Of a stretch of DNA of 64,000 nucleotides, positions 1 to 64,000 are shown in pieces. How positions within the stretch are numbered: position 1 is the first letter of the stretch; each line of letters begins with the position of its first letter. The translations under genes and the position numbers were made by a program. The DNA comes from Bacilli bacterium (GTDB lineage Bacteria > Bacillota_I > Bacilli_A > RFN20 > CAG-826): NCBI GenBank assembly GCA_024408335.1, contig JAKSVB010000005.1, positions 1 through 64,000 of the forward strand. Reading direction: 5' to 3'. Below the pieces are notes generated by a model, which was not told the DNA's origin, did no database searches, and saw only the letters and a list, made by a program, of their open reading frames with translations.

Positions 1-42
1 GACTGTTTTATAAGAACCATTGATACACCTATATCTAATACT

Positions 43-77
43 AGCTAAGAGATTATGAACGACCTCTTAGCTTTTTT
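43..77 (+). terminator. Intrinsic-terminator-like hairpin upstream of the IS110 transposase
   Basis: AGCTAAGAG (43-51) pairs perfectly with CTCTTAGCT (64-72) around a 12-base loop and is followed by a run of T to 77. It either ends a gene that lies left of the window or is part of the structured non-coding left end of the IS110 element. Bases 78-302 hold no convincing gene; in IS110 elements the non-coding end next to the transposase encodes the bridge RNA, so this stretch could hold one. Confidence 0.6.
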
Positions 78-302
78 ACTACTTAGGCATAAGGAGTAAT
101 CAGCTTTAGAAATAAAGGACGATGGAGTTTTTGAGAACAAACAAGTATCTCGTAAAAGAAAATGTCCAAACTTCTATTTTTATTCAAAGCTTGTTTATAT
201 CTAATTGTGAATTAAATCCTTAATATCACGCATCAATCAGGAAACTAAGAAGAAGACAAAATGAGAAGTGAAGCAGTAAGTCGTTCAGAAAGGAAGGAAG
301 GT

Positions 303-1436
303 ATGAAAAGACCGTGTGTAGCAGTTGATGTTTCAAAATCCAAATCACATTATCAAGGATGGATCAGCATTGATAAGAAATGCGGAAATGCAAAATGCAT
401 TGAGCACAGTAAAATTGGATTTCAAGAAATATCATCCAAGCTAAAAGAACTAGAAGGAATAACTAACGAAAAACCTGTGGTAGTATTTGAATCTACCGGA
501 GTCTACCATCGAAGCTTACGACAGTATCTGGAGGATAATAATATTGATTATATTATGATTTCTCCATTAGCAAGCGCGAAGGTAAGGAAAAGCAACATCA
601 GATCGACGAAGAATGATAAAAGAGACTGTAAGACGATTGCAAGAGCGTACTTTGAAAAAGACTTCCCGCTTCACAAGAAAAGCGATGAAATCTATGACGA
701 TTTGCGCGAAATGAATCGATATTACCATTATCTGACTGAACAGTTAAAGAAATGTAAGGTCCAATTCAAACTATTATCAGATATTGTATTCCCAAAGTTT
801 GATTTATATGTCAAAGATTATTCTGAAATACCAATGACGTTATTCTCCAAATATCATCATCCGGACGAAATCAGAAACAAGCATCCTGAATCGCTTGCAA
901 AGTATCTCGCGTCAAAGACATGCCATCATTATAGTTACTGCCTTAAAGAGGCTATAAGCATCATTAGGTATTGCAATGAATGCCAATCTGGATGTAGCAA
1001 GGATTCCATTGACTGCGTGCTTTTTGGTGAAGTGATTGAACAAATAAAAAGTAAGATAGAAGAGCAAAATTCATATCTACAAAAGATAATTGATTTGGCA
1101 AGAGATTTGCCTAATTACGAATTATTGTTAACAATTCCAGGAATCTCCAATAATCTTGCGGCGCGCATTTTGGCGGAAATAGGAGATATCTCTCGTTTTC
1201 CGAGAGCAAGATCTTTGGTGGCATATGCAGGCATTGATCCAAATGTGTATCAATCCGGAGAGAATGACGGACTTCACCTTAGAATTACCAAAAAAGGGAA
1301 TAAAGAACTAAGATGCTTAATGTACCTGGCGATACAGAATACCGTTCAAGGGAATAACGTTATCGCAGATTATTACCATAAAAAAAATCGCGACCGGCCT
1401 AGCAAGCAAAGTCGCGAAAGTTGCATGCATGAATAA
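303..1436 (+). CDS. IS110-family transposase, frame broken near the 3' end
   Basis: DEDD (RuvC-like) transposase with the C-terminal Transposase_20 domain. Visible are the first Asp in VAVDVSKSK, Glu in VVFESTG, the Asp pair in KNDKRDC and the C-terminal helix-hairpin-helix part starting at IPGISNNLAARIL, with the SLVAYAGIDP segment typical of the family. The ATG at 303 is chosen because AGGAAGG lies just upstream; an in-frame ATG at 261 has no good ribosome site. The frame runs into an A8 tract (1380-1387) and ends at 1436 with an unrelated tail. In the +1 frame translation continues as ATGLASKVAKVACMNKLLRI and ends at 1488, which is the normal family C-terminus. One extra A therefore truncates the protein, through mutation, slippage-dependent expression or a base error. 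Confidence 0.88.
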   Translation: MKRPCVAVDVSKSKSHYQGWISIDKKCGNAKCIEHSKIGFQEISSKLKELEGITNEKPVVVFESTGVYHRSLRQYLEDNNIDYIMISPLASAKVRKSNIRSTKNDKRDCKTIARAYFEKDFPLHKKSDEIYDDLREMNRYYHYLTEQLKKCKVQFKLLSDIVFPKFDLYVKDYSEIPMTLFSKYHHPDEIRNKHPESLAKYLASKTCHHYSYCLKEAISIIRYCNECQSGCSKDSIDCVLFGEVIEQIKSKIEEQNSYLQKIIDLARDLPNYELLLTIPGISNNLAARILAEIGDISRFPRARSLVAYAGIDPNVYQSGENDGLHLRITKKGNKELRCLMYLAIQNTVQGNNVIADYYHKKNRDRPSKQSRESCMHE

Positions 1437-1513
1437 GTTACTTCGAATAATTTATTCAATGTGTGAAAACGGTGTTATTTTCCAATAACACAATCATGTT
1501 ACATCATTAGTTT

Positions 1514-1542
1514 AAAAAAATCGAGTTTTCTCGATTCTTTTT
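1514..1542 (+). terminator. Terminator after the IS110 transposase
   Basis: AATCGAG (1519-1525), loop TTTT, CTCGATT (1530-1536) preceded by an A run and followed by CTTTTT. It lies 26 bases after the restored transposase stop at 1488. The rest of 1543-1850 has no gene; it contains three near-identical 11-mers AAAAGCACRTC/AAAAGTACATC at 1760-1770, 1779-1789 and 1790-1800. Confidence 0.6.
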
Positions 1543-1849
1543 GTCGTACAATCATCTATGAGTAAAACTTCTTAAAATAAGACTTGATTTTACTTATCTA
1601 ATTTCTTTTTGCCAAAGACTCAAACTTTCAAATACAGTTTTTGACACTTGAAACACTGTTTTCAAATAACGAAATCATCAAGATTCATCGAGTATTAACG
1701 CTTCTTTGAAACTATGCGACATTTTGTCTAAAAGACGAAAATCTTCAAAAAAGTAAGTAAAAAGCACGTCTTTTTGACAAAAGTACATCAAAAGCACATC
1801 AAGATTCCGTAAAACGAAAGGTAATTAAAGTCCTAATATGTTATACATA

Positions 1850-1876
1850 TTGGACTGTTTTGGATATACTTATAGT
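1850..1876 (+). promoter_or_regulatory. Possible promoter of the polysaccharide operon
   Basis: A TTGGAC box at 1850 and a TATAGT box at 1871-1876 are 15 bases apart, about 60 bases before the leader hairpin and 140 bases before the first gene. The spacing is short, so this is only the best candidate in the interval. Confidence 0.35.
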
Positions 1877-1937
1877 GAAACATAGTTTATTAGTGAATTT
1901 TTTTGTAAAGCTAGGCATACAAAAAAAGATAATAAAC

Positions 1938-1995
1938 GCTTCACGTTCGGCCACACTAGGGAGACTAGGTGGTCAGGCGTAGCCAACTCTTTTTT
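1938..1995 (+). promoter_or_regulatory. Structured leader RNA with a terminator-like U tract, probable NusG-paralog (LoaP-type) target
   Basis: GGCCACaCTAG (1949-1959, one bulged A) pairs with CTAGGTGGTC (1965-1974) around the loop GGAGA. The stem extends outward through a C-A mismatch with ACGTT (1943-1947) against GGCGT (1976-1980), then GCT (1938-1940) with AGC (1981-1983). A T-rich run (1988-1995) follows, and then the GGGAAGAAGGGA ribosome site of the NusG-like gene. LoaP proteins of Bacillota are known to bind a hairpin in the 5' leader of their target operon and to suppress intrinsic terminators. The hairpin plus U tract is seen; the role is inferred from the adjacent gene. Confidence 0.65.
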
Positions 1996-2014
1996 AGGGA
2001 AGAAGGGACGATTT

Positions 2015-2581
2015 ATGTATTACGTAATCCACACAATGACAGGTGAAGAAAACAAACTCCTTGATCGTATTGGAGTGTACGTTAATAAAAACACATTCAC
2101 CGATATCTTTGTCCCCGTAAGAAAAAGAGAAAAGAAGATTAACGGTGAATGGACCCTTTACGAGGAACGTTGGTTTCCTGGATATGTATTTGTTGAGACA
2201 ACAACCCCAAGAGAGTTTGTAGCAGAGCTAAGCAAACTCGAAGGATACAAGAGACTTGTTGGATATCGAAATGAAAGACTTGAGAAGATTTCGTATATTC
2301 CTCTTTCTCCATGGGAAGAGAAATATCTCGATAAGCTTCTAAGAAGAGATTCAGTCAACAAATCAAAAACTGTTGATATCACCAAAATCGCAATCGAGGA
2401 AGGCAAGCAAATCAAAGTCATTGATGGGCCTTTGTTTGGACTTGATGCAACAATTGTCAAATATGATCTTCATAAACGTGTAGCGGTTATATCTTTTGAG
2501 ATGTTTGGCCAAAAGGTTGAAACACAAGTTGGCATTGATATCGTCATTGAGAAAGATGACATCAATTATCAAATAAACTAG
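2015..2581 (+). CDS. NusG-family transcription antitermination factor, LoaP/RfaH-like
   Basis: 188 residues with the NusG pattern: an N-terminal NGN domain beginning MYYVIHTMTGEE, with WFPGYVFVE, and a C-terminal KOW domain from about residue 130 (GKQIKVIDGPLFGLDATIVK). It is not housekeeping NusG: it is the first gene of a long polysaccharide operon, the classic place for RfaH, UpxY and LoaP paralogs, which let RNA polymerase read through terminators in long operons. A hairpin-plus-U-tract leader sits directly in front and a second terminator-like hairpin directly behind (2606-2629), so it probably controls its own operon. The ATG at 2015 has GGGAAGAAGGGA upstream. LoaP is the likeliest subgroup given the Bacillota context. 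Confidence 0.85.
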   Translation: MYYVIHTMTGEENKLLDRIGVYVNKNTFTDIFVPVRKREKKINGEWTLYEERWFPGYVFVETTTPREFVAELSKLEGYKRLVGYRNERLEKISYIPLSPWEEKYLDKLLRRDSVNKSKTVDITKIAIEEGKQIKVIDGPLFGLDATIVKYDLHKRVAVISFEMFGQKVETQVGIDIVIEKDDINYQIN

Positions 2582-2605
2582 TAACAAATAACATTCGAAA
2601 CATCA

Positions 2606-2629
2606 GCACGGTTTTCGTGCGTGTTTTTT
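2606..2629 (+). terminator. Terminator-like hairpin between the NusG paralog and the next operon gene
   Basis: GCACG (2606-2610), loop GTTTT, CGTGC (2616-2620) followed by GTGTTTTTT. The stem is short. It lies inside the operon, so an antitermination factor acting on the same transcript would make sense of it. Confidence 0.5.
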
Positions 2630-2701
2630 ATTTCACGTGTAGGCGCTCGTAAACTAGAGCCAAAACGACATCGGAATAAATTAATATTAAGAAGGATTAT
2701 C

Positions 2702-3217
2702 ATGAGCAAAAGCGTTTCTAATCAGGGTGCGCCTTGGCAGTTAAAAGCAAGCTGTAAGAGTTCTAAAGAAATTGAGAGGTATAAAGAAGTGGGCGAGAAA
2801 ACGACAATTGGATATACGGCCGGCGTCTATGACATGTTTCATATTGGTCACCTCAATGTAATCAAAAACGCTAAAGCAAGATGCGATTACTTGATTGTTG
2901 GCGTTTCAACGGACGAAGTGGTTAAAAAGAACAAGAATAAAAGTCCAGTTATCCCATACGAGGAAAGAGTAGCGATTGTTGAGTCCATCAAATACGTCGA
3001 CAAGGTTATATCGCAAGAGAGATATGACATCGAAGGCAAAATCCAAACTGTAATCGACAATCGTATCGATGTTATGTTTGTAGGTTCTGATTGGGAAGGG
3101 ACTGAAAAGTGGAAAAAGATTGAAGAAGAGTTGGCCAAAGTAGGGACAAAGGTAGTTTACCTTCCTCACACCGACGGAATCTCTTCAACTATTTTAAGAG
3201 ATAAGCTTAACAAATAA
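2702..3217 (+). CDS. Cytidylyltransferase-family nucleotidyltransferase (TagD-like)
   Basis: 171 residues from the ATG at 2702 (AAGAAGGA ribosome site); an upstream ATG at 2621 overlaps the terminator region and is less likely. The core has the HxGH signature in AGVYDMFHIGHLN and the C-terminal ISSTILRDKL motif of the glycerol-3-phosphate and phosphocholine cytidylyltransferase group. Compared with TagD (about 130 residues) there is an N-terminal extension of about 40 residues. With a DegT aminotransferase next door and a CDP-alcohol phosphotransferase at 7356, it probably makes a CDP-activated (amino)alcohol phosphate used to decorate the polysaccharide. The substrate cannot be read from sequence. 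Confidence 0.82.
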   Translation: MSKSVSNQGAPWQLKASCKSSKEIERYKEVGEKTTIGYTAGVYDMFHIGHLNVIKNAKARCDYLIVGVSTDEVVKKNKNKSPVIPYEERVAIVESIKYVDKVISQERYDIEGKIQTVIDNRIDVMFVGSDWEGTEKWKKIEEELAKVGTKVVYLPHTDGISSTILRDKLNK

Positions 3218-3229
3218 GGGGCGTTTGAG

Positions 3230-4507
3230 ATGTACAAAAGAAAAGACATTAAACCTTTCGAAAAGAAAGTTTGGTTAGCTTCTCCAACTATGCATGGAGA
3301 TGAACTTAAATGGATGACTGACGCATTCAACAAAAATTGGATGACTACAGCCGGTGAAAATGTAAATGAACTTGAAAAGATTGCAGCCGCATCAGCCGGA
3401 ATGAAATATGCTGTTGCTCTTTGTAACTGCACCTCTGCACTGCACCTCTGTGTTAAGCTTGCCGGTGAAAAGCTATATGGCAAACCTGTTATCAGCCATG
3501 GTGCTCTTGAAGGCAAAAGAGTCTTCTGCTCAGATATGACTTTCGATGCGACTTTAAACCCTGTTGTTTATGAAGGTGGCATCCCAGTTTTTATCGATAT
3601 CGAAGAAACTTCTTGGAATATGGATCCAGTCGCTTTAGAAAAAGCATTTGAAATGTATCCTGAAGTTAAACTTGTTGTCTCTGCTGAGCTTTATGGCTTC
3701 CCTGGAAGAATGGATCGAATCAAGAAGATTTGTGAAAAGCACGGTGCTCTTTTGATTGAAGACGCTGCCGAAGCAATGGGCGCAACAATTGACGGAATTC
3801 AATGCGGTGCATTTGGCGATTATTCAGCAGTCAGCTATAACGGCAACAAAATCATCACAGGTTCATCAGGCGGTTGTTTGTTAACAAATGATATTGAAGT
3901 GGCAAACAAAGCAAGAAAATGGAGCACTCAAGCAAGAGAAAATGCTCCGTGGTATCAACACGAAGAAGTCGGATACAATTATCGCATCTCGAATGTAGTT
4001 GCAGGTGTAGCTCGTGGACAATACCCATACCTTGCTGAGCATATCGCTCAAAAGAAGGCGATCTATGAAAGATACCAAGAAGGTTTAAAAGATCTTCCGA
4101 TCAAGATGAATCCAGTCACTGAAGGCACAGAACCAAACTATTGGCTTTCAGCAATGATTATCGACAAAGAATATATGTGCAAACAAGTTAGAGATGACTC
4201 AAAATCACTTTATATCCCTGAGGAAGGGAAAACATGCCCAACAGAGATTTTAGAAGCCATCGCATCCATCAATGCAGAGGGACGCCCAATCTGGAAACCA
4301 ATGCATATGCAACCAATGTATAGAATGCATGAATGTATTGGCAAAGATGGATCTATCAGAGCTAAAACCAACGCATATATTGCTGGAGGAACAATTGATG
4401 TTGGAGCGGATATCTTCGAAAGAGGATTATGTTTGCCATCAGATAATAAGATGACTCCGGAAGAACAAGACAGAATAATTGGAGTAATTAAAGAGTGTTT
4501 TGAGTGA
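3230..4507 (+). CDS. DegT/DnrJ/EryC1/StrS-family PLP aminotransferase
   Basis: 425 residues, fold type I. The N-terminal WLASPTMHGDELKWMTDAF and NWMTTAGENV segments, LIEDAAEAMGA (cofactor-binding Asp) and the lysine in SYNGNKIITGSSGG are the hallmarks of sugar aminotransferases of the PglE/PseC/DesV group. It likely aminates a keto-sugar or, next to a cytidylyltransferase, a small keto-alcohol phosphate. Twelve bases separate it from the upstream gene, and its TGA overlaps the following ATG, so it is translationally coupled in the operon. Confidence 0.88.
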   Translation: MYKRKDIKPFEKKVWLASPTMHGDELKWMTDAFNKNWMTTAGENVNELEKIAAASAGMKYAVALCNCTSALHLCVKLAGEKLYGKPVISHGALEGKRVFCSDMTFDATLNPVVYEGGIPVFIDIEETSWNMDPVALEKAFEMYPEVKLVVSAELYGFPGRMDRIKKICEKHGALLIEDAAEAMGATIDGIQCGAFGDYSAVSYNGNKIITGSSGGCLLTNDIEVANKARKWSTQARENAPWYQHEEVGYNYRISNVVAGVARGQYPYLAEHIAQKKAIYERYQEGLKDLPIKMNPVTEGTEPNYWLSAMIIDKEYMCKQVRDDSKSLYIPEEGKTCPTEILEAIASINAEGRPIWKPMHMQPMYRMHECIGKDGSIRAKTNAYIAGGTIDVGADIFERGLCLPSDNKMTPEEQDRIIGVIKECFE

Positions 4508-6201
4508 TGGAAAGAAAACAGTTTTTAGACGCCGCAAGAGGCATTGCCATTATTTTTGTTGCTGTATACCATGTAACAACGATCTCCGTCGTTAAAAATT
4601 GGCTTGGATCATTTCAACTTTATGTTTTCTTTTTGATTAGCGGTTTTTTGTTTAGCGATTGTGGCATTCTTCCTTTTTGCAAAAAGAAGTTTAAAAAATT
4701 GATGGTCCCGTATTTTTTATGGGGTTTTGTTTCCTTTCTTTACTTTTTCTTAATAGAACGACACTTTCGTAACGTTTCTTTGACACCTTTCGATTGTGTT
4801 GTTGGCTTGCTTACTGGTGACGAAAGACTTTTGGATTTCAACGCTCCTCTTTGGTTCATACCTTGCTTTCTGTTGGTTGAGTTCCTGTATTTTTTTGCTT
4901 ATAGATTTTTTAATTTCGTTTTTAGACGTTGTAAGAAAAAAGAAGTTTTGAAATATTCGTTTTTGTTTGGTGCAATTCTTTTGCTGTGCTTGTTGTTTGT
5001 TATATTTGATGTAGACTTCAAGTTATTTAGCATTTATAGAGTTCCATTCTTCCTTTTCGCTTTTTTTGTTGGAAATCTCTTTTCAATATTGTCACCTAAT
5101 TATCGTTTCAAAAACAAACGCGTTCGTTTTCTTTTGGTTTTTGTTTCAATTGCGATGTTTTCATTCGGGTTTATACTCTCTTATTATGAATGGGCAACAA
5201 TAATTCCAATAATCTTAAGCATTTTTGCTACTTTTGCGCTCTCGTTTTCAACTATGCATTTTGGAGTGTTAAAAATCATTGGAAAACAGTCATTGTCTGT
5301 TATGCTTTTGCACGGCCCAATTTTTCGAGTGTTAATAGGCGCCGTTTGCATTTTGCCTTATGCAACTGCGGAGGGGATCAGAAATGATATTGTCCTGTCG
5401 TTGATGATTGCGATCGTTTCTGTTTTATTGTGTGTTTTAATCAATTTTGGACTGCAGTTTTTTGAAAATAAAGTGTGGATAAAATATGATATGTACAATA
5501 GATTGTTAAAACGTTTTTTGGACGTCATCGTTTCATCTATTGCTATTTTAGTTTTGTCTCCACTATTCGTTGTACTGATTGTCGTTGGATCAATATGCAT
5601 GACAGGCAATCCGTTTTTTGTTCAAATTAGGCCGGGAAGAAACGATAAAAGCGGAAAAGAAACGTTGTTTAGACTCATAAAATTTAGAACGATGACTAAT
5701 GAGAAAGATAGCGAAGGTAATCTTTTACCAGATGAGCAAAGACTTGGAAAATATGGGGCCTTTTTAAGGTCTACTTCTTTGGATGAACTCCCAGAGCTTA
5801 TTAATATTTTCACTGGCAAAATGTCATTCGTTGGTCCAAGGCCGCAATTAGTCAAAGATCTTGCTTTCATGAATGGCGGGCAAAGAAAGCGACATAGTGT
5901 AAGACCTGGATTGACTGGATTAGCTCAAGTCAACGGTAGAAACAGCATAACATGGGAAAAAAAGTTTGAACTTGACCTTGAATACATAGATAGAGTTTCC
6001 TTTTCGATGGATTGCGAAGTGTTTTTCAAAACGATTTTTAAGGTATTTGTTAGGGAAGGCGTTGTTCGTGAAGGAACGGCATCTGATTTGGATTTCGGAG
6101 ATTGGTTATTGCAAAATGGGACGATAACGAAGCAGGAATACGATTGTAGATTACAACAAGCTAACGATTTGATTTTGAATGGAGCGCAGAAACATGAATA
6201 G
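4507..6201 (+). CDS. Fusion: membrane acyltransferase (AT3) + phosphoglycosyl transferase (bacterial sugar transferase)
   Basis: 564 residues. The first ~330 are a multi-pass Acyltransferase_3 domain: LDAARGIAIIFVAVYHV near the start, then about ten hydrophobic segments. Without a gap this continues at about residue 335 (LLKRFLDVIVSSIAILVLSP) into a complete monotopic PglC/WcaJ-type phosphoglycosyl transferase with the re-entrant helix, FRLIKFRTM, the Asp-Glu pair in STSLDELPELIN and FVGPRPQL. The second half transfers a sugar-1-phosphate to undecaprenyl phosphate to start the repeat unit; the first half would O-acylate a sugar at the membrane. The start ATG 4507 overlaps the previous stop; GTG 4504 is an alternative. 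The fusion is unusual. Confidence 0.9.
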   Translation: MERKQFLDAARGIAIIFVAVYHVTTISVVKNWLGSFQLYVFFLISGFLFSDCGILPFCKKKFKKLMVPYFLWGFVSFLYFFLIERHFRNVSLTPFDCVVGLLTGDERLLDFNAPLWFIPCFLLVEFLYFFAYRFFNFVFRRCKKKEVLKYSFLFGAILLLCLLFVIFDVDFKLFSIYRVPFFLFAFFVGNLFSILSPNYRFKNKRVRFLLVFVSIAMFSFGFILSYYEWATIIPIILSIFATFALSFSTMHFGVLKIIGKQSLSVMLLHGPIFRVLIGAVCILPYATAEGIRNDIVLSLMIAIVSVLLCVLINFGLQFFENKVWIKYDMYNRLLKRFLDVIVSSIAILVLSPLFVVLIVVGSICMTGNPFFVQIRPGRNDKSGKETLFRLIKFRTMTNEKDSEGNLLPDEQRLGKYGAFLRSTSLDELPELINIFTGKMSFVGPRPQLVKDLAFMNGGQRKRHSVRPGLTGLAQVNGRNSITWEKKFELDLEYIDRVSFSMDCEVFFKTIFKVFVREGVVREGTASDLDFGDWLLQNGTITKQEYDCRLQQANDLILNGAQKHE

Positions 6202-7354
6202 CAGAAAAGTGTTGTTGGTCGCAAGTGTCATATCTTTCATTGAATGGTTTAACAAAGAAAACGTTGAGTTTTTGCTTGAAACAATGAAATGCGAAGTCCA
6301 TATTGCATGCAATTTTGATTATATGGAAGATACTGATCCCGAAAGAACAAAAAAATATATTGATTCATTAAAAGAAAAAGGGGTTTTGCTCCACAACATT
6401 CAGTTTGCAAGAAATCCTTTAAATAAAGATAACATAAGAGCCTATAGGGATTTAAAAGCCATTATAAACAAAGAAAATTATTCATTGGTTCATTGCCATA
6501 CGCCTGCGGCATCGATGATTACAAGATTGGCATCTAAGAATGCTAGAAAGCATGGTACGGTAGTAATGTATTCATGCCATGGCTTTCATTTTCATAAATC
6601 ATCTCCCAAAAAAAACTGGCTCATTTATTACCCGATGGAAAAGTGGCTTTCCAAATACTGTGATTATCTAGTAACGATAAACAAAGAAGATTATAGCAGA
6701 GCGAAAAGATTTAGATGCAAGAACGTGAGATACATTCCTGGGGTCGGGGTTGATATTAAAAGAATTCAAGAGTGTAGGATCGACAAGAATGCTTTTAAGC
6801 GAAATCTTGGGCTCCCCGAAGGATCGCTTATGATCTTATCTATTGGGGAATTAATCGAGAGGAAAAACCATCGAGTTATAATTCAGGCTCTAGGGAAGTT
6901 GAAAAGAAAAGACATCTATTATGTAATTTCTGGGAAAGGCCCTTTAAAGAACGAATTGATTTCTATCGCGAGAAAATACGGCATTGAGGATAACGTGATG
7001 TTTTTGGGTTTTAGGAACGATGTTCCTGAATTATGTAATGCTGCTGATATCAGCGCATTCCCTTCGAAAATAGAAGGTCTTGGCTTAGCTGGCATAGAAG
7101 CGATGGCGGCCGGAGTTCCACTGGTAGCCTCAAATGTTCATGGTATACTTGATTATGTAATCGATGGGAAAACGGGATTCGTGCGCAAACCAAATGATGT
7201 TGACGGGTTTGCTCAATCAATACAAACGTTGGCTGACTCAAAAGATTTGAGAGAAGCGATGGCTTCAAATTGTATAGAAGCGGTGAGGCCTTTTGATTTG
7301 AGCAATGCTTTGCCTGCCATGTGGGATATTTATAAGGAGATTTTGGAAAAATAA
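6194..7354 (+). CDS. Glycosyltransferase family 4 (GT-B) protein
   Basis: 386 residues with the GT-B two-domain pattern: N-terminal KVLLVASVISFIEWFNKEN, LVHCHTPAA, then LSIGELIERKNHRVIIQAL and the donor-binding E-x7-E stretch IEGLGLAGIEAMAAGVP, and the VDGFAQSIQTLADS tail. It should add one sugar to the lipid-linked repeat unit on the cytoplasmic face. The ATG at 6194 is preferred over 6179 because GGAG sits nine bases upstream; it overlaps the end of the fusion gene by eight bases. Confidence 0.88.
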   Translation: MNSRKVLLVASVISFIEWFNKENVEFLLETMKCEVHIACNFDYMEDTDPERTKKYIDSLKEKGVLLHNIQFARNPLNKDNIRAYRDLKAIINKENYSLVHCHTPAASMITRLASKNARKHGTVVMYSCHGFHFHKSSPKKNWLIYYPMEKWLSKYCDYLVTINKEDYSRAKRFRCKNVRYIPGVGVDIKRIQECRIDKNAFKRNLGLPEGSLMILSIGELIERKNHRVIIQALGKLKRKDIYYVISGKGPLKNELISIARKYGIEDNVMFLGFRNDVPELCNAADISAFPSKIEGLGLAGIEAMAAGVPLVASNVHGILDYVIDGKTGFVRKPNDVDGFAQSIQTLADSKDLREAMASNCIEAVRPFDLSNALPAMWDIYKEILEK

Positions 7355-7355
7355 C

Positions 7356-8150
7356 ATGAAGTATTCATACAAGCAAATAAAAGATTCATTGACAAAAAAG
7401 AAGAATAGTAGAAGTTCTTTGTGGGTTAGAGCTTGGGTGAGAAGAGTATCATTCCCAATAACGTATTTGTTTATTAACGCTGGTTGGAGCGCAAATATGG
7501 TGTCAATTCTTTCTTGGGTTTTAATCTTTTGCGCATCGGCACTGCTTTGCGTTAATAATTTTTGGTTTATGCTGTCGGGTGTGGTTCTTACTAATTTTTG
7601 GCTTGTTTTGGACTGCGTTGATGGCAATATTGCAAGAGTGAAAAAAAAGAAGAACTACATGGGAGATTTCTTTGATGCTGTAGCCGGATATGGCCCTTTT
7701 ACATTTACAACCATCGGTTTAGGGGTCGCCGCTTATAATACTTCCTCATTGCTTCCCAACGATTATCGTTGGATGTTCGTCCTAATAGCCGGATCAGCAG
7801 CTCTTGCAAATTGCTACATGAGGTTGATTCATCAAAAATACTTAAATTGTTTTTTTGTAGCAAAGAACGAGTTGGGCCAAAACGAAGAGATTTCTTTAAA
7901 AGACACTGACGACAGAAAAAGTTTCGCATATATCAGAGAACAAATTGATAAGAATTTAGGGGTATCAGGCTTGTTTATGCCTTTGCTTTTTGTTGCCCTT
8001 TTCACCAATACATTCGATATAATGGTTTTAGCGTATTCCGCATATTACATATTGTCGTTTATTGCGATTGCTTTCTTATATTGCAAAAAGGCTTCTTTGT
8101 TTGACCAAGGATTACATAACGAAAATAAGCGAGATAATGAAAAACTTTGA
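7356..8150 (+). CDS. CDP-alcohol phosphatidyltransferase-family membrane protein with an incomplete motif
   Basis: 264 residues, about six hydrophobic segments. The family motif begins correctly as D86-C-V-D89-G90-x-x-A93-R94 and continues G103-x-x-x-D107, but the fourth Asp expected at 111 is Gly (MGDFFDAVAGYG). That Asp is the proposed catalytic base of the family. The protein would transfer an alcohol-phosphate from a CDP donor, plausibly the product of the cytidylyltransferase at 2702, or be a divergent or inactive variant. The start at ATG 7356 is one base after the previous stop; the longer frame from 7305 lies inside the upstream gene. Confidence 0.8.
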   Translation: MKYSYKQIKDSLTKKKNSRSSLWVRAWVRRVSFPITYLFINAGWSANMVSILSWVLIFCASALLCVNNFWFMLSGVVLTNFWLVLDCVDGNIARVKKKKNYMGDFFDAVAGYGPFTFTTIGLGVAAYNTSSLLPNDYRWMFVLIAGSAALANCYMRLIHQKYLNCFFVAKNELGQNEEISLKDTDDRKSFAYIREQIDKNLGVSGLFMPLLFVALFTNTFDIMVLAYSAYYILSFIAIAFLYCKKASLFDQGLHNENKRDNEKL

Positions 8151-8979
8151 TGAATCAATGCTTGGGGTTGTTGTTTTAAACTACAACACATTTGAGGCAA
8201 CGCTGAACGTTGTTGAGGAACTAAAAAAGCAAGTTTGTTCTTTCCCTGTTGAGATTTTGATTGTTGATAACAACTCAACAAACGAATCCAAAACTGTTAT
8301 CGAAGAAAGGCAAGGTCAAGGCGGCTATTCATGCATTTTTTTAAAAGAAAATGGAGGGTACGCAAAAGGCAACAATATAGGCCTTTCGTATTTTTCTAAA
8401 AAGAAAGCGAAGTATGCTTTGGTGGTGAACAACGACATAGAATTTGATGATCTGTTTGCTTTGCAAAAGTTATATGACTGCCTTGAATCAAATCCGAAAG
8501 TAGGCTGTGTTTCACCAAAAATTGTTTCACCTTCAGGCAAGGAAGATAAGCCTCTTTATCCAAAAAAGCCTTCTTTTTTTGATTTGACGTTAGGGATTAT
8601 TTGCTACTACAAAAACAGAAATAAAATTAATGATGACAGCACCTTTGAGATTTATGCGCCTAGGGGAAGCTGCATGATGCTGAAGATGGAAGCTTTGGAG
8701 CATGTCAATTACCTAGATGAGAATACTTTTTTGTATTACGAAGAACCGATTCTTGCAGAAAGGATGAGCAAAGCCGGATACAAAACCATTCATAACGGTG
8801 CAGTGAAAATTATTCACAACCACGGAAAAACCATCAAGAGCACTTTTGAAAAGAAGAGAATAATTAAAATAATGATAGAAAGTTATAAGTATTACTTGAA
8901 GGAGTATAGGGGTTTTAATTCTTTAATGATTGCTTTGTGCGTATTCTGCAGAAAAGCAATCCTTTCTGTTCGTTTATAG
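8137..8979 (+). CDS. GT2-family glycosyltransferase (rhamnosyltransferase-like)
   Basis: 280 residues. GVVVLNYNTFEATLNVVEEL and ILIVDNNSTNES are the N-terminal GT-A nucleotide-binding strands; VVNNDIEFDD carries the metal-binding acidic motif; APRGSCMMLKMEAL and YEEPILAERM match rhamnosyltransferase-type GT2 enzymes. Given rmlABCD nearby, transfer of rhamnose from dTDP-L-rhamnose is plausible. ATG 8137 overlaps the upstream gene by 14 bases with a weak ribosome site; ATG 8158 is an alternative start. Confidence 0.85.
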   Translation: MKNFDESMLGVVVLNYNTFEATLNVVEELKKQVCSFPVEILIVDNNSTNESKTVIEERQGQGGYSCIFLKENGGYAKGNNIGLSYFSKKKAKYALVVNNDIEFDDLFALQKLYDCLESNPKVGCVSPKIVSPSGKEDKPLYPKKPSFFDLTLGIICYYKNRNKINDDSTFEIYAPRGSCMMLKMEALEHVNYLDENTFLYYEEPILAERMSKAGYKTIHNGAVKIIHNHGKTIKSTFEKKRIIKIMIESYKYYLKEYRGFNSLMIALCVFCRKAILSVRL

Positions 8980-8990
8980 TTGGAGGTTTT

Positions 8991-10091
8991 ATGAAAGCAT
9001 TAGCAATATATTTGCCACAGTACCATGAAATTGAAGAAAACAATAAATGGTGGGGCAAAGGTTTTACGGAATGGAACACGGTTAAAAGCGCTGTTAAATA
9101 TCTAGACTCCCAATATCAGCCTAAAGAACCTTTGGAAAAGAATTACTACTATTTGGATGACCCTGACGCCAAAGCATTCATTAATCAGGTATCAATGGCG
9201 AAGGAGAACGGCATTTATGGTTTTTGCTTTTACCACTACTGGTTCAAAGGCAATAAAAAAATGCTCCAATTGCCAATGGAGATTTTCTGTAAACACAAAG
9301 AAATTGAGTTTCCATACTGCATTTGCTGGGCAAACGAAGCTTGGAGAAGGACGTGGTATGCAGGCAATTCAGAAATTTTGATAGAACAAGAATACGGAGG
9401 AAAAGCGGATTGGGAAACGCATTACCGCTATTTGTCTTCTTTCTTCAAAGATAAGAGATATATAAAAATTGATAATAAACCATTGGTTGTTATTTATAGA
9501 ACTGCCGCAATAAGCGACCTTAACGAGATGTTGAGCGTTTGGAATTGCATGGCTAAGGAAGACGGTTTTGATGGAATATATTTGATATCCGAAAGAACGT
9601 CATTTGAAATAGACAGAAGAAGCGAGTTGTTTGACGCTTATTGTGATTTTGAGCCTGCATATTCTCTAAGACACAGATTTAACGTTCTTGAAAACTTCAG
9701 TAGAATAATCAAAAGAAGAATTGCTTCGCGCATGAATTCAAAAGGCGTTTCGTTGCGCATAGAAAATGTCATTCCTTACAAAAGATTTATGAAGTACATG
9801 GGGAAAGACAAGCTTTTTTTAGGGAAAAAGGTTTTTCCCGGAGTTTGCCCTGGCTGGGATAATACCCCAAGAAAAGGAACAAAAGGAATGTTTTTGAGTG
9901 GATCCAGCCCTGAATTATATAGAGATGTTTTGAAGGACATTAGTAAAAGATTTGATGATGACACTTTTCTATTCATCAATGCCTGGAACGAATGGAGCGA
10001 AGGGGCATATCTTGAGCCGGACTCATTAAATGAATACGCATATTTAAGAGCGACAAAAGAAGGATTAAACGATGAAAAAAAGGCTGATTAA
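8991..10091 (+). CDS. WbsX-like glycosyltransferase / GH99-like domain protein
   Basis: 366 residues starting MKALAIYLPQYHEIEENNKW, followed by WWGKGFTEWNTVKSA, FCFYHYWFKGNK and, near the end, FINAWNEWSEGAYLEPD. These are the signatures of the WbsX / glycoside-hydrolase-99-like family that sits in O-antigen and capsule loci. The biochemical activity of WbsX proteins is poorly known; both glycosyl transfer and endo-glycosidase activity have been suggested. GGAGG lies seven bases before the ATG at 8991. The stop overlaps the next gene by 20 bases. Confidence 0.87.
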   Translation: MKALAIYLPQYHEIEENNKWWGKGFTEWNTVKSAVKYLDSQYQPKEPLEKNYYYLDDPDAKAFINQVSMAKENGIYGFCFYHYWFKGNKKMLQLPMEIFCKHKEIEFPYCICWANEAWRRTWYAGNSEILIEQEYGGKADWETHYRYLSSFFKDKRYIKIDNKPLVVIYRTAAISDLNEMLSVWNCMAKEDGFDGIYLISERTSFEIDRRSELFDAYCDFEPAYSLRHRFNVLENFSRIIKRRIASRMNSKGVSLRIENVIPYKRFMKYMGKDKLFLGKKVFPGVCPGWDNTPRKGTKGMFLSGSSPELYRDVLKDISKRFDDDTFLFINAWNEWSEGAYLEPDSLNEYAYLRATKEGLNDEKKAD

Positions 10092-11547
10092 TAATTATGC
10101 TTTATCGCTTTCTTCTATAGTACTAGTACTTTTCTTAAATCTTATATCGACGTTGTTTTATAAAATTGAGACTATAAAAGAAGGGTATGCCATCTTTTTT
10201 TATATTTCTGTCGCGGTTTTCGCGTTTATAGTTTTTTCAGCGAGAGCAGTCAATGGGAGATTTACGGTTTATCACATGCTTATTGTCGGCTGCTTTCTGT
10301 TTTATTTTGGAGGGCAGGCATTAGTTGCTTTTGGTTATTTCGACAAGCTTTCTGAAGATAGAGTTTTTTCGATTGTTGATGGTAGAATACCGCTAGAAGC
10401 TTGCATCACATCGATGATACTCATATTGTCAATCTTACTAATGATAAATGCAGGATATTGTTTGTTCTCCAAAACGATTCCTTTTAGCAGCAACAAGCAA
10501 CAAAAAAGTAACACTGCTCTATTACGATGTGGTTTAGTCATCTTTTGGATCACTTTAATTCCTACAATGATGAGTTTATCGAGAAGCGCTTTCTTGAATT
10601 TCACATTGGGACATTTGGGCTATAGGAGCGAAAAAATTGAAGAAACCGGTATTTGGTTCGTTTGCTCGTATTTAATGGGGTGGTTTCGACCAGCCTGCTA
10701 TATGGTTTTGATTGCTTCAAAAGGAAAGAAAAAAGCCTCAATGGTTGGCTATACAGGGATACTTTTATATTGCATATTATATCTTTTGAGTGGATCTAGA
10801 TATCAACTGATCGAAGTTGCGTTTTGTATTTTCTCCATAAGGTATTTGTGGGGTAACAAGAAGCTTAAAAAGCAAACGATTCTTAAATTGATTGCCATTT
10901 TGTTTGCGTTTGGAGTTGCCCTAAAAGCTATCGGCTATTTTAGGAATGATGCATCAAGCACATCTTTTAGTGAAGCTTTGGTTGAAGTCTTTTCAGACAA
11001 CATCTTTTATCAACTGCTTTCTACAACTAGCACAACGTTCACAACAATAAGCAACGTTGTCTTTAGATGTCCTCAAGACATCCCTTTTAATTTCGGAAAG
11101 GGGTATTTAGGTTCGCTTCTTTTTGTTCTTCCTTCGTTTGCCAGACCGGCAGATATGACCATGTTAAATATTGATGTTGAGACCATATTTTCTCCACTCT
11201 ATTATAATTGGACTGTTTCAGGTTATGGATCCTCGTTTGTGGCTGAAATGTTTTTCAATTTTGGCTATTATTCTTTGGCGGTAAGCTTTATTTTAGGGGT
11301 TTTCATTGCCGTGATTTCAGAACGTTTTTATAAAGCGTCGTCTAATAGCGATCACTTTTCCTTCTTTTTCTATATGTATTTGTTTAGCGAGTTATTGTGG
11401 GCGATTAGGAGTGATACATATTTGATTCCTAGACATGTGCTTTTGTATTGTCTGCTACCATACATTTTTTATTTATTATTTAAAAACGCAATGAATAAAG
11501 ATAAAAGTATATATTATTCGACTGTTTTGAGAGAGGAGACTTTATGA
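10072..11547 (+). CDS. Wzy-type oligosaccharide repeat-unit polymerase
   Basis: 491 residues with about twelve hydrophobic helices and a large polar loop near the C-terminal third (residues ~340-400, [12 protein letters not shown]...[12 protein letters not shown]), the arrangement of Wzy polymerases of the O-antigen polysaccharide polymerase family. It would join lipid-linked repeat units outside the membrane; the flippase at 12428 and the initiating transferase at 4507 complete a Wzx/Wzy pathway. Assignment rests on topology, size and context because Wzy sequences are poorly conserved. Confidence 0.75.
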
Positions 11548-12428
11548 AGGGAATAATTTTAGCGGGAGGGTCAGGCACAAGACTGTACCCTCTTACCATA
11601 GTAACGAGCAAACAACTTTTGCCTGTTTATGATAAACCAATGATTTATTATCCTCTTTCCGTGCTTATGATGGCCGGCATTCGAGATATTTTGGTTATTT
11701 CAACTCCTACCGATCTTCCAAGAATGGAGTCTTTGCTCGGAGACGGATCAAAATATGGCATTAACATTTCTTATAAAGAACAACCGTCTCCTGATGGATT
11801 GGCTCAAGCGTTTATCATTGGGGAGGATTTCATCGGCGATGACGCCGTGGCGATGGTGTTAGGGGACAATATTTTTTATGGAGCTGGGTTAGTAGACCAT
11901 TTGAAAAGGTCGGTGAGAAGGGCTCTTGAAGGGCAGGCAACCATTTACGGCTATTACGTTAACGATCCAGAAAGGTTTGGAATTGTCGAGTTGGATAATA
12001 ATGGTAATGCGATTTCAATAGAAGAAAAGCCAGCAAATCCTAAGTCGAATTATTGTGTTACGGGCCTCTATTTTTATCCTTCAGGGGTTTCAGAAAAGGC
12101 AAAAAGAGTGGAGCCTTCGCCAAGAGGAGAACTTGAGATAACAACTCTTAACAACATGTATCTTAGAGAAAAAAATCTCCATGTGACGACTTTAGGCAGG
12201 GGATATTCATGGCTTGATACTGGAACCCATGAATCGCTGGTTGAAGCCTCTAATTACATCAAAATTATCGAAGACCATCAAGGACTAAAGGTTTGTTGTC
12301 CGGAAGAGATCTCGTATAAGAATGGGTGGATTTCTAAGGAAACACTTATTAAACAAGGGGAATTGATGAAAAAGAATCAATATGGACAGCATCTTCTCAA
12401 TGTTGCAAACGATAAGATTAAGTATTAA
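11544..12428 (+). CDS. rmlA: Glucose-1-phosphate thymidylyltransferase RmlA
   Basis: 294 residues, the usual length. [16 protein letters not shown] is the nucleotide-binding loop, followed by [41 protein letters not shown] and LDTGTHESL, all diagnostic of RmlA. It makes dTDP-glucose, the first step to dTDP-L-rhamnose. It overlaps the upstream gene by four bases and its stop overlaps the next start (TAATG), so it is translated within the operon although the other rml genes lie downstream. Confidence 0.97.
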
Positions 12429-13894
12429 TGGAAAAACAAAGCGTCAGGAAGAACTATTTTTATAACACCGCACTCCAATTTGCGTTACTTGCAATCCCTA
12501 TCCTTCTGATCCCTTATGTCTCTAGGGTCTTAGGTGTTGAAAAAGTTGGTGATTACAGTTTCTATCTTGCCATGGTTACTTATTTTTCTATGTTTGCAGT
12601 TTTGGGAACGGGGGCATATGGGCAAAGAGAAATTGCCTATTGCAGAAACGATGTAGAAGAACTTAGGATCTCCTTTTTTAATACATTCTTCTTTCGCGTC
12701 ATCACTTCCGCGCTTTCGATAGGAGTCTATTTTCTATACCTGTTTTTAGCGAATTCAATCAATGCTGTATGTACGATATTTGCACTCAATATCTTAAATG
12801 TCGTTTTTGATGTCACATGGTTTTTCCAAGGCGTAGAAGACTTTAAACAAATAGTCTTTAAAAACCTATTTTTTAAATTATTGAACTTAGTGTTGGTTTT
12901 CCTGTTTGTCAAGAAACCTTCGGATTTGTGGGTGTATGTATTGATAATGTGCGGAACAACTTTGATGGGGAATGTTTCTACGTGGACTCGTCTAAAAAAA
13001 TATATAAAGTTTGATGTTTCTGGGGTAAATCCATTCAACAACATAAAAGAAATTGTTTTGGTTTTTCTACCGACAATAGCAATTCAGGTTTACACCGTTC
13101 TAGACAAGTCCATGATAGGGTGGATAACAAATTCTTCTTATGCTAATGGCTGTTATGACAGGGCCGAACAGATTTCTAGAGTCGCTCTTACACTCGTTAC
13201 TTCCGTTGCCGCTGTTATTTTGCCTAGAGTGTCTAATTCTTTTAAAAATGGAGATATCGAAACTGCAAAGGAATATATTTATAAAGCGTTCGCTTTTGTT
13301 TGGATGCTTTCAGTTCCGATTACCTTCGGTCTTTTAGCCTGCAGCGATTCATTCATTCCTCTATTTTTAGGGGACGGATACGATGATGCCGCGCTTTTGT
13401 TAAAAATTTTTTCACCTTTAGTGATATTCGTTAGCTTGTCATATGTCATAGGCCTTTCTTATCTTATTTCTACTAAACAGCAAAATGTTTATACGATTGC
13501 GGTTGTGATTTCCGCAATCGTAAATTTGATTATGAATTTGCTTTTGATTCCGAAGTTGTCGGCTGTTGGAGCTGCTATCGCTAGCGTTACTGCAGAATTC
13601 GTTGGATGCTCATTTCAAATCGTCTATTGCATCCTAAAAAAACAACTGTCCTTTAAAAAACTATTCAAAAACGCGTGGAAGTATTGCTTGTTTGGAATCG
13701 CCATGTTTTTTTCTATATTTAAGTTACCAATCCTCTTTGAAAACCCGATAATTGGGTTAATTGTTACGATTTTTGTAGGTTTTTTTATATATGTGTTTTT
13801 GCTTCTGATAACAAGAGACAAAATGGTTTTTGGGGAAATATCAGTGATTATAAATAAAATAAAAAAAAGGAGAGAACATGGACAAAACGATTAA
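12428..13894 (+). CDS. Wzx-type flippase (polysaccharide biosynthesis / MATE-like)
   Basis: 488 residues with about 14 transmembrane helices. It begins KNYFYNTALQFALLAIPILL, then PYVSRVLGVEKVGDYSFYLA and AYGQREIAYCRN, typical of Polysacc_synt flippases of Gram-positive capsule clusters. It should move the undecaprenyl-linked repeat unit across the membrane to Wzy. The start overlaps the rmlA stop. Confidence 0.9.
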   Translation: MEKQSVRKNYFYNTALQFALLAIPILLIPYVSRVLGVEKVGDYSFYLAMVTYFSMFAVLGTGAYGQREIAYCRNDVEELRISFFNTFFFRVITSALSIGVYFLYLFLANSINAVCTIFALNILNVVFDVTWFFQGVEDFKQIVFKNLFFKLLNLVLVFLFVKKPSDLWVYVLIMCGTTLMGNVSTWTRLKKYIKFDVSGVNPFNNIKEIVLVFLPTIAIQVYTVLDKSMIGWITNSSYANGCYDRAEQISRVALTLVTSVAAVILPRVSNSFKNGDIETAKEYIYKAFAFVWMLSVPITFGLLACSDSFIPLFLGDGYDDAALLLKIFSPLVIFVSLSYVIGLSYLISTKQQNVYTIAVVISAIVNLIMNLLLIPKLSAVGAAIASVTAEFVGCSFQIVYCILKKQLSFKKLFKNAWKYCLFGIAMFFSIFKLPILFENPIIGLIVTIFVGFFIYVFLLLITRDKMVFGEISVIINKIKKRREHGQND

Positions 13895-14441
13895 TCATTT
13901 CACATTCCACGAGACCTCGATCGAAGGAGTCTTCAAAATCGATGTTAAGAAATATGGTGACAATCGCGGTTACTTCATGGAAACATATAAGGAATCAGAT
14001 TTCCATGCGGCTGGCATAATGAACGTGTTCATCCAGAACAACCAATCGAAATCGAAGAAAGGCGTCCTTCGTGGGCTTCATTTTCAAAAGACCTTTCCGC
14101 AAGCGAAACTTGTGCGTTGCATTGAAGGGGAAGTGTTTGATGTTGCTGCAGACTTAAGGAAAGGATCTAAGACATATGGCAAGTGGGAAGGAGTTGTTCT
14201 TTCCGCTGAAAAAGGCAATCAATTCATGATTCCTAGAGGTTTTGCGCATGGGTTTGTAGTTTTATCTGAAATAGCCACATTCTGCTATAAATGCGATGAA
14301 CTATATCATCCTGAAGATGAAGGTGGAATCATGTGGAATGATGAATCTGTTGGCATTGAATGGCCTGAAGTAGTAGAGATTCTTTTGTCGGGAAAAGATA
14401 AAAAGCACCCTTCTTTGAAAGAAAGCAAAATAGAGTTTTAA
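13878..14441 (+). CDS. rmlC: dTDP-4-dehydrorhamnose 3,5-epimerase RmlC, copy 1
   Basis: 187 residues; cupin enzyme of dTDP-rhamnose synthesis. ETSIEGVFKIDVKKYGDNRG, VLRGLHFQ (active-site His), LVRCIEGEVFDVAADLRKGS and IPRGFAHGFVVLS are RmlC motifs. By eye about 88% of residues match the second copy at 18507, with the middle nearly identical and both ends diverged. It is the last gene before a foreign-looking cassette; the second copy lies on the far side of that cassette. AAAAGGAGAG ribosome site. Confidence 0.95.
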   Translation: MDKTINHFTFHETSIEGVFKIDVKKYGDNRGYFMETYKESDFHAAGIMNVFIQNNQSKSKKGVLRGLHFQKTFPQAKLVRCIEGEVFDVAADLRKGSKTYGKWEGVVLSAEKGNQFMIPRGFAHGFVVLSEIATFCYKCDELYHPEDEGGIMWNDESVGIEWPEVVEILLSGKDKKHPSLKESKIEF

Positions 14442-14453
14442 GGACTATGGCTA

Positions 14454-14500
14454 CCGCCTTAAAAGGTGGCCTCCTGTAATAAGGGCACCATTGTTTGGTG
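14454..14500 (+). promoter_or_regulatory. Two small hairpins in the leader of the cyclase cassette
   Basis: CCGCCTT/AAGGTGG (14454-14469) and CACCA/TGGTG (14486-14500) form adjacent small hairpins between rmlC and the first cassette gene. The second is followed only by TTTG, so it would be a weak terminator. They may be a terminator of the rhamnose genes or a leader element. Confidence 0.3.
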
Positions 14501-14571
14501 TTTGTATTAGAGGAGAATTGATTTAAATTAAAGAGAAAGGCTTAATATTGAAAAAGGAGGGGATGGCTAAG

Positions 14572-15105
14572 ATGAATATTTTGATTCCATTTAAAGTTTT
14601 AAAAAAACACCCTATTATTCATCTTTTGTGGTTTGTCTTCGTTCCTTTTTTGTCTTCCGTTGGCGTCATCTTTAACCTATTAAATTTCAATTTGGAAGGA
14701 GTATATAGAGATATCTCTTTGGGTTTCTTCTACTGTGTCTCCTTATCTATTACTCTATCTATAGTTTACGATATAGTTGTGGATTTATGTGAACATCATA
14801 TAAACCATCTGGAAAAGCGTTTTTTGAATTATAAGGTGGTTTGTTTGCTTGCGCTAATATCCGTAATAATTGCCTTGATGTTGTTTCAATTTACTCTAGT
14901 TGGAAGGTTTATTGTTATTCAAATTGCTTTGCATATAGTAAGTATTTTAATTGCATTTTATACTCGACTAGTCACAAAAATGGATGCCTATTTGAATGAA
15001 AATTGTGAGTATATCGAAGAAGAAAACGATAGACTAAAAAGTGAAATAAAAAAATCAAAGAAAGGCGGAAAAAAAGGTCCTGATGGAGGTGAATTAAAGA
15101 TATGA
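14572..15105 (+). CDS. Membrane protein of unknown family, first gene of the cyclase cassette
   Basis: 177 residues, family not recognised. Four hydrophobic segments (around residues 15-35, 45-65, 80-100 and 105-125) are followed by a charged C-terminal tail rich in Lys and Glu (ENDRLKSEIKKSKKGGKKG) that may form a short coiled coil and face the cytoplasm. AGGAGG lies 11 bases before ATG 14572; ATG 14563 and TTG 14548 are in frame. Its stop overlaps the start of the DGQHR gene, so the two are coupled and probably act together. Confidence 0.65.
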   Translation: MNILIPFKVLKKHPIIHLLWFVFVPFLSSVGVIFNLLNFNLEGVYRDISLGFFYCVSLSITLSIVYDIVVDLCEHHINHLEKRFLNYKVVCLLALISVIIALMLFQFTLVGRFIVIQIALHIVSILIAFYTRLVTKMDAYLNENCEYIEEENDRLKSEIKKSKKGGKKGPDGGELKI

Positions 15106-16160
15106 TGAAATTATTGTTGCTTAGAATTGACCAACCAATAGGGACTTTTTACTATGGGAAGTTAAGAAGCGACTTGCTTAGTTCGATTTCGTATTCTAAC
15201 GAAAGAAAACTAAATTCTGGAAATCAGAGAAGACTAAGGCAAGAAAGACTGAAAGAAATAGAAAAGTATTGTTCAGATCCAGATGCCGCTTTTCCTACAC
15301 CAATTATCATTGCAATTAGTGATACAGCTGAATTAGTCCAATCGTCGTTCGCGCCAGATTTATATGAATATGCTTTTGAAGAGAGCGAATTAAATGGCGA
15401 AGTTCTAGATGGACAACATAGATTAAACGGAATCATTAAGAGCGGTATGCAGATTGAATTGCCGGTTGTTTTCATGTTTAATTTAACCGAAGAAGAAAAG
15501 GCTTATATTTTTTCTACAATAAATAGCAATCAACAAAAAGTTGATAAATCTTTAATTTATGACTTATTTGAGTTGAGTGAATCTAGAAGTCCTTATAAAA
15601 CATGTCATGACATTGCAAGAATGATGAATTCTGATGTAGACTCTCCTTTTTATTCTAGATTAAAGATGCTTGAAACAAGGACATCTGAGTATGAGTCGCT
15701 GTCTCAAGGAACATTTGTTCGCTATTTATCAACATTAATCACAAGTAGCCATAACTCAGATTATATAGACATTAAGAACGGAAAGAAAATAGAGGATGAT
15801 TCGAAATATCCATTAAGATTTTTCTTCATTAATAATAATGATGATGTTATCTATAAAATTTTATTCAATTGTTTTTGTGCTGCCAAGGCTGCTTTTTTAA
15901 TTCAATGGAATCATCCAAAGCAATATATTTTGACAAAAACTACAGGATTCGGTGCAATTATCAAGTCATTAAAAGTTATTCTTCCAAAAATGCTTTCAGA
16001 ACATGATGTTAGTCAGAAAAAATTTAGTGACTTATTTACAAGTTTAAAAAATCTTTTTGATGAAGAAGGGTTGGATTTTGTTTCGACGAATTTTCCACCA
16101 AGTGAAATGGGAGAACAAAAACTATCTAGTTATATCATTGTAGCTTTTGAAAAAATCTAA
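15102..16160 (+). CDS. DGQHR-domain protein (DndB/ParB-like fold)
   Basis: 352 residues. The sequence LNGEVLDGQHRLNGI (near residue 105) is the signature of the DGQHR family, which is related to the ParB/sulfiredoxin fold and includes DndB of DNA phosphorothioation systems and other defence-island proteins. Around it are PTPIIIAISD before and IFSTINSNQQKVDKSL after, as in the family. No dnd or dpt genes are near, so its partner here is probably the cyclase system rather than DNA modification. The GGAGG ribosome site lies in the overlap with the upstream gene. Confidence 0.8.
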   Translation: MMKLLLLRIDQPIGTFYYGKLRSDLLSSISYSNERKLNSGNQRRLRQERLKEIEKYCSDPDAAFPTPIIIAISDTAELVQSSFAPDLYEYAFEESELNGEVLDGQHRLNGIIKSGMQIELPVVFMFNLTEEEKAYIFSTINSNQQKVDKSLIYDLFELSESRSPYKTCHDIARMMNSDVDSPFYSRLKMLETRTSEYESLSQGTFVRYLSTLITSSHNSDYIDIKNGKKIEDDSKYPLRFFFINNNDDVIYKILFNCFCAAKAAFLIQWNHPKQYILTKTTGFGAIIKSLKVILPKMLSEHDVSQKKFSDLFTSLKNLFDEEGLDFVSTNFPPSEMGEQKLSSYIIVAFEKI

Positions 16161-16194
16161 TTTATAAAAAGAATGGATAAAAAGGGGTTGATTT

Positions 16195-16938
16195 GTGAGT
16201 TACGATTATAAAAATGGAAAGAAGCGTATTCAGAGTATTTTAAATTCTAAAACCGAAATTATGATCACTGAGTCAATTCCTAAATCTGAAGAAGAATTTA
16301 CATATGAAAACGGAATAAAATCGTGGGTTGGTGCAATATTTGTTGATATAGTTGATTCTACTAGTCTTTTTAAGGATTATAAAGATGAAAAATTGGCTCG
16401 TATTATTAGGGCTTTTTGCAGTGAAGTGATTCGAATCCTCAAAGAAAACGAAAAGTATGTCCAAATTGGAATTAGGGGAGATTGTGTTTATGCAATTTAT
16501 TCTGCTCCTAGACAGGATGATTTAAAACGAATTTTATCTGATTCAATAATGATTAATACTTTTCATAAGATGTTTTGTCATATTTTGAATAATAATTCAT
16601 TTAAAAGTTTTGATATTGGTATTGGATTAGGTGCATCTGAAGATCTAATAATTAAAGCAGGTCAAAAAGGAAGCGGAATTAATGATTATGTTTGGATTGG
16701 ATCAGCCGTTGTAAATGCTTCGAAGCTTTCTTCTGAAGGCAATAGAAACAATTTTAAATCAATTGTTATTGATTCATGTTTTTATAACAATATTAAAAAT
16801 TATTCTGCTAATGATGATTATAAATATAGTCATTATTTTACACAAAAGTATTCAAGTAAACTTGGCGAATATGTCTATGATTGTAATATGATTACTATTG
16901 ACTTTCATGACTGGATAGAAGGTGGAATGAATGGCTAA
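16195..16938 (+). CDS. Class III nucleotide cyclase, probable Pycsar cyclase (PycC-like)
   Basis: 247 residues with a single class III catalytic domain. The first metal Asp is D51 in GAIFVDIVDSTSLF and the second is D96 in IGIRGDCVYAIY; IGIGLGASED and YVWIGSAVVNASKLSSEGNR are the later conserved blocks. There are no fused sensor domains. It overlaps by eight bases a gene for a Pycsar-type membrane effector, so a pyrimidine cyclase that makes cCMP or cUMP on phage infection is the best assignment; adenylate or guanylate cyclase activity is not excluded by sequence. GTG start at 16195 with an AGGGG ribosome site. Confidence 0.85.
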   Translation: MSYDYKNGKKRIQSILNSKTEIMITESIPKSEEEFTYENGIKSWVGAIFVDIVDSTSLFKDYKDEKLARIIRAFCSEVIRILKENEKYVQIGIRGDCVYAIYSAPRQDDLKRILSDSIMINTFHKMFCHILNNNSFKSFDIGIGLGASEDLIIKAGQKGSGINDYVWIGSAVVNASKLSSEGNRNNFKSIVIDSCFYNNIKNYSANDDYKYSHYFTQKYSSKLGEYVYDCNMITIDFHDWIEGGMNG

Positions 16939-17446
16939 TAACAAGCGCTCAGATTTAGAAAATCTTTTAGAAGGTATTAAAAACCAGATCTCTACATTTG
17001 ACCAAAAAGCTGGTACACTAATACCAACAATAGGAATTATTTATGCTTTATTGATTGACATAATAACGCTATTTAGCAGCGATCCATTTGTCCAATCGGA
17101 AAGCAAATGGAAATTATGGGCATATGTTTTTTATTTTGCAATGATTCTGTTTGGCGTAGTTTCGGTAACATGTTTTGTTGCTGTTATTTTTCCAAGGAAG
17201 AGACAGAGCGACAATGAAATACATCCTGATTATTATTTGGATATCAATGAATTAGATAAAGATGATTTTGATTTAAAGTTTTCGCAATTTGAGAAGAGCG
17301 AAGATGTACTTGAAAAGCAAGTTTTAGCTAATGCGAATATATGTTCCATTAAACATACGTTATTAAGAAGTGGAATTTTTGCACTGGTGCCATATGTTTT
17401 GTCCATCGCACTTTTAATTATCAGCATATTTAATGTTATGTTTTAA
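16931..17446 (+). CDS. Pycsar-type transmembrane effector (PycTM-like)
   Basis: 171 residues. The N-terminal helix with ISTFDQKAGTLIPTIGIIYA is the recurrent 'D-x-KA' start of the PycTM/Pycsar effector family, followed by a membrane helix, a second helix (YVFYFAMILFGVVSVTCFVA), a polar cytoplasmic middle and a C-terminal helix (LVPYVLSIALLIISIFNV). Known PycTM proteins bind cyclic pyrimidine nucleotides and damage the membrane, stopping growth of infected cells. The eight-base overlap with the cyclase ties the pair together. Confidence 0.82.
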   Translation: MANNKRSDLENLLEGIKNQISTFDQKAGTLIPTIGIIYALLIDIITLFSSDPFVQSESKWKLWAYVFYFAMILFGVVSVTCFVAVIFPRKRQSDNEIHPDYYLDINELDKDDFDLKFSQFEKSEDVLEKQVLANANICSIKHTLLRSGIFALVPYVLSIALLIISIFNVMF

Positions 17447-17478
17447 AAACAACAATACCAACAATTGGAGGAAAACAA

Positions 17479-18507
17479 ATGAAAACTATCTTAGTAACTG
17501 GAGGTTCCGGATTCATCGGAAACTGCTTTGTTCGTTTGCTTTTAAACGAACGCCCTGATTGGAGGGTTCTCAACGTTGATGTTGAGACATACGCCGCCAA
17601 TCCACACACAAACGACGATTTGAAAGATAATCCAAACTACGTCTTCTATAAGAAAGACATAAGAGACAGAGAAGCGATGGAGGAAATCTTCGAAAAGGAA
17701 AAACCTTCTGTTGTTGTTAACTTCGCCGCTGAATCTCACGTTGACCGTTCCATCAAGAACCCAACGATCTTCTTAGAGACGAACATCATTGGCGCTTCGG
17801 TCCTTATGGATTGCTGCCGCAAATACGGGATCGAAAGATATCACCAAGTATCAACTGATGAAGTATATGGAGACCTTCCATTAGATAGACCAGATCTCTT
17901 CTTCCATGAAGACACCCCATTACATACGTCATCACCATATTCGACATCCAAGGCTTCAGCAGACCTTCTTGTCCTTGCGTACTACCGCACATTCGGACTA
18001 CCTGTGACTATTTCACGCTGCTCAAATAACTACGGCCCATACCAGTTCCCTGAGAAACTCATCCCTCTCATGATCTACAAAGCATCACGCAACGAATCGC
18101 TTCCAGTCTATGGCGAAGGCCTTAACGTCAGGGATTGGCTTTATGTCGAGGACCACTGCAGAGGCATCCTTGCAGTCATCGAAAAAGGCAGAGTGGGTGA
18201 AGTCTATAACTTAGGCGGGCATAATGAACGCAATAACCTCTACATCGTTAAGAGAATCCTCTCTGAGATGGGCAAAGGAGAAGAGTTAATCACCCACGTC
18301 GCAGATAGACACGGCCATGACCAAAGATACGCGATCGACCCACATAAGGCAAACGTCGAGCTTGGATGGGATCCAGTCACAACGTTCGAAGTCGGCATCA
18401 AGAAGACCATCGATTGGTACCTTTCGGAAAAAGGCATGAAGTGGATCGAGCAATGTGTCGAATCCGAGCAAGAATGGCTCAAAGCAAATTACGAGGATAG
18501 AAAATAA
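17479..18507 (+). CDS. rmlB: dTDP-glucose 4,6-dehydratase RmlB
   Basis: 342 residues, full length. VTGGSGFIGNCFVRLLL is the NAD-binding Rossmann loop; [22 protein letters not shown] (catalytic Asp-Glu), [12 protein letters not shown] (YxxxK) and [18 protein letters not shown]-type [11 protein letters not shown] are all present. The stop overlaps the next rmlC start. The 3' end is repeated at 20007-20159 and, with much of the gene, at 23408-24094; this copy is the only intact one. TTGGAGGAAAAC ribosome site. Confidence 0.97.
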   Translation: MKTILVTGGSGFIGNCFVRLLLNERPDWRVLNVDVETYAANPHTNDDLKDNPNYVFYKKDIRDREAMEEIFEKEKPSVVVNFAAESHVDRSIKNPTIFLETNIIGASVLMDCCRKYGIERYHQVSTDEVYGDLPLDRPDLFFHEDTPLHTSSPYSTSKASADLLVLAYYRTFGLPVTISRCSNNYGPYQFPEKLIPLMIYKASRNESLPVYGEGLNVRDWLYVEDHCRGILAVIEKGRVGEVYNLGGHNERNNLYIVKRILSEMGKGEELITHVADRHGHDQRYAIDPHKANVELGWDPVTTFEVGIKKTIDWYLSEKGMKWIEQCVESEQEWLKANYEDRK

Positions 18508-19070
18508 TGGATAAGACTTTTGGAAATTTCGTATTTCACGAGACTTCGATCGAAGGAGTCTTCAAAATCGACGTTAAAAAATATGGCGACAATCGCGGTT
18601 ACTTTATGGAAACATACAAGGAATCCGATTTCCGTGCTGCTGGCATAATGAACGTGTTCATTCAGGACAACCAATCGAAATCGAAGAAAGGCGTCTTGCG
18701 TGGCCTTCATTTTCAAAAGACATTCCCGCAGGCTAAGCTTGTCCGTTGTATCGAAGGCGAGGTCTTTGATGTCTGTGTTGATATGAGAAAAGGATCACCT
18801 ACCTATGGTAAATGGGAAGGTGTTGTTCTTTCCGCGGAAAAAGGCAACCAGTTCATGATTCCTAGAGGCTTCGCTCATGGCTTTGTTGTCCTTAGCGAGA
18901 CTGCAACCTTCTGCTACAAATGTGATGAGTTATACCATCCAGAAGATGAAGGCGGAATCATGTGGAACGACCCTGAGGTCGGGATTGAGTGGCCTTTCGA
19001 TGGGGAAGTGCTCCTTTCGGAAAAGGACAAAGTCCATCCATCAATCAAGGACGTTAAGGTGGAATTCTAA
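18507..19070 (+). CDS. rmlC: dTDP-4-dehydrorhamnose 3,5-epimerase RmlC, copy 2
   Basis: 187 residues, complete, in the compact order rmlB-rmlC-rmlD with one-to-four-base overlaps, so this is likely the ancestral copy of the operon. It carries the same motifs as the copy at 13878 (VLRGLHFQ, IPRGFAHGFVVLS). Codon choice here is more C-ending than in the surrounding AT-rich genes, matching rmlB and rmlD. Confidence 0.96.
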   Translation: MDKTFGNFVFHETSIEGVFKIDVKKYGDNRGYFMETYKESDFRAAGIMNVFIQDNQSKSKKGVLRGLHFQKTFPQAKLVRCIEGEVFDVCVDMRKGSPTYGKWEGVVLSAEKGNQFMIPRGFAHGFVVLSETATFCYKCDELYHPEDEGGIMWNDPEVGIEWPFDGEVLLSEKDKVHPSIKDVKVEF

Positions 19071-19936
19071 TGAGAGTATTAGTCACAGGATTCAAAGGTC
19101 AATTAGGCTTCGACTGCATCAAAGAATTAGAGAGCAGAGGATATAGAGATATCCTTGGGATCGATATAGAAGAACTAGATATCACGGACGAGAAGGCTGT
19201 TCACGATTTCGTCTCAAGTTATAAGCCGGACGCAGTCATCCACTGCGCTGCATGGACGGCGGTTGACAAAGCCGAGGAAAACAAAGAACTCGTTTACAAG
19301 ATCAATGCCTTAGGTCCTAAATACATAGCCGAAGCGTGTAACGATATCGACGCTAAGATGGTTCAAGTATCCACCGATTACGTATTCGATGGAAAAGGAA
19401 CTGAGCCATTTGAAACCGATTCTCCTAAAGGCGGATTATCAACATATGGCAAGACAAAGTCCGAAGGTGAGGATTTTGTAATCGCCTCTAACCCAAAGCA
19501 TTTCGTTGTCAGAACTACCGGTGTTTTTGGTGTTAACGGCAACAACTTCATCAAGACCATGTTAAGACTTGCTGATATGGGTAAAAAAGAACTTAATGTT
19601 GTTAATGACCAAATTGTTTCTGTTACATACACAAAAGACTTGGCAAGGGTGTTGATCGACATGATCGAAACGGAAAAATATGGCATCTATCATGCGGCGA
19701 ACCAAGACTATTTCTCGTGGTGTGATTTCGCAAGAGAGATCTTCCACGAAGCTTCAAAAGACGTCAAGGTCAACGGTGTCACTACCGAAGAATACAAAGC
19801 CATGGTCCCAGGGCAAACCGACAGACCAAAGAACTCAAGATTAAGCTTCAAGAGCCTTGATGAGTCCGGTTTCAAGAGGCTTCCAAATCATTTGGACGCT
19901 TTAAAACGTTATCTCAAAGAATCGAATTGGCAATAA
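19070..19936 (+). CDS. rmlD: dTDP-4-dehydrorhamnose reductase RmlD
   Basis: 288 residues. RVLVTGFKGQLGFDCIKEL is the Rossmann start, followed by DAVIHCAAWTAVDKAEE, VQVSTDYVFDG and YGKTKSEGE (YxxxK). It reduces the epimerised keto-sugar to dTDP-L-rhamnose. It is the last gene of the rmlBCD block; downstream is a displaced rmlB fragment rather than a normal terminator. Confidence 0.96.
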   Translation: MRVLVTGFKGQLGFDCIKELESRGYRDILGIDIEELDITDEKAVHDFVSSYKPDAVIHCAAWTAVDKAEENKELVYKINALGPKYIAEACNDIDAKMVQVSTDYVFDGKGTEPFETDSPKGGLSTYGKTKSEGEDFVIASNPKHFVVRTTGVFGVNGNNFIKTMLRLADMGKKELNVVNDQIVSVTYTKDLARVLIDMIETEKYGIYHAANQDYFSWCDFAREIFHEASKDVKVNGVTTEEYKAMVPGQTDRPKNSRLSFKSLDESGFKRLPNHLDALKRYLKESNWQ

Positions 19937-20006
19937 GAGATAAAAAGGAATAACTCGAGATTTTAATGCATATAAAACTATTAAGTTCCTTCGTTCCTGA
20001 ATTGGC

Positions 20007-20159
20007 GTCGAGCTTGGATGGGATCCAGTCACAACGTTCGAAGTTGGCATCAAGAAGACCATCGATTGGTATCTCTCAGAAAAAGGCATGAAGTGGATCG
20101 AACAATGCGTCGAATCCGAGCAAGAATGGCTCAAAGCGAATTACGAGAATAGAAAATAG
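20007..20159 (+). pseudogene. rmlB 3' fragment (50 codons)
   Basis: From VELGWDPVTTFEVGIKKTID to NYENRK and stop, this is a near-identical copy of the end of rmlB (18355-18507), with no start and no upstream part. It joins directly to the damaged wecB gene, in the same frame. It marks a recombination junction. Confidence 0.88.
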
Positions 20160-20213
20160 TTTATAAAGGAAAAAGTTGTTGTTACGGTTGGATGTAGACC
20201 AGATTGCATCAAA

Positions 20214-21281
20214 ATGATGCCTTTGGTCAAAGAGTTAAAAAAGAGAGAAGGTTTAGAAACAATCCTTTTGTCAACAGGGCAGCATAGGCAAATGCTTGAT
20301 CAAGTGTTCGAAGTGTTTGGAGAAAAGCCTGATTATGATCTTGCGATCATGAAACAAGGACAAACTCTTTTCGATATCACTTCAAACATATTGAATGGAG
20401 TTAAATCCGTTCTTGAAGAGATAAAACCAGATGTTGTTTTAGTCCATGGCGATACATCAACCGCATTCGTTACCGCTCTAGCGTGTTTCTACCTTCAAAT
20501 CCCTGTCGGACATGTTGAAGCAGGACTTCGTACATACAACATTTATTCGCCTTTCCCAGAAGAGTTTAATAGACAGGGCATTGGGCTTGTTGCAAAGTAC
20601 AATTTCGCGCCAACAAAGCTTGCTAAAGACAATCTGTTAAACGAGGGTAAAAAACCTGAGAGCATTTATGTTACGGGCAACACTGTTATTGATGCAATGG
20701 GCCACACCGTCAAAGAAGACTACAACCATCCTGAACTCGATTGGGTTGGAGAAGATAAACTTATTTTTATCACTGCGCATAGAAGAGAAAACCTTGGTGA
20801 ACCTATGCACAATATGTTCAAGGCTATTAGAAGGGTTCTTGATGAAAACCCAGGTTGCAAAGCGGTATGCCCTATTCATATGAACCCTCTTGTTAGAAAG
20901 GCTGCAGATGAAGAGTTAGGTGGCTGCGACAGAATACACATTATCGAACCGATCGAGGTGTTTGATTGCCACAATTTCGAGTCAAGAGCTTATCTTATTT
21001 TGACGGACAGCGGAGGAATTCAAGAAGAAGCTCCTGCTTATGGCGTTCCTGTTCTTGTTATGAGAGATACAACAGAAAGACCTGAAGGAGTCAACGCAGG
21101 AACGTTGAAGTTGGTTGGGACATCTGAGGAAGTTATTTATAACGAATTCACTAAACTTCTCACTGACAAAGATGCCTATGCCGCAATGAGCAAGGCTTGC
21201 AATCCTTATGGTGACGGACATGCTTGTGAAAGAATTGCTGATATCTTAGAAGGCAAAGACTATCAGGAATGGAATAATTAA
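20214..21281 (+). CDS. wecB: UDP-N-acetylglucosamine 2-epimerase, native start codon lost
   Basis: 355 residues from ATG 20214, closely similar to the intact wecB at 41693 (STGQHRQMLDQV, VLVHGDTSTAF, VGHVEAGLRT, FITAHRRENLGEP, LTDSGGIQEEAP). Alignment shows the real N-terminus lies upstream: the frame reads IKEKVVVTVGCRPDCIKMM from 20163, but the codon where Met is expected is ATA and no ATG, GTG or TTG exists between the preceding stop (20157) and 20214. Starting at 20214 would delete the first strand and the nucleotide-binding loop. It is therefore either started at ATA or non-functional. It would interconvert UDP-GlcNAc and UDP-ManNAc. Confidence 0.85.
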   Translation: MMPLVKELKKREGLETILLSTGQHRQMLDQVFEVFGEKPDYDLAIMKQGQTLFDITSNILNGVKSVLEEIKPDVVLVHGDTSTAFVTALACFYLQIPVGHVEAGLRTYNIYSPFPEEFNRQGIGLVAKYNFAPTKLAKDNLLNEGKKPESIYVTGNTVIDAMGHTVKEDYNHPELDWVGEDKLIFITAHRRENLGEPMHNMFKAIRRVLDENPGCKAVCPIHMNPLVRKAADEELGGCDRIHIIEPIEVFDCHNFESRAYLILTDSGGIQEEAPAYGVPVLVMRDTTERPEGVNAGTLKLVGTSEEVIYNEFTKLLTDKDAYAAMSKACNPYGDGHACERIADILEGKDYQEWNN

Positions 21282-21324
21282 CTGATTGGAAATAGAAACC
21301 CAGAAAACAGAAAGGAAGCAATAT

Positions 21325-21684
21325 ATGGAATGGTATTATGACAAAAGCGGAAACCCCGTGATGTACATTTATGGCGATATGTTTATTAGCTCAGAGGGGA
21401 AATGGCTTTGCTGGATTTATAATGGCTCAATTTATGGGTTAAAATCAGGCAAGCATATCGGATGGTTTGAAAATTCAAAAGTATATGATTCTAATAATAG
21501 AGTAATCGCTTTTGCCCAAGGTGCTTCTAATCTTCCATATATGCCAGGTCTTTATGGAACTCCTGGACTTAGAGGTATCCCGGGTATTCCTGGAAGACCG
21601 GGATTTGGTGGAGTACCAGGCAGGCCCGGATACGGCGGATTCTCAAATTATGATGTTTTATCGTACTTTGAAACGAATCAATAG
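21325..21684 (+). CDS. 4-fold beta-flower-like protein with collagen-like tail
   Basis: 119 residues. The N-terminal ~75 residues carry repeats of the type G-x-P-x-x-Y-I-Y-G-D, W-I-Y-N-G-S-I-Y-G and K-H-I-G-W-F, matching the small beta-flower domain. From about residue 80 a Gly-x-Pro-rich stretch follows (GLYGTPGLRGIPGIPGRPG) with about ten Gly-X-Y triplets, like a short collagen. No signal peptide is seen, so it is probably cytoplasmic. AAAGGAAG precedes the ATG; the in-frame TTG at 21286 is weaker. It begins the TIR cassette; its role there is unknown. Confidence 0.7.
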   Translation: MEWYYDKSGNPVMYIYGDMFISSEGKWLCWIYNGSIYGLKSGKHIGWFENSKVYDSNNRVIAFAQGASNLPYMPGLYGTPGLRGIPGIPGRPGFGGVPGRPGYGGFSNYDVLSYFETNQ

Positions 21685-21794
21685 TTCGAAAGACGAAAGA
21701 GAAAATATTTGCCCAATATTATCAGCTTACCTTCAAACTTTAATGCTTTTGAAGAGAAGCGGTGAGTTAAGTGAATGAAAGGAAGGAAAAATCT

Positions 21795-22427
21795 ATGGAA
21801 CAAAATGCAAGAAATGTATTTATCTCCTTTAGATTTGAAGATGGTTTTGAATATAAAGAGGATTTGAGTAAATTGTTTGACAGAGAAAATGATACTGTGG
21901 ATTATTCGGAAGATGAAGACAGATCTGGTTGCTCGGAAGAAACTATTAAGAAATATTTATACGACAAGCTTAAAAGATCTAGCGTTACTATTATTTTATT
22001 AACTCCTAAAGCGCTTAATTATAATACAGATAGAGATGGAAAAATTGATGATTGGATATACGATGAAGTAAGGTATTCGCTTGAGGATAGAGAAGGCAAT
22101 AGAACAAATGGAATTATTGCTGTATATGTTCCTGAGTGTAAAGATAAACTGTTAGGTACATCGACTCATAAATGTCAATTGTGTGATGGATATAAAACAA
22201 CTATTATTTATAACCAAGACAACTTGTTTAGGCTAAATATGATGAATGTTAAACCGGAATACAAGAAGAACAAATGCAGCGGGATATTTGATACGAATTG
22301 GGACTCGTATTGTTCCTTGGTATCATATGAGGATTTTAAGGGTGATCCATCAAAATATATAGAAATTGCTTTTAAGAAAAAAGAAATGCGAAATCATTAT
22401 ACACTTATTAAGAGAATAGGAGACTAG
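21795..22427 (+). CDS. MTH538-type TIR-like protein (ThsB-like)
   Basis: 210 residues. ARNVFISFRFEDGFEYKEDL is the first strand and loop of the MTH538/ThsB TIR-like family (DUF1863), with SSVTIILLTPKALNY and DDWIYDEVRYSLEDREG as the later conserved blocks including the helix where the catalytic acidic residue is expected. ThsB proteins are the phage sensors of Thoeris that make a cyclic ADP-ribose-type signal from NAD. No ThsA (SLOG/SIR2 or macro) gene is adjacent; the partner appears to be the small membrane protein that follows. AAGGAA ribosome site at 21780-21786. Confidence 0.75.
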   Translation: MEQNARNVFISFRFEDGFEYKEDLSKLFDRENDTVDYSEDEDRSGCSEETIKKYLYDKLKRSSVTIILLTPKALNYNTDRDGKIDDWIYDEVRYSLEDREGNRTNGIIAVYVPECKDKLLGTSTHKCQLCDGYKTTIIYNQDNLFRLNMMNVKPEYKKNKCSGIFDTNWDSYCSLVSYEDFKGDPSKYIEIAFKKKEMRNHYTLIKRIGD

Positions 22428-22431
22428 AATT

Positions 22432-22839
22432 ATGAACGATAAAATTGAACATTTAAAAATGATTGAGGATATTATTTCTAGAATGGCCAACAATAGTATT
22501 AAGGCAAAAGAGTTCACAATTGCAATTGTTTCATTATTTGGCGTTCTCCTATCTATTAATTCGGAAAAACAGTGGTTATTTGTGTTGATAATACCAATTA
22601 TTGCACTTTGGTTTATGGATTCAAAATACCTTCAGCAGGAAAGAACATTTAGAAAACTATATGATTTTATTAGAAACAAGGAAGACAAGATTGATTTTAA
22701 TATGAATCCTAAACAAGTAAAACTTGAGTCAACTGACCATTCATTATGTTTTTGTAATTGCTTGTTCTCATGGAGTGAGGTGTTCTTCTATATATTCATT
22801 ATTGCAGGAATTGTAGGAGTTTATTTCATATTGAGGTAA
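22432..22839 (+). CDS. Small membrane protein between two TIR genes, candidate effector
   Basis: 135 residues with three hydrophobic segments (about residues 27-42, 47-65 and 112-134). It begins with a helix LKMIEDIISRMANNSIKAKE that resembles a widespread membrane-protein type found next to TIR and nucleotide-signal defence genes. There is no recognisable ligand-binding domain. It lies four bases after the first TIR gene and four before the second, with GGAG upstream, so the three are one operon. A membrane-permeabilising effector is inferred. Confidence 0.6.
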   Translation: MNDKIEHLKMIEDIISRMANNSIKAKEFTIAIVSLFGVLLSINSEKQWLFVLIIPIIALWFMDSKYLQQERTFRKLYDFIRNKEDKIDFNMNPKQVKLESTDHSLCFCNCLFSWSEVFFYIFIIAGIVGVYFILR

Positions 22840-22842
22840 TAT

Positions 22843-23409
22843 ATGAACGGTTTTAAAAATGGATATTTTGATTCTTATAAACGAATTCAATTAAATGAAT
22901 CAAGAAATCATTTCACTATTCACGATTCCGATAAGATAAACGTATTTGTCTCACACAAGCATTCTGATTTAGAGGATTTGAAAGGACTAATAGGGTTTCT
23001 TGAAACGCAATATAATTGCTATTGCTACGTCGACGCAAACGATAACTGCATGCCTAAAAACACTTGTGGAGCAACTGCGACAAGGCTTAAGGACATGATT
23101 AAGAAAAGCGATAAATTTATTCTCTTAGCAACGCAAGAGGCTATTGAATCTAAATGGTGTAATTGGGAACTCGGATATGGTGATGCAGTAAAGTTTGATA
23201 AAAACTGTGTCGCCTTGATTTTTCTAAATTCAACAAACAGCTTTGAATATGGCAACGAATATATGCAAAATTATCCTTGTATAGTATATAGAGACGGAAC
23301 TACGAAATACTCTGATGGAACATTAATTCCAAAAGGCTATTATGTTCGAAGTAAGAGCGCTAACGGCTGGAATTTGACTGGTTTAAAAGATTGGCTGAAT
23401 AAAAAATAA
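22843..23409 (+). CDS. TIR-domain protein
   Basis: 188 residues. After a ~30-residue lead, [19 protein letters not shown] opens a TIR fold; [20 protein letters not shown] and WELGYGDA contain the conserved Trp-Glu region where the TIR catalytic Glu sits. It could hydrolyse or cyclise NAD or act as a second sensor. It is the last gene of the cassette; immediately after its stop the sequence becomes an rmlB fragment. Confidence 0.75.
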
Positions 23410-24094
23410 ATATGGCATTGAAAGATATCACCAAGTTTCAACTGATGAAGTATATGGCGATCTTCCATTAGATAGACCAGATTTATTCTTCCATGAAGAC
23501 ACTCCATTGCACACTTCCTCCCCATATTCCACATCGAAAGCGTCCGCCGACCTCCTTGTTCTCGCGTATCACAGAACATACGGTCTTCCAGTAACTGTCT
23601 CCCGTTGTTCAAATAACTATGGCCCCTACCAGTTCCCTGAGAAGCTCATCCCTTTGATGATCTACAAAGCATCGCGCAACGAATCTCTTCCGGTATACGG
23701 CGAAGGGTTTAATGTCCGCGACTAGCTCTATTTCGAAGGCCACTGCAGATGCATCCTCGCGGTTATTGAAAAAGGCAGAGTCGGCGAAGTCTATAACTTA
23801 GGCGGGCATAATGAACGCAATAACCTCTACATCGTTAAGAGAATCCTCTCAGAGATGGGAAAGCCTGAATCACTCATTACCCACGTCGCAGATAGACATG
23901 GACACGACCAAAGATATGCGATCGACCCACATAAGGCAAACGTCGAGCTTGGATGGGACCCTGTCACAACATTCGAAGTCGGTATCAAGAAGACCATCGA
24001 TTGGTATCTCTCAGAAAAAGGCATGAAGTGGATCGAACAATGTGTCGAATCCAAGCAAGAATGGCTCAAAGCGAATTACGAGGATGGAAAATAG
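23408..24094 (+). pseudogene. rmlB pseudogene (C-terminal two thirds, one nonsense codon)
   Basis: The frame starts abruptly at [15 protein letters not shown], corresponding to about residue 115 of the intact enzyme, and follows it to the normal C-terminus. At 23723-23725 the Trp codon of RDWLY is TAG, and nearby residues are substituted (GHCRCI for DHCRGI). There is no start region. Together with 18355-18507 and 20007-20159 this is the third copy of the rmlB 3' end in 6 kb. Confidence 0.9.
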
Positions 24095-24153
24095 AGAACG
24101 CGTGTAAAAGTAACATAAATAGAAAACGGAGATAGCAGAAAAGAATTATTGCA

Positions 24154-24187
24154 TACGGGGCCTTGGCTTACTTTATCAGGCCCCGTA
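24154..24187. repeat. Perfect 10-bp inverted repeat
   Basis: TACGGGGCCT (24154-24163) and AGGCCCCGTA (24178-24187) form a strong stem with a 14-base loop. It is much richer in GC than its surroundings and has no T run after it. It lies just after the rmlB pseudogene and could be a terminator remnant or a mobile-element end. Confidence 0.55.
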
Positions 24188-24277
24188 AACTTGTTAAGAG
24201 AGCCTAAGCATTTGGGAATCATCTTGTTGTTTGTTTTTCGACTGACGATTTTGACTGATGGTAGAATGGAGAAAAAT

Positions 24278-24928
24278 ATGGCTAAAGAGAGTGTCAAAGA
24301 AGGTTACAGTCTTCGCAAAAAATTAAAAAAATTCGAACTAATCCATAAACGGGAATTTGTTTGTATCTTAATTTGCGCTTTGTCAGTGGCTGCATTATTA
24401 TGTGGCTTGTTTCTTTTTGAGGGGCTTCCTGGAAATATAATAAGCTCTGTTTTCTCAAGCGTTTTTGCCTCCTCGCTATTTGCTTTGGTGCTTGAAATAA
24501 TCGAAACAAGGAAGTATTTGGCAAGCAACAAATTACTAATAAAAAAACTATATGGCCACTGTTTATTGCTAAGAAATTATGAAAACGATGCCAAAAGCGT
24601 GATCTTATCAATGAAAAGTGATAATGGGTTCTTCAATCGGAACCTTCTTATATCTAGTTCTTTTTATATTTTTCACACTATACACAATATCTCCAATTGT
24701 ATCGATGAAATTCGTTCCAGGGACGAATTGTTTAGTGAGAGTTTCATCTCAATGGTTAATCGCTTCAGCAATAACTTGTTGTGCAATCAACAGAGTCTGC
24801 TATCGATTGTTAGCGGTGCTGCAAGTGGTTTCAACCCAAATATAATTTTATGCAACGGATTGGATGGATTTATTGCTCATATTGAAGTTTGCTATATCAA
24901 CAACTTGAATAAGGCGTTCTATTCATAG
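24278..24928 (+). CDS. Membrane protein of unknown family
   Basis: 216 residues, family not recognised. A charged N-terminus (MAKESVKEGYSLRKKLKKF) is followed by a pair of hydrophobic helices (residues ~30-48 and ~56-75, FVCILICALSVAALLCGLFL and a Ser/Phe-rich second helix), then a helical, mostly soluble C-terminal domain of ~140 residues. GGAG precedes ATG 24278 by seven bases. It is a singleton between two broken polysaccharide genes and, given the neighbourhood, may be a defence or surface gene; nothing in the sequence proves this. Confidence 0.55.
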   Translation: MAKESVKEGYSLRKKLKKFELIHKREFVCILICALSVAALLCGLFLFEGLPGNIISSVFSSVFASSLFALVLEIIETRKYLASNKLLIKKLYGHCLLLRNYENDAKSVILSMKSDNGFFNRNLLISSSFYIFHTIHNISNCIDEIRSRDELFSESFISMVNRFSNNLLCNQQSLLSIVSGAASGFNPNIILCNGLDGFIAHIEVCYINNLNKAFYS

Positions 24929-25264
24929 GTTTGGGACCTCTCTTCTTTGCCGGATCCTTTTGATGGAGGCATCACCAAAGGTGAGCATTGGCATAACTCC
25001 AAATGGGAACTCTTCATAGTTGTCCATGGGCATGGCCTCATTCAAGAGAGGAATATCAATACCAACGAGATGGTTGAGTTTGAAGTGTCCGGAGACAAGA
25101 TCGAAGCGATTCATATGATTCCAGGCTGGACTCATAACATTATCAATTTATCAGAAACAGAAGATCTTGTTATGGTTATGACCTGTAATGAAATCATAGG
25201 TATAAAAGTAACGCCGAGTGTTTTTGGCTCTTCTTTTGTAGATGAAGGTGAAGACATTGTTTGA
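24929..25264 (+). pseudogene. CapF-type cupin C-terminal fragment
   Basis: GGITKGEHWHNSKWELFIVV, HGLIQERNI and GWTHNIINLSETEDLVMVMT match the C-terminal cupin domain of CapF/FnlB-type UDP-sugar reductase-epimerases. The N-terminal SDR domain is missing; the frame runs back only to the stop of the previous gene. It is the remnant of a capsule amino-sugar gene cut by insertion of the upstream gene. Confidence 0.72.
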
Positions 25265-25443
25265 AGCAATTGCAGGTTATCATACAAAACAGCCAGTCAT
25301 TTAGATATTTCTATGTCTAAAATATACTTTATGCACTTTTTACATAAAATACTGTTCTTTATTATTTTATAATAACTTAAATTTTACAGAATATATCCAA
25401 AAATACCGATAAACACAGATTGATTTCCATAATAATAGATGAT

Positions 25444-25472
25444 TGTTGAAAAGTATAATAACAAAGTATAAA
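25444..25472 (+). promoter_or_regulatory. Candidate promoter of the AAA/DUF3226 operon
   Basis: TTGTTG (25444-25449) and TATAAA (25467-25472) are 17 bases apart, 28 bases before the ATG with its AGAGGT ribosome site. Bases 25265-25443 upstream are AT-rich and show no gene. Confidence 0.5.
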
Positions 25473-25500
25473 ATTACTTTGCAATAAAAAGAGGTTATTT

Positions 25501-26799
25501 ATGTACGTAGGAAAGTTTGCACCGGTTCAAATCCCTCAGCAAAAAGGAATTGTTGTCGCTAAGACTGGATATATTTATTACTCTAACGTCACTGGTTATG
25601 ATTCAGAAAAGAAACGTTCAATCGATAATAGAGTCATCATTGGAAAAGCATTAGAAGAAAACCCAACGATGATGACGCCAAACGATAAGTTTTTTGATAT
25701 TTTTCAGATCAAAACATCAGAAGCTGAAACGAATGCAAAAATGTCTGAAGTGCATATTAAGAATTTTAGAGGAATTAAATCTGTCAACGTCTTAGATATG
25801 AGACCAATCGTTCTTCTTTCTGGAAAAAACAATGTTGGTAAAACAACAATGTTAGAAGCGATATTCTTGTTGATGGCAAAAGGAGAAGCGGCTTTCCTTC
25901 AAAGCTTAAACTACTTTAGAAACAGGATGGTTTTTAATTCTACAAATACGGAAGTTTGGGAGCCGTTGTTCTACGGAAGAAATCCAGAAAATAAGTTAGA
26001 AATCGATTCAATATTCGAGGGTAAACCATTATCTCTTTTCTTAGAGAAGGACAGCTCATATATACCTAATGGTGTTGCCGGTATGCCAAATGACGCAGTT
26101 GAGCAAATGAGATTATTTGCAAGAAACTCCTATTCATTAAAAGGCGGATTCTCTTTTGACTCAAAAACATCGTTGCTTCATATATCATCAAGTCCAAGTG
26201 GTTTGTTGACTGAGAAAGAAAAACAAATAGAAGAATCTATCTCATTCCCTCATGTTAGATTTGTTAATGATGCGATTATTAGAAGCGATGCATCGGTTAT
26301 CGATCTTTTTAGCAGGATAGAATTAGAAGATAAAAAAGGCTTGATCATTGATATTTTAAAAATGATTGATCCTTCAATTGTAGATATCACTAATCTTTCA
26401 TTAAACGGAAGAAGCAGCCTATATATAAGAAACGAACAAGGCCTTTTGCCTATTCAATTCGCTGGCGACGGTATAAACAAATTAATATATATCGCTCTTT
26501 GTATCATGCAAACAAAAGGCGGAATAGTGTTGGTAGATGAAATTGAATCGGGATTCCATTACACAATGCTTAGTAACCTATGGAGAGTTATTGGCGATCT
26601 TTCTGGCCAATACGATTGTCAAGTTATTTCAACAACCCACAGTATCGAAAACATCAACGCTGCAATAAATGGTCTTAGAGGAAAAGAAAAAGATTTCTGC
26701 TATTACCGCTTAGGAAAAACAGACGGAGAACTTAAAGCTCATAGATTTAGCTATGATGTTTTAAAAAGCGCAATAAAAGCAGAGTTAGAGGTTAGATAA
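25501..26799 (+). CDS. AAA-family (OLD/RecF-like) ATPase with a transposase-like N-terminus
   Basis: 432 residues. From Met81 it is a standard AAA_15/AAA_21 ATPase: MSEVHIKNFRGIKSVNVLD, Walker A in LSGKNNVGKTTML, Walker B in GGIVLVDEIESGFHY and the STTHSIENINAA switch region. Residues 1-75 do not belong to that family; KTGYIYYSNVTGYDSEKKRS and RVIIGKALEE with TPNDKFFDIF resemble the N-terminus of IS1634-type DDE transposases. The strong ribosome site is at 25501, not before Met81 (25741). So either a transposase start has been fused to the ATPase or the true protein begins at 25741. The partner is the TOPRIM-like gene that follows. Confidence 0.85.
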   Translation: MYVGKFAPVQIPQQKGIVVAKTGYIYYSNVTGYDSEKKRSIDNRVIIGKALEENPTMMTPNDKFFDIFQIKTSEAETNAKMSEVHIKNFRGIKSVNVLDMRPIVLLSGKNNVGKTTMLEAIFLLMAKGEAAFLQSLNYFRNRMVFNSTNTEVWEPLFYGRNPENKLEIDSIFEGKPLSLFLEKDSSYIPNGVAGMPNDAVEQMRLFARNSYSLKGGFSFDSKTSLLHISSSPSGLLTEKEKQIEESISFPHVRFVNDAIIRSDASVIDLFSRIELEDKKGLIIDILKMIDPSIVDITNLSLNGRSSLYIRNEQGLLPIQFAGDGINKLIYIALCIMQTKGGIVLVDEIESGFHYTMLSNLWRVIGDLSGQYDCQVISTTHSIENINAAINGLRGKEKDFCYYRLGKTDGELKAHRFSYDVLKSAIKAELEVR

Positions 26800-26802
26800 T
26801 TA

Positions 26803-27462
26803 ATGATAAGAGAGCAGATGGCAATCATGAAAAAATATTTGATTCTATGCGAAGGTGTAGATGAAAAACGTTTTCTAATCGAATATCTAAATAGCCAGGC
26901 GTTATTATCTGATCCACGTTTATCCCAAGAAATACAGGTGATGGATTTTGGAGGCATCAACGAACTAAGCAATTTTCTTATGGGTTTAAGAGGTGCTGAT
27001 GGTTTTGATGGTGTTTCAACGCTAATGATTATTAGAGACGCTGAAAAAGATTGCAACGCCGCTTCTCAAAGCGTTGCCAGTTCTTTAAAATCAGCCGGGT
27101 TTATTGCGCCTAGTAAAATATCAGAATGGATAGACTCCAATGGAATAAGGATTGGATTCCTTTTGTTTCCTTCTTGTTCGCTAGATCCTTGCAATGGAAC
27201 TCTCGAAGATCTTTGCCTAAAAATTCTTAACGATGATCACTCTGATGAAAGAATGGAAGATATTGAGCTTTTGCTAGACAAGTGCTCAAAATCATATGAA
27301 GAGTCGTTTTCAAAAATCCACAAGAACAAGCTTCACGCTTATCTAAGTACAAAGAACGATTTTGCTGGTATGAAAATAGGAGAAGCAGCGAAAGCGGGCG
27401 CATTTGATTGGAATTCCCCTGTTTTAAGAGGATTAAAGAACTTCATAACTGACGGGTTTTAG
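26803..27462 (+). CDS. DUF3226 (TOPRIM-like) protein, ATPase partner
   Basis: 219 residues. KKYLILCEGVDEKRFLIEYL is the TOPRIM-type Glu strand, VMDFGGINELSNFL and STLMIIRDAEKDCNAA carry the acidic strand (D-A-E), and FLLFPSCSLDPCNGTLEDL is the later DUF3226 block. ATPase plus TOPRIM-like partner is the layout of OLD, PARIS (AriA/AriB) and AbiL-type abortive infection systems, in which the TOPRIM protein is the nuclease or effector. It lies three bases after the ATPase and is followed by a terminator, so the two form a closed operon. Confidence 0.8.
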   Translation: MIREQMAIMKKYLILCEGVDEKRFLIEYLNSQALLSDPRLSQEIQVMDFGGINELSNFLMGLRGADGFDGVSTLMIIRDAEKDCNAASQSVASSLKSAGFIAPSKISEWIDSNGIRIGFLLFPSCSLDPCNGTLEDLCLKILNDDHSDERMEDIELLLDKCSKSYEESFSKIHKNKLHAYLSTKNDFAGMKIGEAAKAGAFDWNSPVLRGLKNFITDGF

Positions 27463-27485
27463 GAAAACTAAACTATTAAATGACT

Positions 27486-27516
27486 AGGACGATGCATCAA
27501 AAGGCATTGTCCTTTT
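27486..27516 (+). terminator. Terminator of the AAA/DUF3226 operon
   Basis: AGGACGATGC (27486-27495) pairs over ten positions, one G-U, with GCATTGTCCT (27504-27513), followed by TTTT. It is 23 bases after the stop. Confidence 0.8.
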
Positions 27517-27546
27517 CCTTATATGGACCGCAGGGACAACATAAAA

Positions 27547-27750
27547 CCGCCTGCTATGCGGGCGCGACTCGAACAAGCAGACCGTCGCGAAGTATATCAG
27601 GGAGCAGGAGCTCGAGGACCAGCTGAAGGATCGTCGCAGCCTGAGGGAGTACAAGGACCCGTTCACGGGTAAGCAAGGGCGTCGAGGGCAATTGGGCAGC
27701 CTTCAGCGTGGGGCATGATTGCCCCTGCCAGCAACCTGCCTTGTTGGCAT
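27547..27750 (+). other. GC-rich foreign fragment with a transposase-tail-like reading frame
   Basis: About 200 bases that are visibly GC-rich in an AT-rich region. One frame reads without a start SNKQTVAKYIREQELEDQ then SLREYKDPFTGKQG and stops at 27716-27718. It looks like the C-terminal tail of a mobile-element protein from a high-GC source, but I cannot name the family. The remainder of 27751-27847 shows nothing. Confidence 0.45.
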
Positions 27751-27847
27751 GTTAGAAAGAGCCGGTAAAAATATTTACTGCAGGTGCATAATTTTTTATC
27801 AAAGAAAGCTTCTATTCATTGTCTTAATACTCATCTAAAATACCAAC

Positions 27848-28801
27848 ATGGACAATAAAGAACAATTACACGAACTTTGGAACAAAGCGTTCTCTCTTAC
27901 TACAATCCCTTATCGCCTAACGGCAAATGAGATTGAGGAAAAGAAGAAACTATTAAAAGAAATTTTGAGTTATATGACACCTTGTTCTTTATTTAGGTAT
28001 AGACCATTTAATGATTTAAATATTGATGCTTTTAAAAATGATCGCCTTTATATATCTACCGCTAATTATTACGATGATAAGAATGATTCTTTTATAGTGG
28101 TAGACAAGGAAAAGCTATTTAAAGATATTCAATATGTATTTGAGCATTTTGATGAGTTTATAGAATATGCGTTTTCTAGTGATTACAGTTCTGTGATTGA
28201 TGATAATTTGAGAGATTTGCTTATATCATTTGTAAGCAATACTTCTAAAGAAAGCGTTTTGAAAAGCAAAGATATTCTTAAAGAAAGACTAGGCGAATTT
28301 CTTAAAACAAATTCCTCAGAACATATAAGTGAGAAATATCGTTCTTATGCACATTCGATTTGTTTTTGTGAAGAAGGAAATGATCAATATATGATGAAAG
28401 AATACGCCGATAATGGTCATGGCTTTGTTTTGGAATATGAAATCACGGAGTTCAAAGAAATACTCAATTCTAAAAATGTTGAACTTCTTCCTGTTGCGTA
28501 TACTGAATACGCTTATAATGCGACAGATTATTATAAGAGCCTTCTATTAAACATTGCCTCAAATGGTGTTATCGGATTTACAAATGACACTGATATATTG
28601 TCATCATTAAAAATACAGCTAACAAAAGAGGCTTGTTATTCAAAAGAGCGTGAATGGAGATTGTTATTTCTTATCCCTCCAGTAGATAAATACATAATAA
28701 TAAAGCCTAAATCAATTAGGTTCGGTATTAACTTATCAAGTGATGAGCAGAAGCTTTTAAAAAATATGGCAAAAGAAAAGAGTTTAAAAATAATAGAATA
28801 A
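27848..28801 (+). CDS. DUF2971 family protein
   Basis: 317 residues. SLFRYRPFNDLNIDAFKNDR with LYISTANYYDDKNDSF and, later, SICFCEEGNDQYMMKEYADN and GHGFVLEYE are the conserved blocks of DUF2971, a family common in defence islands and of unknown biochemistry. CYSKEREWRLLF is another family signature. No ribosome site is seen before the ATG at 27848. A terminator-like hairpin follows (28865-28903), so it seems to be transcribed alone and not as part of the retron. Confidence 0.82.
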   Translation: MDNKEQLHELWNKAFSLTTIPYRLTANEIEEKKKLLKEILSYMTPCSLFRYRPFNDLNIDAFKNDRLYISTANYYDDKNDSFIVVDKEKLFKDIQYVFEHFDEFIEYAFSSDYSSVIDDNLRDLLISFVSNTSKESVLKSKDILKERLGEFLKTNSSEHISEKYRSYAHSICFCEEGNDQYMMKEYADNGHGFVLEYEITEFKEILNSKNVELLPVAYTEYAYNATDYYKSLLLNIASNGVIGFTNDTDILSSLKIQLTKEACYSKEREWRLLFLIPPVDKYIIIKPKSIRFGINLSSDEQKLLKNMAKEKSLKIIE

Positions 28802-28864
28802 AGTTTTACAACTCTTATTAGTAGAATATGAAAATTAGGTCTTTAAAGTCACAAATCAAAAAAA

Positions 28865-28903
28865 CGGTTTTATTTGTGGGCGAAAATTTAAAAAACCGAT
28901 TTT
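28865..28903 (+). terminator. Terminator-like hairpin after the DUF2971 gene
   Basis: CGGTTTT (28865-28871) pairs with AAAACCG (28892-28898), then ATTTT. It separates the DUF2971 gene from the retron RNA. Confidence 0.5.
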
Positions 28904-28958
28904 GTAATTGCTTAACAAACAGATTTATAAATTATTTTTTTGGTGCTATTATATTGCT

Positions 28959-29156
28959 GCAAGGTATTAGTATTGCGATTTAATGAAAAATTAGGTTGCG
29001 TCCCTGTGTTTCGCAGGGTGGTATCAAAGCGACTTTTTGTCAAGATAGGCCGCATGCTAAATAGTGACCAACGCTTAAGCAGCCGCCGGTCACTATATAG
29101 AATGCAAGCATTCTCTATTCGAGGCATACAGCCTCTCATCAACAGTAATACTTTGC
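28959..29156 (+). ncRNA. Retron msr-msd RNA
   Basis: The two ends pair as the a1/a2 stem: GCAAGGTATTA (28959-28969) with TAATACTTTGC (29146-29156), eleven pairs with one G-U. Next to a1 is G28970, a candidate branching guanosine. Inside lies a seven-pair hairpin CCCTGTG-TTT-CGCAGGG (29002-29018), the UUU-loop type that retron RTs recognise in msr. The msd part is a 13-position stem with one mismatch (29057-29069 with 29088-29100, core TAGTGACC/GGTCACTA) and two short perfect hairpins, GAATGC/GCATTC (29100-29113) and GAGGC/GCCTC (29121-29135). A TATTAT box at 28947-28952 would place transcription start at about a1. The RT is at 30209. Confidence 0.8.
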
Positions 29157-29162
29157 TTTTTT

Positions 29163-30212
29163 ATGATATACAAGCAATCAAAATATTATGAAACGTTGGA
29201 ATTATCAAAGGCGATAGTCTTGCTTTTTAAAAAGGACCGCACTTCCTTTAAAAGATTTATAAAGATGCCTTTTTGTTTTGTCTGCGGTGGCTCAACCAAA
29301 GATAGTTCTTATACCGCTAGAATCAACTTGGAAGCTCACCTCAACGACAAAAAAATTGTTAGCATTTTTTCTGAGAAATCTATCGAATGCATGAATCTAA
29401 TAAGTGAGCCATTAAAAGAAAGCATGGATCTTTTAAGCGCAGAAAAAATCTTTGCTGCCGTTTCATCTTCGATTGTTATATTCGCAGAAAGCAATGGTTC
29501 TTTTGTTGAATCTGGATCTTTTACATTCTTAAAGCCTTATTCACAAAAAACCATCATTTGTATAAATGATAAGTATGAAGAAGATGATTCGTTTTTTAAA
29601 CTTGGTCCTGTTAAAAAGGTAGCAGAATCAGAAAAAGAAGATTCTATTATACGTGTTTTTAAAGCAGAGCCGCATGACGACACATCCGCTCTTAATCCTA
29701 CGGAGAAAACTATAAAGGGAATTGTCAGAAGCATTCAGTCTTTGCACGACAATCCGAAAGATATCGATGACTTGCATGGCCTCAAATTTAATAGCAAAAC
29801 AAATTGCTTAATAATTAGCGATATTAAATCGCTGTTAGATTTTATTTTGATTTTTTCTTACTTTGAATTTGCTATAAGATTATCTGATATTTTTTCCTTG
29901 CTTAGATTATTGTTTGACGTTAAGGATAAAGAAAGCATGCACATCTCATTTTCTGGAAATGGTTTAGAAGAGACTACCGGACTAGAGATCATTAAAACTT
30001 TAGTTTTTATGTCAACCGGAAACAAACTTCTTCTTGCAAGAAAACCAAAAGATTTCAATAAAGATAAGCAATATTACTATAGTTTTGATATCAATGGCCC
30101 TATTAAAGAAAATAAGCTATTAGAGATGTTTTCTGATGCCGAGAAGAAAATTATCAGCAGACACAGAAAAGCTAGAAGAGAGCATCTATTAAAAGCAGGA
30201 GAATTAGAATGA
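29163..30212 (+). CDS. Retron-associated effector (St85/RcaT-like nucleoside-transferase fold)
   Basis: 349 residues. The N-terminal half is a Rossmann-like domain with PFCFVCGGSTKDSSYTARIN, a strand FAAVSSSIVIFAESNGSFVE (Glu at 109 and 116) and PYSQKTIICINDKYEEDDSF followed by FKLGPVKKV. This is the pattern of the St85-family retron effectors, related to nucleoside (deoxy)ribosyltransferase/hydrolase folds such as RcaT. The C-terminal half is specific and helical, ending in a basic stretch. The gene begins seven bases after the msd RNA without a ribosome site, and its TGA overlaps the RT start. In such retrons the RT-msDNA complex restrains the effector until phage interference. Confidence 0.75.
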   Translation: MIYKQSKYYETLELSKAIVLLFKKDRTSFKRFIKMPFCFVCGGSTKDSSYTARINLEAHLNDKKIVSIFSEKSIECMNLISEPLKESMDLLSAEKIFAAVSSSIVIFAESNGSFVESGSFTFLKPYSQKTIICINDKYEEDDSFFKLGPVKKVAESEKEDSIIRVFKAEPHDDTSALNPTEKTIKGIVRSIQSLHDNPKDIDDLHGLKFNSKTNCLIISDIKSLLDFILIFSYFEFAIRLSDIFSLLRLLFDVKDKESMHISFSGNGLEETTGLEIIKTLVFMSTGNKLLLARKPKDFNKDKQYYYSFDINGPIKENKLLEMFSDAEKKIISRHRKARREHLLKAGELE

Positions 30213-31144
30213 ACTCTGTAAACTCCTTCATTATTTCCATATCTGAAAGCGTCGGTGTAGAAGTTGAACGCGTAAATGCTATTCTTTCCGATATAGGTTC
30301 TTTTTATAAAGAAACCAAAATCAAAAAGCATCGTAGAAAAGGCTTTAGGACAATCATGATCCCGAGCAGCGATTTAAAATCTATTCAGCGGGTCATAGTC
30401 AATCGTTATTTGAGAAAGATAAGAACCTCTTCGTGTGCAACTGCATATATAAGCGGTAAATCTATTGTCGATAATGTTTTGCCTCATATTAAAAATAAGT
30501 ACTTTTTTCATTCAGACATTCATGATTTTTTTGACAACATAAAAGAAGAAATTATTTTCCGAAGCTTTAGGAAGGAAGCAGTTTTCGAAAAACTATCGGA
30601 TGATGACTTAATGATCGTTATACATTTTTTGACATATAAGGGTCATTGTTGTCAAGGCGCGCCATCAACGCCAATGGTTTCGAATATCGTTATGAAAAGT
30701 TTCGATAAAGAAATGAAAAGAATTTATGGAAAAATCGAAAATGGAAAATATACAAGATACAGTGACGACATAACAATTTCGTCTTCTTCAAAAATAGGGG
30801 TTGATATAAAAGAAGAAGTTAAAATACTCTTAAAGCAATTTGGCTTTGAAATGAATGACGATAAAACATTCTTTAGTTCCGAAAAAGGGCATAACGTTGT
30901 GACTGGGCTTAGCGTTAACAATAAGCGATACACCGTTTCAAAAAAATGGAGAAAAATGTTAGACAGTTGCCTTTACCATCTTTTAGTTAAAAATGATTTG
31001 AAGCCATATTATAAGACGAAAATTGTAGGCATGCTTAATTATCTAAAAATGTCACAATTCAACGCTTATGAGAGCCTGATGATTAAATATAATACGAATA
31101 TATGTAGCATCCGAGGAAAAGTTGAAAACAACAAAGAAAAATAA
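30209..31144 (+). CDS. Retron reverse transcriptase
   Basis: 311 residues. D103 in HSDIHDFFDN and the catalytic Y184-S-D-D187 in YTRYSDDITIS are present, with the QGAPSTP block (149-155), the CATAYISGKSIVDNVLPH segment (retron NAxxH-type region) and VTG (231-233), the C-terminal retron signature. The enzyme would prime on the 2'-OH of a guanosine in the msr and copy the msd (28959-29156). AGGAG lies eight bases before the ATG, and the start overlaps the effector stop, so effector and RT are co-translated. Confidence 0.93.
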   Translation: MNSVNSFIISISESVGVEVERVNAILSDIGSFYKETKIKKHRRKGFRTIMIPSSDLKSIQRVIVNRYLRKIRTSSCATAYISGKSIVDNVLPHIKNKYFFHSDIHDFFDNIKEEIIFRSFRKEAVFEKLSDDDLMIVIHFLTYKGHCCQGAPSTPMVSNIVMKSFDKEMKRIYGKIENGKYTRYSDDITISSSSKIGVDIKEEVKILLKQFGFEMNDDKTFFSSEKGHNVVTGLSVNNKRYTVSKKWRKMLDSCLYHLLVKNDLKPYYKTKIVGMLNYLKMSQFNAYESLMIKYNTNICSIRGKVENNKEK

Positions 31145-31257
31145 TGAAAAAATGGAAGGTCACTTCGGAAAGAAAAGAACTTTAAGATTCTGTTTCTTGT
31201 ATGATTGATTGTTTCATCGTTTCCTTCGGACCAAAACAGTTTTTAAAATGCATATGA

Positions 31258-31304
31258 AAAGGCCTCTTTATTTGGATTTTTCACAATCCGCTATTGAGGC
31301 CTTT
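31258..31304. terminator. Bidirectional terminator after the retron
   Basis: AAAGGCCTC (31258-31266) pairs with GAGGCCTTT (31296-31304), with an inner GGATT/AATCC hairpin. U-rich tails form on both strands, so it can end the retron operon on the plus strand and the small minus-strand gene opposite. Confidence 0.7.
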
Positions 31305-31431
31305 CGTCATTTCAGAAATGCAATGCTGTGTGCTTGGTAAAATGCTGATTACATTTAGGTTGATTGAATTTAGCCCTGAGAATTCTTTGTTAAAGTAAGG
31401 GAGCACGCCTGCTTTTTTGCAAGAAGAATAA

Positions 31432-31674
31432 TTATTTATGTAAAATCGCAGAGGCTTCGCTGTAATATGCAACGTTATTTAAACCATCATTCTCCCTGGT
31501 CTTTAAAGACGTTGTTTTATCGTGATGGCATAACGTAACAAGTCTAACGTTGATTTGGTTAAACTTTTTGTTTCTGATGTCGTTTATGACTGAAGATTTT
31601 AACTTAAACAAACAGTAATTGTAGAATGTCTCGTTGAAATGGTACAAGTAACCAACGAAAGTAGTTGTGTTCAT
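31432..31674 (-). CDS. Small hypothetical protein
   Basis: 80 residues, beginning MNTTTFVGYLYHFNETFYNY; no family recognised. Its start has a strong GGAGG site five bases upstream on the minus strand, which is why I keep it. A second frame, LRFYINNYSSCKKAGVLPYF, overlaps the end and continues to 31281, so the gene may have been longer and shifted frame near 31440. It converges on the retron RT. It may be an accessory gene or a relic. Bases 31675-32167 between it and abiH hold no other gene I can support. Confidence 0.45.
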   Translation of the reverse strand: MNTTTFVGYLYHFNETFYNYCLFKLKSSVINDIRNKKFNQINVRLVTLCHHDKTTSLKTRENDGLNNVAYYSEASAILHK

Positions 31675-32167
31675 AAGTGCCTCCATATTCATATAGAGGC
31701 AAAAAGCAAAAATTTTTGAAAATTTTCAGAGTTAGCAAGAACCAGGGATTATTTCTTCGCTCTATTGTTACAAGACGTTAAAAAGTTTGGATGGTCTTAT
31801 CCGAAATTTGATTTATAAAAAGTTTGTGTGTTTTCACGATCGTTACTCGCAAAGATTATTGCCCGATGGCGTTTTCATTAGTTTTTATAGCGGTAATGTC
31901 GGTTGCCACAAAACTCAAAGGCAATTATGTATACCTTAAATTTTTAAGAGCCGCTTTCCCTAAACACACAGGACGACAATCGCTGAGCCCTTCTTTAATT
32001 TATATCAGTTGTTTGTTACAACAAAAAACGTACTAAATAACTTTTAAAACATCATTATGAATAGTTAAATGAAAAATATTGATTTATATTTCGACAAACC
32101 TTTAGTGGGGCTGACACTTTAAATAAATGTGTGTAGAATATTGATGTTAAAATTAGGAAAGATAAGA

Positions 32168-33331
32168 ATGAATCGCTTGGTTATTATTGGCAACGGATTT
32201 GACTTAAGAATCGGATTAAAGTCCAGATTCAACGATTTTTTTGAACGTTCGGAATTACCCCTAATTGAAAACATGTTTAACGGCATTTACTGGGCAACCG
32301 ATTGGAGGAAGATTAAGGATATCAGTTTTATTTCTTTCCTTCTTTATAACGCTTTTTACAGAAAGGAGTTTTCTTATCCGTCTAATAACCATTATGTCCA
32401 AATTGACACAAAAAAGGAATTTTCAAGGTTTTTTGGTTTGTCAGAATTGCCGGTTAATTGGATGGATGTAGAGTCTTTCATCTATTGCGTATTAAACTCA
32501 AAAAGGATTAAAGAGATAGAAAAATCGTTTGACCAACACTTTAAACACAGATCTTATGACGAATCTATTGCAGTGTGCAAAGGCGATTTCATACCAGAGT
32601 TCTTTTCGAATTGTTTGAACGTTAAGCAATATTTTTGTATCAACAATTTTTATGACTTCTTTCTTCAAGAATTGCATCTATTCGAAGAACGCTTCTCATC
32701 GTATCTGAAAAATGAAATCTGTAATTTTAAAGATTATTCTAAGATGGCAGAAACGATAATCTCCTCTTTGACAAGCAAAGAAGATGAATCGACAATCTTA
32801 AATTTTAATTATACAGATATAAGTCAAATAGTCGCTGCCGATATTATCAATGTTCACGGAAAACTTGATTCAGAAATAATAATAGGTATTGATGATCAGG
32901 AAACCATTAGCGCAAGCGTTATACCTTTTACAAAAACGTTTAGGAAACTAGTGTTTAAAGAAAACTACCCAGTTTTAACAAAGAAATATGATTCAATAGT
33001 TATTTACGGACATTCATTAGGGGAACAAGATTATTCGTATTTCCAAAGCATTTTCGATTATTTGGATATATACAATTCGAATACTGTAATTAAATTTGTT
33101 TATAGCGACTATTTTATAAAAGAAGATGGACTTCAAAACAAGAACGCAAAAAGCAATCACAAAATAGAAATGGCCCAAAAATTATTCAAGTTATTGAGGT
33201 CTTATGGACAAACTTTAAACAACAAGGATAATGGGCAAAATCTCATCCACAAACTTCTATTAGAAAATAGGTTGATATTAGAATTGAATAATTTTGAAGA
33301 GCTCGGAGATTTGCAAGGAACGCAACAATAA
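32168..33331 (+). CDS. abiH: AbiH-family abortive infection protein
   Basis: 387 residues. NRLVIIGNGFDLRIGLKSRF is the diagnostic AbiH start (a Rossmann-like loop), and ILNFNYTDISQIV with NVHGKLDSEIIIGID and IVIYGHSLGEQDYSYFQSIF are the other conserved blocks. AbiH gives phage resistance in Lactococcus; its mechanism is not established, though the fold suggests a nucleotide-related enzyme. The start at 32168 is supported by AGGAAAG; the frame opens at 32129. It is transcribed alone, with a terminator at 33444. Confidence 0.88.
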   Translation: MNRLVIIGNGFDLRIGLKSRFNDFFERSELPLIENMFNGIYWATDWRKIKDISFISFLLYNAFYRKEFSYPSNNHYVQIDTKKEFSRFFGLSELPVNWMDVESFIYCVLNSKRIKEIEKSFDQHFKHRSYDESIAVCKGDFIPEFFSNCLNVKQYFCINNFYDFFLQELHLFEERFSSYLKNEICNFKDYSKMAETIISSLTSKEDESTILNFNYTDISQIVAADIINVHGKLDSEIIIGIDDQETISASVIPFTKTFRKLVFKENYPVLTKKYDSIVIYGHSLGEQDYSYFQSIFDYLDIYNSNTVIKFVYSDYFIKEDGLQNKNAKSNHKIEMAQKLFKLLRSYGQTLNNKDNGQNLIHKLLLENRLILELNNFEELGDLQGTQQ

Positions 33332-33443
33332 CATAGTTCTTATGCATACTAGAACTTCGTACCTTATTTGATGAAAATGTGTTGTAACTTTAGGTGATAA
33401 CGATCGCAATCTAATACACGCAATTTATCATATTGCGAGACCT

Positions 33444-33465
33444 GCCTAGCATAGCTAGGCTTTTT
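33444..33465 (+). terminator. Terminator after abiH
   Basis: GCCTAGC (33444-33450), loop ATA, GCTAGGC (33454-33460), then TTTTT. The remaining sequence to 33705 encodes a 45-codon tail-like frame (KHIIDSTKDGYNGGLDGNDR) without a start; it may be a gene remnant. Confidence 0.82.
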
Positions 33466-33705
33466 CTTTGTAAGCATAAGTTTTCTTGTCGTTTTTTCCT
33501 TTTCTCGCCTTGTTTGAAAGGAAAAACTCTGAAACATATAATTGACTCAACTAAGGATGGTTACAATGGCGGCCTTGACGGTAACGATAGGGCAGCCATA
33601 AAGAAAAAGATGATTGCAAACAGTTTCAAACGCCTTGTTGATTGATGCCAAAAGAAATTAAGCGTTGACCAAAAGGTGTGTTACAATTTTAAAAGAGGAT
33701 AAAAT

Positions 33706-33930
33706 ATGTTCATAAAATACCGGGATATAGATAACGATTCTAACGTTGATATGTTTGAAATTGGAAGCGATTTCATTATTGTTGTTTTTAGGAAATGCAG
33801 TAAAAAATATAAATACACTTATTCGAGCGCAGGCAAGCATAATGTTGAAATGATGAAAAAATTGGCGCTTAGTGGAGATGGATTGAACGCTTATATTATG
33901 AAGTGCTGCCACGATTTTTACGTCAAATAA
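33706..33930 (+). CDS. Small hypothetical protein preceding the AAA ATPase
   Basis: 74 residues, AAGAGGAT ribosome site. The second half, YTYSSAGKHNVEMMKKLALS and GLNAYIMKCCHDFY, is a recurrent small-protein pattern in bacterial genomes (a Y-x-x-AG helix and a GLNxYI turn) whose function I do not know. It lies 17 bases before the ATPase and is probably co-transcribed with it. Confidence 0.6.
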   Translation: MFIKYRDIDNDSNVDMFEIGSDFIIVVFRKCSKKYKYTYSSAGKHNVEMMKKLALSGDGLNAYIMKCCHDFYVK

Positions 33931-33947
33931 CATTGGAATAGCTTTAT

Positions 33948-36068
33948 ATGGGTTATAAATTTGAAAACATTGGCAATGTTGATTTTGCAGAGATAGCCAT
34001 AGAAAAAGGAAAAACGAATATCAAATATGGTTTTAACGGAATTGGTAAGACCACAATTACTAAAGCATTAGAATATGCTCTGGGAGACGATGACCAAAAG
34101 CAGATATTGCAAAAACAACTATTGTCGTTAAGGACCGGAAAAGAGATTGTCGTTGATAAAGGCATCAAAAGCGATTTTAAAGGCATCTTTGTCTATGACA
34201 ACAGATTTTTCAACGGTCTTTTCAGGCAAACCGATCTTCTTAACGACACTTACGAAATGCTTTTTAAAAGTGATGAATATGAGGAATTGATAAAAAACAT
34301 TACCGGCGAGATAAACGAGATAAAGAGTCTCCTTCAAGAAGGAAACTATCATGACTTTTATAATCTTGTTCATGATTTTGAAGGAAGGAGCGTCATAGCT
34401 TACAAGCGAGATGGGACACCAGCGAAAACGACATCGGTATTATATAAATACGCTTCTGAAGGCGTTCAAATAACAGGCGGTTTGCCAAGCGATCTAACTG
34501 ACTATAAGCCCTACATGGATTCAAACATACGTTCAGAATGGAGCAAGTGGTTAGATAAAGGAAAACGTTTTCTCGCAATTTCCCCTTGTAGATGCCCTTT
34601 CTGTGGAAATGAGCACTCTGATATAAAGGCGAAAACAGATTGCCTTTTTGCCTTTAAGAAGACAAGCGATTATTCGTCTTACGACAAGGAACAGCAGCTG
34701 GTCATAAAGGCTTCCGATTATGTTGCTGACGAACTGGTGAATGGTGTTTTAAAAATAAATGACATTAACGGAAAACTAGATTTGGAAAGTGCTCAGCCAT
34801 TGATCGATGTGGTTGAAATGTTTAAGGAGCAATGGACAAATATCGACTATTTACTATCTTTTGATGCAAAAAGTATTTCAAAATATCAGTCCAGCGAAAG
34901 GCTTAATGAGCTCAAAAATGATTTGGGTGCACACAAGTTATCTGATTCGTTCGTCATGAAAGATCAAAGCGGAAACAATGTTGCTAACAAAATTAACAAA
35001 CTTATCGAGAAGGTAATTGAAGAGATTGATAATAAACGTGGCGAAATAGGACGACTAAAAACCAAGATTGTGAATTTGGTCGAAAAAAACGAGAGACTCA
35101 TCAATGAATTTTTAGATATAGCTGGATTGCCATATAAAGTTTCCATCAATCAAGAAAGCGATACGAGTTTTAAAACGCTGTTTAGTCATAAAGACGGGAC
35201 GGTTTGGATTGACAACCAAATTGATTATCTGAGTTACGGAGAAGCAAACGCACTGGCTTTGTTATTGTTTGCAATTGAAGCAAAAAGCAAAGAAGACTAT
35301 TTAATTGTTTTGGATGATCCGGTCTCGTCGTTCGACAGCAACAAAAGATATGCTGTCTATAGCTACTTGTTTAATTCGAAAAAAGATAAACGCTTGTTAT
35401 TTCGAAAAACAGTTTTAGCTTTAACGCACGATTTTGAGTCTGTGGTAATATTTGCCAAATGTCATCCTTTTGCCAGTCAGGAAGAAATATTATTTGCTCA
35501 TTTGGATAATCATGACCATGTAATTACAGAAAAAATCTTCGGAAGAGGTGACATAGTTAGTACTGTGAATTTATACAAAGACTTTGCGCAAGATCTAAGC
35601 AATTCAAAAATAGCAAGAGTTACTGCGGCCAGAAATTTTTTTGAAATTACAAAAGGAACGGGCTGTCAGGAATACAACCTTTTGTCAAATATACAAAAGG
35701 CTTACAAAGACGGGGGCCGCATCAGCGAGTATTCTCAAGACGATATCTATCGGATGAGTGACGGCATTGCAAAAGTGATTGGGAACGACTTTAATTACCA
35801 GTCCTTCGTCAGCGAAATATCCAACAAAGCAATAATGAAAAACCGTTATTATGATTGCAAATCTAGTAAATACGATAAGTTATGCATAGCAAGGGCTTTG
35901 CTGTTCAAGGATGAAAATAGGAACGTTGAAGAGAATGTCATATGTGATTTTTTGTCGAATATTTATCATGTCGAAACCGACTTCATCCACTCCATAAGCG
36001 GTATAAACATATTTGATGTTCCGGACTATATCATTGCGTTATGCGATGAGCGAATGAGTGTTCTATAA
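33948..36068 (+). CDS. AAA_13-type (PrrC/RloC-like) SMC-style ATPase
   Basis: 706 residues. Walker A is KYGFNGIGKTTITKAL near residue 33, the signature motif is LSYGEANALALLLFA and Walker B/D-loop is LIVLDDPVSSFDSNKR, so the head of an ABC/SMC-type ATPase is split around a helical middle. The middle contains CRCPFCGNEH, a zinc-binding CxxC as in RloC-like proteins. PrrC and RloC combine this head with a C-terminal anticodon nuclease; the last ~170 residues here do not show a motif I can assign with confidence. Defence through tRNA or nucleic-acid cleavage is inferred from the family. The 3' end overlaps the opposite-strand Abi gene by 38 bases. Confidence 0.8.
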   Translation: MGYKFENIGNVDFAEIAIEKGKTNIKYGFNGIGKTTITKALEYALGDDDQKQILQKQLLSLRTGKEIVVDKGIKSDFKGIFVYDNRFFNGLFRQTDLLNDTYEMLFKSDEYEELIKNITGEINEIKSLLQEGNYHDFYNLVHDFEGRSVIAYKRDGTPAKTTSVLYKYASEGVQITGGLPSDLTDYKPYMDSNIRSEWSKWLDKGKRFLAISPCRCPFCGNEHSDIKAKTDCLFAFKKTSDYSSYDKEQQLVIKASDYVADELVNGVLKINDINGKLDLESAQPLIDVVEMFKEQWTNIDYLLSFDAKSISKYQSSERLNELKNDLGAHKLSDSFVMKDQSGNNVANKINKLIEKVIEEIDNKRGEIGRLKTKIVNLVEKNERLINEFLDIAGLPYKVSINQESDTSFKTLFSHKDGTVWIDNQIDYLSYGEANALALLLFAIEAKSKEDYLIVLDDPVSSFDSNKRYAVYSYLFNSKKDKRLLFRKTVLALTHDFESVVIFAKCHPFASQEEILFAHLDNHDHVITEKIFGRGDIVSTVNLYKDFAQDLSNSKIARVTAARNFFEITKGTGCQEYNLLSNIQKAYKDGGRISEYSQDDIYRMSDGIAKVIGNDFNYQSFVSEISNKAIMKNRYYDCKSSKYDKLCIARALLFKDENRNVEENVICDFLSNIYHVETDFIHSISGINIFDVPDYIIALCDERMSVL

Positions 36069-36954
36069 ACTCGAAAAACGAATGATTTTTTTTCATTAAA
36101 TTTTGCCAATCTTCTGGGAACCCCAATAATGTCAAATCTATCGCCGAGGAATGCCTGTTGCAAAGATCGACAATCTTTTTGAGTTTGTTTTTGTTCCAAA
36201 CGGAAGTGTTGTGGTAAAGGGATTTAACCACCATTAACTGTGAAAACAAGGAATTGTCATATGTATATTTTGAAGCTTTAGGAGTGCGAGGAATCGATGT
36301 GAAGATCCAATTATATAATCTTCCATGATGGGCACATCTATTTCTTAATACTGTTAGACATTGGAACCAACTTTCGAGAACCTTTGTTTTTTCTTTGTAT
36401 GATTTTCCGATTATTTGTTTCCTATCACTTGATGTCATTGCTCTAAAAAACTTTGATAAGGTTCCCATGGTGAAAAACTCAATGGCAACCCAAATTGGGA
36501 ATCTATTCCCATATTTCTTTATGTGATGGGCGACAGCGGGCGAGGTTCTGTTTCTTTTGATTTCCTGCCTGATTTTGGCCATAAACTCTTTAGATGCTTT
36601 TTCATTAGGGAAAGTAAGAAATTTTGTGGTTAACTCTTTCTCTTTGTTTAGACCCCAATAGTTTGCAATTTGAGTTCTCAAACGAATTTCAATTTCGCAT
36701 ATGATTGGATAAAGAATGCCTCTTAATTCGGCATCAAACATATAGCATTCTTGGATCTCCTCGAAAGTTGTTCCGTCTCTAAAAACGTTAGGTGAAGAAT
36801 AATAAGATAAACAATAGCCGGAAAACCTGTAGTAGTTTACGCTGCTTAAAAAACGCGCAGCTTTTATAGGATGGTCGATCTTAAGTCCTCTTGCTTTTAA
36901 TATGGAAATTTGTTCTTTAAAGGTCTTAGCATCTTTTAATGGCAATGTAGGCAT
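36031..36954 (-). CDS. AbiD/AbiF-family abortive infection protein (Abi_2, HEPN-like)
   Basis: 307 residues on the minus strand. TFKEQISILKARGLKIDHPI, AARFLSSVNYYRFSGYCLSY and CYMFDAELRGILYPIICEIE are Abi_2 hallmarks; VLRNRCAHHGRLYNW is the RNxxxH-type HEPN motif expected of an RNase. The ATG at 36954 has GGAGG upstream, so a longer frame from 37002 is rejected. The family halts phage growth by cell shutdown. It overlaps tail-to-tail with the ATPase gene, so neither gene can be lost without touching the other. Confidence 0.88.
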   Translation of the reverse strand: MPTLPLKDAKTFKEQISILKARGLKIDHPIKAARFLSSVNYYRFSGYCLSYYSSPNVFRDGTTFEEIQECYMFDAELRGILYPIICEIEIRLRTQIANYWGLNKEKELTTKFLTFPNEKASKEFMAKIRQEIKRNRTSPAVAHHIKKYGNRFPIWVAIEFFTMGTLSKFFRAMTSSDRKQIIGKSYKEKTKVLESWFQCLTVLRNRCAHHGRLYNWIFTSIPRTPKASKYTYDNSLFSQLMVVKSLYHNTSVWNKNKLKKIVDLCNRHSSAIDLTLLGFPEDWQNLMKKNHSFFEFIEHSFAHRITQ

Positions 36955-37031
36955 AGTATCCTCCAATAAATATTTGTAAAAAAAAGTCTCCCCATGGGGC
37001 ACACTGTTAGGAGGTGTCGAGGAGTTCGATT

Positions 37032-37052
37032 GCCTATATTATAGGCGTTTTT
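37032..37052. terminator. Hairpin with T run in the 37003-37372 gap
   Basis: GCCTAT (37032-37037), ATT, ATAGGC (37041-37046), then GTTTTT. No plus-strand gene ends here; it may shield the divergent abi promoter or end antisense transcripts. Nothing else is recognisable in the gap. Confidence 0.45.
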
Positions 37053-37372
37053 CCGAAAAAAATACCTGTTTTGCAGCGACAAACTAATTTTTGGCTATTG
37101 AAGCAGTCGTCTTAGCAGTTTTTATCGTAAAAAATCTTAAGAGAATTTTTTCCTTAAAGCAAAACGATGACTAGTTCCGATTGCATAACTTGCCAAAATG
37201 CATAACGCATCCTAATAAAACGAATTCACCTCGTTGACGAATTTGCATGAATCGCCAGCAAAGAATTAATTTGATGAGTTTAACTAAAAGGATAAATGGC
37301 AATACCAAGTGTTGCATTAGTCATCTAAATTTATATATGACTTAACCTGGAAATAATGGTAGGGGGCGCCAT

Positions 37373-40048
37373 ATGCAATATGAGATAACTAGAGAAAATC
37401 TTCAATTCGCTTATAAAAAATTGAAGAATTACATGTATCACTACTCTTCTTCGAATTATCTAAAGAAGAAAATGCTGAGTTTTGAAAGCAAATGGAAAAA
37501 TGAGAAGGAATATGATGAGTATTTTGATTATATCGCTAGATCTCTTGAAAGGCTTGAGTTAAAACCTTTTGGGCATAGATTGCGACAGAACGACATTAGG
37601 TACTCTGTTTATCCAAAGAAAGATAAGGTTTCGCAAAGTAATCTCGAAGGCATTTCCGTTGATTACTATAACTTATTTTTAGACATGCCAATTGAGTTTT
37701 ATTTAATTGACATATTATTTATATGCAATATTTATGATAGAGTCTCAGAGTGCATAAACCCCGATCTTTCGTTTGGGAATGTTTTTAGCCCTGAGTTGAA
37801 AAAGGCGAGAGATATACTTAAAACTCCAGTTCTCTTCGAGAATCACGTTGTCAATTACAATAAATGGAAAAACAAGCATTCTTTAGCCATAAAAAAACTG
37901 AATGATGATAAAGCTGTGCTTGTGAAATTCGACCTAAAACGATGTTTTTATAATTTTAAGTTTAATATGGAGGAGTTCATCTCGAGATGCTCTGAAAAAA
38001 AGTTCTCCTTTATTAATGAGCTAGAAATAGAAATTCATGAGCGTTATTCCAAAATTGTAAGTTGGACTCTTAAAGAAAAAATAGAAGACAATTATTCGCT
38101 TCTGCCTATTGGCCTTTTGTCATCAAGCGTGATACTGAATTATTATCTTAGCAGTGTTGATGAGTTCCTCAACGGAAAGTGCCTAAGCTATGGAAGATTT
38201 GCCGACGACTTCATGGCTCTCTGTGAGTATAAAGAAGATGACATTGGAGCCAGTAGCAAGTGCGAGTTGTTAAATAAATTATTTGGTTTTCATTTGTTCG
38301 AAGAAGGACAGAAAAACAAAACGGCCCAGCTATTTGTTCAAGGGGTTCCGATTCCGTTGGAATTAAACGAAGATAAAATCACTTTTTCGATCATTAACAA
38401 AAAAGGCGATAAACGATATGACCTTTCATGGAGAGACATGATGGGTTCATCCACATCATTCATTGAAAATGATAGCAATAGAGAGACGCTGCTTGATGGT
38501 AATATGAAGTCATTAGCTGAGGCTCGCAGCGTTATCTATAGCTATGACATAAAAAAGGAGGAGAAGAAAGAGTTCGTTAAAGATTTGTCAAACGCCCAGT
38601 TAATTAATTTTTACCCTCTTTGGAACTCGCTTTTTGGTCTTGAGGACAAGGAAGTTCTTTTTGATAGAATTTGCCAAGCAATAAGCAAGGTCGATATTGC
38701 CGATAAAGAAGGTTATAGAGATCAGGAAACGATACTGAAACGATTGAAACAAACGTTGCTTTCGGAAGCCAAGGTATCGCTCGACATGTCAAAAGAAACT
38801 AACGTTTATAGAAAGCGGTTTATTTCAGACATCAAACAAAAAGACTTGTTTATCTATCTCGAGAATTCTGGCAAAGGCCAAGAGGAAAGACACAAAGTAT
38901 TTCCGCTTTTTGTAACAAAACAAGAAATAGCTTTTTATTTGCAGGTACATGATACGCCAATTTCCGAACTTAAATATGAAGTCAACAAAATGTATTCCTT
39001 GGTAAATTACTTAAAGGATGACGAATCATGTTCTTATGAATACGAGCTTGTTAATGAGAATTTGGCAAAAATCGAACGCAAATGGTTGTGTAAAGAAAGA
39101 CTTCGCGAAAAAGAGAATGTACTTGTTGCCGTTGTTAATATGCGAATTGAGGAAAACAAAGGAAAAACAAATTGCGATCTTTATGACTATGACCTCAAAC
39201 AAAAATTCCCATATTATTTGAGCATTGAAAATATATATTCGCTCATAGATCACGCGAAAAAAGAAAAGGCTGATTACATTGTTTTCCCTGAATTTGCGAT
39301 ACCTTATGATTACGCCATCGACATCATTAATCTTTGTTATAAACTTGACATAAGCCTGATTGGTGGACTAACTCATTATCGGTATTACAAACACGGAAGA
39401 GAATATGCTAAGAATTTTACGCTCGTATATTCGTCTCCTCTTAAAAAACCTTTTATCCATACAAAACGATACATGGCGCCTTCGGAAAGGGTTTTATTAG
39501 AAAAGAATCACATTATAGGGGAAGATAGTTCGTCTCCATATTTCATGATTAATGACGGCAATATTAATTTTGCTTTGATGACATGTTACGAATGCACAAA
39601 TATTAATGATAGAGCTTTGTTTAATCGTCGAAACATCGATGTTGTTTTTGCTCCGGTTTGCAATCCTGATACACAGTATTTTGGAAACATTGTTGAGTCG
39701 TTTTCACGTGACATATCTGCATATGTAATTCAATCAAACATCAACGATTATGGCGATTCTAGAATAACTGGACCATTCAAAACGTACAAAAAAGATATAG
39801 TAAGGGCCAAAGGAGACAGAAACCACTTTTATATCGTAGGAGAGTTATCGTTTAGTGAAAGAGACGAAAGGGAAAGGTTTGAAGAAAAACTTTTGCAGTT
39901 AAGAAAACGTGTTTCGTCGGCGGATTATTTTAGAGCTATCGATAAGCACATAAAGTCAGTCAAGAATGAGATTCAGTGGAAAACGCCTTCCGCTTCTGTT
40001 CCGCTTGAATTCGACGAGGACTATGACGATTTGGATGATATATTTTAA
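37373..40048 (+). CDS. Reverse transcriptase-nitrilase fusion, defence-associated RT type 1 (UG1/DRT1)
   Basis: 891 residues. Residues ~170-420 form an RT domain: D187 in VKFDLKRCFYNF and the catalytic pair D278-D279 in YGRFADDFMAL. Residues ~583-860 form a carbon-nitrogen hydrolase domain with the Glu-Lys-Cys triad E640 (IVFPEFAIPY), K698 (FIHTKRYMAP) and C738 (ALMTCYECTN). RT fused to nitrilase defines UG1/DRT type 1 systems, which act alone against phages by an unresolved mechanism. An acidic tail (EFDEDYDDLDDIF) closes the protein. GGGGG precedes the ATG by about six bases. No msr-msd-like RNA is obvious in the 370 bases upstream. Confidence 0.93.
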   Translation: MQYEITRENLQFAYKKLKNYMYHYSSSNYLKKKMLSFESKWKNEKEYDEYFDYIARSLERLELKPFGHRLRQNDIRYSVYPKKDKVSQSNLEGISVDYYNLFLDMPIEFYLIDILFICNIYDRVSECINPDLSFGNVFSPELKKARDILKTPVLFENHVVNYNKWKNKHSLAIKKLNDDKAVLVKFDLKRCFYNFKFNMEEFISRCSEKKFSFINELEIEIHERYSKIVSWTLKEKIEDNYSLLPIGLLSSSVILNYYLSSVDEFLNGKCLSYGRFADDFMALCEYKEDDIGASSKCELLNKLFGFHLFEEGQKNKTAQLFVQGVPIPLELNEDKITFSIINKKGDKRYDLSWRDMMGSSTSFIENDSNRETLLDGNMKSLAEARSVIYSYDIKKEEKKEFVKDLSNAQLINFYPLWNSLFGLEDKEVLFDRICQAISKVDIADKEGYRDQETILKRLKQTLLSEAKVSLDMSKETNVYRKRFISDIKQKDLFIYLENSGKGQEERHKVFPLFVTKQEIAFYLQVHDTPISELKYEVNKMYSLVNYLKDDESCSYEYELVNENLAKIERKWLCKERLREKENVLVAVVNMRIEENKGKTNCDLYDYDLKQKFPYYLSIENIYSLIDHAKKEKADYIVFPEFAIPYDYAIDIINLCYKLDISLIGGLTHYRYYKHGREYAKNFTLVYSSPLKKPFIHTKRYMAPSERVLLEKNHIIGEDSSSPYFMINDGNINFALMTCYECTNINDRALFNRRNIDVVFAPVCNPDTQYFGNIVESFSRDISAYVIQSNINDYGDSRITGPFKTYKKDIVRAKGDRNHFYIVGELSFSERDERERFEEKLLQLRKRVSSADYFRAIDKHIKSVKNEIQWKTPSASVPLEFDEDYDDLDDIF

Positions 40049-40313
40049 ACTGATTGGTTGATGGCAAGGGCGAAGAATCATTGAGTTTTCAGCAAGATAC
40101 TATCTTCAAAAAGTTTTGGATAAATAGTGTTTGCCCATAAAAAAACAAGAAAAGCACTAATTAACGAGAAATAAACAATCCCGTTCTTTTCGTGCCGTCT
40201 TCCCTCTGGGTTTCTTATAGAGTGTAAAGGCTCAATAAATAAGTTCGATCGGATTTGACCGAAGATCCTCCAATTAACGCCCACTACACATGAACAAAAA
40301 CAGTACCTTTTTC

Positions 40314-40369
40314 TTGAAATAATATATTATTTCATTACAATATCGGTCTAGTGACTATATAAGTCACTA
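40314..40369 (+). promoter_or_regulatory. Promoter and inverted repeat of the GT2-wecB operon
   Basis: TTGAAA (40314-40319) and TACAAT (40336-40341) are 16 bases apart. Eight bases later a perfect inverted repeat TAGTGACT-ATATA-AGTCACTA (40349-40369) covers the expected transcription start. It could be an operator or a 5' stabilising hairpin. Bases 40049-40313 show nothing else convincing. Confidence 0.6.
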
Positions 40370-40388
40370 TAGAAAAGACAGATAACGC

Positions 40389-41687
40389 ATGAAAGTACTC
40401 GCAATAATCAACTTAGTCATAACCTTAATTCTCGCATATTACTTAATCGTCACTGCGTTCGTAACAATCGCAGGACTTCTTCCTCATAAACAAAAGTATT
40501 CAATCAAAGAAGACAAACAAAGATTTGCCATCTTCGTTCCATGTCACAACGAAGGCGAAGTCGTTGAATCAACAGTTAAGAACCACGCTCAAATAAAATA
40601 TAATCCTGCTCTTTTTGATGTGTATTACATCGCCGATAACTGCACTGATAACACTGCAGAACATCTTAGAAACGCCATCAAAGAAGTAGGGCTTACAAAC
40701 TTCCAAGTTCTCGAAAGAAATGTGGATGATCCAATGAAAAAAGGAAAGCCACACGCTTTAAGATGGGCAATGGAACAAGTCGAAGGCTTCTATGAGAAGT
40801 ACGATATGTTCATGATTCTTGATGCAGATAACTTCTGTGACGATGTCATACTTCAACATATCAATTCGCAGTACCTTGAATACAAGCCAGAAAAAGCTCC
40901 TGCCCTCATTCAAGCGTACCTTGACTCAAAGAATAAGAACAGTATCGTCGCTAACAGTTACTACGTTGGATACCGCATCTCCAATAGATGCGCTCAATCA
41001 AGCCGTGATATGTTAGGCCTTGTTCCTTCAATCGGTGGAACTGGTTTTGCCATGACAACAGCGTTCTTAAAAGAGATCGGTGGATATAACTGTCATTCCC
41101 TTACCGAAGACTTAGAGATCCAAACAATCGCAACTCTTCACAATAAGAAAGTCGTATATAACGGAAATGTCCGTGTATATGACGAAAAGCCAACAAGAGT
41201 CAAACAATCAATCGTTCAAAGAACAAGATGGGCTCAAGGCCACTGGTGGCTCTTCTTCAAATACACTCCTCTTCTTTTCCTTGGACTCTTTGACGTTAGG
41301 CACATTGCCTTCTTCTTCAAGAAGTGTGACATGATGTTCTATCTCTCATACATGTTCTTTGTCTTCCTTTCTGTTGTCGCCTTTGTCTTTAGTACAGTAT
41401 GCGCAATACTTAAGGTTCCTTTCTTATTACCTCTATGGGCCAACTTAACCATTCTTGGACTTGATCTCTTCTATATCCTTGTCCCAATCCCTGTTTCATC
41501 TCTTTACGATGGAACAGAAGAAGAGAAGAAACATGTTGCTAGGGATTTCTTCTATAACCTCATATCAATGCTTCTTCTTTCATTCATTCAAATCGTTGCC
41601 GCTACATTCGGTTTATTTAAGTGTGGGAATCAACACGTTTGGGTTAAGACAACCCATAACGTCACCACAATGGAGAAAAGAGATTAA
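40389..41687 (+). CDS. Membrane processive GT2 glycosyltransferase (HAS/IcaA-like)
   Basis: 432 residues. One N-terminal helix, then a GT2 domain: IFVPCHNEGEVVESTV, VYYIADNCTDNT, FMILDADNFC (DxD), TEDLEIQTIA and the QRTRWAQGHW (QxxRW) motif of processive polymerases, followed by about four C-terminal helices. It belongs with hyaluronan, poly-GlcNAc and related synthases. The next gene makes UDP-ManNAc from UDP-GlcNAc, so the polymer or graft probably contains ManNAc or GlcNAc. Its codon use (many C-ending codons) is closer to the chromosomal genes on the right than to the defence genes on the left. Confidence 0.9.
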   Translation: MKVLAIINLVITLILAYYLIVTAFVTIAGLLPHKQKYSIKEDKQRFAIFVPCHNEGEVVESTVKNHAQIKYNPALFDVYYIADNCTDNTAEHLRNAIKEVGLTNFQVLERNVDDPMKKGKPHALRWAMEQVEGFYEKYDMFMILDADNFCDDVILQHINSQYLEYKPEKAPALIQAYLDSKNKNSIVANSYYVGYRISNRCAQSSRDMLGLVPSIGGTGFAMTTAFLKEIGGYNCHSLTEDLEIQTIATLHNKKVVYNGNVRVYDEKPTRVKQSIVQRTRWAQGHWWLFFKYTPLLFLGLFDVRHIAFFFKKCDMMFYLSYMFFVFLSVVAFVFSTVCAILKVPFLLPLWANLTILGLDLFYILVPIPVSSLYDGTEEEKKHVARDFFYNLISMLLLSFIQIVAATFGLFKCGNQHVWVKTTHNVTTMEKRD

Positions 41688-41692
41688 TCATT

Positions 41693-42808
41693 ATGAAAAA
41701 AGTAATGCTTGTTTTTGGTACGCGTCCTGAAGCAATCAAGATGTGTCCTCTTGTCAATGAACTCAAGAAGCGTCCATCTATTGAGACAATCGTCTGCGTT
41801 ACAGGCCAACATAGACAAATGCTCGATCAGGTCTTAAAGACGTTTGGAGTCACTCCTGATTACGATCTTTCAATCATGAAAGACAAACAAACATTATTTG
41901 ATATCACCACGAACATCCTTCATGGCATCAAAGGCATATTAGAAGAAGCTAAGCCTGATATCGTTCTTGTCCATGGCGACACTTCAACTACATTCGTTAC
42001 CGCTCTTGCTTGCTTTTATCTCCAAATACCTGTTGGTCACGTTGAAGCGGGACTTAGAACATACGAGATATATTCTCCATTCCCAGAGGAATTCAACCGC
42101 GAAGCGGTTGGTATTGTCTCAACCTATAACTTCTCACCAACATCGATGGCGAAGGAAAATCTCCTTAGAGAAGGTAAGAAACCTGAGTCAATCTATGTTA
42201 CTGGTAACACTGTAATCGATGCAATGGCACATACTGTCAAAGAAGATTACACCCATCCAGAGATCGAATGGGCAAAAGGATCAAGGTTGATTTTCATCAC
42301 CGCTCACAGAAGAGAGAACCTTGGTGAGCCAATGCACAATATGTTCAGGGCCATCAGAAGAGTTCTTGATGAGCATCCTGATGTCAAAGCGGTATACCCA
42401 ATCCATATGAATCCACTTGTAAGAAAAGCGGCAGATGAGGAACTTGGGGACTGCAAGCAAATCCATATCGTTGAACCGATCGAAGTCTTCGATTGTCATA
42501 ACTTTGAAGCAAGATCGTATCTTATCCTCACTGACAGCGGCGGTATCCAAGAAGAAGCTCCAGCATATGGAGTTCCAGTCCTTGTCATGAGAGACACAAC
42601 CGAACGTCCAGAAGGCGTTAAAGCGGGAACGCTTAAGCTTGTTGGCACATCAGAAGAAATGATATATGAAGAATTCACCAAACTCCTTGACGATGAAGAC
42701 GAATACAAGAAGATGAGCAAAGCCTGTAACCCTTATGGAGACGGCCACGCCTCAGAAAGAATCGCTGATATCCTTGAAGGCAAAGAATATCAGGAATGGA
42801 AGAACTAA
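41693..42808 (+). CDS. wecB: UDP-N-acetylglucosamine 2-epimerase (non-hydrolysing)
   Basis: 371 residues, complete. VMLVFGTRPEAIKMCPLVNE is the N-terminal UDP-binding motif, with TGQHRQMLDQV, VHGDTSTTF, VGHVEAGLRT, FITAHRRENLGEP and LTDSGGIQEEAPAYG. It makes UDP-ManNAc. It lies five bases after the GT2 gene and is followed by a terminator, closing a two-gene operon. It is the intact counterpart of the damaged copy at 20214. Confidence 0.96.
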   Translation: MKKVMLVFGTRPEAIKMCPLVNELKKRPSIETIVCVTGQHRQMLDQVLKTFGVTPDYDLSIMKDKQTLFDITTNILHGIKGILEEAKPDIVLVHGDTSTTFVTALACFYLQIPVGHVEAGLRTYEIYSPFPEEFNREAVGIVSTYNFSPTSMAKENLLREGKKPESIYVTGNTVIDAMAHTVKEDYTHPEIEWAKGSRLIFITAHRRENLGEPMHNMFRAIRRVLDEHPDVKAVYPIHMNPLVRKAADEELGDCKQIHIVEPIEVFDCHNFEARSYLILTDSGGIQEEAPAYGVPVLVMRDTTERPEGVKAGTLKLVGTSEEMIYEEFTKLLDDEDEYKKMSKACNPYGDGHASERIADILEGKEYQEWKN

Positions 42809-42828
42809 GTATTGAAGCAAGATTTTAA

Positions 42829-42855
42829 GGCAGGAATATCCTGCCTTTTCTTTTG
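42829..42855 (+). terminator. Terminator after wecB
   Basis: GGCAGGA (42829-42835), ATA, TCCTGCC (42839-42845), then TTTTCTTTT. Confidence 0.88.
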
Positions 42856-42890
42856 TCGCTTTGCTTTTCTTATAAAAACACACTTTTAAT

Positions 42891-42940
42891 TTGCTTTACG
42901 CTCTAATTAAGATATAATAGTCATACCCTATCTAGTAGGG
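42891..42940 (+). promoter_or_regulatory. Promoter and operator-like palindrome of the toxin-antitoxin-chaperone operon
   Basis: TTGCTT (42891-42896) and TATAAT (42913-42918) are 16 bases apart. Just downstream CCCTA-TCTAG-TAGGG forms a palindrome before the AGGAGG of the leader ORF. Autoregulation by the antitoxin at this palindrome is expected of such operons. Confidence 0.6.
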
Positions 42941-42955
42941 CAGGAGGTATTGAAG

Positions 42956-42976
42956 ATGGCATTCGTTAAATCATGA
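42956..42976 (+). CDS. Six-codon leader ORF coupled to the toxin start
   Basis: ATG at 42956, eight bases after AGGAGG, reads M-A-F-V-K-S and stops with TGA at 42974-42976. The toxin ATG (42973) overlaps this stop, and no other ribosome site precedes the toxin. Translation of the toxin therefore seems to depend on ribosomes finishing the leader and restarting, a way to keep toxin output low. Confidence 0.55.
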   Translation: MAFVKS

Positions 42977-43398
42977 ACGAGATCAAAAATATATTAGTAA
43001 ACCCGGAAATAGTTCAGGCTGCATTTGCTGGTAGCACTCCGTTCAATTTGAAGAGGCTGGCAAAAGACTATAATTTGGGTGAAAAAGATCTCGAACTTAT
43101 AGGCTCTGAAATACTTGATGATGTCCACAATCATTTAAAACCTCCTACATTGTGCACCCTATTTAAAGAAAAGTATTTAGATGCTTATATTGAAATCATT
43201 AAGGTTAGAGTCGCAGATGAAACTAGTGCTAAAGGCAAATCATCGGGCTACAGATGCGTTGCTTTAATCGACTATAATTTAGGTATAGGGGCATTGCTTG
43301 GAATTTTTGGGAAAAAGCATCAAAGTGATTTACCCCAAACCGAAAAGAACGCATTAAAAAAATTGTTAAAAGATTATATAAAGGAAAAGGGAAGATAA
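42973..43398 (+). CDS. RelE/HigB-like toxin, first gene of a TAC operon
   Basis: 141 residues. The C-terminal half, AKGKSSGYRCVALIDYNLG, then GALLGIFGKKHQSDL and a Lys-rich final helix, has the pattern of RelE/HigB-type mRNA interferases (GKSxGYR strand, followed by 'Y/F-GK' and an acid-rich helix). The N-terminal ~75 residues are an extra helical domain I do not recognise. It is followed two bases later by an XRE antitoxin-like gene and then by a SecB-like chaperone, the toxin-antitoxin-chaperone order. Confidence 0.7.
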   Translation: MNEIKNILVNPEIVQAAFAGSTPFNLKRLAKDYNLGEKDLELIGSEILDDVHNHLKPPTLCTLFKEKYLDAYIEIIKVRVADETSAKGKSSGYRCVALIDYNLGIGALLGIFGKKHQSDLPQTEKNALKKLLKDYIKEKGR

Positions 43399-43399
43399 A

Positions 43400-43792
43400 A
43401 TGGCTATCAATCTTAATATACTTGCTTCTGCAGAAACGGTTACTGTTGACTACGTTGACATCGCTTCAATGGTTAACGGTGAGTTCGTAAAACAATTAAG
43501 AAAAGACAATGGCTACACACAAGTTAGATTGGCAAACTTGCTCCATGTAACTAAGAAGGCTGTTGAAAAATGGGAGCAAGGAAAAAATCACGTCTCAGGA
43601 AGCAGCGCTGTTCTTATGTATCTATTAAAAGAAAAACCAGAACTTGCCGATTTGATTGTAAAAACAAATGTTAAAAGCGGATGGGCTTTTGATGTTGAAG
43701 AGCAAGAGGCAGTAAAAGGTTATAAAGCTACAGATTTTGAAGCGAACGTTTATTACCGCGGCAATTGTAATTTGGCCGTTGCTTCATGGTAA
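43400..43792 (+). CDS. XRE-family antitoxin with a C-terminal extension
   Basis: 130 residues. The HTH is FVKQLRKDNGYTQVRLANLL followed by VTKKAVEKWEQGKNHVSGSS (about residues 30-65), the HigA/MqsA-style DNA-binding domain. The C-terminal ~40 residues end in an aromatic, aggregation-prone stretch (YYRGNCNLAVASW). In TAC systems the antitoxin carries such a chaperone-addiction tail and is degraded unless the SecB-like chaperone binds it. It probably binds the CCCTA/TAGGG palindrome upstream. AAGGGAAG ribosome site. Confidence 0.78.
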   Translation: MAINLNILASAETVTVDYVDIASMVNGEFVKQLRKDNGYTQVRLANLLHVTKKAVEKWEQGKNHVSGSSAVLMYLLKEKPELADLIVKTNVKSGWAFDVEEQEAVKGYKATDFEANVYYRGNCNLAVASW

Positions 43793-43806
43793 TGAAAGGG
43801 GTAATT

Positions 43807-44217
43807 ATGGATAATGTACCAGTATACAATTTTCTAGGATATGTCTTACTTGAGGCTTCGTTAAAGCAAGCCAATGGAAACCAACCTCAATCAGTGTTCG
43901 TTAAACTGGACGATAGCAAATTTGATTCTGAAAAAGGGATATACTTAATTAACATCATTACATTGTTAAAATATTCCGAGGTTGAGTCAGTTTTTAAATT
44001 CGAGGCGGCTTTTGAGATAAATGAACAAAAGTGGTTGGAAGAAGTTGGCCAAAGCATGGTTGATTCAATATTCATGGCGACTGCGTTCCCGTATATAAGA
44101 AGCAAAATCTTTGATATCACTTCAGATGTACGACCAGGCGTGTTCCTTCCTACGATCGATATGAGGCAAGCTGACGTCTACAAGGGCGTGACATTCACCT
44201 TGAAAAGCGGAAAATAA
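43807..44217 (+). CDS. SecB-like chaperone of the TAC operon
   Basis: 136 residues. FKFEAAFEINEQKWLEEVGQ, MATAFPYIRSKIFDITSDV and VFLPTIDMRQADVY correspond to the SecB core (strands, then the AFPYxRxxI helix and the 'LPxID' loop). SecB is rare in Bacillota, which export without it, so a solitary SecB homologue in a toxin operon is best explained as a toxin-antitoxin-specific chaperone like Rv1957 of Mycobacterium. AAAGGGG precedes ATG 43807 by five bases; an in-frame ATG at 43786 overlaps the antitoxin. Confidence 0.75.
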   Translation: MDNVPVYNFLGYVLLEASLKQANGNQPQSVFVKLDDSKFDSEKGIYLINIITLLKYSEVESVFKFEAAFEINEQKWLEEVGQSMVDSIFMATAFPYIRSKIFDITSDVRPGVFLPTIDMRQADVYKGVTFTLKSGK

Positions 44218-44226
44218 AACAAGCAA

Positions 44227-44248
44227 GGCACTCGGTTGAGTGCCTTTT
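44227..44248 (+). terminator. Terminator of the TAC operon
   Basis: GGCACTC (44227-44233), GGTT, GAGTGCC (44238-44244), then TTTTGCTTT. Confidence 0.88.
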
Positions 44249-44309
44249 GCTTTATGGAACCGCATTAAGAAATATACAAATTGTATATTTTATACGAGTC
44301 TTTTGTGGC

Positions 44310-45134
44310 CTATTCGTTATAGAAGTCCTCTTCAAACATATATTCAAGAGAAGATGCCTTATCCGCTTTTTCAAGAATGATTTCCCTTCCTTTTACGAAT
44401 GTGAATGAGCTTGGTATCACAAGGTTTTCTTTAATCATCCTGTCCATTCCAGCGTTTGTTGGAGCAAGAAGCAAAGGAGGGGCTGGCTGATCTACGCTGT
44501 AATTCACCATTAAGTGGTACTTGCCTTTACTAATAAGGACGTGTCTCCTATTGATGATCTTTATCTTTCCTCCCTTATATGTTGAGAGGTTGTATTCCTT
44601 ATCACCCATGCGTATCACGCATAAGAGACCCAAGAAAGAAGAGAACATGAAAGGCACTCTAGCAATAGCGAGAGTCACTGTGTAGTCATCCGACAAAGAG
44701 TTATACCAAAGGTATTCCGAAGGGAATGAATAACCTTCATCCCCTTCGATATAACCCCTTCCTTTTTCAAATGATATCTCTTTGTCATTAAGAGTGAGAC
44801 TTCCAGAAACGCTGTGATACAAAGACCTTATTGAGTGCTTGCATTCCATATTGAACAAAGCAAAGAAAGACATGATGTTATGCTTTGGCTTATGGTAATC
44901 ACCAAGCTTAAGGATTCCATTCATTGATAATCCTTGTTCTTCGATATTGATGAATACCGTCTTATCATCAACGACTTTAAGTTCCGCTTCATCACTTAAT
45001 GTATATGAAGCATCTCTTAGTATCAGTTGTCTTGTTGGTTTCTTGTTTTGTACCGACAAGATGAAAGCGAAAGAGAACTTTGAATCTTTTGTTATGAACT
45101 TGTAGTAGTGCCCAATGAAATAGTGTTTCTTCAT
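44310..45134 (-). CDS. Tocopherol cyclase-like domain protein
   Basis: 274 residues. HYFIGHYYKFITKDSKFSFA opens as in the tocopherol-cyclase-like family (PF14249), which in Bacillota is a protein of unknown role. IMSFFALFNMECKHSIRSLY, KGRGYIEGDEGYSFPSEYLW and FSSFLGLLCVIRMGDKEYNL are further family blocks, in a beta-rich lipocalin/lichenase-like layout. No signal peptide. The start has AAGGAC ten bases upstream. It stands alone on the minus strand; the name reflects homology, not a quinone pathway. Confidence 0.75.
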   Translation of the reverse strand: MKKHYFIGHYYKFITKDSKFSFAFILSVQNKKPTRQLILRDASYTLSDEAELKVVDDKTVFINIEEQGLSMNGILKLGDYHKPKHNIMSFFALFNMECKHSIRSLYHSVSGSLTLNDKEISFEKGRGYIEGDEGYSFPSEYLWYNSLSDDYTVTLAIARVPFMFSSFLGLLCVIRMGDKEYNLSTYKGGKIKIINRRHVLISKGKYHLMVNYSVDQPAPPLLLAPTNAGMDRMIKENLVIPSSFTFVKGREIILEKADKASSLEYMFEEDFYNE

Positions 45135-45233
45135 GTGATCGATTGTCCTTGAGTGATAAGAACACTATAAGATATGGGGCAAAAGAATAATCGGCCGTTT
45201 TTGATTGAAAAGTGGTGAAACCCCATCTTCCTT

Positions 45234-45260
45234 AAAAAAACAGCCACGGCGGTGGCTGTT
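45234..45260 (-). terminator. Minus-strand terminator hairpin
   Basis: AACAGCCAC (45239-45247), GGCG, GTGGCTGTT (45252-45260), with A7 at 45234-45240 giving a U tail on the minus strand. No convincing minus-strand gene feeds it; a small RNA or short peptide from 45319 is possible. Confidence 0.6.
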
Positions 45261-45562
45261 ATAATACTACGAGATTTCTCACACAGTATTTGGTCATTGG
45301 AGTCATTGTACTTAGACACTTCATTAAAGTCAAATTTCCTGGAAGTTCAGTCAATAACATTACGAGTCTTCTCATTTCGATAACGACTTAATTTTTTGAC
45401 TTTCTTACTATAATTTATCCAAAAAACGGGAAAGAAGCGCTACAAAATGTAACTAAAAGTTGCGGTAACCGTTAATTGCGTGTTCAAAACCTCGAATATA
45501 GGGTGTATCCTAATGATAAACCCACTAAAGCAACGATAAGTTGCAATGGAGAAAAGAAAAAC

Positions 45563-47206
45563 ATGACAATTGCAGAAAAGATTACCCACCTTAGAGTGAA
45601 TGCTTCCCTCTCCCAAGAACGTCTTGCATCAATCTTAGGTGTTACTAGACAATCGGTCTCAAAATGGGAAAAAGGAGAAAACACTCCATCATTCGAAAAA
45701 GTCGTTGAACTCTGTAAACTCTTCCAAATCACAGCAGATCAACTCATCGATGAATCTGTCAAAATCAATAAACTCGAAAAACCAGTCGAACCTGAAGAAG
45801 AAGTGGAGAACCACTACTTCGGAACAGATGGCTTCAGAGGTGAATCAAATAAAGTATTGACCGCTAAACACGCTTTCCAAATCGGTCGCTTCCTTGGCTG
45901 GTATTATTCAAAACCAGAATTCGCATATAAACACCAACCAGGCGATAGAGCAAAGGTCTGTATCGGTAAAGATACAAGAAGAAGCTCATACATGCTTGAA
46001 TACGCATTATGCGCTGGTATCACCGCTAGTGGTGCTGATGCATATATCCTTCACGTCACCACAACACCATCGGTCTCATATATCACAAGAACCGAAGGCT
46101 TTGACTGCGGTGTTATGATCACTGCATCACACAATGTCTTCTATGATAACGGCATCAAGATTCTTAACGGCAGAGGTGAAAAGATCGAAGACGGCATCGC
46201 CCACCTTGTCGAAGAATATATCGATGGTGATTTCGCTGCCCTTGGCTTAGCAAAAGACACCACTGATATCCCATACGCCGAAAGAGAAAACATTGGCCAA
46301 GTCGTTGACCATGTTTCAGGAAGAAACAGATACATCGGTTATCTTATTAGCTGTGCTGCAACATCTTTTAGAGGCCTTAGAATCGGTCTTGATACTGCTA
46401 ACGGCGCTTCATGGAATATCGCCCCAAGTGTCTTTAACGCTTTAGGTGCTGAAGTCCATGTCATCGGTAACCAACCAGATGGCCTTAATACCAACAAAGG
46501 TTATGGTTCAACCCATATGGAAAAACTCCAAGAACTCGTTAAGGAAAGACACCTTGATGTTGGCTTTGCCTTTGATGGCGACGCTGACAGATGTCTTGCT
46601 GTCGATGAAAACGGTGAAATCGTCGATGGCGATAAGATCATGTATATTTTAGCAACCCGTGTTAAGAGACATGGTCATCTTTATAACAACACCGTTGTCT
46701 CAACCATCATGTCAAACTCAGGCCTTGCAAAAGCCTTAAGCGATATTGGTATTGATAACGTCCAAACCAAAGTCGGCGACAGATTCGTCTTCGAAGAGAT
46801 GATGAAGAACAATTTCTGGCTTGGTGGCGAACAATCAGGCCACATCATCATGAGAAAATACCAAAGCACAGGTGATGGCGTTCTTACCGCTATCAAGCTT
46901 GCTGAAGAAATGGTTTCAAAAAAATCAGGCCTTGGAAAACTTAGCGCTCCAGTTCACTGCTACCCACAAATCTTAGAGAACGTCAGAGTCGTTGATAAGA
47001 AGGTTGTTCTTACTGACGCAACCATCCTTGCCAAAGTCGCTGAAATCAACAAAGAGATGAATGGCGCGGGTCGTATCCTCCTTAGAGAGAGTGGAACCGA
47101 ACCAGTCGTTCGTATCATGGTTGAAGGGGACGACAAAGAACAATGCCAAAAATATATCGACGCTGTCCATAACCTCATCAAAAAGGGAGGATACGTCGGT
47201 GAGTAA
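45563..47206 (+). CDS. glmM: XRE helix-turn-helix fused to phosphoglucosamine mutase GlmM
   Basis: 547 residues. Residues 1-57 are a full XRE domain (MTIAEKITHLRVNASLSQER, VTRQSVSKWEKGENTPSFEK). After a ~25-residue acidic linker (PVEPEEEVEN), HYFGTDGFRGE at 84-93 begins a complete GlmM: active-site Ser189 in ITASHNVFYDNG, the metal loop FDGDADRCLA, GEQSGHIIM and RILLRESGTEPVVRIMVEG. GlmM converts glucosamine-6-P to glucosamine-1-P for peptidoglycan and polysaccharide precursors. Fusion to a DNA-binding domain suggests a regulator that senses flux. The start at 45563 has GGAG upstream; the in-frame TTG at 45476 is unlikely. Confidence 0.93.
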   Translation: MTIAEKITHLRVNASLSQERLASILGVTRQSVSKWEKGENTPSFEKVVELCKLFQITADQLIDESVKINKLEKPVEPEEEVENHYFGTDGFRGESNKVLTAKHAFQIGRFLGWYYSKPEFAYKHQPGDRAKVCIGKDTRRSSYMLEYALCAGITASGADAYILHVTTTPSVSYITRTEGFDCGVMITASHNVFYDNGIKILNGRGEKIEDGIAHLVEEYIDGDFAALGLAKDTTDIPYAERENIGQVVDHVSGRNRYIGYLISCAATSFRGLRIGLDTANGASWNIAPSVFNALGAEVHVIGNQPDGLNTNKGYGSTHMEKLQELVKERHLDVGFAFDGDADRCLAVDENGEIVDGDKIMYILATRVKRHGHLYNNTVVSTIMSNSGLAKALSDIGIDNVQTKVGDRFVFEEMMKNNFWLGGEQSGHIIMRKYQSTGDGVLTAIKLAEEMVSKKSGLGKLSAPVHCYPQILENVRVVDKKVVLTDATILAKVAEINKEMNGAGRILLRESGTEPVVRIMVEGDDKEQCQKYIDAVHNLIKKGGYVGE

Positions 47207-47870
47207 AATCAGAAACGTAGATTTGTTTTCTCCTTCTGGCATTCCTCATATCGATGAATTCGTTTTCTCAAAAGAGTATCCTTGGGAACTCTTAGGAGAA
47301 ATCAAAGGATACGTTAAGTCCCTTATCGAAAAAGGACTTGATGGATATCATCTTCTTGAAGGACATGACGATGTTCTTATCGGTGAAGGAACGGTTATAT
47401 ATCCAACCGCATCAATCACCGGCCCTACAATCATTGGCAAGAACTCTGAAGTTAGACCTGGCGCCTTCATTAGAGGTTCAGTCTTAATCGGTGATGAATG
47501 CGTCATTGGTAATAGCAGCGAATTCAAAAACTGCGTGATGATGAGACACTGCCAATCACCTCACTATAACTATGTTGGTGATTCGATCTTAGGTAACTTC
47601 GCTCATACAGGGGCAGGAGTCATTTGCTCAAATCTTAGAAGCGACAATAAGCCAGTTAAGATTCATGCAGATGATGGAGATATCGAAACAGGTATCAGAA
47701 AGATCGGCGCGATAATCGGCGATCATGGCGACATCGGTTGCCAAAGCGTTCTTAACCCAGGAACCATCATTGGACAAAACACTCAGGTGTATCCTCTAAC
47801 AATGTGTCGAGGAGTATACCCTAGTGATTCCATCGTTAAATCCACCAAAGAAGTGGTCAAGAAACGTTAA
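47199..47870 (+). CDS. Left-handed beta-helix acyltransferase (GlmU C-terminal-like)
   Basis: 223 residues from GTG 47199, with GGGAGG eight bases upstream, overlapping glmM by eight bases. Repeated hexapeptides (GEGTVIYPTASITGPTIIGK, SEVRPGAFIRGSVLIGDECV) form a left-handed beta-helix; SNLRSDNKPV and GAIIGDHGDIGCQSVLNPG resemble the acetyl-CoA end of GlmU. The uridylyltransferase half is absent. Coupled to glmM, it probably acetylates glucosamine-1-P, leaving uridylylation to another enzyme. Confidence 0.85.
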   Translation: MSKIRNVDLFSPSGIPHIDEFVFSKEYPWELLGEIKGYVKSLIEKGLDGYHLLEGHDDVLIGEGTVIYPTASITGPTIIGKNSEVRPGAFIRGSVLIGDECVIGNSSEFKNCVMMRHCQSPHYNYVGDSILGNFAHTGAGVICSNLRSDNKPVKIHADDGDIETGIRKIGAIIGDHGDIGCQSVLNPGTIIGQNTQVYPLTMCRGVYPSDSIVKSTKEVVKKR

Positions 47871-47878
47871 AACCCTAA

Positions 47879-47903
47879 AGCTTCTCTACTAGAGAGGCTT
47901 TTT
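47879..47903 (+). terminator. Terminator after the glmM operon
   Basis: AGCTTCTCT (47879-47887), ACT, AGAGAGGCT (47891-47899), one T-G pair, then TTTTT. Confidence 0.85.
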
Positions 47904-48071
47904 CTTTTGTGCGAAACACACAAAAGAAATCGCTTTGATTTCAACTTTTATTTAAGGGGGAGAGATGAGGTTATTATACTTCAAAATGTACGACTAGAAA
48001 ATCAAAAATTAACCTATGAAAACGCTTTTTTGGCGAACGAAAAAATTCTTAGCAAAATTGTTATTTTTTTA

Positions 48072-48100
48072 TTGAAAGCCATTCTTCACATATATATAAA
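48072..48100 (+). promoter_or_regulatory. Promoter of gdhA
   Basis: TTGAAA (48072-48077) and TATAAA (48095-48100) with 17-base spacing, 32 bases before the ATG and followed by GGGGAAGGAG. Confidence 0.75.
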
Positions 48101-48132
48101 TATTCCGTTATTAATAGGGGAAGGAGACCCAC

Positions 48133-49470
48133 ATGAACAAATACATCGAAGAAGTCTTAGAGAAATTAGGCAAAGAAAATGCAGATCAACCTGAATTCCT
48201 CCAAGCTGCCAAAGAGGTTCTTGAATCACTTGAACCAATCATCACCAAAAACGAAGAGAAGTACCGTTCACAAAAGCTTCTCGAAAAGCTCACTGTTCCA
48301 AACGAGATTCACATGTTTGATGTTTCTTGGCTTGATGACAAAGGTGTCGAACACGTCAACAAAGGATACCGTGTCCAATTCAACAACGCTGTCGGTGTCT
48401 ATAAAGGCGGCCTCCGTCTTCACCCAACCGTTAACCTGAGTGTCCTCAAATTCTTAGGATTTGAGCAATGCTTCAAAAACGCTCTCACAGGTCTTCCTAT
48501 GGGCGGCGCTAAAGGCGGAAGCGATTTCGATCCAAAAGGCAAATCAGATAACGAAGTCAGAAACTTCTGCATTGCCTTCACAGATAAACTTTATCCATTC
48601 GTAGGCGTTGGCAAAGACGTCCCAGCAGGCGATATCGGAACTGGTGCAAGAGAAATCAGATTCATCGGCGAAGAATACCTCAAGAAGACTGGTTCACTCG
48701 GTGGCGCTTTCACTGGCAAGCCTCTTGATATGGGTGGCTCACTTGTAAGAACCGAAGCAACAGGCTATGGCCTTGTCTACTTCACCGAAGAAATGCTTAA
48801 GAAGCATGGCAAAGATTTCAAAGACAAGACAGTCGTCGTCACTGGCTCTGGCAACGTTGCAATCTACGCAGCAGAAAAAGCTGCCCAGCTTGGCGCTATA
48901 GTAGTTGGATGCTGTGACTCAACCGGTTGGATCTATGATGAAAAGGGTCTTGACCTCGCAGTCTTAAAAGACCTCAAAGAAGTCAAACGTGCTCGTTTAT
49001 CAGAATACCCTCTAGCAGCAGGTAGAGGCATCTACCACGAAGGCAAAGGCATCTGGAATATCAAGTGTGATATCTATCTCCCATGCGCAACCCAAAACGA
49101 ACTCGATTTAGAAGGCGCTAAGACACTCGTTGCTAATGGCTGCTTCGCAGTTTGCGAAGGTGCTAACATGCCAACAACCTTAGAGGCAACCAAATACCTC
49201 CAAGAACACGGCGTCTACTTCGCTCCAGGCAAAGCTTCAAATGCAGGCGGTGTTTCTTGCTCATATCTTGAGATGGAACAAAACGCTGCTAATGAATCAT
49301 GGTCATTCGAGAAGACCGATGCAAGACTTAAGGAAATCATGGTCGGCATCTTCCATAACCTTGATGAAGCTGCAAAAGACGTTGGAATGGAAGACAACTA
49401 TGTTGTCGGTGCTAACATCGCAGGCTTTAAGATCATTGTTGATGCAATGGAACAAAAGGGACTCCTTTAA
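48133..49470 (+). CDS. gdhA: NADP-type glutamate dehydrogenase
   Basis: 445 residues, the usual length for the hexameric enzyme. YKGGLRLHPTVNLSVLKFLG, PMGGAKGGSDFDPKGK (catalytic Lys), VPAGDIGTGAREIRFI and VTGSGNVAIYAAEKAAQLGA (NADP Rossmann loop) are all there, with PGKASNAGGVSCSYLEM near the end. It makes glutamate from 2-oxoglutarate and ammonia. Strong ribosome site and strongly biased codons suggest high expression. It is monocistronic between its own promoter and terminator. Confidence 0.97.
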   Translation: MNKYIEEVLEKLGKENADQPEFLQAAKEVLESLEPIITKNEEKYRSQKLLEKLTVPNEIHMFDVSWLDDKGVEHVNKGYRVQFNNAVGVYKGGLRLHPTVNLSVLKFLGFEQCFKNALTGLPMGGAKGGSDFDPKGKSDNEVRNFCIAFTDKLYPFVGVGKDVPAGDIGTGAREIRFIGEEYLKKTGSLGGAFTGKPLDMGGSLVRTEATGYGLVYFTEEMLKKHGKDFKDKTVVVTGSGNVAIYAAEKAAQLGAIVVGCCDSTGWIYDEKGLDLAVLKDLKEVKRARLSEYPLAAGRGIYHEGKGIWNIKCDIYLPCATQNELDLEGAKTLVANGCFAVCEGANMPTTLEATKYLQEHGVYFAPGKASNAGGVSCSYLEMEQNAANESWSFEKTDARLKEIMVGIFHNLDEAAKDVGMEDNYVVGANIAGFKIIVDAMEQKGLL

Positions 49471-49511
49471 TACCGGCAAAACAATAATTAAGCCATCACA
49501 AGTGAAATGTA

Positions 49512-49549
49512 CCCCTAATCCTGGACAAAAACAGGAAAAGGGGTTTTTT
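49512..49549 (+). terminator. Terminator of gdhA
   Basis: CCCCT (49512-49516) pairs with AGGGG (49539-49543), with an inner CCTG/CAGG, followed by TTTTTT. Confidence 0.8.
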
Positions 49550-49569
49550 CATTAAATGCGACTAGAAAT

Positions 49570-50274
49570 TCAAACTGCTTTGAAAAAAGATCCGGCAGAT
49601 TTTTTGTGCGCTTCCTCAAATGTATAGTCGATATCGTTTTTGCTCACTTTTTGAGGCTCTCCTTCAATCTGAGGGAAGGAGTAGCTAAACACCAAGTCTA
49701 GTTTCCAATTTATGTAACCTGACTCGTGCTCATCATCGGAATCTGTTTTTTCATACGCCGAATCAGGATGGACAACAAGGGATGCGAATCCGCATATCTC
49801 GGTTAAATCATTTTTCGAATAAGAAATGACGTCAATGTAGATCTCGCGTGGACAGTATGCCGCCCATTTAAACAAAGACACGAACACTTGAGATGATCTA
49901 TTAACTTTATCTAAATGATGCCCTTCTTGTATTGGGCCGCCACTAACTGCGACATGGCTTTCATACAAATCAAAATCATTTGTTTTGTCGCTTGACGAAA
50001 CGTCATAGCAGTAATCGCCTTTAATGAAGTCAAAATAGATATCTGAAAACTTGTTTCGACCTTCGCTTAGTGTCGCCTCAGTCGAACAAATTTCAAAAGC
50101 AAAGAACGTCTTCTCCTCAATGATATATTTTTCAAAAGCATTATCCGCTTTGGAGGATTCGTCCGATAAGACGGCACTTGAGAATGAAGAAGGTTCACTA
50201 TCTGTCGAACTTGGCGGCATCGGAGCGCAAGAACAAACAAACAAAGCCATTATTAACGCAACGTGGTTTTTCAT
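49570..50274 (-). CDS. Predicted lipoprotein, unknown function
   Basis: 234 residues. The first 18 residues (MKNHVALIMALFVCSCAP) are a signal peptide with a lipobox-like VCSC, so the mature protein would be anchored at Cys16. A Ser-rich linker follows, then a beta-rich domain with no family I recognise. AGGAAAA lies nine bases before the ATG. It is alone on the minus strand, convergent with gdhA. Confidence 0.7.
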   Translation of the reverse strand: MKNHVALIMALFVCSCAPMPPSSTDSEPSSFSSAVLSDESSKADNAFEKYIIEEKTFFAFEICSTEATLSEGRNKFSDIYFDFIKGDYCYDVSSSDKTNDFDLYESHVAVSGGPIQEGHHLDKVNRSSQVFVSLFKWAAYCPREIYIDVISYSKNDLTEICGFASLVVHPDSAYEKTDSDDEHESGYINWKLDLVFSYSFPQIEGEPQKVSKNDIDYTFEEAHKKSAGSFFKAV

Positions 50275-50563
50275 ATGGTTAGTTTTCCTGAAACTGAGTG
50301 TTATTTATGTGATTAGGGAAAGGTTGAACTCCGTTTGAAACAACGAATAAATATAAAATTTGAGACATTGTTATCATGTCGAACCTCTAAATAGAAACTA
50401 TCATTTTCACTCATTCTTTTCAATTTAAAATGCGTTGTTAACATAAATGCGGTGTTTGTCTCTAGGTGGCTAGCATCTTATCGAGCGATGAATAATAAAA
50501 ATGTCAAAAAAATCTAGAAAACGATATCAAAGAAAGTTATTCTAAGGAAAAGGGAGAAATATT

Positions 50564-50995
50564 ATGGATTTAAGGAGAGTTTTTTCAAAAGTCACATCAG
50601 AATTCGACAACATTGATTTCACATTAAAAGATAACAGTACCAGCGACCGTTATGATTTCACCGCTGATATCGTTAGCGAAGACAACTTCACTGGCAGTGC
50701 CCTTCTTAAGGTCACAATGTATAGCAGCGGTTCAATCCACGTCATCTTTACCTTCGACGAGATCGAAGAAACCCCAAGAGTTCACGCTCTTCTTAACGAC
50801 TTCAACGAAACCACATCATGGGCAAAAGGATATCTTTCCCATATCAATGACAAGCTCTTCTTCGAAGTCCACTACGCTAACAGCGTTGATGTCGATGAAG
50901 TCCAAGCATTCGAATTCATCAGATTCGCTCTTAACGACCTTCTTAGCGACGCAGTTCTCGAACACCTTAAGAAGATCACTAGACTCACCTTCTAA
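50564..50995 (+). CDS. Hypothetical protein, tandem paralog 1
   Basis: 143 residues; about a third of positions match the next gene (both begin with a 'xxLRRVFxKVTSEFDNIDFT'-type helix, and share FTFDEIEETP versus FTFGEIEPTE and LLNDFN versus LINTFN). The alternation of helices and strands recalls the YbjN/type-III-chaperone-like fold, but I cannot assign it. AAAAGGGAGAAA ribosome site; its own terminator follows. Codon use is strongly biased, as in well-expressed genes here. Confidence 0.7.
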   Translation: MDLRRVFSKVTSEFDNIDFTLKDNSTSDRYDFTADIVSEDNFTGSALLKVTMYSSGSIHVIFTFDEIEETPRVHALLNDFNETTSWAKGYLSHINDKLFFEVHYANSVDVDEVQAFEFIRFALNDLLSDAVLEHLKKITRLTF

Positions 50996-51022
50996 TCGCT
51001 TAGAAGCAAGAAACGAACTAAC

Positions 51023-51052
51023 AAGCAGAGATTCTTTAGTCTCTGCTTTTTT
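51023..51052 (+). terminator. Terminator after paralog 1
   Basis: AAGCAGAGA (51023-51031) pairs with TCTCTGCTT (51040-51048), then T run. Confidence 0.88.
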
Positions 51053-51111
51053 ATTAGAGTTTTATTAGGGCGATATGCTATCATTTATGAGAACTCAAGG
51101 AGTAAACATAT

Positions 51112-51549
51112 ATGATTAAATCTTTAAAGAATGTTTTTGAAGAAATCAATAGCACCTATTCAAACATTCACTACACTTTAAACAAGAGTGGAACCGATGA
51201 TGAACAAATCACATTCCACACCACAATCGTTTCCGAACACTTCAAAGGCGAAGCTTCAGTAACAGGCGTCATCCAAAATTCAGGTATCATCAATCTCTAC
51301 TTCACATTCGGTGAAATCGAACCAACCGAAGAAGCAAAAGATCTTATCAACACCTTCAACCTTGCCGCTGCTTTAACTAAAGGCTACATTGGCGAAATCG
51401 CTGGCAAAAAGCATTTCGAAATCAGATACACAAACTGCTTCGAACTCGATGATGCAGAAACACCAGTCCTTTATAAGTTCTTCTTCGACGACGCTCTTAG
51501 CGAAGGATTAGAACCTTTCCTCAAACCAATCGTCGAACTTACAAAGTAA
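51112..51549 (+). CDS. Hypothetical protein, tandem paralog 2
   Basis: 145 residues, homologous to the gene at 50564 along its whole length (NVFEEINSTYSNIHYTLNKS, YFTFGEIEPTEEAK, KGYIGEIAGKKHFEIRYTN). An AAGGAG ribosome site and a separate terminator mean it is expressed independently of its paralog. Function unknown; no signal peptide or membrane segment. Confidence 0.7.
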   Translation: MIKSLKNVFEEINSTYSNIHYTLNKSGTDDEQITFHTTIVSEHFKGEASVTGVIQNSGIINLYFTFGEIEPTEEAKDLINTFNLAAALTKGYIGEIAGKKHFEIRYTNCFELDDAETPVLYKFFFDDALSEGLEPFLKPIVELTK

Positions 51550-51569
51550 CAATTAGAAACAAACAGCAA

Positions 51570-51594
51570 AGAGGCTCAATCAGAGCCTCTTTTT
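51570..51594. terminator. Terminator between paralog 2 and the hip operon
   Basis: AGAGGCTC (51570-51577), AATCA, GAGCCTCT (51583-51590), then TTTT; A-rich on the left side, so it can also serve the convergent hipT gene ending at 51602. Confidence 0.8.
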
Positions 51595-51601
51595 GTATGT
51601 C

Positions 51602-52558
51602 TTAATCCTTTGTTAGCCTCTTTGTTCTTTCTTTGAGGAGACAGATAAACGAATCTTTGAAGGATTTTGGAAGGAAAGGGTATTCATCGATCATCTTGAT
51701 GTATGTCTCTTCAAGAAGAACGACCTTTTTGATTATGTTTCTTGCGACGTTCTCTTTTAGGCCGATGTTAGAAGCAAGAGCCATGAAGTCTTTATATCTG
51801 ATGTTTGTCTTTTTGCCATTAATAGAGAGTGCGCTTTCTTCTTTATCAGCAGGATGACAAATGTTTACAGGTAGTAGGTCATAGGCCTTCGATAATTCGT
51901 ATCTATCGCTTCCTGGCGTAGGCTCAATTAACGAGTAGTTCTTTAGGTGCATGTCGCTATTTCCCATAACGAAAGAGAAGACGACCCTAAGGAAGAATTC
52001 CGACAAATCTAGACCTACCTTTGAAGAGAAGTCTTTAATGATTTTGCCACACCTTTCAACTGAGCCTTTGTATTTGTCTTCGGTTAGCTTCCCGCTAAGC
52101 TGACAAAAATCCTCCATCGCTAACATCTGCCCGTTTTCTCTATCGATTCGCTTTGTGATGAAAGCAAACCTGTTGTTGTCGGAAGGAACGTTAACAAGGG
52201 CGAAAGGCACCGTTGAGATTTTGCTTTCTCTAGCAAGAGACATGACTAAATGTTCCGCCTCAGGAAGAAAAGAGTAAACGTCTGACTGGAACTTGATTAT
52301 GTATCCTGTAGGCTCGCCTATTAGGGTAAGCCTTGGATTATCTTCCTTGCTAAGATGCAAAGACATCTTTTTTTGGACGCCAGGAACGGTGAGTCCTTCA
52401 TTTACGTTTCTTGAAGCGTATTCCTCGATCGTCTCTTTGGTAAGGCCAAGTTCAGGGAAAGAAGGCGTGCCAAAGAATTTTTTGATGCAAGAATCATGCC
52501 ATAAAGAATTCTTATTTGAAGAAGACGTTATTTCTTTGTTGCAGTAGAGGCACTTCAT
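51602..52558 (-). CDS. hipT: HipT-like serine/threonine kinase toxin (HipA C-terminal type)
   Basis: 318 residues from the ATG at 52558 (AAGGAGG upstream). A zinc-ribbon-like start (MKCLYCNKEI then WHDSCIKKFF) precedes the HipA-like kinase: Gly-rich loop VPGVQKKMSL, GYIIKFQS, catalytic GNSDMHLKNYSL and AYDLLPVNI. It lacks the N-terminal subdomain of classical HipA, which is instead the separate upstream gene. That split is the HipBST layout, in which HipT phosphorylates a tRNA synthetase and HipS is the antitoxin. It overlaps hipS by four bases. Confidence 0.87.
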   Translation of the reverse strand: MKCLYCNKEITSSSNKNSLWHDSCIKKFFGTPSFPELGLTKETIEEYASRNVNEGLTVPGVQKKMSLHLSKEDNPRLTLIGEPTGYIIKFQSDVYSFLPEAEHLVMSLARESKISTVPFALVNVPSDNNRFAFITKRIDRENGQMLAMEDFCQLSGKLTEDKYKGSVERCGKIIKDFSSKVGLDLSEFFLRVVFSFVMGNSDMHLKNYSLIEPTPGSDRYELSKAYDLLPVNICHPADKEESALSINGKKTNIRYKDFMALASNIGLKENVARNIIKKVVLLEETYIKMIDEYPFLPKSFKDSFICLLKERTKRLTKD

Positions 52559-52878
52559 TCTTTGACCTCCTTGATTGAGACGTTTCCAATAGGATCTTTT
52601 GCAGACACTAGAAGCAAACCGAAGCGGTCTTTTTTGTTCACCTTCCAATTATCGGACACGACGTCAAGAAGCCATCCTTCTGGAATGAGCCCATCGAAGA
52701 AAGGAAAGAACGTGGTGGAGAAGTATGTTTTTTGTGACTTAGGCATCGTTAAGCTGATTGATGAAGCGTCATCTCTAAGGAGGTATTCGTCATCATAGGT
52801 AAAAGAATATCCTTCGTCCGTCTCGACTAATAAGCCGGCGAACTCATTGCGGATATAAACGTATCCAGTTCTACTCAT
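52555..52878 (-). CDS. hipS: HipS-like HipA N-terminal-domain protein
   Basis: 107 residues matching the HipA N-terminal subdomain (Couple_hipA): GYVYIRNEFAGLLVETDEGY, LTMPKSQKTYFSTTFFPFFD, GLIPEGWLLD and RFGLLLVSAKDPIGNVSI. In HipBST systems the free-standing HipS neutralises HipT. It overlaps hipB by eight bases and hipT by four, so the three are translated together. AGAGGA ribosome site. Confidence 0.85.
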   Translation of the reverse strand: MSRTGYVYIRNEFAGLLVETDEGYSFTYDDEYLLRDDASSISLTMPKSQKTYFSTTFFPFFDGLIPEGWLLDVVSDNWKVNKKDRFGLLLVSAKDPIGNVSIKEVKE

Positions 52879-53074
52879 CGTCGTTTCCTCTTACGACTCC
52901 CGCTTTCGCGCCAAACATTTCTAATGCTTGATTAACTTTATCTAGCCTTACTGTTTCTTTGCCTTGTTCTAATTCTCTTACGAATCTAAGGCCTAATCCT
53001 GAACGAAGAGCAAATTCTTCTTGAGTAAGTCCAGCAGCTTTTCTGTTCTTTTTAACGTATTCTCCGATTGTCAT
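52871..53074 (-). CDS. hipB: HipB-like XRE regulator
   Basis: 67 residues, almost only a helix-turn-helix: MTIGEYVKKNRKAAGLTQEE and FALRSGLGLRFVRELEQGKE. Met at 53074 is eight bases from GAGGA; an ATG at 53080 is also possible. It should repress the operon from the three palindromes directly upstream (53097-53195) and help HipS. Confidence 0.87.
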   Translation of the reverse strand: MTIGEYVKKNRKAAGLTQEEFALRSGLGLRFVRELEQGKETVRLDKVNQALEMFGAKAGVVRGNDDE

Positions 53075-53096
53075 ATTCATATCCTCAAATGTATTT

Positions 53097-53195
53097 TATA
53101 CCTTATAGGGTACAAAACAACTAATAGTTGTGAGTTTTATACCTTATAGGGTGTAAACTACGTTAGTTTTACAAGAAACATACCTTAACGGGTAT
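53097..53195. promoter_or_regulatory. Three phased operator palindromes of the hip operon
   Basis: TATACCTTATAGGGTA (53097-53112), TATACCTTATAGGGTG (53138-53153) and ATACCTTAACGGGTAT (53180-53195) are the same imperfect palindrome (TACC-N5-GGTA type). Centre-to-centre distances are about 41 and 42 bases, four helical turns, so bound repressors would line up on one DNA face. Confidence 0.8.
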
Positions 53196-53298
53196 AAAAA
53201 AGACCTCAAGTCATGAACAAGAGGAAAAGACACCGAATGCCATCGAATACAAAGCAAAGGCTATTAGGTTCGCAAATACTATCGACAAAAAGCATTGT

Positions 53299-53487
53299 GT
53301 GGCTTTTGTTGATAAAGGTGGATCAACCCATAAGTTTAACAAAAACACTTACGATTATGTTATTGTTGATAAAAAGGGCTACATTATCACATTTCATAAA
53401 TTAAGAGGCGGTTTAAGAGCTTTTATAAAGCACAAACTAACGGTTGGAAGAAAAAGAGGAAATAGAAAATGGAAGAAAAAGAAATGA
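53299..53487 (+). pseudogene. Orphan basic reading frame, possible toxin tip
   Basis: The frame is open from 53167 to 53487 but has no ATG/GTG/TTG before GTG 53299. It reads AIEYKAKAIRFANTIDKKHC, then AFVDKGGSTHKFNKNTYDYV and a very basic tail (VGRKRGNRKWKKKK), and overlaps the start of the CPCC gene. The family is not recognised. Polymorphic-toxin C-terminal domains are often basic and lack a start after displacement, and CPCC proteins are listed as immunity proteins, so a toxin-tip remnant is possible. Confidence 0.35.
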
Positions 53488-54233
53488 TATATAAAGGAAG
53501 ACGTTTTAAGAAAATGACATGCCCTGTTTGCAGTGCTTTCAGTTTTTCAGGGCCTGATGAATTGGATTTAGAAGATCCTGATTACAGCATAGATGATGAA
53601 CTTTGCTTTCACTGCGGATGGGAATACGATTTGGACCAAGTCGATAATCCTGATTTGAAAACCAATCGCCATGAAATGTCTTTGAACGAATACAAAGAAT
53701 GGTATAAGAATAAGATCAAAGAGAACCCTGATTGGGACTGGTCTGAAGAAAACAAACCAGATCCAGAACCACACTTATGCCCTGTTTGTGGCAAAACAAC
53801 GTTCCCTGACATTTTTAGCTCAGAAATCTGTGAACACTGCGGATGGGAAGATGACATTACCGATCCTGATGATCCCGATGAAGAGTCTGGAGCTAATAAG
53901 GGTATGACTGTCATTCAAGCCCGCGAGCAATACAAAAAATGGCAAGAGTTCATTCCTGGATATCAATGGCTCAAATACGCCAAACAAAGAAATAGACGTG
54001 TAAGAAATAAGAAATGCAGCCTATGCACTTACGGGGTGGTCGTTGTTAAAGAAGATAAATACTTCGAAGACACGGATGAAACCATCAAAAAAGGAACGGA
54101 AGGCATAATAGCCGACGTCACAAAATCGCCTGACGGAGAAGAGGTCTGTCTTGTCGAAGTTTGGGATTGGACTAAGAAAAAAGTAGTCTATCCTTTCCTA
54201 AGCGAAGAACTCTACGAAAGAGACGAAGACTAA
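53469..54233 (+). CDS. Double CPCC (cysteine-rich) protein
   Basis: 254 residues containing two copies of the cysteine-rich CPCC unit: MTCPVCSAFSFSGP with CFHCGWEYDLDQVDNPD, and HLCPVCGKTTFPDI with CEHCGWEDDITDPDDPD. Each can bind a zinc ion. A further Cys pair, KKCSLCTYG, precedes a C-terminal beta domain. CPCC domains occur as predicted immunity proteins of polymorphic toxins and as stand-alone proteins. AGAGGAAA ribosome site. Confidence 0.82.
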   Translation: MEEKEMIYKGRRFKKMTCPVCSAFSFSGPDELDLEDPDYSIDDELCFHCGWEYDLDQVDNPDLKTNRHEMSLNEYKEWYKNKIKENPDWDWSEENKPDPEPHLCPVCGKTTFPDIFSSEICEHCGWEDDITDPDDPDEESGANKGMTVIQAREQYKKWQEFIPGYQWLKYAKQRNRRVRNKKCSLCTYGVVVVKEDKYFEDTDETIKKGTEGIIADVTKSPDGEEVCLVEVWDWTKKKVVYPFLSEELYERDED

Positions 54234-54271
54234 TTTCCTAAAAGGTCATTGCCAGTTGATTTCTACAAATC

Positions 54272-54300
54272 AAAAAAGGGCCCGAAATAATGACGGGTCC
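54272..54300 (-). terminator. Terminator of fucO
   Basis: GGGCCCG (54278-54284) pairs with CGGGTCC (54294-54300), one mismatch; A6 at 54272-54277 gives the U tail on the minus strand. Confidence 0.7.
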
Positions 54301-54319
54301 TTAATTTGATAGCGTTTTG

Positions 54320-55465
54320 TTACATTAACTTTCTGAACATCGCGAGGACATCTTCGAGAGTTGCGACTCTTGGGTTTCCAGGGCAGCAAGCATCTGCGAG
54401 AGCGTCTTTTGCAAGGCTCATAAGATCTTCTTCACGGATCTTTTCGCATTTGGTAGGGATACCGACATCAACGCTGAGCTGTTTGACTGCATCGATAGCG
54501 GCTTGACGGTATTCTTCTTGGCTCATTGCGTCAACGCCTTTGACTCCAAGGGCTCTTGCGATATCAGCGTACTTGGTGCCGCTTACATCTTTGTTATATT
54601 CCATGGCGATTGGAAGAAGCATTGCGCATGCGACTCCGTGAGGGACGTCATAATAAGCGCTTAATGTATGAGCCATTGAGTGGTCGATACCTAAGCCAAC
54701 ATTGGAGAAGCCCATGCCAGCGATATATTGGCCAAGAGCCATTCCTTCTCTGCCATCAGGATCGTTTGCGACAGCGCCTCTAAGGCTACGTCCGATGATT
54801 TCGATCGCTTTGATGTGGAACATATCTGACATTTCCCAAGCACCACGAGTGATATAGCCTTCGATGGCGTGAGTTAGAGCGTCCATACCTGTTGATGCGG
54901 TTAAGCCTTTTGGCATTGATGCCATCATATCAGGATCGACGATTGCGACGACTGGCATATCATGAGGATCGACGCAGACGAATTTACGTTTCTTTTCGAC
55001 ATCGGTGATGACGTAGTTGATGGTGACTTCAGCTGCAGTGCCAGCAGTGGTGGCAACAGCGATGATTGGAAGACATGGTTTCTTGGTTGGAGCGACGCCT
55101 TCAAGTGAACGGACATCAGCGAATTCTGGATTGGTGATGATGATAGCGATTGCTTTTGATGTGTCCATAGCGGAACCGCCGCCGATTGCGATGATCGCGT
55201 CAGCTTCAGCTTTCTTACAAGCTTCAACGCCGTGAACGACATTCTCAATGGTTGGGTTGGCTTTGATGTCGCTATAGACTTCGTAAGCGATTTTAGCTTC
55301 ATCAAGAAGGGCAGTGACCTTTCCAGTAACACCAAACTTGATTAAGTCTGGGTCAGTGCAGACGAGAATTTTTTTGAAACCTCTGGCTTTCACTTCAGGA
55401 ACAATGTTTTCGATTGCGCCATGACCGTGATAGGAAGTTTCGTTTAACATAAAACGATTTGACAT
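54320..55465 (-). CDS. fucO: Iron-containing alcohol dehydrogenase, lactaldehyde reductase type
   Basis: 381 residues. DAIIAIGGGSAMDTSKAIAI is the NAD-binding GGGS loop, VATTAGTAAEVT the conserved Thr/Gly stretch, STGMDALTHAIEGYITRGAW and GLGIDHSMAHTLSAYYDVPH carry the iron ligands. The sequence is closest to FucO (L-1,2-propanediol oxidoreductase) but other group III alcohol dehydrogenases (1,3-propanediol, ethanol) cannot be ruled out. AGGAG nine bases before the ATG, own terminator. A fermentative role is likely. Confidence 0.9.
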   Translation of the reverse strand: MSNRFMLNETSYHGHGAIENIVPEVKARGFKKILVCTDPDLIKFGVTGKVTALLDEAKIAYEVYSDIKANPTIENVVHGVEACKKAEADAIIAIGGGSAMDTSKAIAIIITNPEFADVRSLEGVAPTKKPCLPIIAVATTAGTAAEVTINYVITDVEKKRKFVCVDPHDMPVVAIVDPDMMASMPKGLTASTGMDALTHAIEGYITRGAWEMSDMFHIKAIEIIGRSLRGAVANDPDGREGMALGQYIAGMGFSNVGLGIDHSMAHTLSAYYDVPHGVACAMLLPIAMEYNKDVSGTKYADIARALGVKGVDAMSQEEYRQAAIDAVKQLSVDVGIPTKCEKIREEDLMSLAKDALADACCPGNPRVATLEDVLAMFRKLM

Positions 55466-55565
55466 ATGTTTTATCTCCTATGAGTTTGATTAATTTTAAC
55501 ATTCGTTTCTTTCAAGGAACACCCAACAAGAGCTCATAGTTAATGGTTTTTTGATGATGAAAAAG

Positions 55566-55595
55566 AAAAAGCGTTGTCCAAGAAGGCAACGCTTT
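55566..55595 (-). terminator. Terminator of the plsC-lipid kinase operon
   Basis: AGCGTTG (55570-55576) pairs with CAACGCT (55587-55593); the AAAAGAAAA on its left gives the U tail on the minus strand. Confidence 0.8.
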
Positions 55596-55610
55596 GAGAT
55601 GAATAAGAGA

Positions 55611-56468
55611 TTATTCGCCAACAGTGACGGTGTATTCAGTGACATCCTTAACGACTTCACCATCGATTTGGAGAGTGGTTGGGATGCTGAACTTGACTGT
55701 AGCTTTCTTACATTTCTTGGTTTGGCAGACCTTTGTCTTCTTGACGAGTTCGCCTTTGAAGATTGAAGGGAATGCCATAAGAGCGCCAAGTCTTGAAGGA
55801 CCGCTAAAGACAACGAATGAGAGCTCGCCGCTTCTTCTTTGTTGCTCTGGAGCGACTTGCATGCCACCGCCATAGTATTGGCCGTTCATGACTGAAGCGA
55901 GATAGACTTTCTTGTAGTGCTTTTCCTCTCCATCATCGAGGATGACGGTTGCTTGAGGTCTCTTGTATTTGAAGAGAAGAAGCTTGATTGTGATTGCGGT
56001 GTAATCGATCTTTGCGACACCTGCAGCCTTTTGTTCTTCGGCAACGCGGCAGCATTCGCCATCGATGCCAAAGCCAATGCCGTTGATGAAGCGGTATTTC
56101 TTGCCTTTGACTTCGACTGTAGGAAGGAACTTGACGACTTCGTTGATGTGATAGATGCCTCTTTCTTCATCTTTAACAAGGTCACGAACGAAGTCGTTTC
56201 CTGTTCCTGATTCGATGAAGTAGAACTTGTATGGAAGCTCATTGAGTTCTTCAACGTTGTTGATGAAGTAGTTGATGGTGCCATCTCCTCCACAGAGGAT
56301 AAGGGTATCTTCTGCGGTGAGTGACTTTGAGAAGTCATTTAAGTTAAGGGTATTGCTATCAAGAAGCTTAAGATCCTCAAAGAATGGAGCGAGTTCCTTT
56401 GCCTTCTCTTTAGCGGTGCAGCAACCGTGTCCGTTATCGGATTTCTTGTTGTAAACTAAGTAATTCAT
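55611..56468 (-). CDS. Diacylglycerol kinase-family lipid kinase
   Basis: 285 residues. LILCGGDGTINYFINNV is the GGDGT nucleotide-binding motif; ESGTGNDFVRDL and GIGFGIDGECCRVAEE are the other DagK/YegS blocks. It phosphorylates a lipid such as diacylglycerol, on the cytoplasmic membrane face. Its ATG overlaps the plsC stop, so phosphatidate production by acylation and by lipid phosphorylation are coupled in one operon. Confidence 0.92.
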   Translation of the reverse strand: MNYLVYNKKSDNGHGCCTAKEKAKELAPFFEDLKLLDSNTLNLNDFSKSLTAEDTLILCGGDGTINYFINNVEELNELPYKFYFIESGTGNDFVRDLVKDEERGIYHINEVVKFLPTVEVKGKKYRFINGIGFGIDGECCRVAEEQKAAGVAKIDYTAITIKLLLFKYKRPQATVILDDGEEKHYKKVYLASVMNGQYYGGGMQVAPEQQRRSGELSFVVFSGPSRLGALMAFPSIFKGELVKKTKVCQTKKCKKATVKFSIPTTLQIDGEVVKDVTEYTVTVGE

Positions 56469-57289
56469 TATTCATATTCCTCCAAGAAGTTTTTGATTAA
56501 TCCGTGACAGTATTCGGATATTTCAACTGTGTTCATGTCCTTATATTTTTCATAAGGAATAACTTCTATGACTTTCATGATGACCTTGGTCCTGCGAGGG
56601 AAAGTCTTAGAAACTTTATCGGTGTTCTTAACACCTATGACGGCAATAGGCTTGCCACTTTTTTGAGCGATTTTGAATGAGCCTGGCTTGAAGTCGTGAA
56701 GGTGGTGGTCTTTGGATCTAGTTCCTTCTGGAGCGATACAGATATCACACTTGTCTTCCTTTAAGTATTTCGCGGCTTTAAGGATTGCTTTGACTGCTTC
56801 GAAGTTGTCTTCTCTATCTATTGCGATGAAGCCCGCTAAATAGATGAATGGGCCACAAATTGGAATTCTGAAGTTGCCAGGCTTAGAGACGCAGATGACT
56901 CTACGCTTTTGGAATTCCTCGATGATGGTGATTTGGTCATACATCGAGAGGTGATTGCAAACGAAGAGATAATGTTCATCGTCTTTGATGAGCTCTTTGC
57001 CAATGCGAACGACTTTGACGTTGGAATAGAAGATAATAAGCCAAACGACATTCTTGACCATCCAGTTGAAGAATGGGGAGACCTTCTTTCTCTCTTTCTT
57101 TTTGCTGATGCAAAGTCCCCAAAGAAGAAGGAAGAGAAGAATGACCGCGCAGATGGCGAGGTGAACAAGAGGTATAGCAAGAATATTAACGAAGAAAAGC
57201 CACCAGTAAGGTGTGCCAAATTCGCATAAAAAATACACGAGTCCCGATACGAGAGTCGCGATTATCCAAATAATAATTGAAAGAATCAT
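56468..57289 (-). CDS. plsC: 1-acyl-sn-glycerol-3-phosphate acyltransferase
   Basis: 273 residues. Two N-terminal membrane helices, then the acyltransferase motifs: HLSMYDQI (H-x4-D-like), FIAIDREDNFEAV and IAPEGTRSKDHHLHDFKPG (the EGTR block). It makes phosphatidic acid from lysophosphatidate. No clear ribosome site is seen before the ATG at 57289. Confidence 0.92.
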   Translation of the reverse strand: MILSIIIWIIATLVSGLVYFLCEFGTPYWWLFFVNILAIPLVHLAICAVILLFLLLWGLCISKKKERKKVSPFFNWMVKNVVWLIIFYSNVKVVRIGKELIKDDEHYLFVCNHLSMYDQITIIEEFQKRRVICVSKPGNFRIPICGPFIYLAGFIAIDREDNFEAVKAILKAAKYLKEDKCDICIAPEGTRSKDHHLHDFKPGSFKIAQKSGKPIAVIGVKNTDKVSKTFPRRTKVIMKVIEVIPYEKYKDMNTVEISEYCHGLIKNFLEEYE

Positions 57290-57410
57290 AGCAACAATAA
57301 TTGTAGATTATTTTCTCCAAAGAAAAAAGCCGAAATCGTAAATAAAACGATATTCGTTAGTATTTATTACTAGTTGAAATATTACTTAGGATTTTTCTTT
57401 ATAAAAGAAA

Positions 57411-57437
57411 AGACAACCATTTTTGAGGTGGTTGTCT
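57411..57437 (-). terminator. Terminator of the exporter gene
   Basis: AGACAACCA (57411-57419) pairs with TGGTTGTCT (57429-57437); TTTTCTTTTAT follows on the minus strand. Confidence 0.88.
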
Positions 57438-57453
57438 CCTAGAAAAATAATGA

Positions 57454-58728
57454 TTATTCAGCTTTGTTCCTCTTAAAGAGCTTCATCGACTTGAATCGTC
57501 TTACGTAGTGCATGATCGTGGAGCAAAGGACGAATCCGGTGCAGATACCCACTAAAGCGAGGATCGATTCCATGCCATTAGGGCCAAATAATTCTGGGTT
57601 TTGCCAAACCATGCCGAAGCAGGTGTAGAGGACAAGGTCTCCAGGAATAAGAGGGATGATGGAAGGATAGAGGTAAACGATTGAGGATTTCTTTTGGATG
57701 TTCGCTAAGATTTCAGCGTATAAGGCTGCGATGAACGCCGCTAAAGTCATATAGGCAATACGGTAGTTTGGCATCGCATAGATTAGAAGAATGAAAGCAA
57801 CACGGATGATGCCACCTCCTAAGGCTGCGAAGAAGAGATCTCTCTTCTTTCTTACTTCGAAGGATACCGCAAAGCCAAGAGAAGCGAATATCGAAAGAAC
57901 GACAAGTTCAATCTCGTATCCGATTAAGCCAACGCCGCTATGCGTAGGGATCGCGCCTTCAATAAGAAGCCCTGAATCTTGGCAGAAGCAGAAGTAGCCA
58001 AAGGCAACGCCTGCGATGATGGTGATGAGTTCAAGAAGACCTTTTAAGAGCTCGATGATGCCATTCATCTCTTGGCCACAGAAGATGTTTCTGAAGGCGT
58101 TAACAAGTTGGATACCAGGAACCAAATAGAAGGCATTGGTCAAGATGATGACAAAGAAGTTTTTGGCAAACCCAATGTTATGGAAAAGCGCAGCGCTAGC
58201 GGTGCACACAAACATACAAAGGACGTTTGAGATGATGCGGTTGAAGTTAGCTTTCCCTGTTAAGGTTGTAAGACCAAATAACACTAAAGTGTTAAGAATA
58301 ACGACAACGATATCTTGCCAAAGGCCACCGAAGATTCTAGACAAAGCGACCATGGCGACGGTTAAGGCAAGGCAGTTGATGACGCGAGGGTATGTCTTAC
58401 TATTTGTGGCTTCCTCAAGAAGAGAAGCGAGGTCTTTGTCATCGATATCCTCATCGACGACCTTATATGAAAGACGGTTTAAGCGTCTGATTCTTTCGAG
58501 GTTGATTTTAGCGGTAGGGACAGCAAGGTGACGGTCAAGATAAACACCTTCTTTGGTTCTGATCGAAAGCTCGACTTTCGTGGTGAGTAAGTCAATGGAG
58601 ATCTCTTTGTAACCGAACTTATGAAAAAGATGAGTGACTCCAATGGAGACTCGTTCGGTATTTGCCCCGGCGGCAATCATTTCTCTTGCCCAGTGTGATA
58701 CAAAGTCTAATACGTTTTCGTTGTTCAT
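57454..58728 (-). CDS. Threonine/serine exporter family (ThrE-like) membrane protein
   Basis: 424 residues. The N-terminal soluble part (NVLDFVSHWAREMIAAGANT, then a beta domain) and about ten transmembrane helices in two halves match the DUF1212 + DUF3815 architecture of ThrE, in one polypeptide; in many Bacillota the halves are two genes. LYPSIIPLIPGDLVLYTCFG near the C-terminus is the typical P-x-x-P-G-x-x-L signature. Amino-acid export is the family role. GGGGC-AAAAG ribosome site. Confidence 0.9.
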   Translation of the reverse strand: MNNENVLDFVSHWAREMIAAGANTERVSIGVTHLFHKFGYKEISIDLLTTKVELSIRTKEGVYLDRHLAVPTAKINLERIRRLNRLSYKVVDEDIDDKDLASLLEEATNSKTYPRVINCLALTVAMVALSRIFGGLWQDIVVVILNTLVLFGLTTLTGKANFNRIISNVLCMFVCTASAALFHNIGFAKNFFVIILTNAFYLVPGIQLVNAFRNIFCGQEMNGIIELLKGLLELITIIAGVAFGYFCFCQDSGLLIEGAIPTHSGVGLIGYEIELVVLSIFASLGFAVSFEVRKKRDLFFAALGGGIIRVAFILLIYAMPNYRIAYMTLAAFIAALYAEILANIQKKSSIVYLYPSIIPLIPGDLVLYTCFGMVWQNPELFGPNGMESILALVGICTGFVLCSTIMHYVRRFKSMKLFKRNKAE

Positions 58729-58855
58729 CTTTTGCCCCTTGCCATTACTTTGGTAATGAACGCCATAATGATATATGCTTTATTCCTCTTTTCAATATTA
58801 ACACTCAAATTGATTACTATTAACCATTCCTTATGGAATAATGTCGAACTCAAAA

Positions 58856-58879
58856 GAAAAAGCCACATTAATAGTGGCT
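58856..58879 (-). terminator. Terminator of the lipoprotein gene
   Basis: AGCCAC (58861-58866) pairs with GTGGCT (58874-58879), with A5 to the left giving a U tail on the minus strand, five bases after the gene's stop. Confidence 0.8.
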
Positions 58880-58883
58880 CTAT

Positions 58884-60218
58884 CTACTCGACTGCTGGCA
58901 CTAATAGAAGCGCGTTAATATGAATGACGAAATCGTTAAGGCTGCCATTGAAGTTATTTGACCATAAAGCCAATTGTCTGTCTCCTCTAGCAACGCTAAG
59001 AGTGAAGATCTTTGAAGAGGTCCATCTAAAACCTGTACCTTCACCAAAGCTCTCACCATAACTTAAGTCTGAACATGAAGCGATTTCTTCTTCTCCTTTT
59101 CTAAGTGAGTAAGCGTTCAAGACCGAACCCGTAACAGGAACGTGATGCTTCCAGTGAAGCTCTTTTTGATTGTCGTAACATGAGCCTCTTACGAAGACAT
59201 CATAACCGCCAGGAGGAACAGAAGAGATATCCCATTCAACGCTGAAATATTGAACCCCAATTCTGTCTTCTTGTTTTTCGACTGATGGTTCGAATGGCGC
59301 TACAGCATTGGCGGTATCAAGGCGATATGTCTTATAAGCTTCACAACCGGTACATGAAGACACCATGGCGCCTCCTGCTTTGACTGCGTTATTCTCATCG
59401 ACAGTATGGTTATGTGTATTAAGTGTCAAAGTGTAATCAAATGACCCTTTCAAATTACCATTGGTGTAGTTGATGGTGATTTTGCCATCAAGCCCAACGT
59501 AATGGTATTTGCCATCATTATCTTTTGTAGCACCTTCAACACTGGTAATTACGTAATCTTCATTGGCAGTTACAGCGAATGTTGATTCATAAAAGGAAGT
59601 AAGCTCGTTCTGTTCGATTCTTATATCATGTTCGGGACAAATAACATGCAGTTTTGCAGTCTTTGCCGTTTCATCACTCATAGTGCCATTGGTGACTTTA
59701 TGAAGCGTTATTTCTGTCTCGCCTTCTAATTCATCGGTAATGGAGATTTTCCATTTGTCATTATGAGAGGTTGAATAAATGCATGGCGTTCCAGCGTCTT
59801 CATATAGATGAAGCATGTTTTTATTAGCTAAGCTTGAGCCGGTTGTCCCGCTAGGCCAATTAAGCTCGATAGGGGAAGAAGATAATTCAATGATACTGTC
59901 TCTTTCTTCGTCATCGATCTCGTTGTTCTTATTAGAGTCTTTGAATATGGTTAACGCTTTGGTTGATGATAATTCGTATTTTGTAGGTTTAGCGGCATAA
60001 GGGTCCTGTTCAACCTTGACTGAAAGAGTGATGGCTTTAGCAGTAGACGTAACGGTTGTTTCTTCTTGAAGCCTGTAATTTGAGTCAATAAAACCAATTG
60101 ATGAGGTCATGTCATGTTTTTGACCGCAATCACCATCGTTGCCAAAACCCAATCCGAAAGCACAGGAAGTCGCCATGAGGCAAAAAAGCGGAAGAAGTAG
60201 AAGTTTTTGGTTTTTCAT
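58884..60218 (-). CDS. Large predicted lipoprotein with an EF-hand-like loop
   Basis: 444 residues. Signal peptide with lipobox LMATSC (Cys19). The mature part has beta-sandwich-like stretches, an acidic calcium-loop-like segment DSNKNNEIDDEE (about residues 93-104), and a C-terminal region beginning near 290 that looks like a carbohydrate-binding-type jelly roll (FSVEWDISSVPPGGYDVFVR). A CxxC pair (SSCTGCEAYK) lies between. No catalytic domain is recognised; a surface binding protein is inferred. AAGGGG ribosome site. Confidence 0.72.
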   Translation of the reverse strand: MKNQKLLLLPLFCLMATSCAFGLGFGNDGDCGQKHDMTSSIGFIDSNYRLQEETTVTSTAKAITLSVKVEQDPYAAKPTKYELSSTKALTIFKDSNKNNEIDDEERDSIIELSSSPIELNWPSGTTGSSLANKNMLHLYEDAGTPCIYSTSHNDKWKISITDELEGETEITLHKVTNGTMSDETAKTAKLHVICPEHDIRIEQNELTSFYESTFAVTANEDYVITSVEGATKDNDGKYHYVGLDGKITINYTNGNLKGSFDYTLTLNTHNHTVDENNAVKAGGAMVSSCTGCEAYKTYRLDTANAVAPFEPSVEKQEDRIGVQYFSVEWDISSVPPGGYDVFVRGSCYDNQKELHWKHHVPVTGSVLNAYSLRKGEEEIASCSDLSYGESFGEGTGFRWTSSKIFTLSVARGDRQLALWSNNFNGSLNDFVIHINALLLVPAVE

Positions 60219-60296
60219 GACAAATCCCCTTTATGTGTTTTTCGTCCTTGCCAACATTAAAGCAAAAAACAACGTTATGTAAAGAGACGCACAAAT

Positions 60297-60329
60297 AAAA
60301 AAGGCGCCTCTTACATAGTAAGAAGCACC
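60297..60329 (-). terminator. Terminator of guaA
   Basis: GGCGCCTCTTA (60303-60313) pairs over eleven positions with TAAGAAGCACC (60319-60329, two T-G pairs), with A6 at the left giving the U tail on the minus strand. Confidence 0.82.
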
Positions 60330-60350
60330 CAAAAATTATTTTGTCTTTAT

Positions 60351-61334
60351 TTATTCGTATTCAACGGTTGCACATGGTTTAGGTGTGAAATCGAAGAGAA
60401 CGCGGTTGATGCCTTTGACCTCGGTTGTGATACGTTTCACAAGGTGATCCATGAAAGCTGGTTCAAGGTGTTCGACTGTGCACTCGACAACATCGGTTGT
60501 GTTGATGGCACGGATGATGCAAAGCCATTCAAAGACTCTCTTGCCGTCTCTGATACCGGTTGAACGGAATGGAGGGACGACTGTGAAGTATTGCCAGACT
60601 TTTCCTTCTAAGCCTTCTTTTGCAAATTCTTCACGGAGGATTGCATCTGCTTCACGGACTGCTTCAAGACGGTCGCGTGTGATAGCGCCTGGGCAACGTA
60701 CTCCAAGACCTGGGCCTGGGAATGGTTGACGGTAGACCATGCCGTGAGGAAGTCCAAGAGCTTCGCCGACGACACGGACTTCATCCTTAAAGAGGATTTT
60801 GACTGGTTCGACGAGTTCGAAGTCGAGTTCTTTTGGAAGACCACCGACGTTGTGGTGGGCTTTGATGCCTTGTTCGCTTTCGAGGATGTCTGGCCAGATG
60901 GTGCCTTGTCCAAGGAATTTGATGCCTTCGAGTTTTGCGGCTTCTTCTGCAAAGACCTTAATGAATTCTTCGCCGATGATGTGACGTTTTTGTTCTGGGT
61001 CTTCGACACCTGCGAGTAAGTCTAAGAAGCGGTCTGTTGCATCAACGTAAATGAGGTTAGCCTTCATTTGGTTGCGGAAGACTTCGACGACTTGCTCAGG
61101 TTCGCCTTTACGAAGTAAACCATGGTTGACGTGAACGCATGTGAGTTGGTTTCCGATTGCTTTGATTAAAAGAGCTGCAACGACTGATGAGTCGACGCCT
61201 CCAGAAAGAGCGAGAAGGACTTTCTTGTCGCCGACTTGTTCGCGGATAGCAGCGATTTGCTCGTCAATATAAGCCTGGGCGAGTTCAGGGGTGGTGATAC
61301 GGACCATATTATCTGGTCTTCTTTCCATAATCAT
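60351..61334 (-). CDS. guaA: GMP synthase, ATP-pyrophosphatase part only (no glutamine amidotransferase domain)
   Basis: 327 residues. LLALSGGVDSSVVAALLIKA is the P-loop, followed by GQGTIWPDILES, GMVYRQPFPGPGLGVRCPG and the GuaA-type C-terminal dimerisation domain ending in DFTPKPCATVEYE. Full-length GuaA has about 510 residues with an N-terminal class I amidotransferase; here the protein begins at the linker. It must use free ammonia or pair with a separate amidotransferase subunit, as in archaea; none is encoded nearby. The ATG at 61334 follows AAGGAG by nine bases. Confidence 0.93.
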   Translation of the reverse strand: MIMERRPDNMVRITTPELAQAYIDEQIAAIREQVGDKKVLLALSGGVDSSVVAALLIKAIGNQLTCVHVNHGLLRKGEPEQVVEVFRNQMKANLIYVDATDRFLDLLAGVEDPEQKRHIIGEEFIKVFAEEAAKLEGIKFLGQGTIWPDILESEQGIKAHHNVGGLPKELDFELVEPVKILFKDEVRVVGEALGLPHGMVYRQPFPGPGLGVRCPGAITRDRLEAVREADAILREEFAKEGLEGKVWQYFTVVPPFRSTGIRDGKRVFEWLCIIRAINTTDVVECTVEHLEPAFMDHLVKRITTEVKGINRVLFDFTPKPCATVEYE

Positions 61335-61849
61335 TGGATATGTCTCCTTTTGGGTGTTGCTAATATTCTAAACGAAATAACAGTTAATTCAAAAAGATGT
61401 TCAAAATTGATGCCCAAATATGAAATGTTTTCATAAGAAAAGACTCCTAAAAAGGCATTCACAAAACTTAATTTGATAGTCCTTATTTTAATTTGATAGT
61501 CAAAATTCCAGCCCTTAAATTTTGAGCATTTGTTATTAGACTTAGAGCAAGCGTAAAAAAATAATTTCGGAAAAAGACATTTTTCAAAAAGTGTCGCAAG
61601 ATAATTTGTCATTTTTCTTGTCAAAAAACGTCATGCAAAATAGCCGAAAACATACGGCGGGTGTAGGTTTTATGGCTATGAGCACCCTGTTGGACAGATT
61701 TTTGCCTTTTTTGAAAAGAACGCAAAATTGTCTACTAAAAGCAAACAACATAATCACACACATACATAGCATTCGTATGTACACTAGTGGTGGATAGAAA
61801 ATCCGGACTTAAATTTTGTCTAGTTGAAGAACACTTTTGCTCTTTAGGA

Positions 61850-61861
61850 GAAAGCGCTTTC
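61850..61861 (+). promoter_or_regulatory. cre-like catabolite repression site before xylA
   Basis: GAAAGCGCTTTC is a perfect 12-base palindrome matching the core of CcpA cre sites. It lies 36 bases before the xylA start, just ahead of its AAGGAG, so CcpA bound here would block elongation. Bases 61335-61849 are AT-rich and contain no gene I can support. Confidence 0.7.
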
Positions 61862-61897
61862 AATTGTAAAATTTGTCCAACATATAAGGAGACGTTT

Positions 61898-63226
61898 ATG
61901 GAATTCTTCCCTTTCGTTAAAGAAAAAATCCTCTTCAAAGGACCAGAAGCTAAAGAAGCTTTTGCGTTCAAGTACTACGATGCTGATCGCGTCGTTTTAG
62001 GCAAAACCATGAAAGAATGGTTACCTTTCGCAATGTCATGGTGGCACAACCTTGGCGCTGCTGGCACCGACATGTTCGGCGGCAACACCATGGATAAGTC
62101 ATGGGGCGTTGACAAAGAAAAAGACCCAATGGGCTATGCTAAGGCAAAAGTCGATGCAGGTTTCGAATTCATGCAAAAGATGGGCATTGAATACTACTGC
62201 TTCCACGATGTTGACTTAGTTCCAGAATGTGATGATATCACCGTCATGTATGAAAGACTCGACGAGATCGGTGAATATCTCTTAAAGAAACAACAAGAAA
62301 CCGGCATCAAACTTCTCTGGGCCACATCAAACTGCTTCGGCCACAGACGTTACATGAACGGTGCAGGTTCATCAAACAGCGCAGAAGTCTACTGCTTCGC
62401 TGCTGCTCAAATCAAAAAAGCTCTTGAACTCTGTGTCAAGCTCGGCGGTAAAGGCTATGTCTTCTGGGGTGGCCGTGAAGGTTATGAAACCCTTCTCAAC
62501 ACCGATATGAAGGCTGAACTCGAACACATCGCTCAACTCTTCACAATGGCACGTGACTATGGTCGTAAGATCGGCTTCACTGGCAAGTTCTACATCGAAC
62601 CAAAACCAAAAGAGCCAACAAAGCACCAATATGACTTCGACAGCGCAACCGCTATCGGCTTCCTCAAAGCTCACGGCTTAGAAAATGACTTCCAAATGAA
62701 CATCGAAGCAAACCACGCAACTCTTGCTGGTCACACCTTCCAACACGAACTCCGTGTCAGTGCTGACGCAGGCATGCTCGGTTCAATCGACGCAAATGAA
62801 GGCGACTTCCTCCTCGGATGGGACGTCGACCGTTTCCCAGCAGACGTTTACAGCGCAACCTTCGCTATGCTCGAAGTTGTCCGCGCTGGCGGCTTAACCG
62901 GTGGTTTCAACTTTGACTCAAAGAACCGCCGTGCTTCAAACACCTATGAAGATATGTTCCACGCCTTCATCTTAGGTATGGATACATTCGCTCTTGGTCT
63001 TCTCAATGCAGCAGCTATCATCGAAGATGGCCGTATTGATGAATTCGTCAAAGCACGTTACGCAACCTTCCACGAAGGTATCGGCGCTAAGATCGATGCA
63101 AAGCAAGCAACTCTCGAAGAATGTGCAGCTTACGCATTAGACAAGAAAGTCTGTGCTGATCCAGGCAGCGGTGCTGAAGAAAAGTACCAAGAAATCCTCA
63201 ACCAAATTCTCTTCGGTAAGAAATAA
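61898..63226 (+). CDS. xylA: Xylose isomerase
   Basis: 442 residues, class II length. FAMSWWHNLGAAGTDMFGG is the class II start; YYCFHDVDLVPE carries the active-site His, FYIEPKPKEPTKHQYDFD the metal Glu and catalytic Lys, and NIEANHATLAGHTF, LLGWDVDRFP and GGFNFDSKNRR the remaining metal site. It converts xylose to xylulose. Start at 61898 with AAGGAG; an in-frame GTG at 61787 would add a Cys-rich leader overlapping the cre site and is rejected. The stop overlaps xylB. Codon bias is very strong, implying high expression. Confidence 0.97.
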   Translation: MEFFPFVKEKILFKGPEAKEAFAFKYYDADRVVLGKTMKEWLPFAMSWWHNLGAAGTDMFGGNTMDKSWGVDKEKDPMGYAKAKVDAGFEFMQKMGIEYYCFHDVDLVPECDDITVMYERLDEIGEYLLKKQQETGIKLLWATSNCFGHRRYMNGAGSSNSAEVYCFAAAQIKKALELCVKLGGKGYVFWGGREGYETLLNTDMKAELEHIAQLFTMARDYGRKIGFTGKFYIEPKPKEPTKHQYDFDSATAIGFLKAHGLENDFQMNIEANHATLAGHTFQHELRVSADAGMLGSIDANEGDFLLGWDVDRFPADVYSATFAMLEVVRAGGLTGGFNFDSKNRRASNTYEDMFHAFILGMDTFALGLLNAAAIIEDGRIDEFVKARYATFHEGIGAKIDAKQATLEECAAYALDKKVCADPGSGAEEKYQEILNQILFGKK

Positions 63227-64000
63227 TGGACCACTACATTGGCATTGATCTTGGGACCAGTGCCTTAAAGGCCCTTCTTGTCGCTGAAGATGGCAAGATT
63301 GTCGCCAAGGCATCCTTCCCATACGAGTGCTCACACCCACACCCATATTGGAGTGAGCAAGAACCAGCTTGGTGGTTTGACGCATGCAAGCAAGCAGTTA
63401 GCGAGCTTGTCCGCGTTTCATCAATCAGAAAGATCCGCGCTATCGGTATCGCCGGTCAAATGCACGGTCTTGTCATGCTTGACGAAAAAGATGCAGTCAT
63501 CCGTCCAGCCATCCTTTGGAACGATGGACGTAGCCAAGAAGAAACAGACTACCTCAACAATGAAATCGGCAAGGAGAAGTTGACAGAACTTACTGGCAAC
63601 ATCGCCTTTGCTGGCTTCACTGCTCCAAAAATCCTCTGGGCTGAAAAACATGAACCAGAGAACTTCGCAAAGACAAAGAAGATCATGTTACCAAAAGATT
63701 ACTTGGTCTACCGTCTTTGCGGTGCATTCACAACCGATTTAAGTGACGCTTCCGGCTTCTTACTCTTAGATGTTAAGAACCGTAAGTACTCAAAGGAGAT
63801 GCTTGACATCTGTCACATCACCGAAGATATGCTTCCAGAACTTCACGAATCCAGTGACGTTGTTGGCAAGATGTATCCAGAACTCGCCAAAGAACTTGGT
63901 ATCGAAGGCGAATGTCTCTTAATCGCTGGCGCTGGCGACAACGCTGGTTCAGCAATCGGTACAGGCACCATCGGTGAAGGCAAGTGCAACATTTCCTTAG
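63226..64000 (+). CDS. xylB: Xylulokinase (3' end outside the window)
   Basis: 258 codons are visible, about half the gene. HYIGIDLGTSALKALLVAED is the FGGY-kinase phosphate loop; IGIAGQMHGLVMLDEKD and RPAILWNDGRSQEE are the xylulose-binding blocks, and LIAGAGDNAGSAIGTG begins the second domain as the window ends. It phosphorylates xylulose from XylA; TAATG overlap with xylA couples the two. Confidence 0.96.
   Translation, partial: MDHYIGIDLGTSALKALLVAEDGKIVAKASFPYECSHPHPYWSEQEPAWWFDACKQAVSELVRVSSIRKIRAIGIAGQMHGLVMLDEKDAVIRPAILWNDGRSQEETDYLNNEIGKEKLTELTGNIAFAGFTAPKILWAEKHEPENFAKTKKIMLPKDYLVYRLCGAFTTDLSDASGFLLLDVKNRKYSKEMLDICHITEDMLPELHESSDVVGKMYPELAKELGIEGECLLIAGAGDNAGSAIGTGTIGEGKCNISL

What the first reader, a model, noticed from the sequence alone, without database searches (positions are those of the whole stretch)
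1938..2629. LoaP-type regulatory module: leader hairpin, terminator, NusG paralog, second terminator
A long, almost fully paired hairpin with bulged A and purine loop ends in a U tract immediately before a NusG paralog, and another hairpin-U tract follows that gene. LoaP of Bacillota binds a leader hairpin and suppresses terminators. Here the terminators flank the factor's own gene, implying autogenous control of a >10-kb polysaccharide operon.
Basis: partly seen in the sequence, partly recalled or inferred. Interest (0 to 1): 0.72.

Follow-up and report, generated by a model that had tools for sequence, protein, structure and literature searches.

The report
Self-controlling LoaP switch before capsule operon
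A gut-type bacterium carries, in front of a sugar-coat gene cluster, a gene for a LoaP antitermination protein together with a conserved RNA hairpin that this protein probably grips to switch on its own gene and the cluster; the hairpin lies just upstream of the one first noticed, and relatives share a second, pause-like signal that seems undescribed.

Summary
The module is real and LoaP-type, but its parts are assigned differently. The protein (2015-2581) sits in a strongly supported LoaP clade, far from housekeeping NusG. A covariance model built without the window finds it (37.1 bits, E 3.8e-5), as the only hit in the genome. Ten of its 15 pairs change on both sides among five sequences. 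All 22 LoaP genes found in this order carry the element. It matches a second conserved feature of LoaP leaders: a stem-loop abutting a box, GGCGAAGC-NURCC, with a pyrimidine tail, which looks like a hairpin-stabilised pause or loading site. The terminator after loaP is plausible but not conserved. Best explanation: LoaP binds its leader hairpin, loads at the pause and reads through terminators of its own ~18-kb polysaccharide operon (autogenous). New variant of a known kind: this LoaP clade has a different hairpin apex, associated with a KOW R-to-L change.

The parts
1842..1870 (+). possible promoter (TATACA-17-TATACT); would start the transcript ~8 nt before the LoaP-leader hairpin
   Evidence: 9 of 12 matches, no more frequent than chance; inference only
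1885..1937 (+). LoaP-leader hairpin: GUUUAUUA/UAAUAAAC outer stem, UUUUUUUGUA/UACAAAAAAA middle stem, AA/A internal loop, GC-UAG-GC apex; conserved core at 1905-1920
   Evidence: -22.2 kcal/mol; z -4.3
1949..1974 (+). pause-type hairpin abutting the box (GGCCAC-A-CUAG / GGAGA / CUAGGUGGUC, -13.4 kcal/mol)
   Evidence: a stem-loop ends at the box start in LoaP leaders generally
1976..1995 (+). GGCGUAGCCAACUCUUUUUU: window version of the GGCGAAGC-NURCC box plus pyrimidine tail of LoaP leaders
2015..2581 (+). loaP (188 aa; NGN and KOW domains, YDLHKR in KOW)
2597..2626 (+). intrinsic-terminator-like hairpin and U6 between loaP and the next gene
   Evidence: not conserved in relatives
2702..3217 (+). 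cytidylyltransferase-like gene (tagD/gct type)
3230..19936 (+). same-strand polysaccharide genes: DegT aminotransferase, acyl/sugar transferase, glycosyltransferases, WbsX, Wzy, flippase, rmlA/C/B/D, with a defence-like insert at 14548-17446

Best explanation
An autogenous LoaP antitermination module. RNA polymerase transcribes a short leader whose first structure (1885-1937) is the LoaP-binding hairpin; it then meets a hairpin plus GGCGUAGC box (1949-1995) that probably pauses it and lets LoaP load. LoaP-modified polymerase then reads through loaP's downstream terminator (about 2597-2626) and other weak terminators of the ~18-kb polysaccharide operon. Because loaP is the first gene, this is a positive-feedback switch serving a single operon. 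Shown here: LoaP clade membership, the conserved covarying hairpin, its uniqueness in the genome, and the conserved stem-loop plus box in relatives. Inferred: binding, pausing, loading, antitermination, feedback.
For: Tree: window protein sister to L136 (99/88), inside LoaP (100/93 and 96/92 sets), on the other side of a 1.54 branch (100/100) from core NusG and UpxY/RfaH; 33-39% identity to LoaPs of its family against 22% to its own NusG; separate core NusG gene on C12. Hairpin: model R2 built without the window hits 1883-1942, 37.1 bits, E 3.8e-5, only hit in the genome; motif once in 1.35 Mb, 0.01 expected in the window; 10 of 15 pairs change on both sides, score 0.547 against 0.196 +/- 0.067 shuffled and at most 0.25 slid; 5' and 3' flanks pair with their own partner, 0 of 20000 permutations. 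Box: GGCGAAGC is the commonest 8-mer of LoaP leaders, 21 of 83 against a background top of 6, at most 9; a stem-loop ends at it (mean -5 to -6 kcal/mol against about -1.9 at 6-14 nt upstream). Known LoaP needs a leader hairpin and is helped by a downstream pause (PMC12691694).
Against: The protein scores 119.9 bits, under the NCBIfam LoaP cut-off of 125. The hairpin apex (GC-UAG-GC) is not a literal UNCG loop. The family-only model R1 does not find the window hairpin. No canonical terminator lies between hairpin and loaP, unlike dfn; the one after loaP is not conserved. No expression or binding data.
Confidence: 0.75

Rival explanations
1. One reading: the 1938-1995 hairpin plus U-run is a leader intrinsic terminator that LoaP suppresses, and it is itself the LoaP-binding hairpin.
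For: Strong hairpin and a U6 run before loaP; dfn has a terminator in its leader (PMC12691694).
Against: 6 nt (CAACUC) separate stem and U-run; terminator scan negative; the same hairpin-box-pyrimidine layout recurs in LoaP leaders with a ~12-nt box between stem and pyrimidines; the covarying LoaP element is a different hairpin.
Confidence: 0.15
2. The NusG paralog acts by DNA (ops-like, RfaH-type) recruitment at the GGCGUAGC box, and the upstream hairpin is secondary.
For: The box resembles E. coli ops GGCGGTAGCGTG (sequence from memory), and its consensus is the commonest 8-mer of LoaP leaders.
Against: The upstream hairpin covaries and its class goes with a KOW residue; published LoaP binds RNA and showed only non-specific low-affinity binding to single-stranded DNA of the region upstream of the dfn hairpin (PMC12691694); the box lacks the Y-G pause end of ops.
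Confidence: 0.1
3. The leader element is a relic: a mobile polysaccharide locus carried loaP in, and it is not functional here.
For: LoaP is found in 1 of 37 genomes of the genus; an IS110 transposase lies just upstream.
Against: Intact 188-aa ORF, intact covarying hairpin and box, intact operon.
Confidence: 0.05

Closest known systems
LoaP of Bacillus velezensis with the dfn/mln leader hairpin (PMC12691694 and its refs 53-55)
   Same: NusG paralog in a LoaP clade; leader hairpin; pause-like feature downstream of the hairpin; long biosynthetic operon with terminators
   Different: here loaP is the first gene of its own target operon; hairpin apex is AA/A + GC-UAG-GC instead of the published UNCG type; no canonical terminator between hairpin and first gene; a conserved GGCGAAGC-type box that I did not find in the parts of the held paper that I read
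UpxY antiterminators of Bacteroides capsule operons
   Same: paralog encoded as first gene of a capsule operon, acts in its own leader (PMC7819879)
   Different: separate branch of the tree; Bacteroidota; no such RNA hairpin known to me
RfaH with ops
   Same: box GGCGUAGC resembles ops GGCGGTAGC; loading at a paused polymerase
   Different: RfaH reads non-template DNA; here a covarying RNA hairpin is the conserved element; KOW modelled as strands (low confidence)

Membership tests
LoaP | groups with LoaP and not with housekeeping NusG, RfaH or UpxY | tested here: met
   inside LoaP sets 100/93 and 96/92; core NusG and UpxY/RfaH behind a 100/100 branch
LoaP | NCBIfam NF033641 curated cut-off (125 bits) | tested here: inconclusive
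   119.9 bits, just below the cut-off (so not reached); nusG equivalog 57 against 135.7; core NusGs of another family reach 101-113, so the model separates poorly and the tree decides
LoaP | NGN plus KOW domains, additional to a core nusG | tested here: met
   (model pLDDT only 65)
LoaP | conserved structured RNA hairpin in the 5' leader of the target operon | tested here: met
LoaP | hairpin of the published UNCG tetraloop type (a trait of the B. velezensis system, not shown to define all LoaPs) | tested here: not met
   apex is GC-UAG-GC with AA/A internal loop; a variant shared by this LoaP clade; the dfn sequence itself was not available for comparison
LoaP | sub-micromolar specific RNA binding; NusA-antagonising read-through | not testable with these tools
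   needs protein and in-vitro transcription
LoaP | intrinsic terminator(s) downstream of the hairpin | tested here: inconclusive
   terminator-like site after loaP, none between hairpin and loaP; not conserved
UpxY / RfaH | clusters with UpxY or RfaH; model cut-offs | tested here: not met
   UpxY 43 of 100 bits, RfaH 36.5 of 144.5

The most novel reading that the evidence does not exclude
LoaP leaders across Bacillota and some Actinomycetota are bipartite: a LoaP-binding RNA hairpin followed by a hairpin-abutted, ops-like GGCGAAGC-NURCC box with a pyrimidine tail that pauses polymerase for loading. RNA-hairpin recognition has split into two classes (CGUCGC...GUCGCG and RAAGC...GCAY) together with one KOW residue (R or L/F), so LoaP would combine RfaH-like pause loading with RNA recognition.
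Probability: 0.4. Interest if true: 0.7.

Novelty: new variant of a known kind. Interest (0 to 1): 0.52.

Why it matters
[quoted passage not shown] A conserved pause-like box next to the hairpin gives a concrete, cheap test of the loading step; the two hairpin classes with a matching KOW residue make RNA specificity testable by swaps; and the element (absent from Rfam) can be used to find LoaP-controlled operons.

Tried and rejected
Rfam on window and 20 relatives: no family. Model R1 from the family's 5-nt-loop leaders misses the window element, so a second model from the 3-nt-loop leaders was needed. MAFFT alignment of all leaders slips in the loop and was not used for pair counts. The conserved-terminator-after-loaP idea fails in relatives. 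Other box matches in the genome look like chance: none lies in a recognisable leader, and the one whose reading frame was listed (start of contig C1) is antisense within a long ORF. First genome-contig scan with the single protein found nothing. Plasmid search found only distant NusG-like genes. The promoter-like site is at chance level. AlphaFold model too weak (pLDDT 65) to search with. Papers 53 and 55 of PMC12691694 are not held, so the box may already be described there.

Full report
What is there. The window is contig C14 (1-64000) of a 1.35-Mb genome; LoaP-bearing relatives are titled Bacilli, Erysipelotrichaceae or Bacillales MAGs. At 2015-2581 lies a 188-aa NusG paralog. NCBIfam's LoaP model scores it 119.9 bits (cut-off 125), the nusG equivalog only 57 (cut-off 135.7). 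The genome's own housekeeping NusG is elsewhere (C12). Because some core NusGs of another family also score 101-113 with the LoaP model, I built a tree: the window protein is sister to the LoaP of L136 (same order, another family; 99/88) inside a LoaP clade, and all core NusG and UpxY/RfaH rows lie behind one long branch (100/100). The best PDB match is 8f5g, which I believe from memory to be a LoaP-RNA complex; the file calls it NusG. Within the genus, LoaP was found only in this genome (1 of 37), so the locus is probably a variable, exchanged polysaccharide cluster.

The leader hairpin. Upstream of LoaP genes in this family and in further Bacilli and Lachnospiraceae there is a conserved element about 75-145 nt before the start codon: a distal stem of variable sequence and a conserved apex R-AA-GC-(3 to 5 nt, 7 in L020)-GC-A-Y. 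In the window this is 1885-1937, with core GUAAAGCUAGGCAUAC (1905-1920), identical in L136, whose stem is different. The relaxed motif occurs once in the window (0.01 expected) and once in the whole genome. A covariance model made from four other genomes only (L136, L148, L149, L150) finds the window element with 37.1 bits, E 3.8e-5, next best 15.5 bits, and as the only hit in the genome. On the resulting alignment 10 of 15 pairs change on both sides; covariation score 0.547 against 0.196 +/- 0.067 for shuffles and at most 0.25 for slid pairings; note that this alignment was fitted to the structure. Independently, in 18 leaders the 5' flank pairs best with its own 3' flank: 330 against 220.5 +/- 12.7, 0 of 20000 permutations. 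A model trained only on the 5-nt-loop leaders of the family does not find the window element.

It is real (1938-1983, bulged A, GGAGA loop, -22.2 kcal/mol, z -4.3), but its U-run starts 6 nt after the stem and it is not reported as a terminator. In LoaP leaders from Lachnospiraceae, other Clostridia, Coriobacteriales and Erysipelotrichales the commonest 8-mer is GGCGAAGC (21 of 83 leaders; background top 6 on average, 9 at most), with consensus GGCGAAGC-N-U-R-C-C-Y-U-U-U-U. A stem-loop ends at the start of this box in most of the 47 leaders examined: mean -5 to -6 kcal/mol for stems ending within a few nt of it, about -1.9 for stems ending 6-14 nt upstream (the box pattern was drawn up by eye for the family's divergent versions). 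The window has GGCGUAGCCAACUCUUUUUU at 1976-1995 right after the stem-loop 1949-1974; L149 has GCCGUAGGCAACUCUUUUU, in which the small GGC/GCC stem is kept by a swap. So the U-run reads as the tail of a conserved pause- or loading-type element rather than as a terminator. That step is inference: no pausing was measured. Published dfn work finds a pause between hairpin and terminator that helps LoaP in vivo (PMC12691694).

Two hairpin classes. Other LoaPs (L049, L050, L051, L052, L137, L138, L146, L147, L175 and others) have a CGUCGC-NNN-GUCGCG type hairpin instead. Class I leaders go with R before the KOW HKR motif (16 of 16 counting L091 by eye), class II with L or F (28 plus L081 by eye; L056, which also matches the loose class II pattern, is doubtful, and L067 was left out). 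Class II is essentially one clade, so this is one or few events, but it suggests co-evolution of RNA and protein. In L137 and L143 the element sits between loaP and the next gene, so it marks the target operon and not loaP as such.

Operon and terminator. loaP is followed by a terminator-like hairpin (about 2597-2626), then same-strand polysaccharide genes to 19936. Relatives do not conserve a terminator after loaP. In L024, L044 and L045 the gene after loaP reads as the DegT aminotransferase found at window 3230-4507 (by eye). The region has 24 terminator-like sites against 13.4 +/- 3.5 in shuffles, mostly weak.

Mechanism. Most likely: LoaP binds hairpin 1885-1937 in the nascent RNA, joins the polymerase during a pause at the box, and the modified complex reads through the terminator after loaP and weak ones beyond. 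As loaP lies inside its own target and the genome has a single element, this is a dedicated positive-feedback switch. Shown: protein class, covarying element, uniqueness, recurrent architecture. Inferred: binding, pausing, loading, read-through, feedback.

Novelty. LoaP, its leader hairpin and its adjacency to polysaccharide clusters are known (PMC12691694). New as far as the held literature shows: the class II hairpin with its KOW residue, the GGCGAAGC box abutted by a stem-loop, and this autogenous layout. Two key papers on the hairpin are not held, so priority is not assured.

Noticed in passing
window 14548-17446: Inside the polysaccharide operon: a DndB-like gene and a weak guanylate-cyclase match with a Pycsar effector (PycTM) gene, i.e. 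a Pycsar-like defence cassette, lying between two rmlC copies (13878-14441 and 18507-19070, 78% identical DNA).
   Followed up: partly
window 21771-23409: Two TIR/ThsB-like genes just downstream of the polysaccharide cluster, hinting at a defence island.
   Followed up: no
window 261-1436: IS110-family (RNA-guided) transposase directly upstream of the LoaP leader, near the start of the contig.
   Followed up: no
window 1987-2007: The U-rich run can pair with the purine-rich ribosome-binding region GAAGAAGGG before loaP (fold), a possible translational layer.
   Followed up: no
L137 and L143, just after loaP: LoaP element (class I hairpin plus GGCGAAGCC box) lies between loaP and the next gene, so it can be used without loaP directly behind it.
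   Followed up: partly
NCBIfam NF033641: The LoaP model scores some housekeeping NusGs of Bacilli at 101-113 bits, close to true LoaPs.
   Followed up: yes
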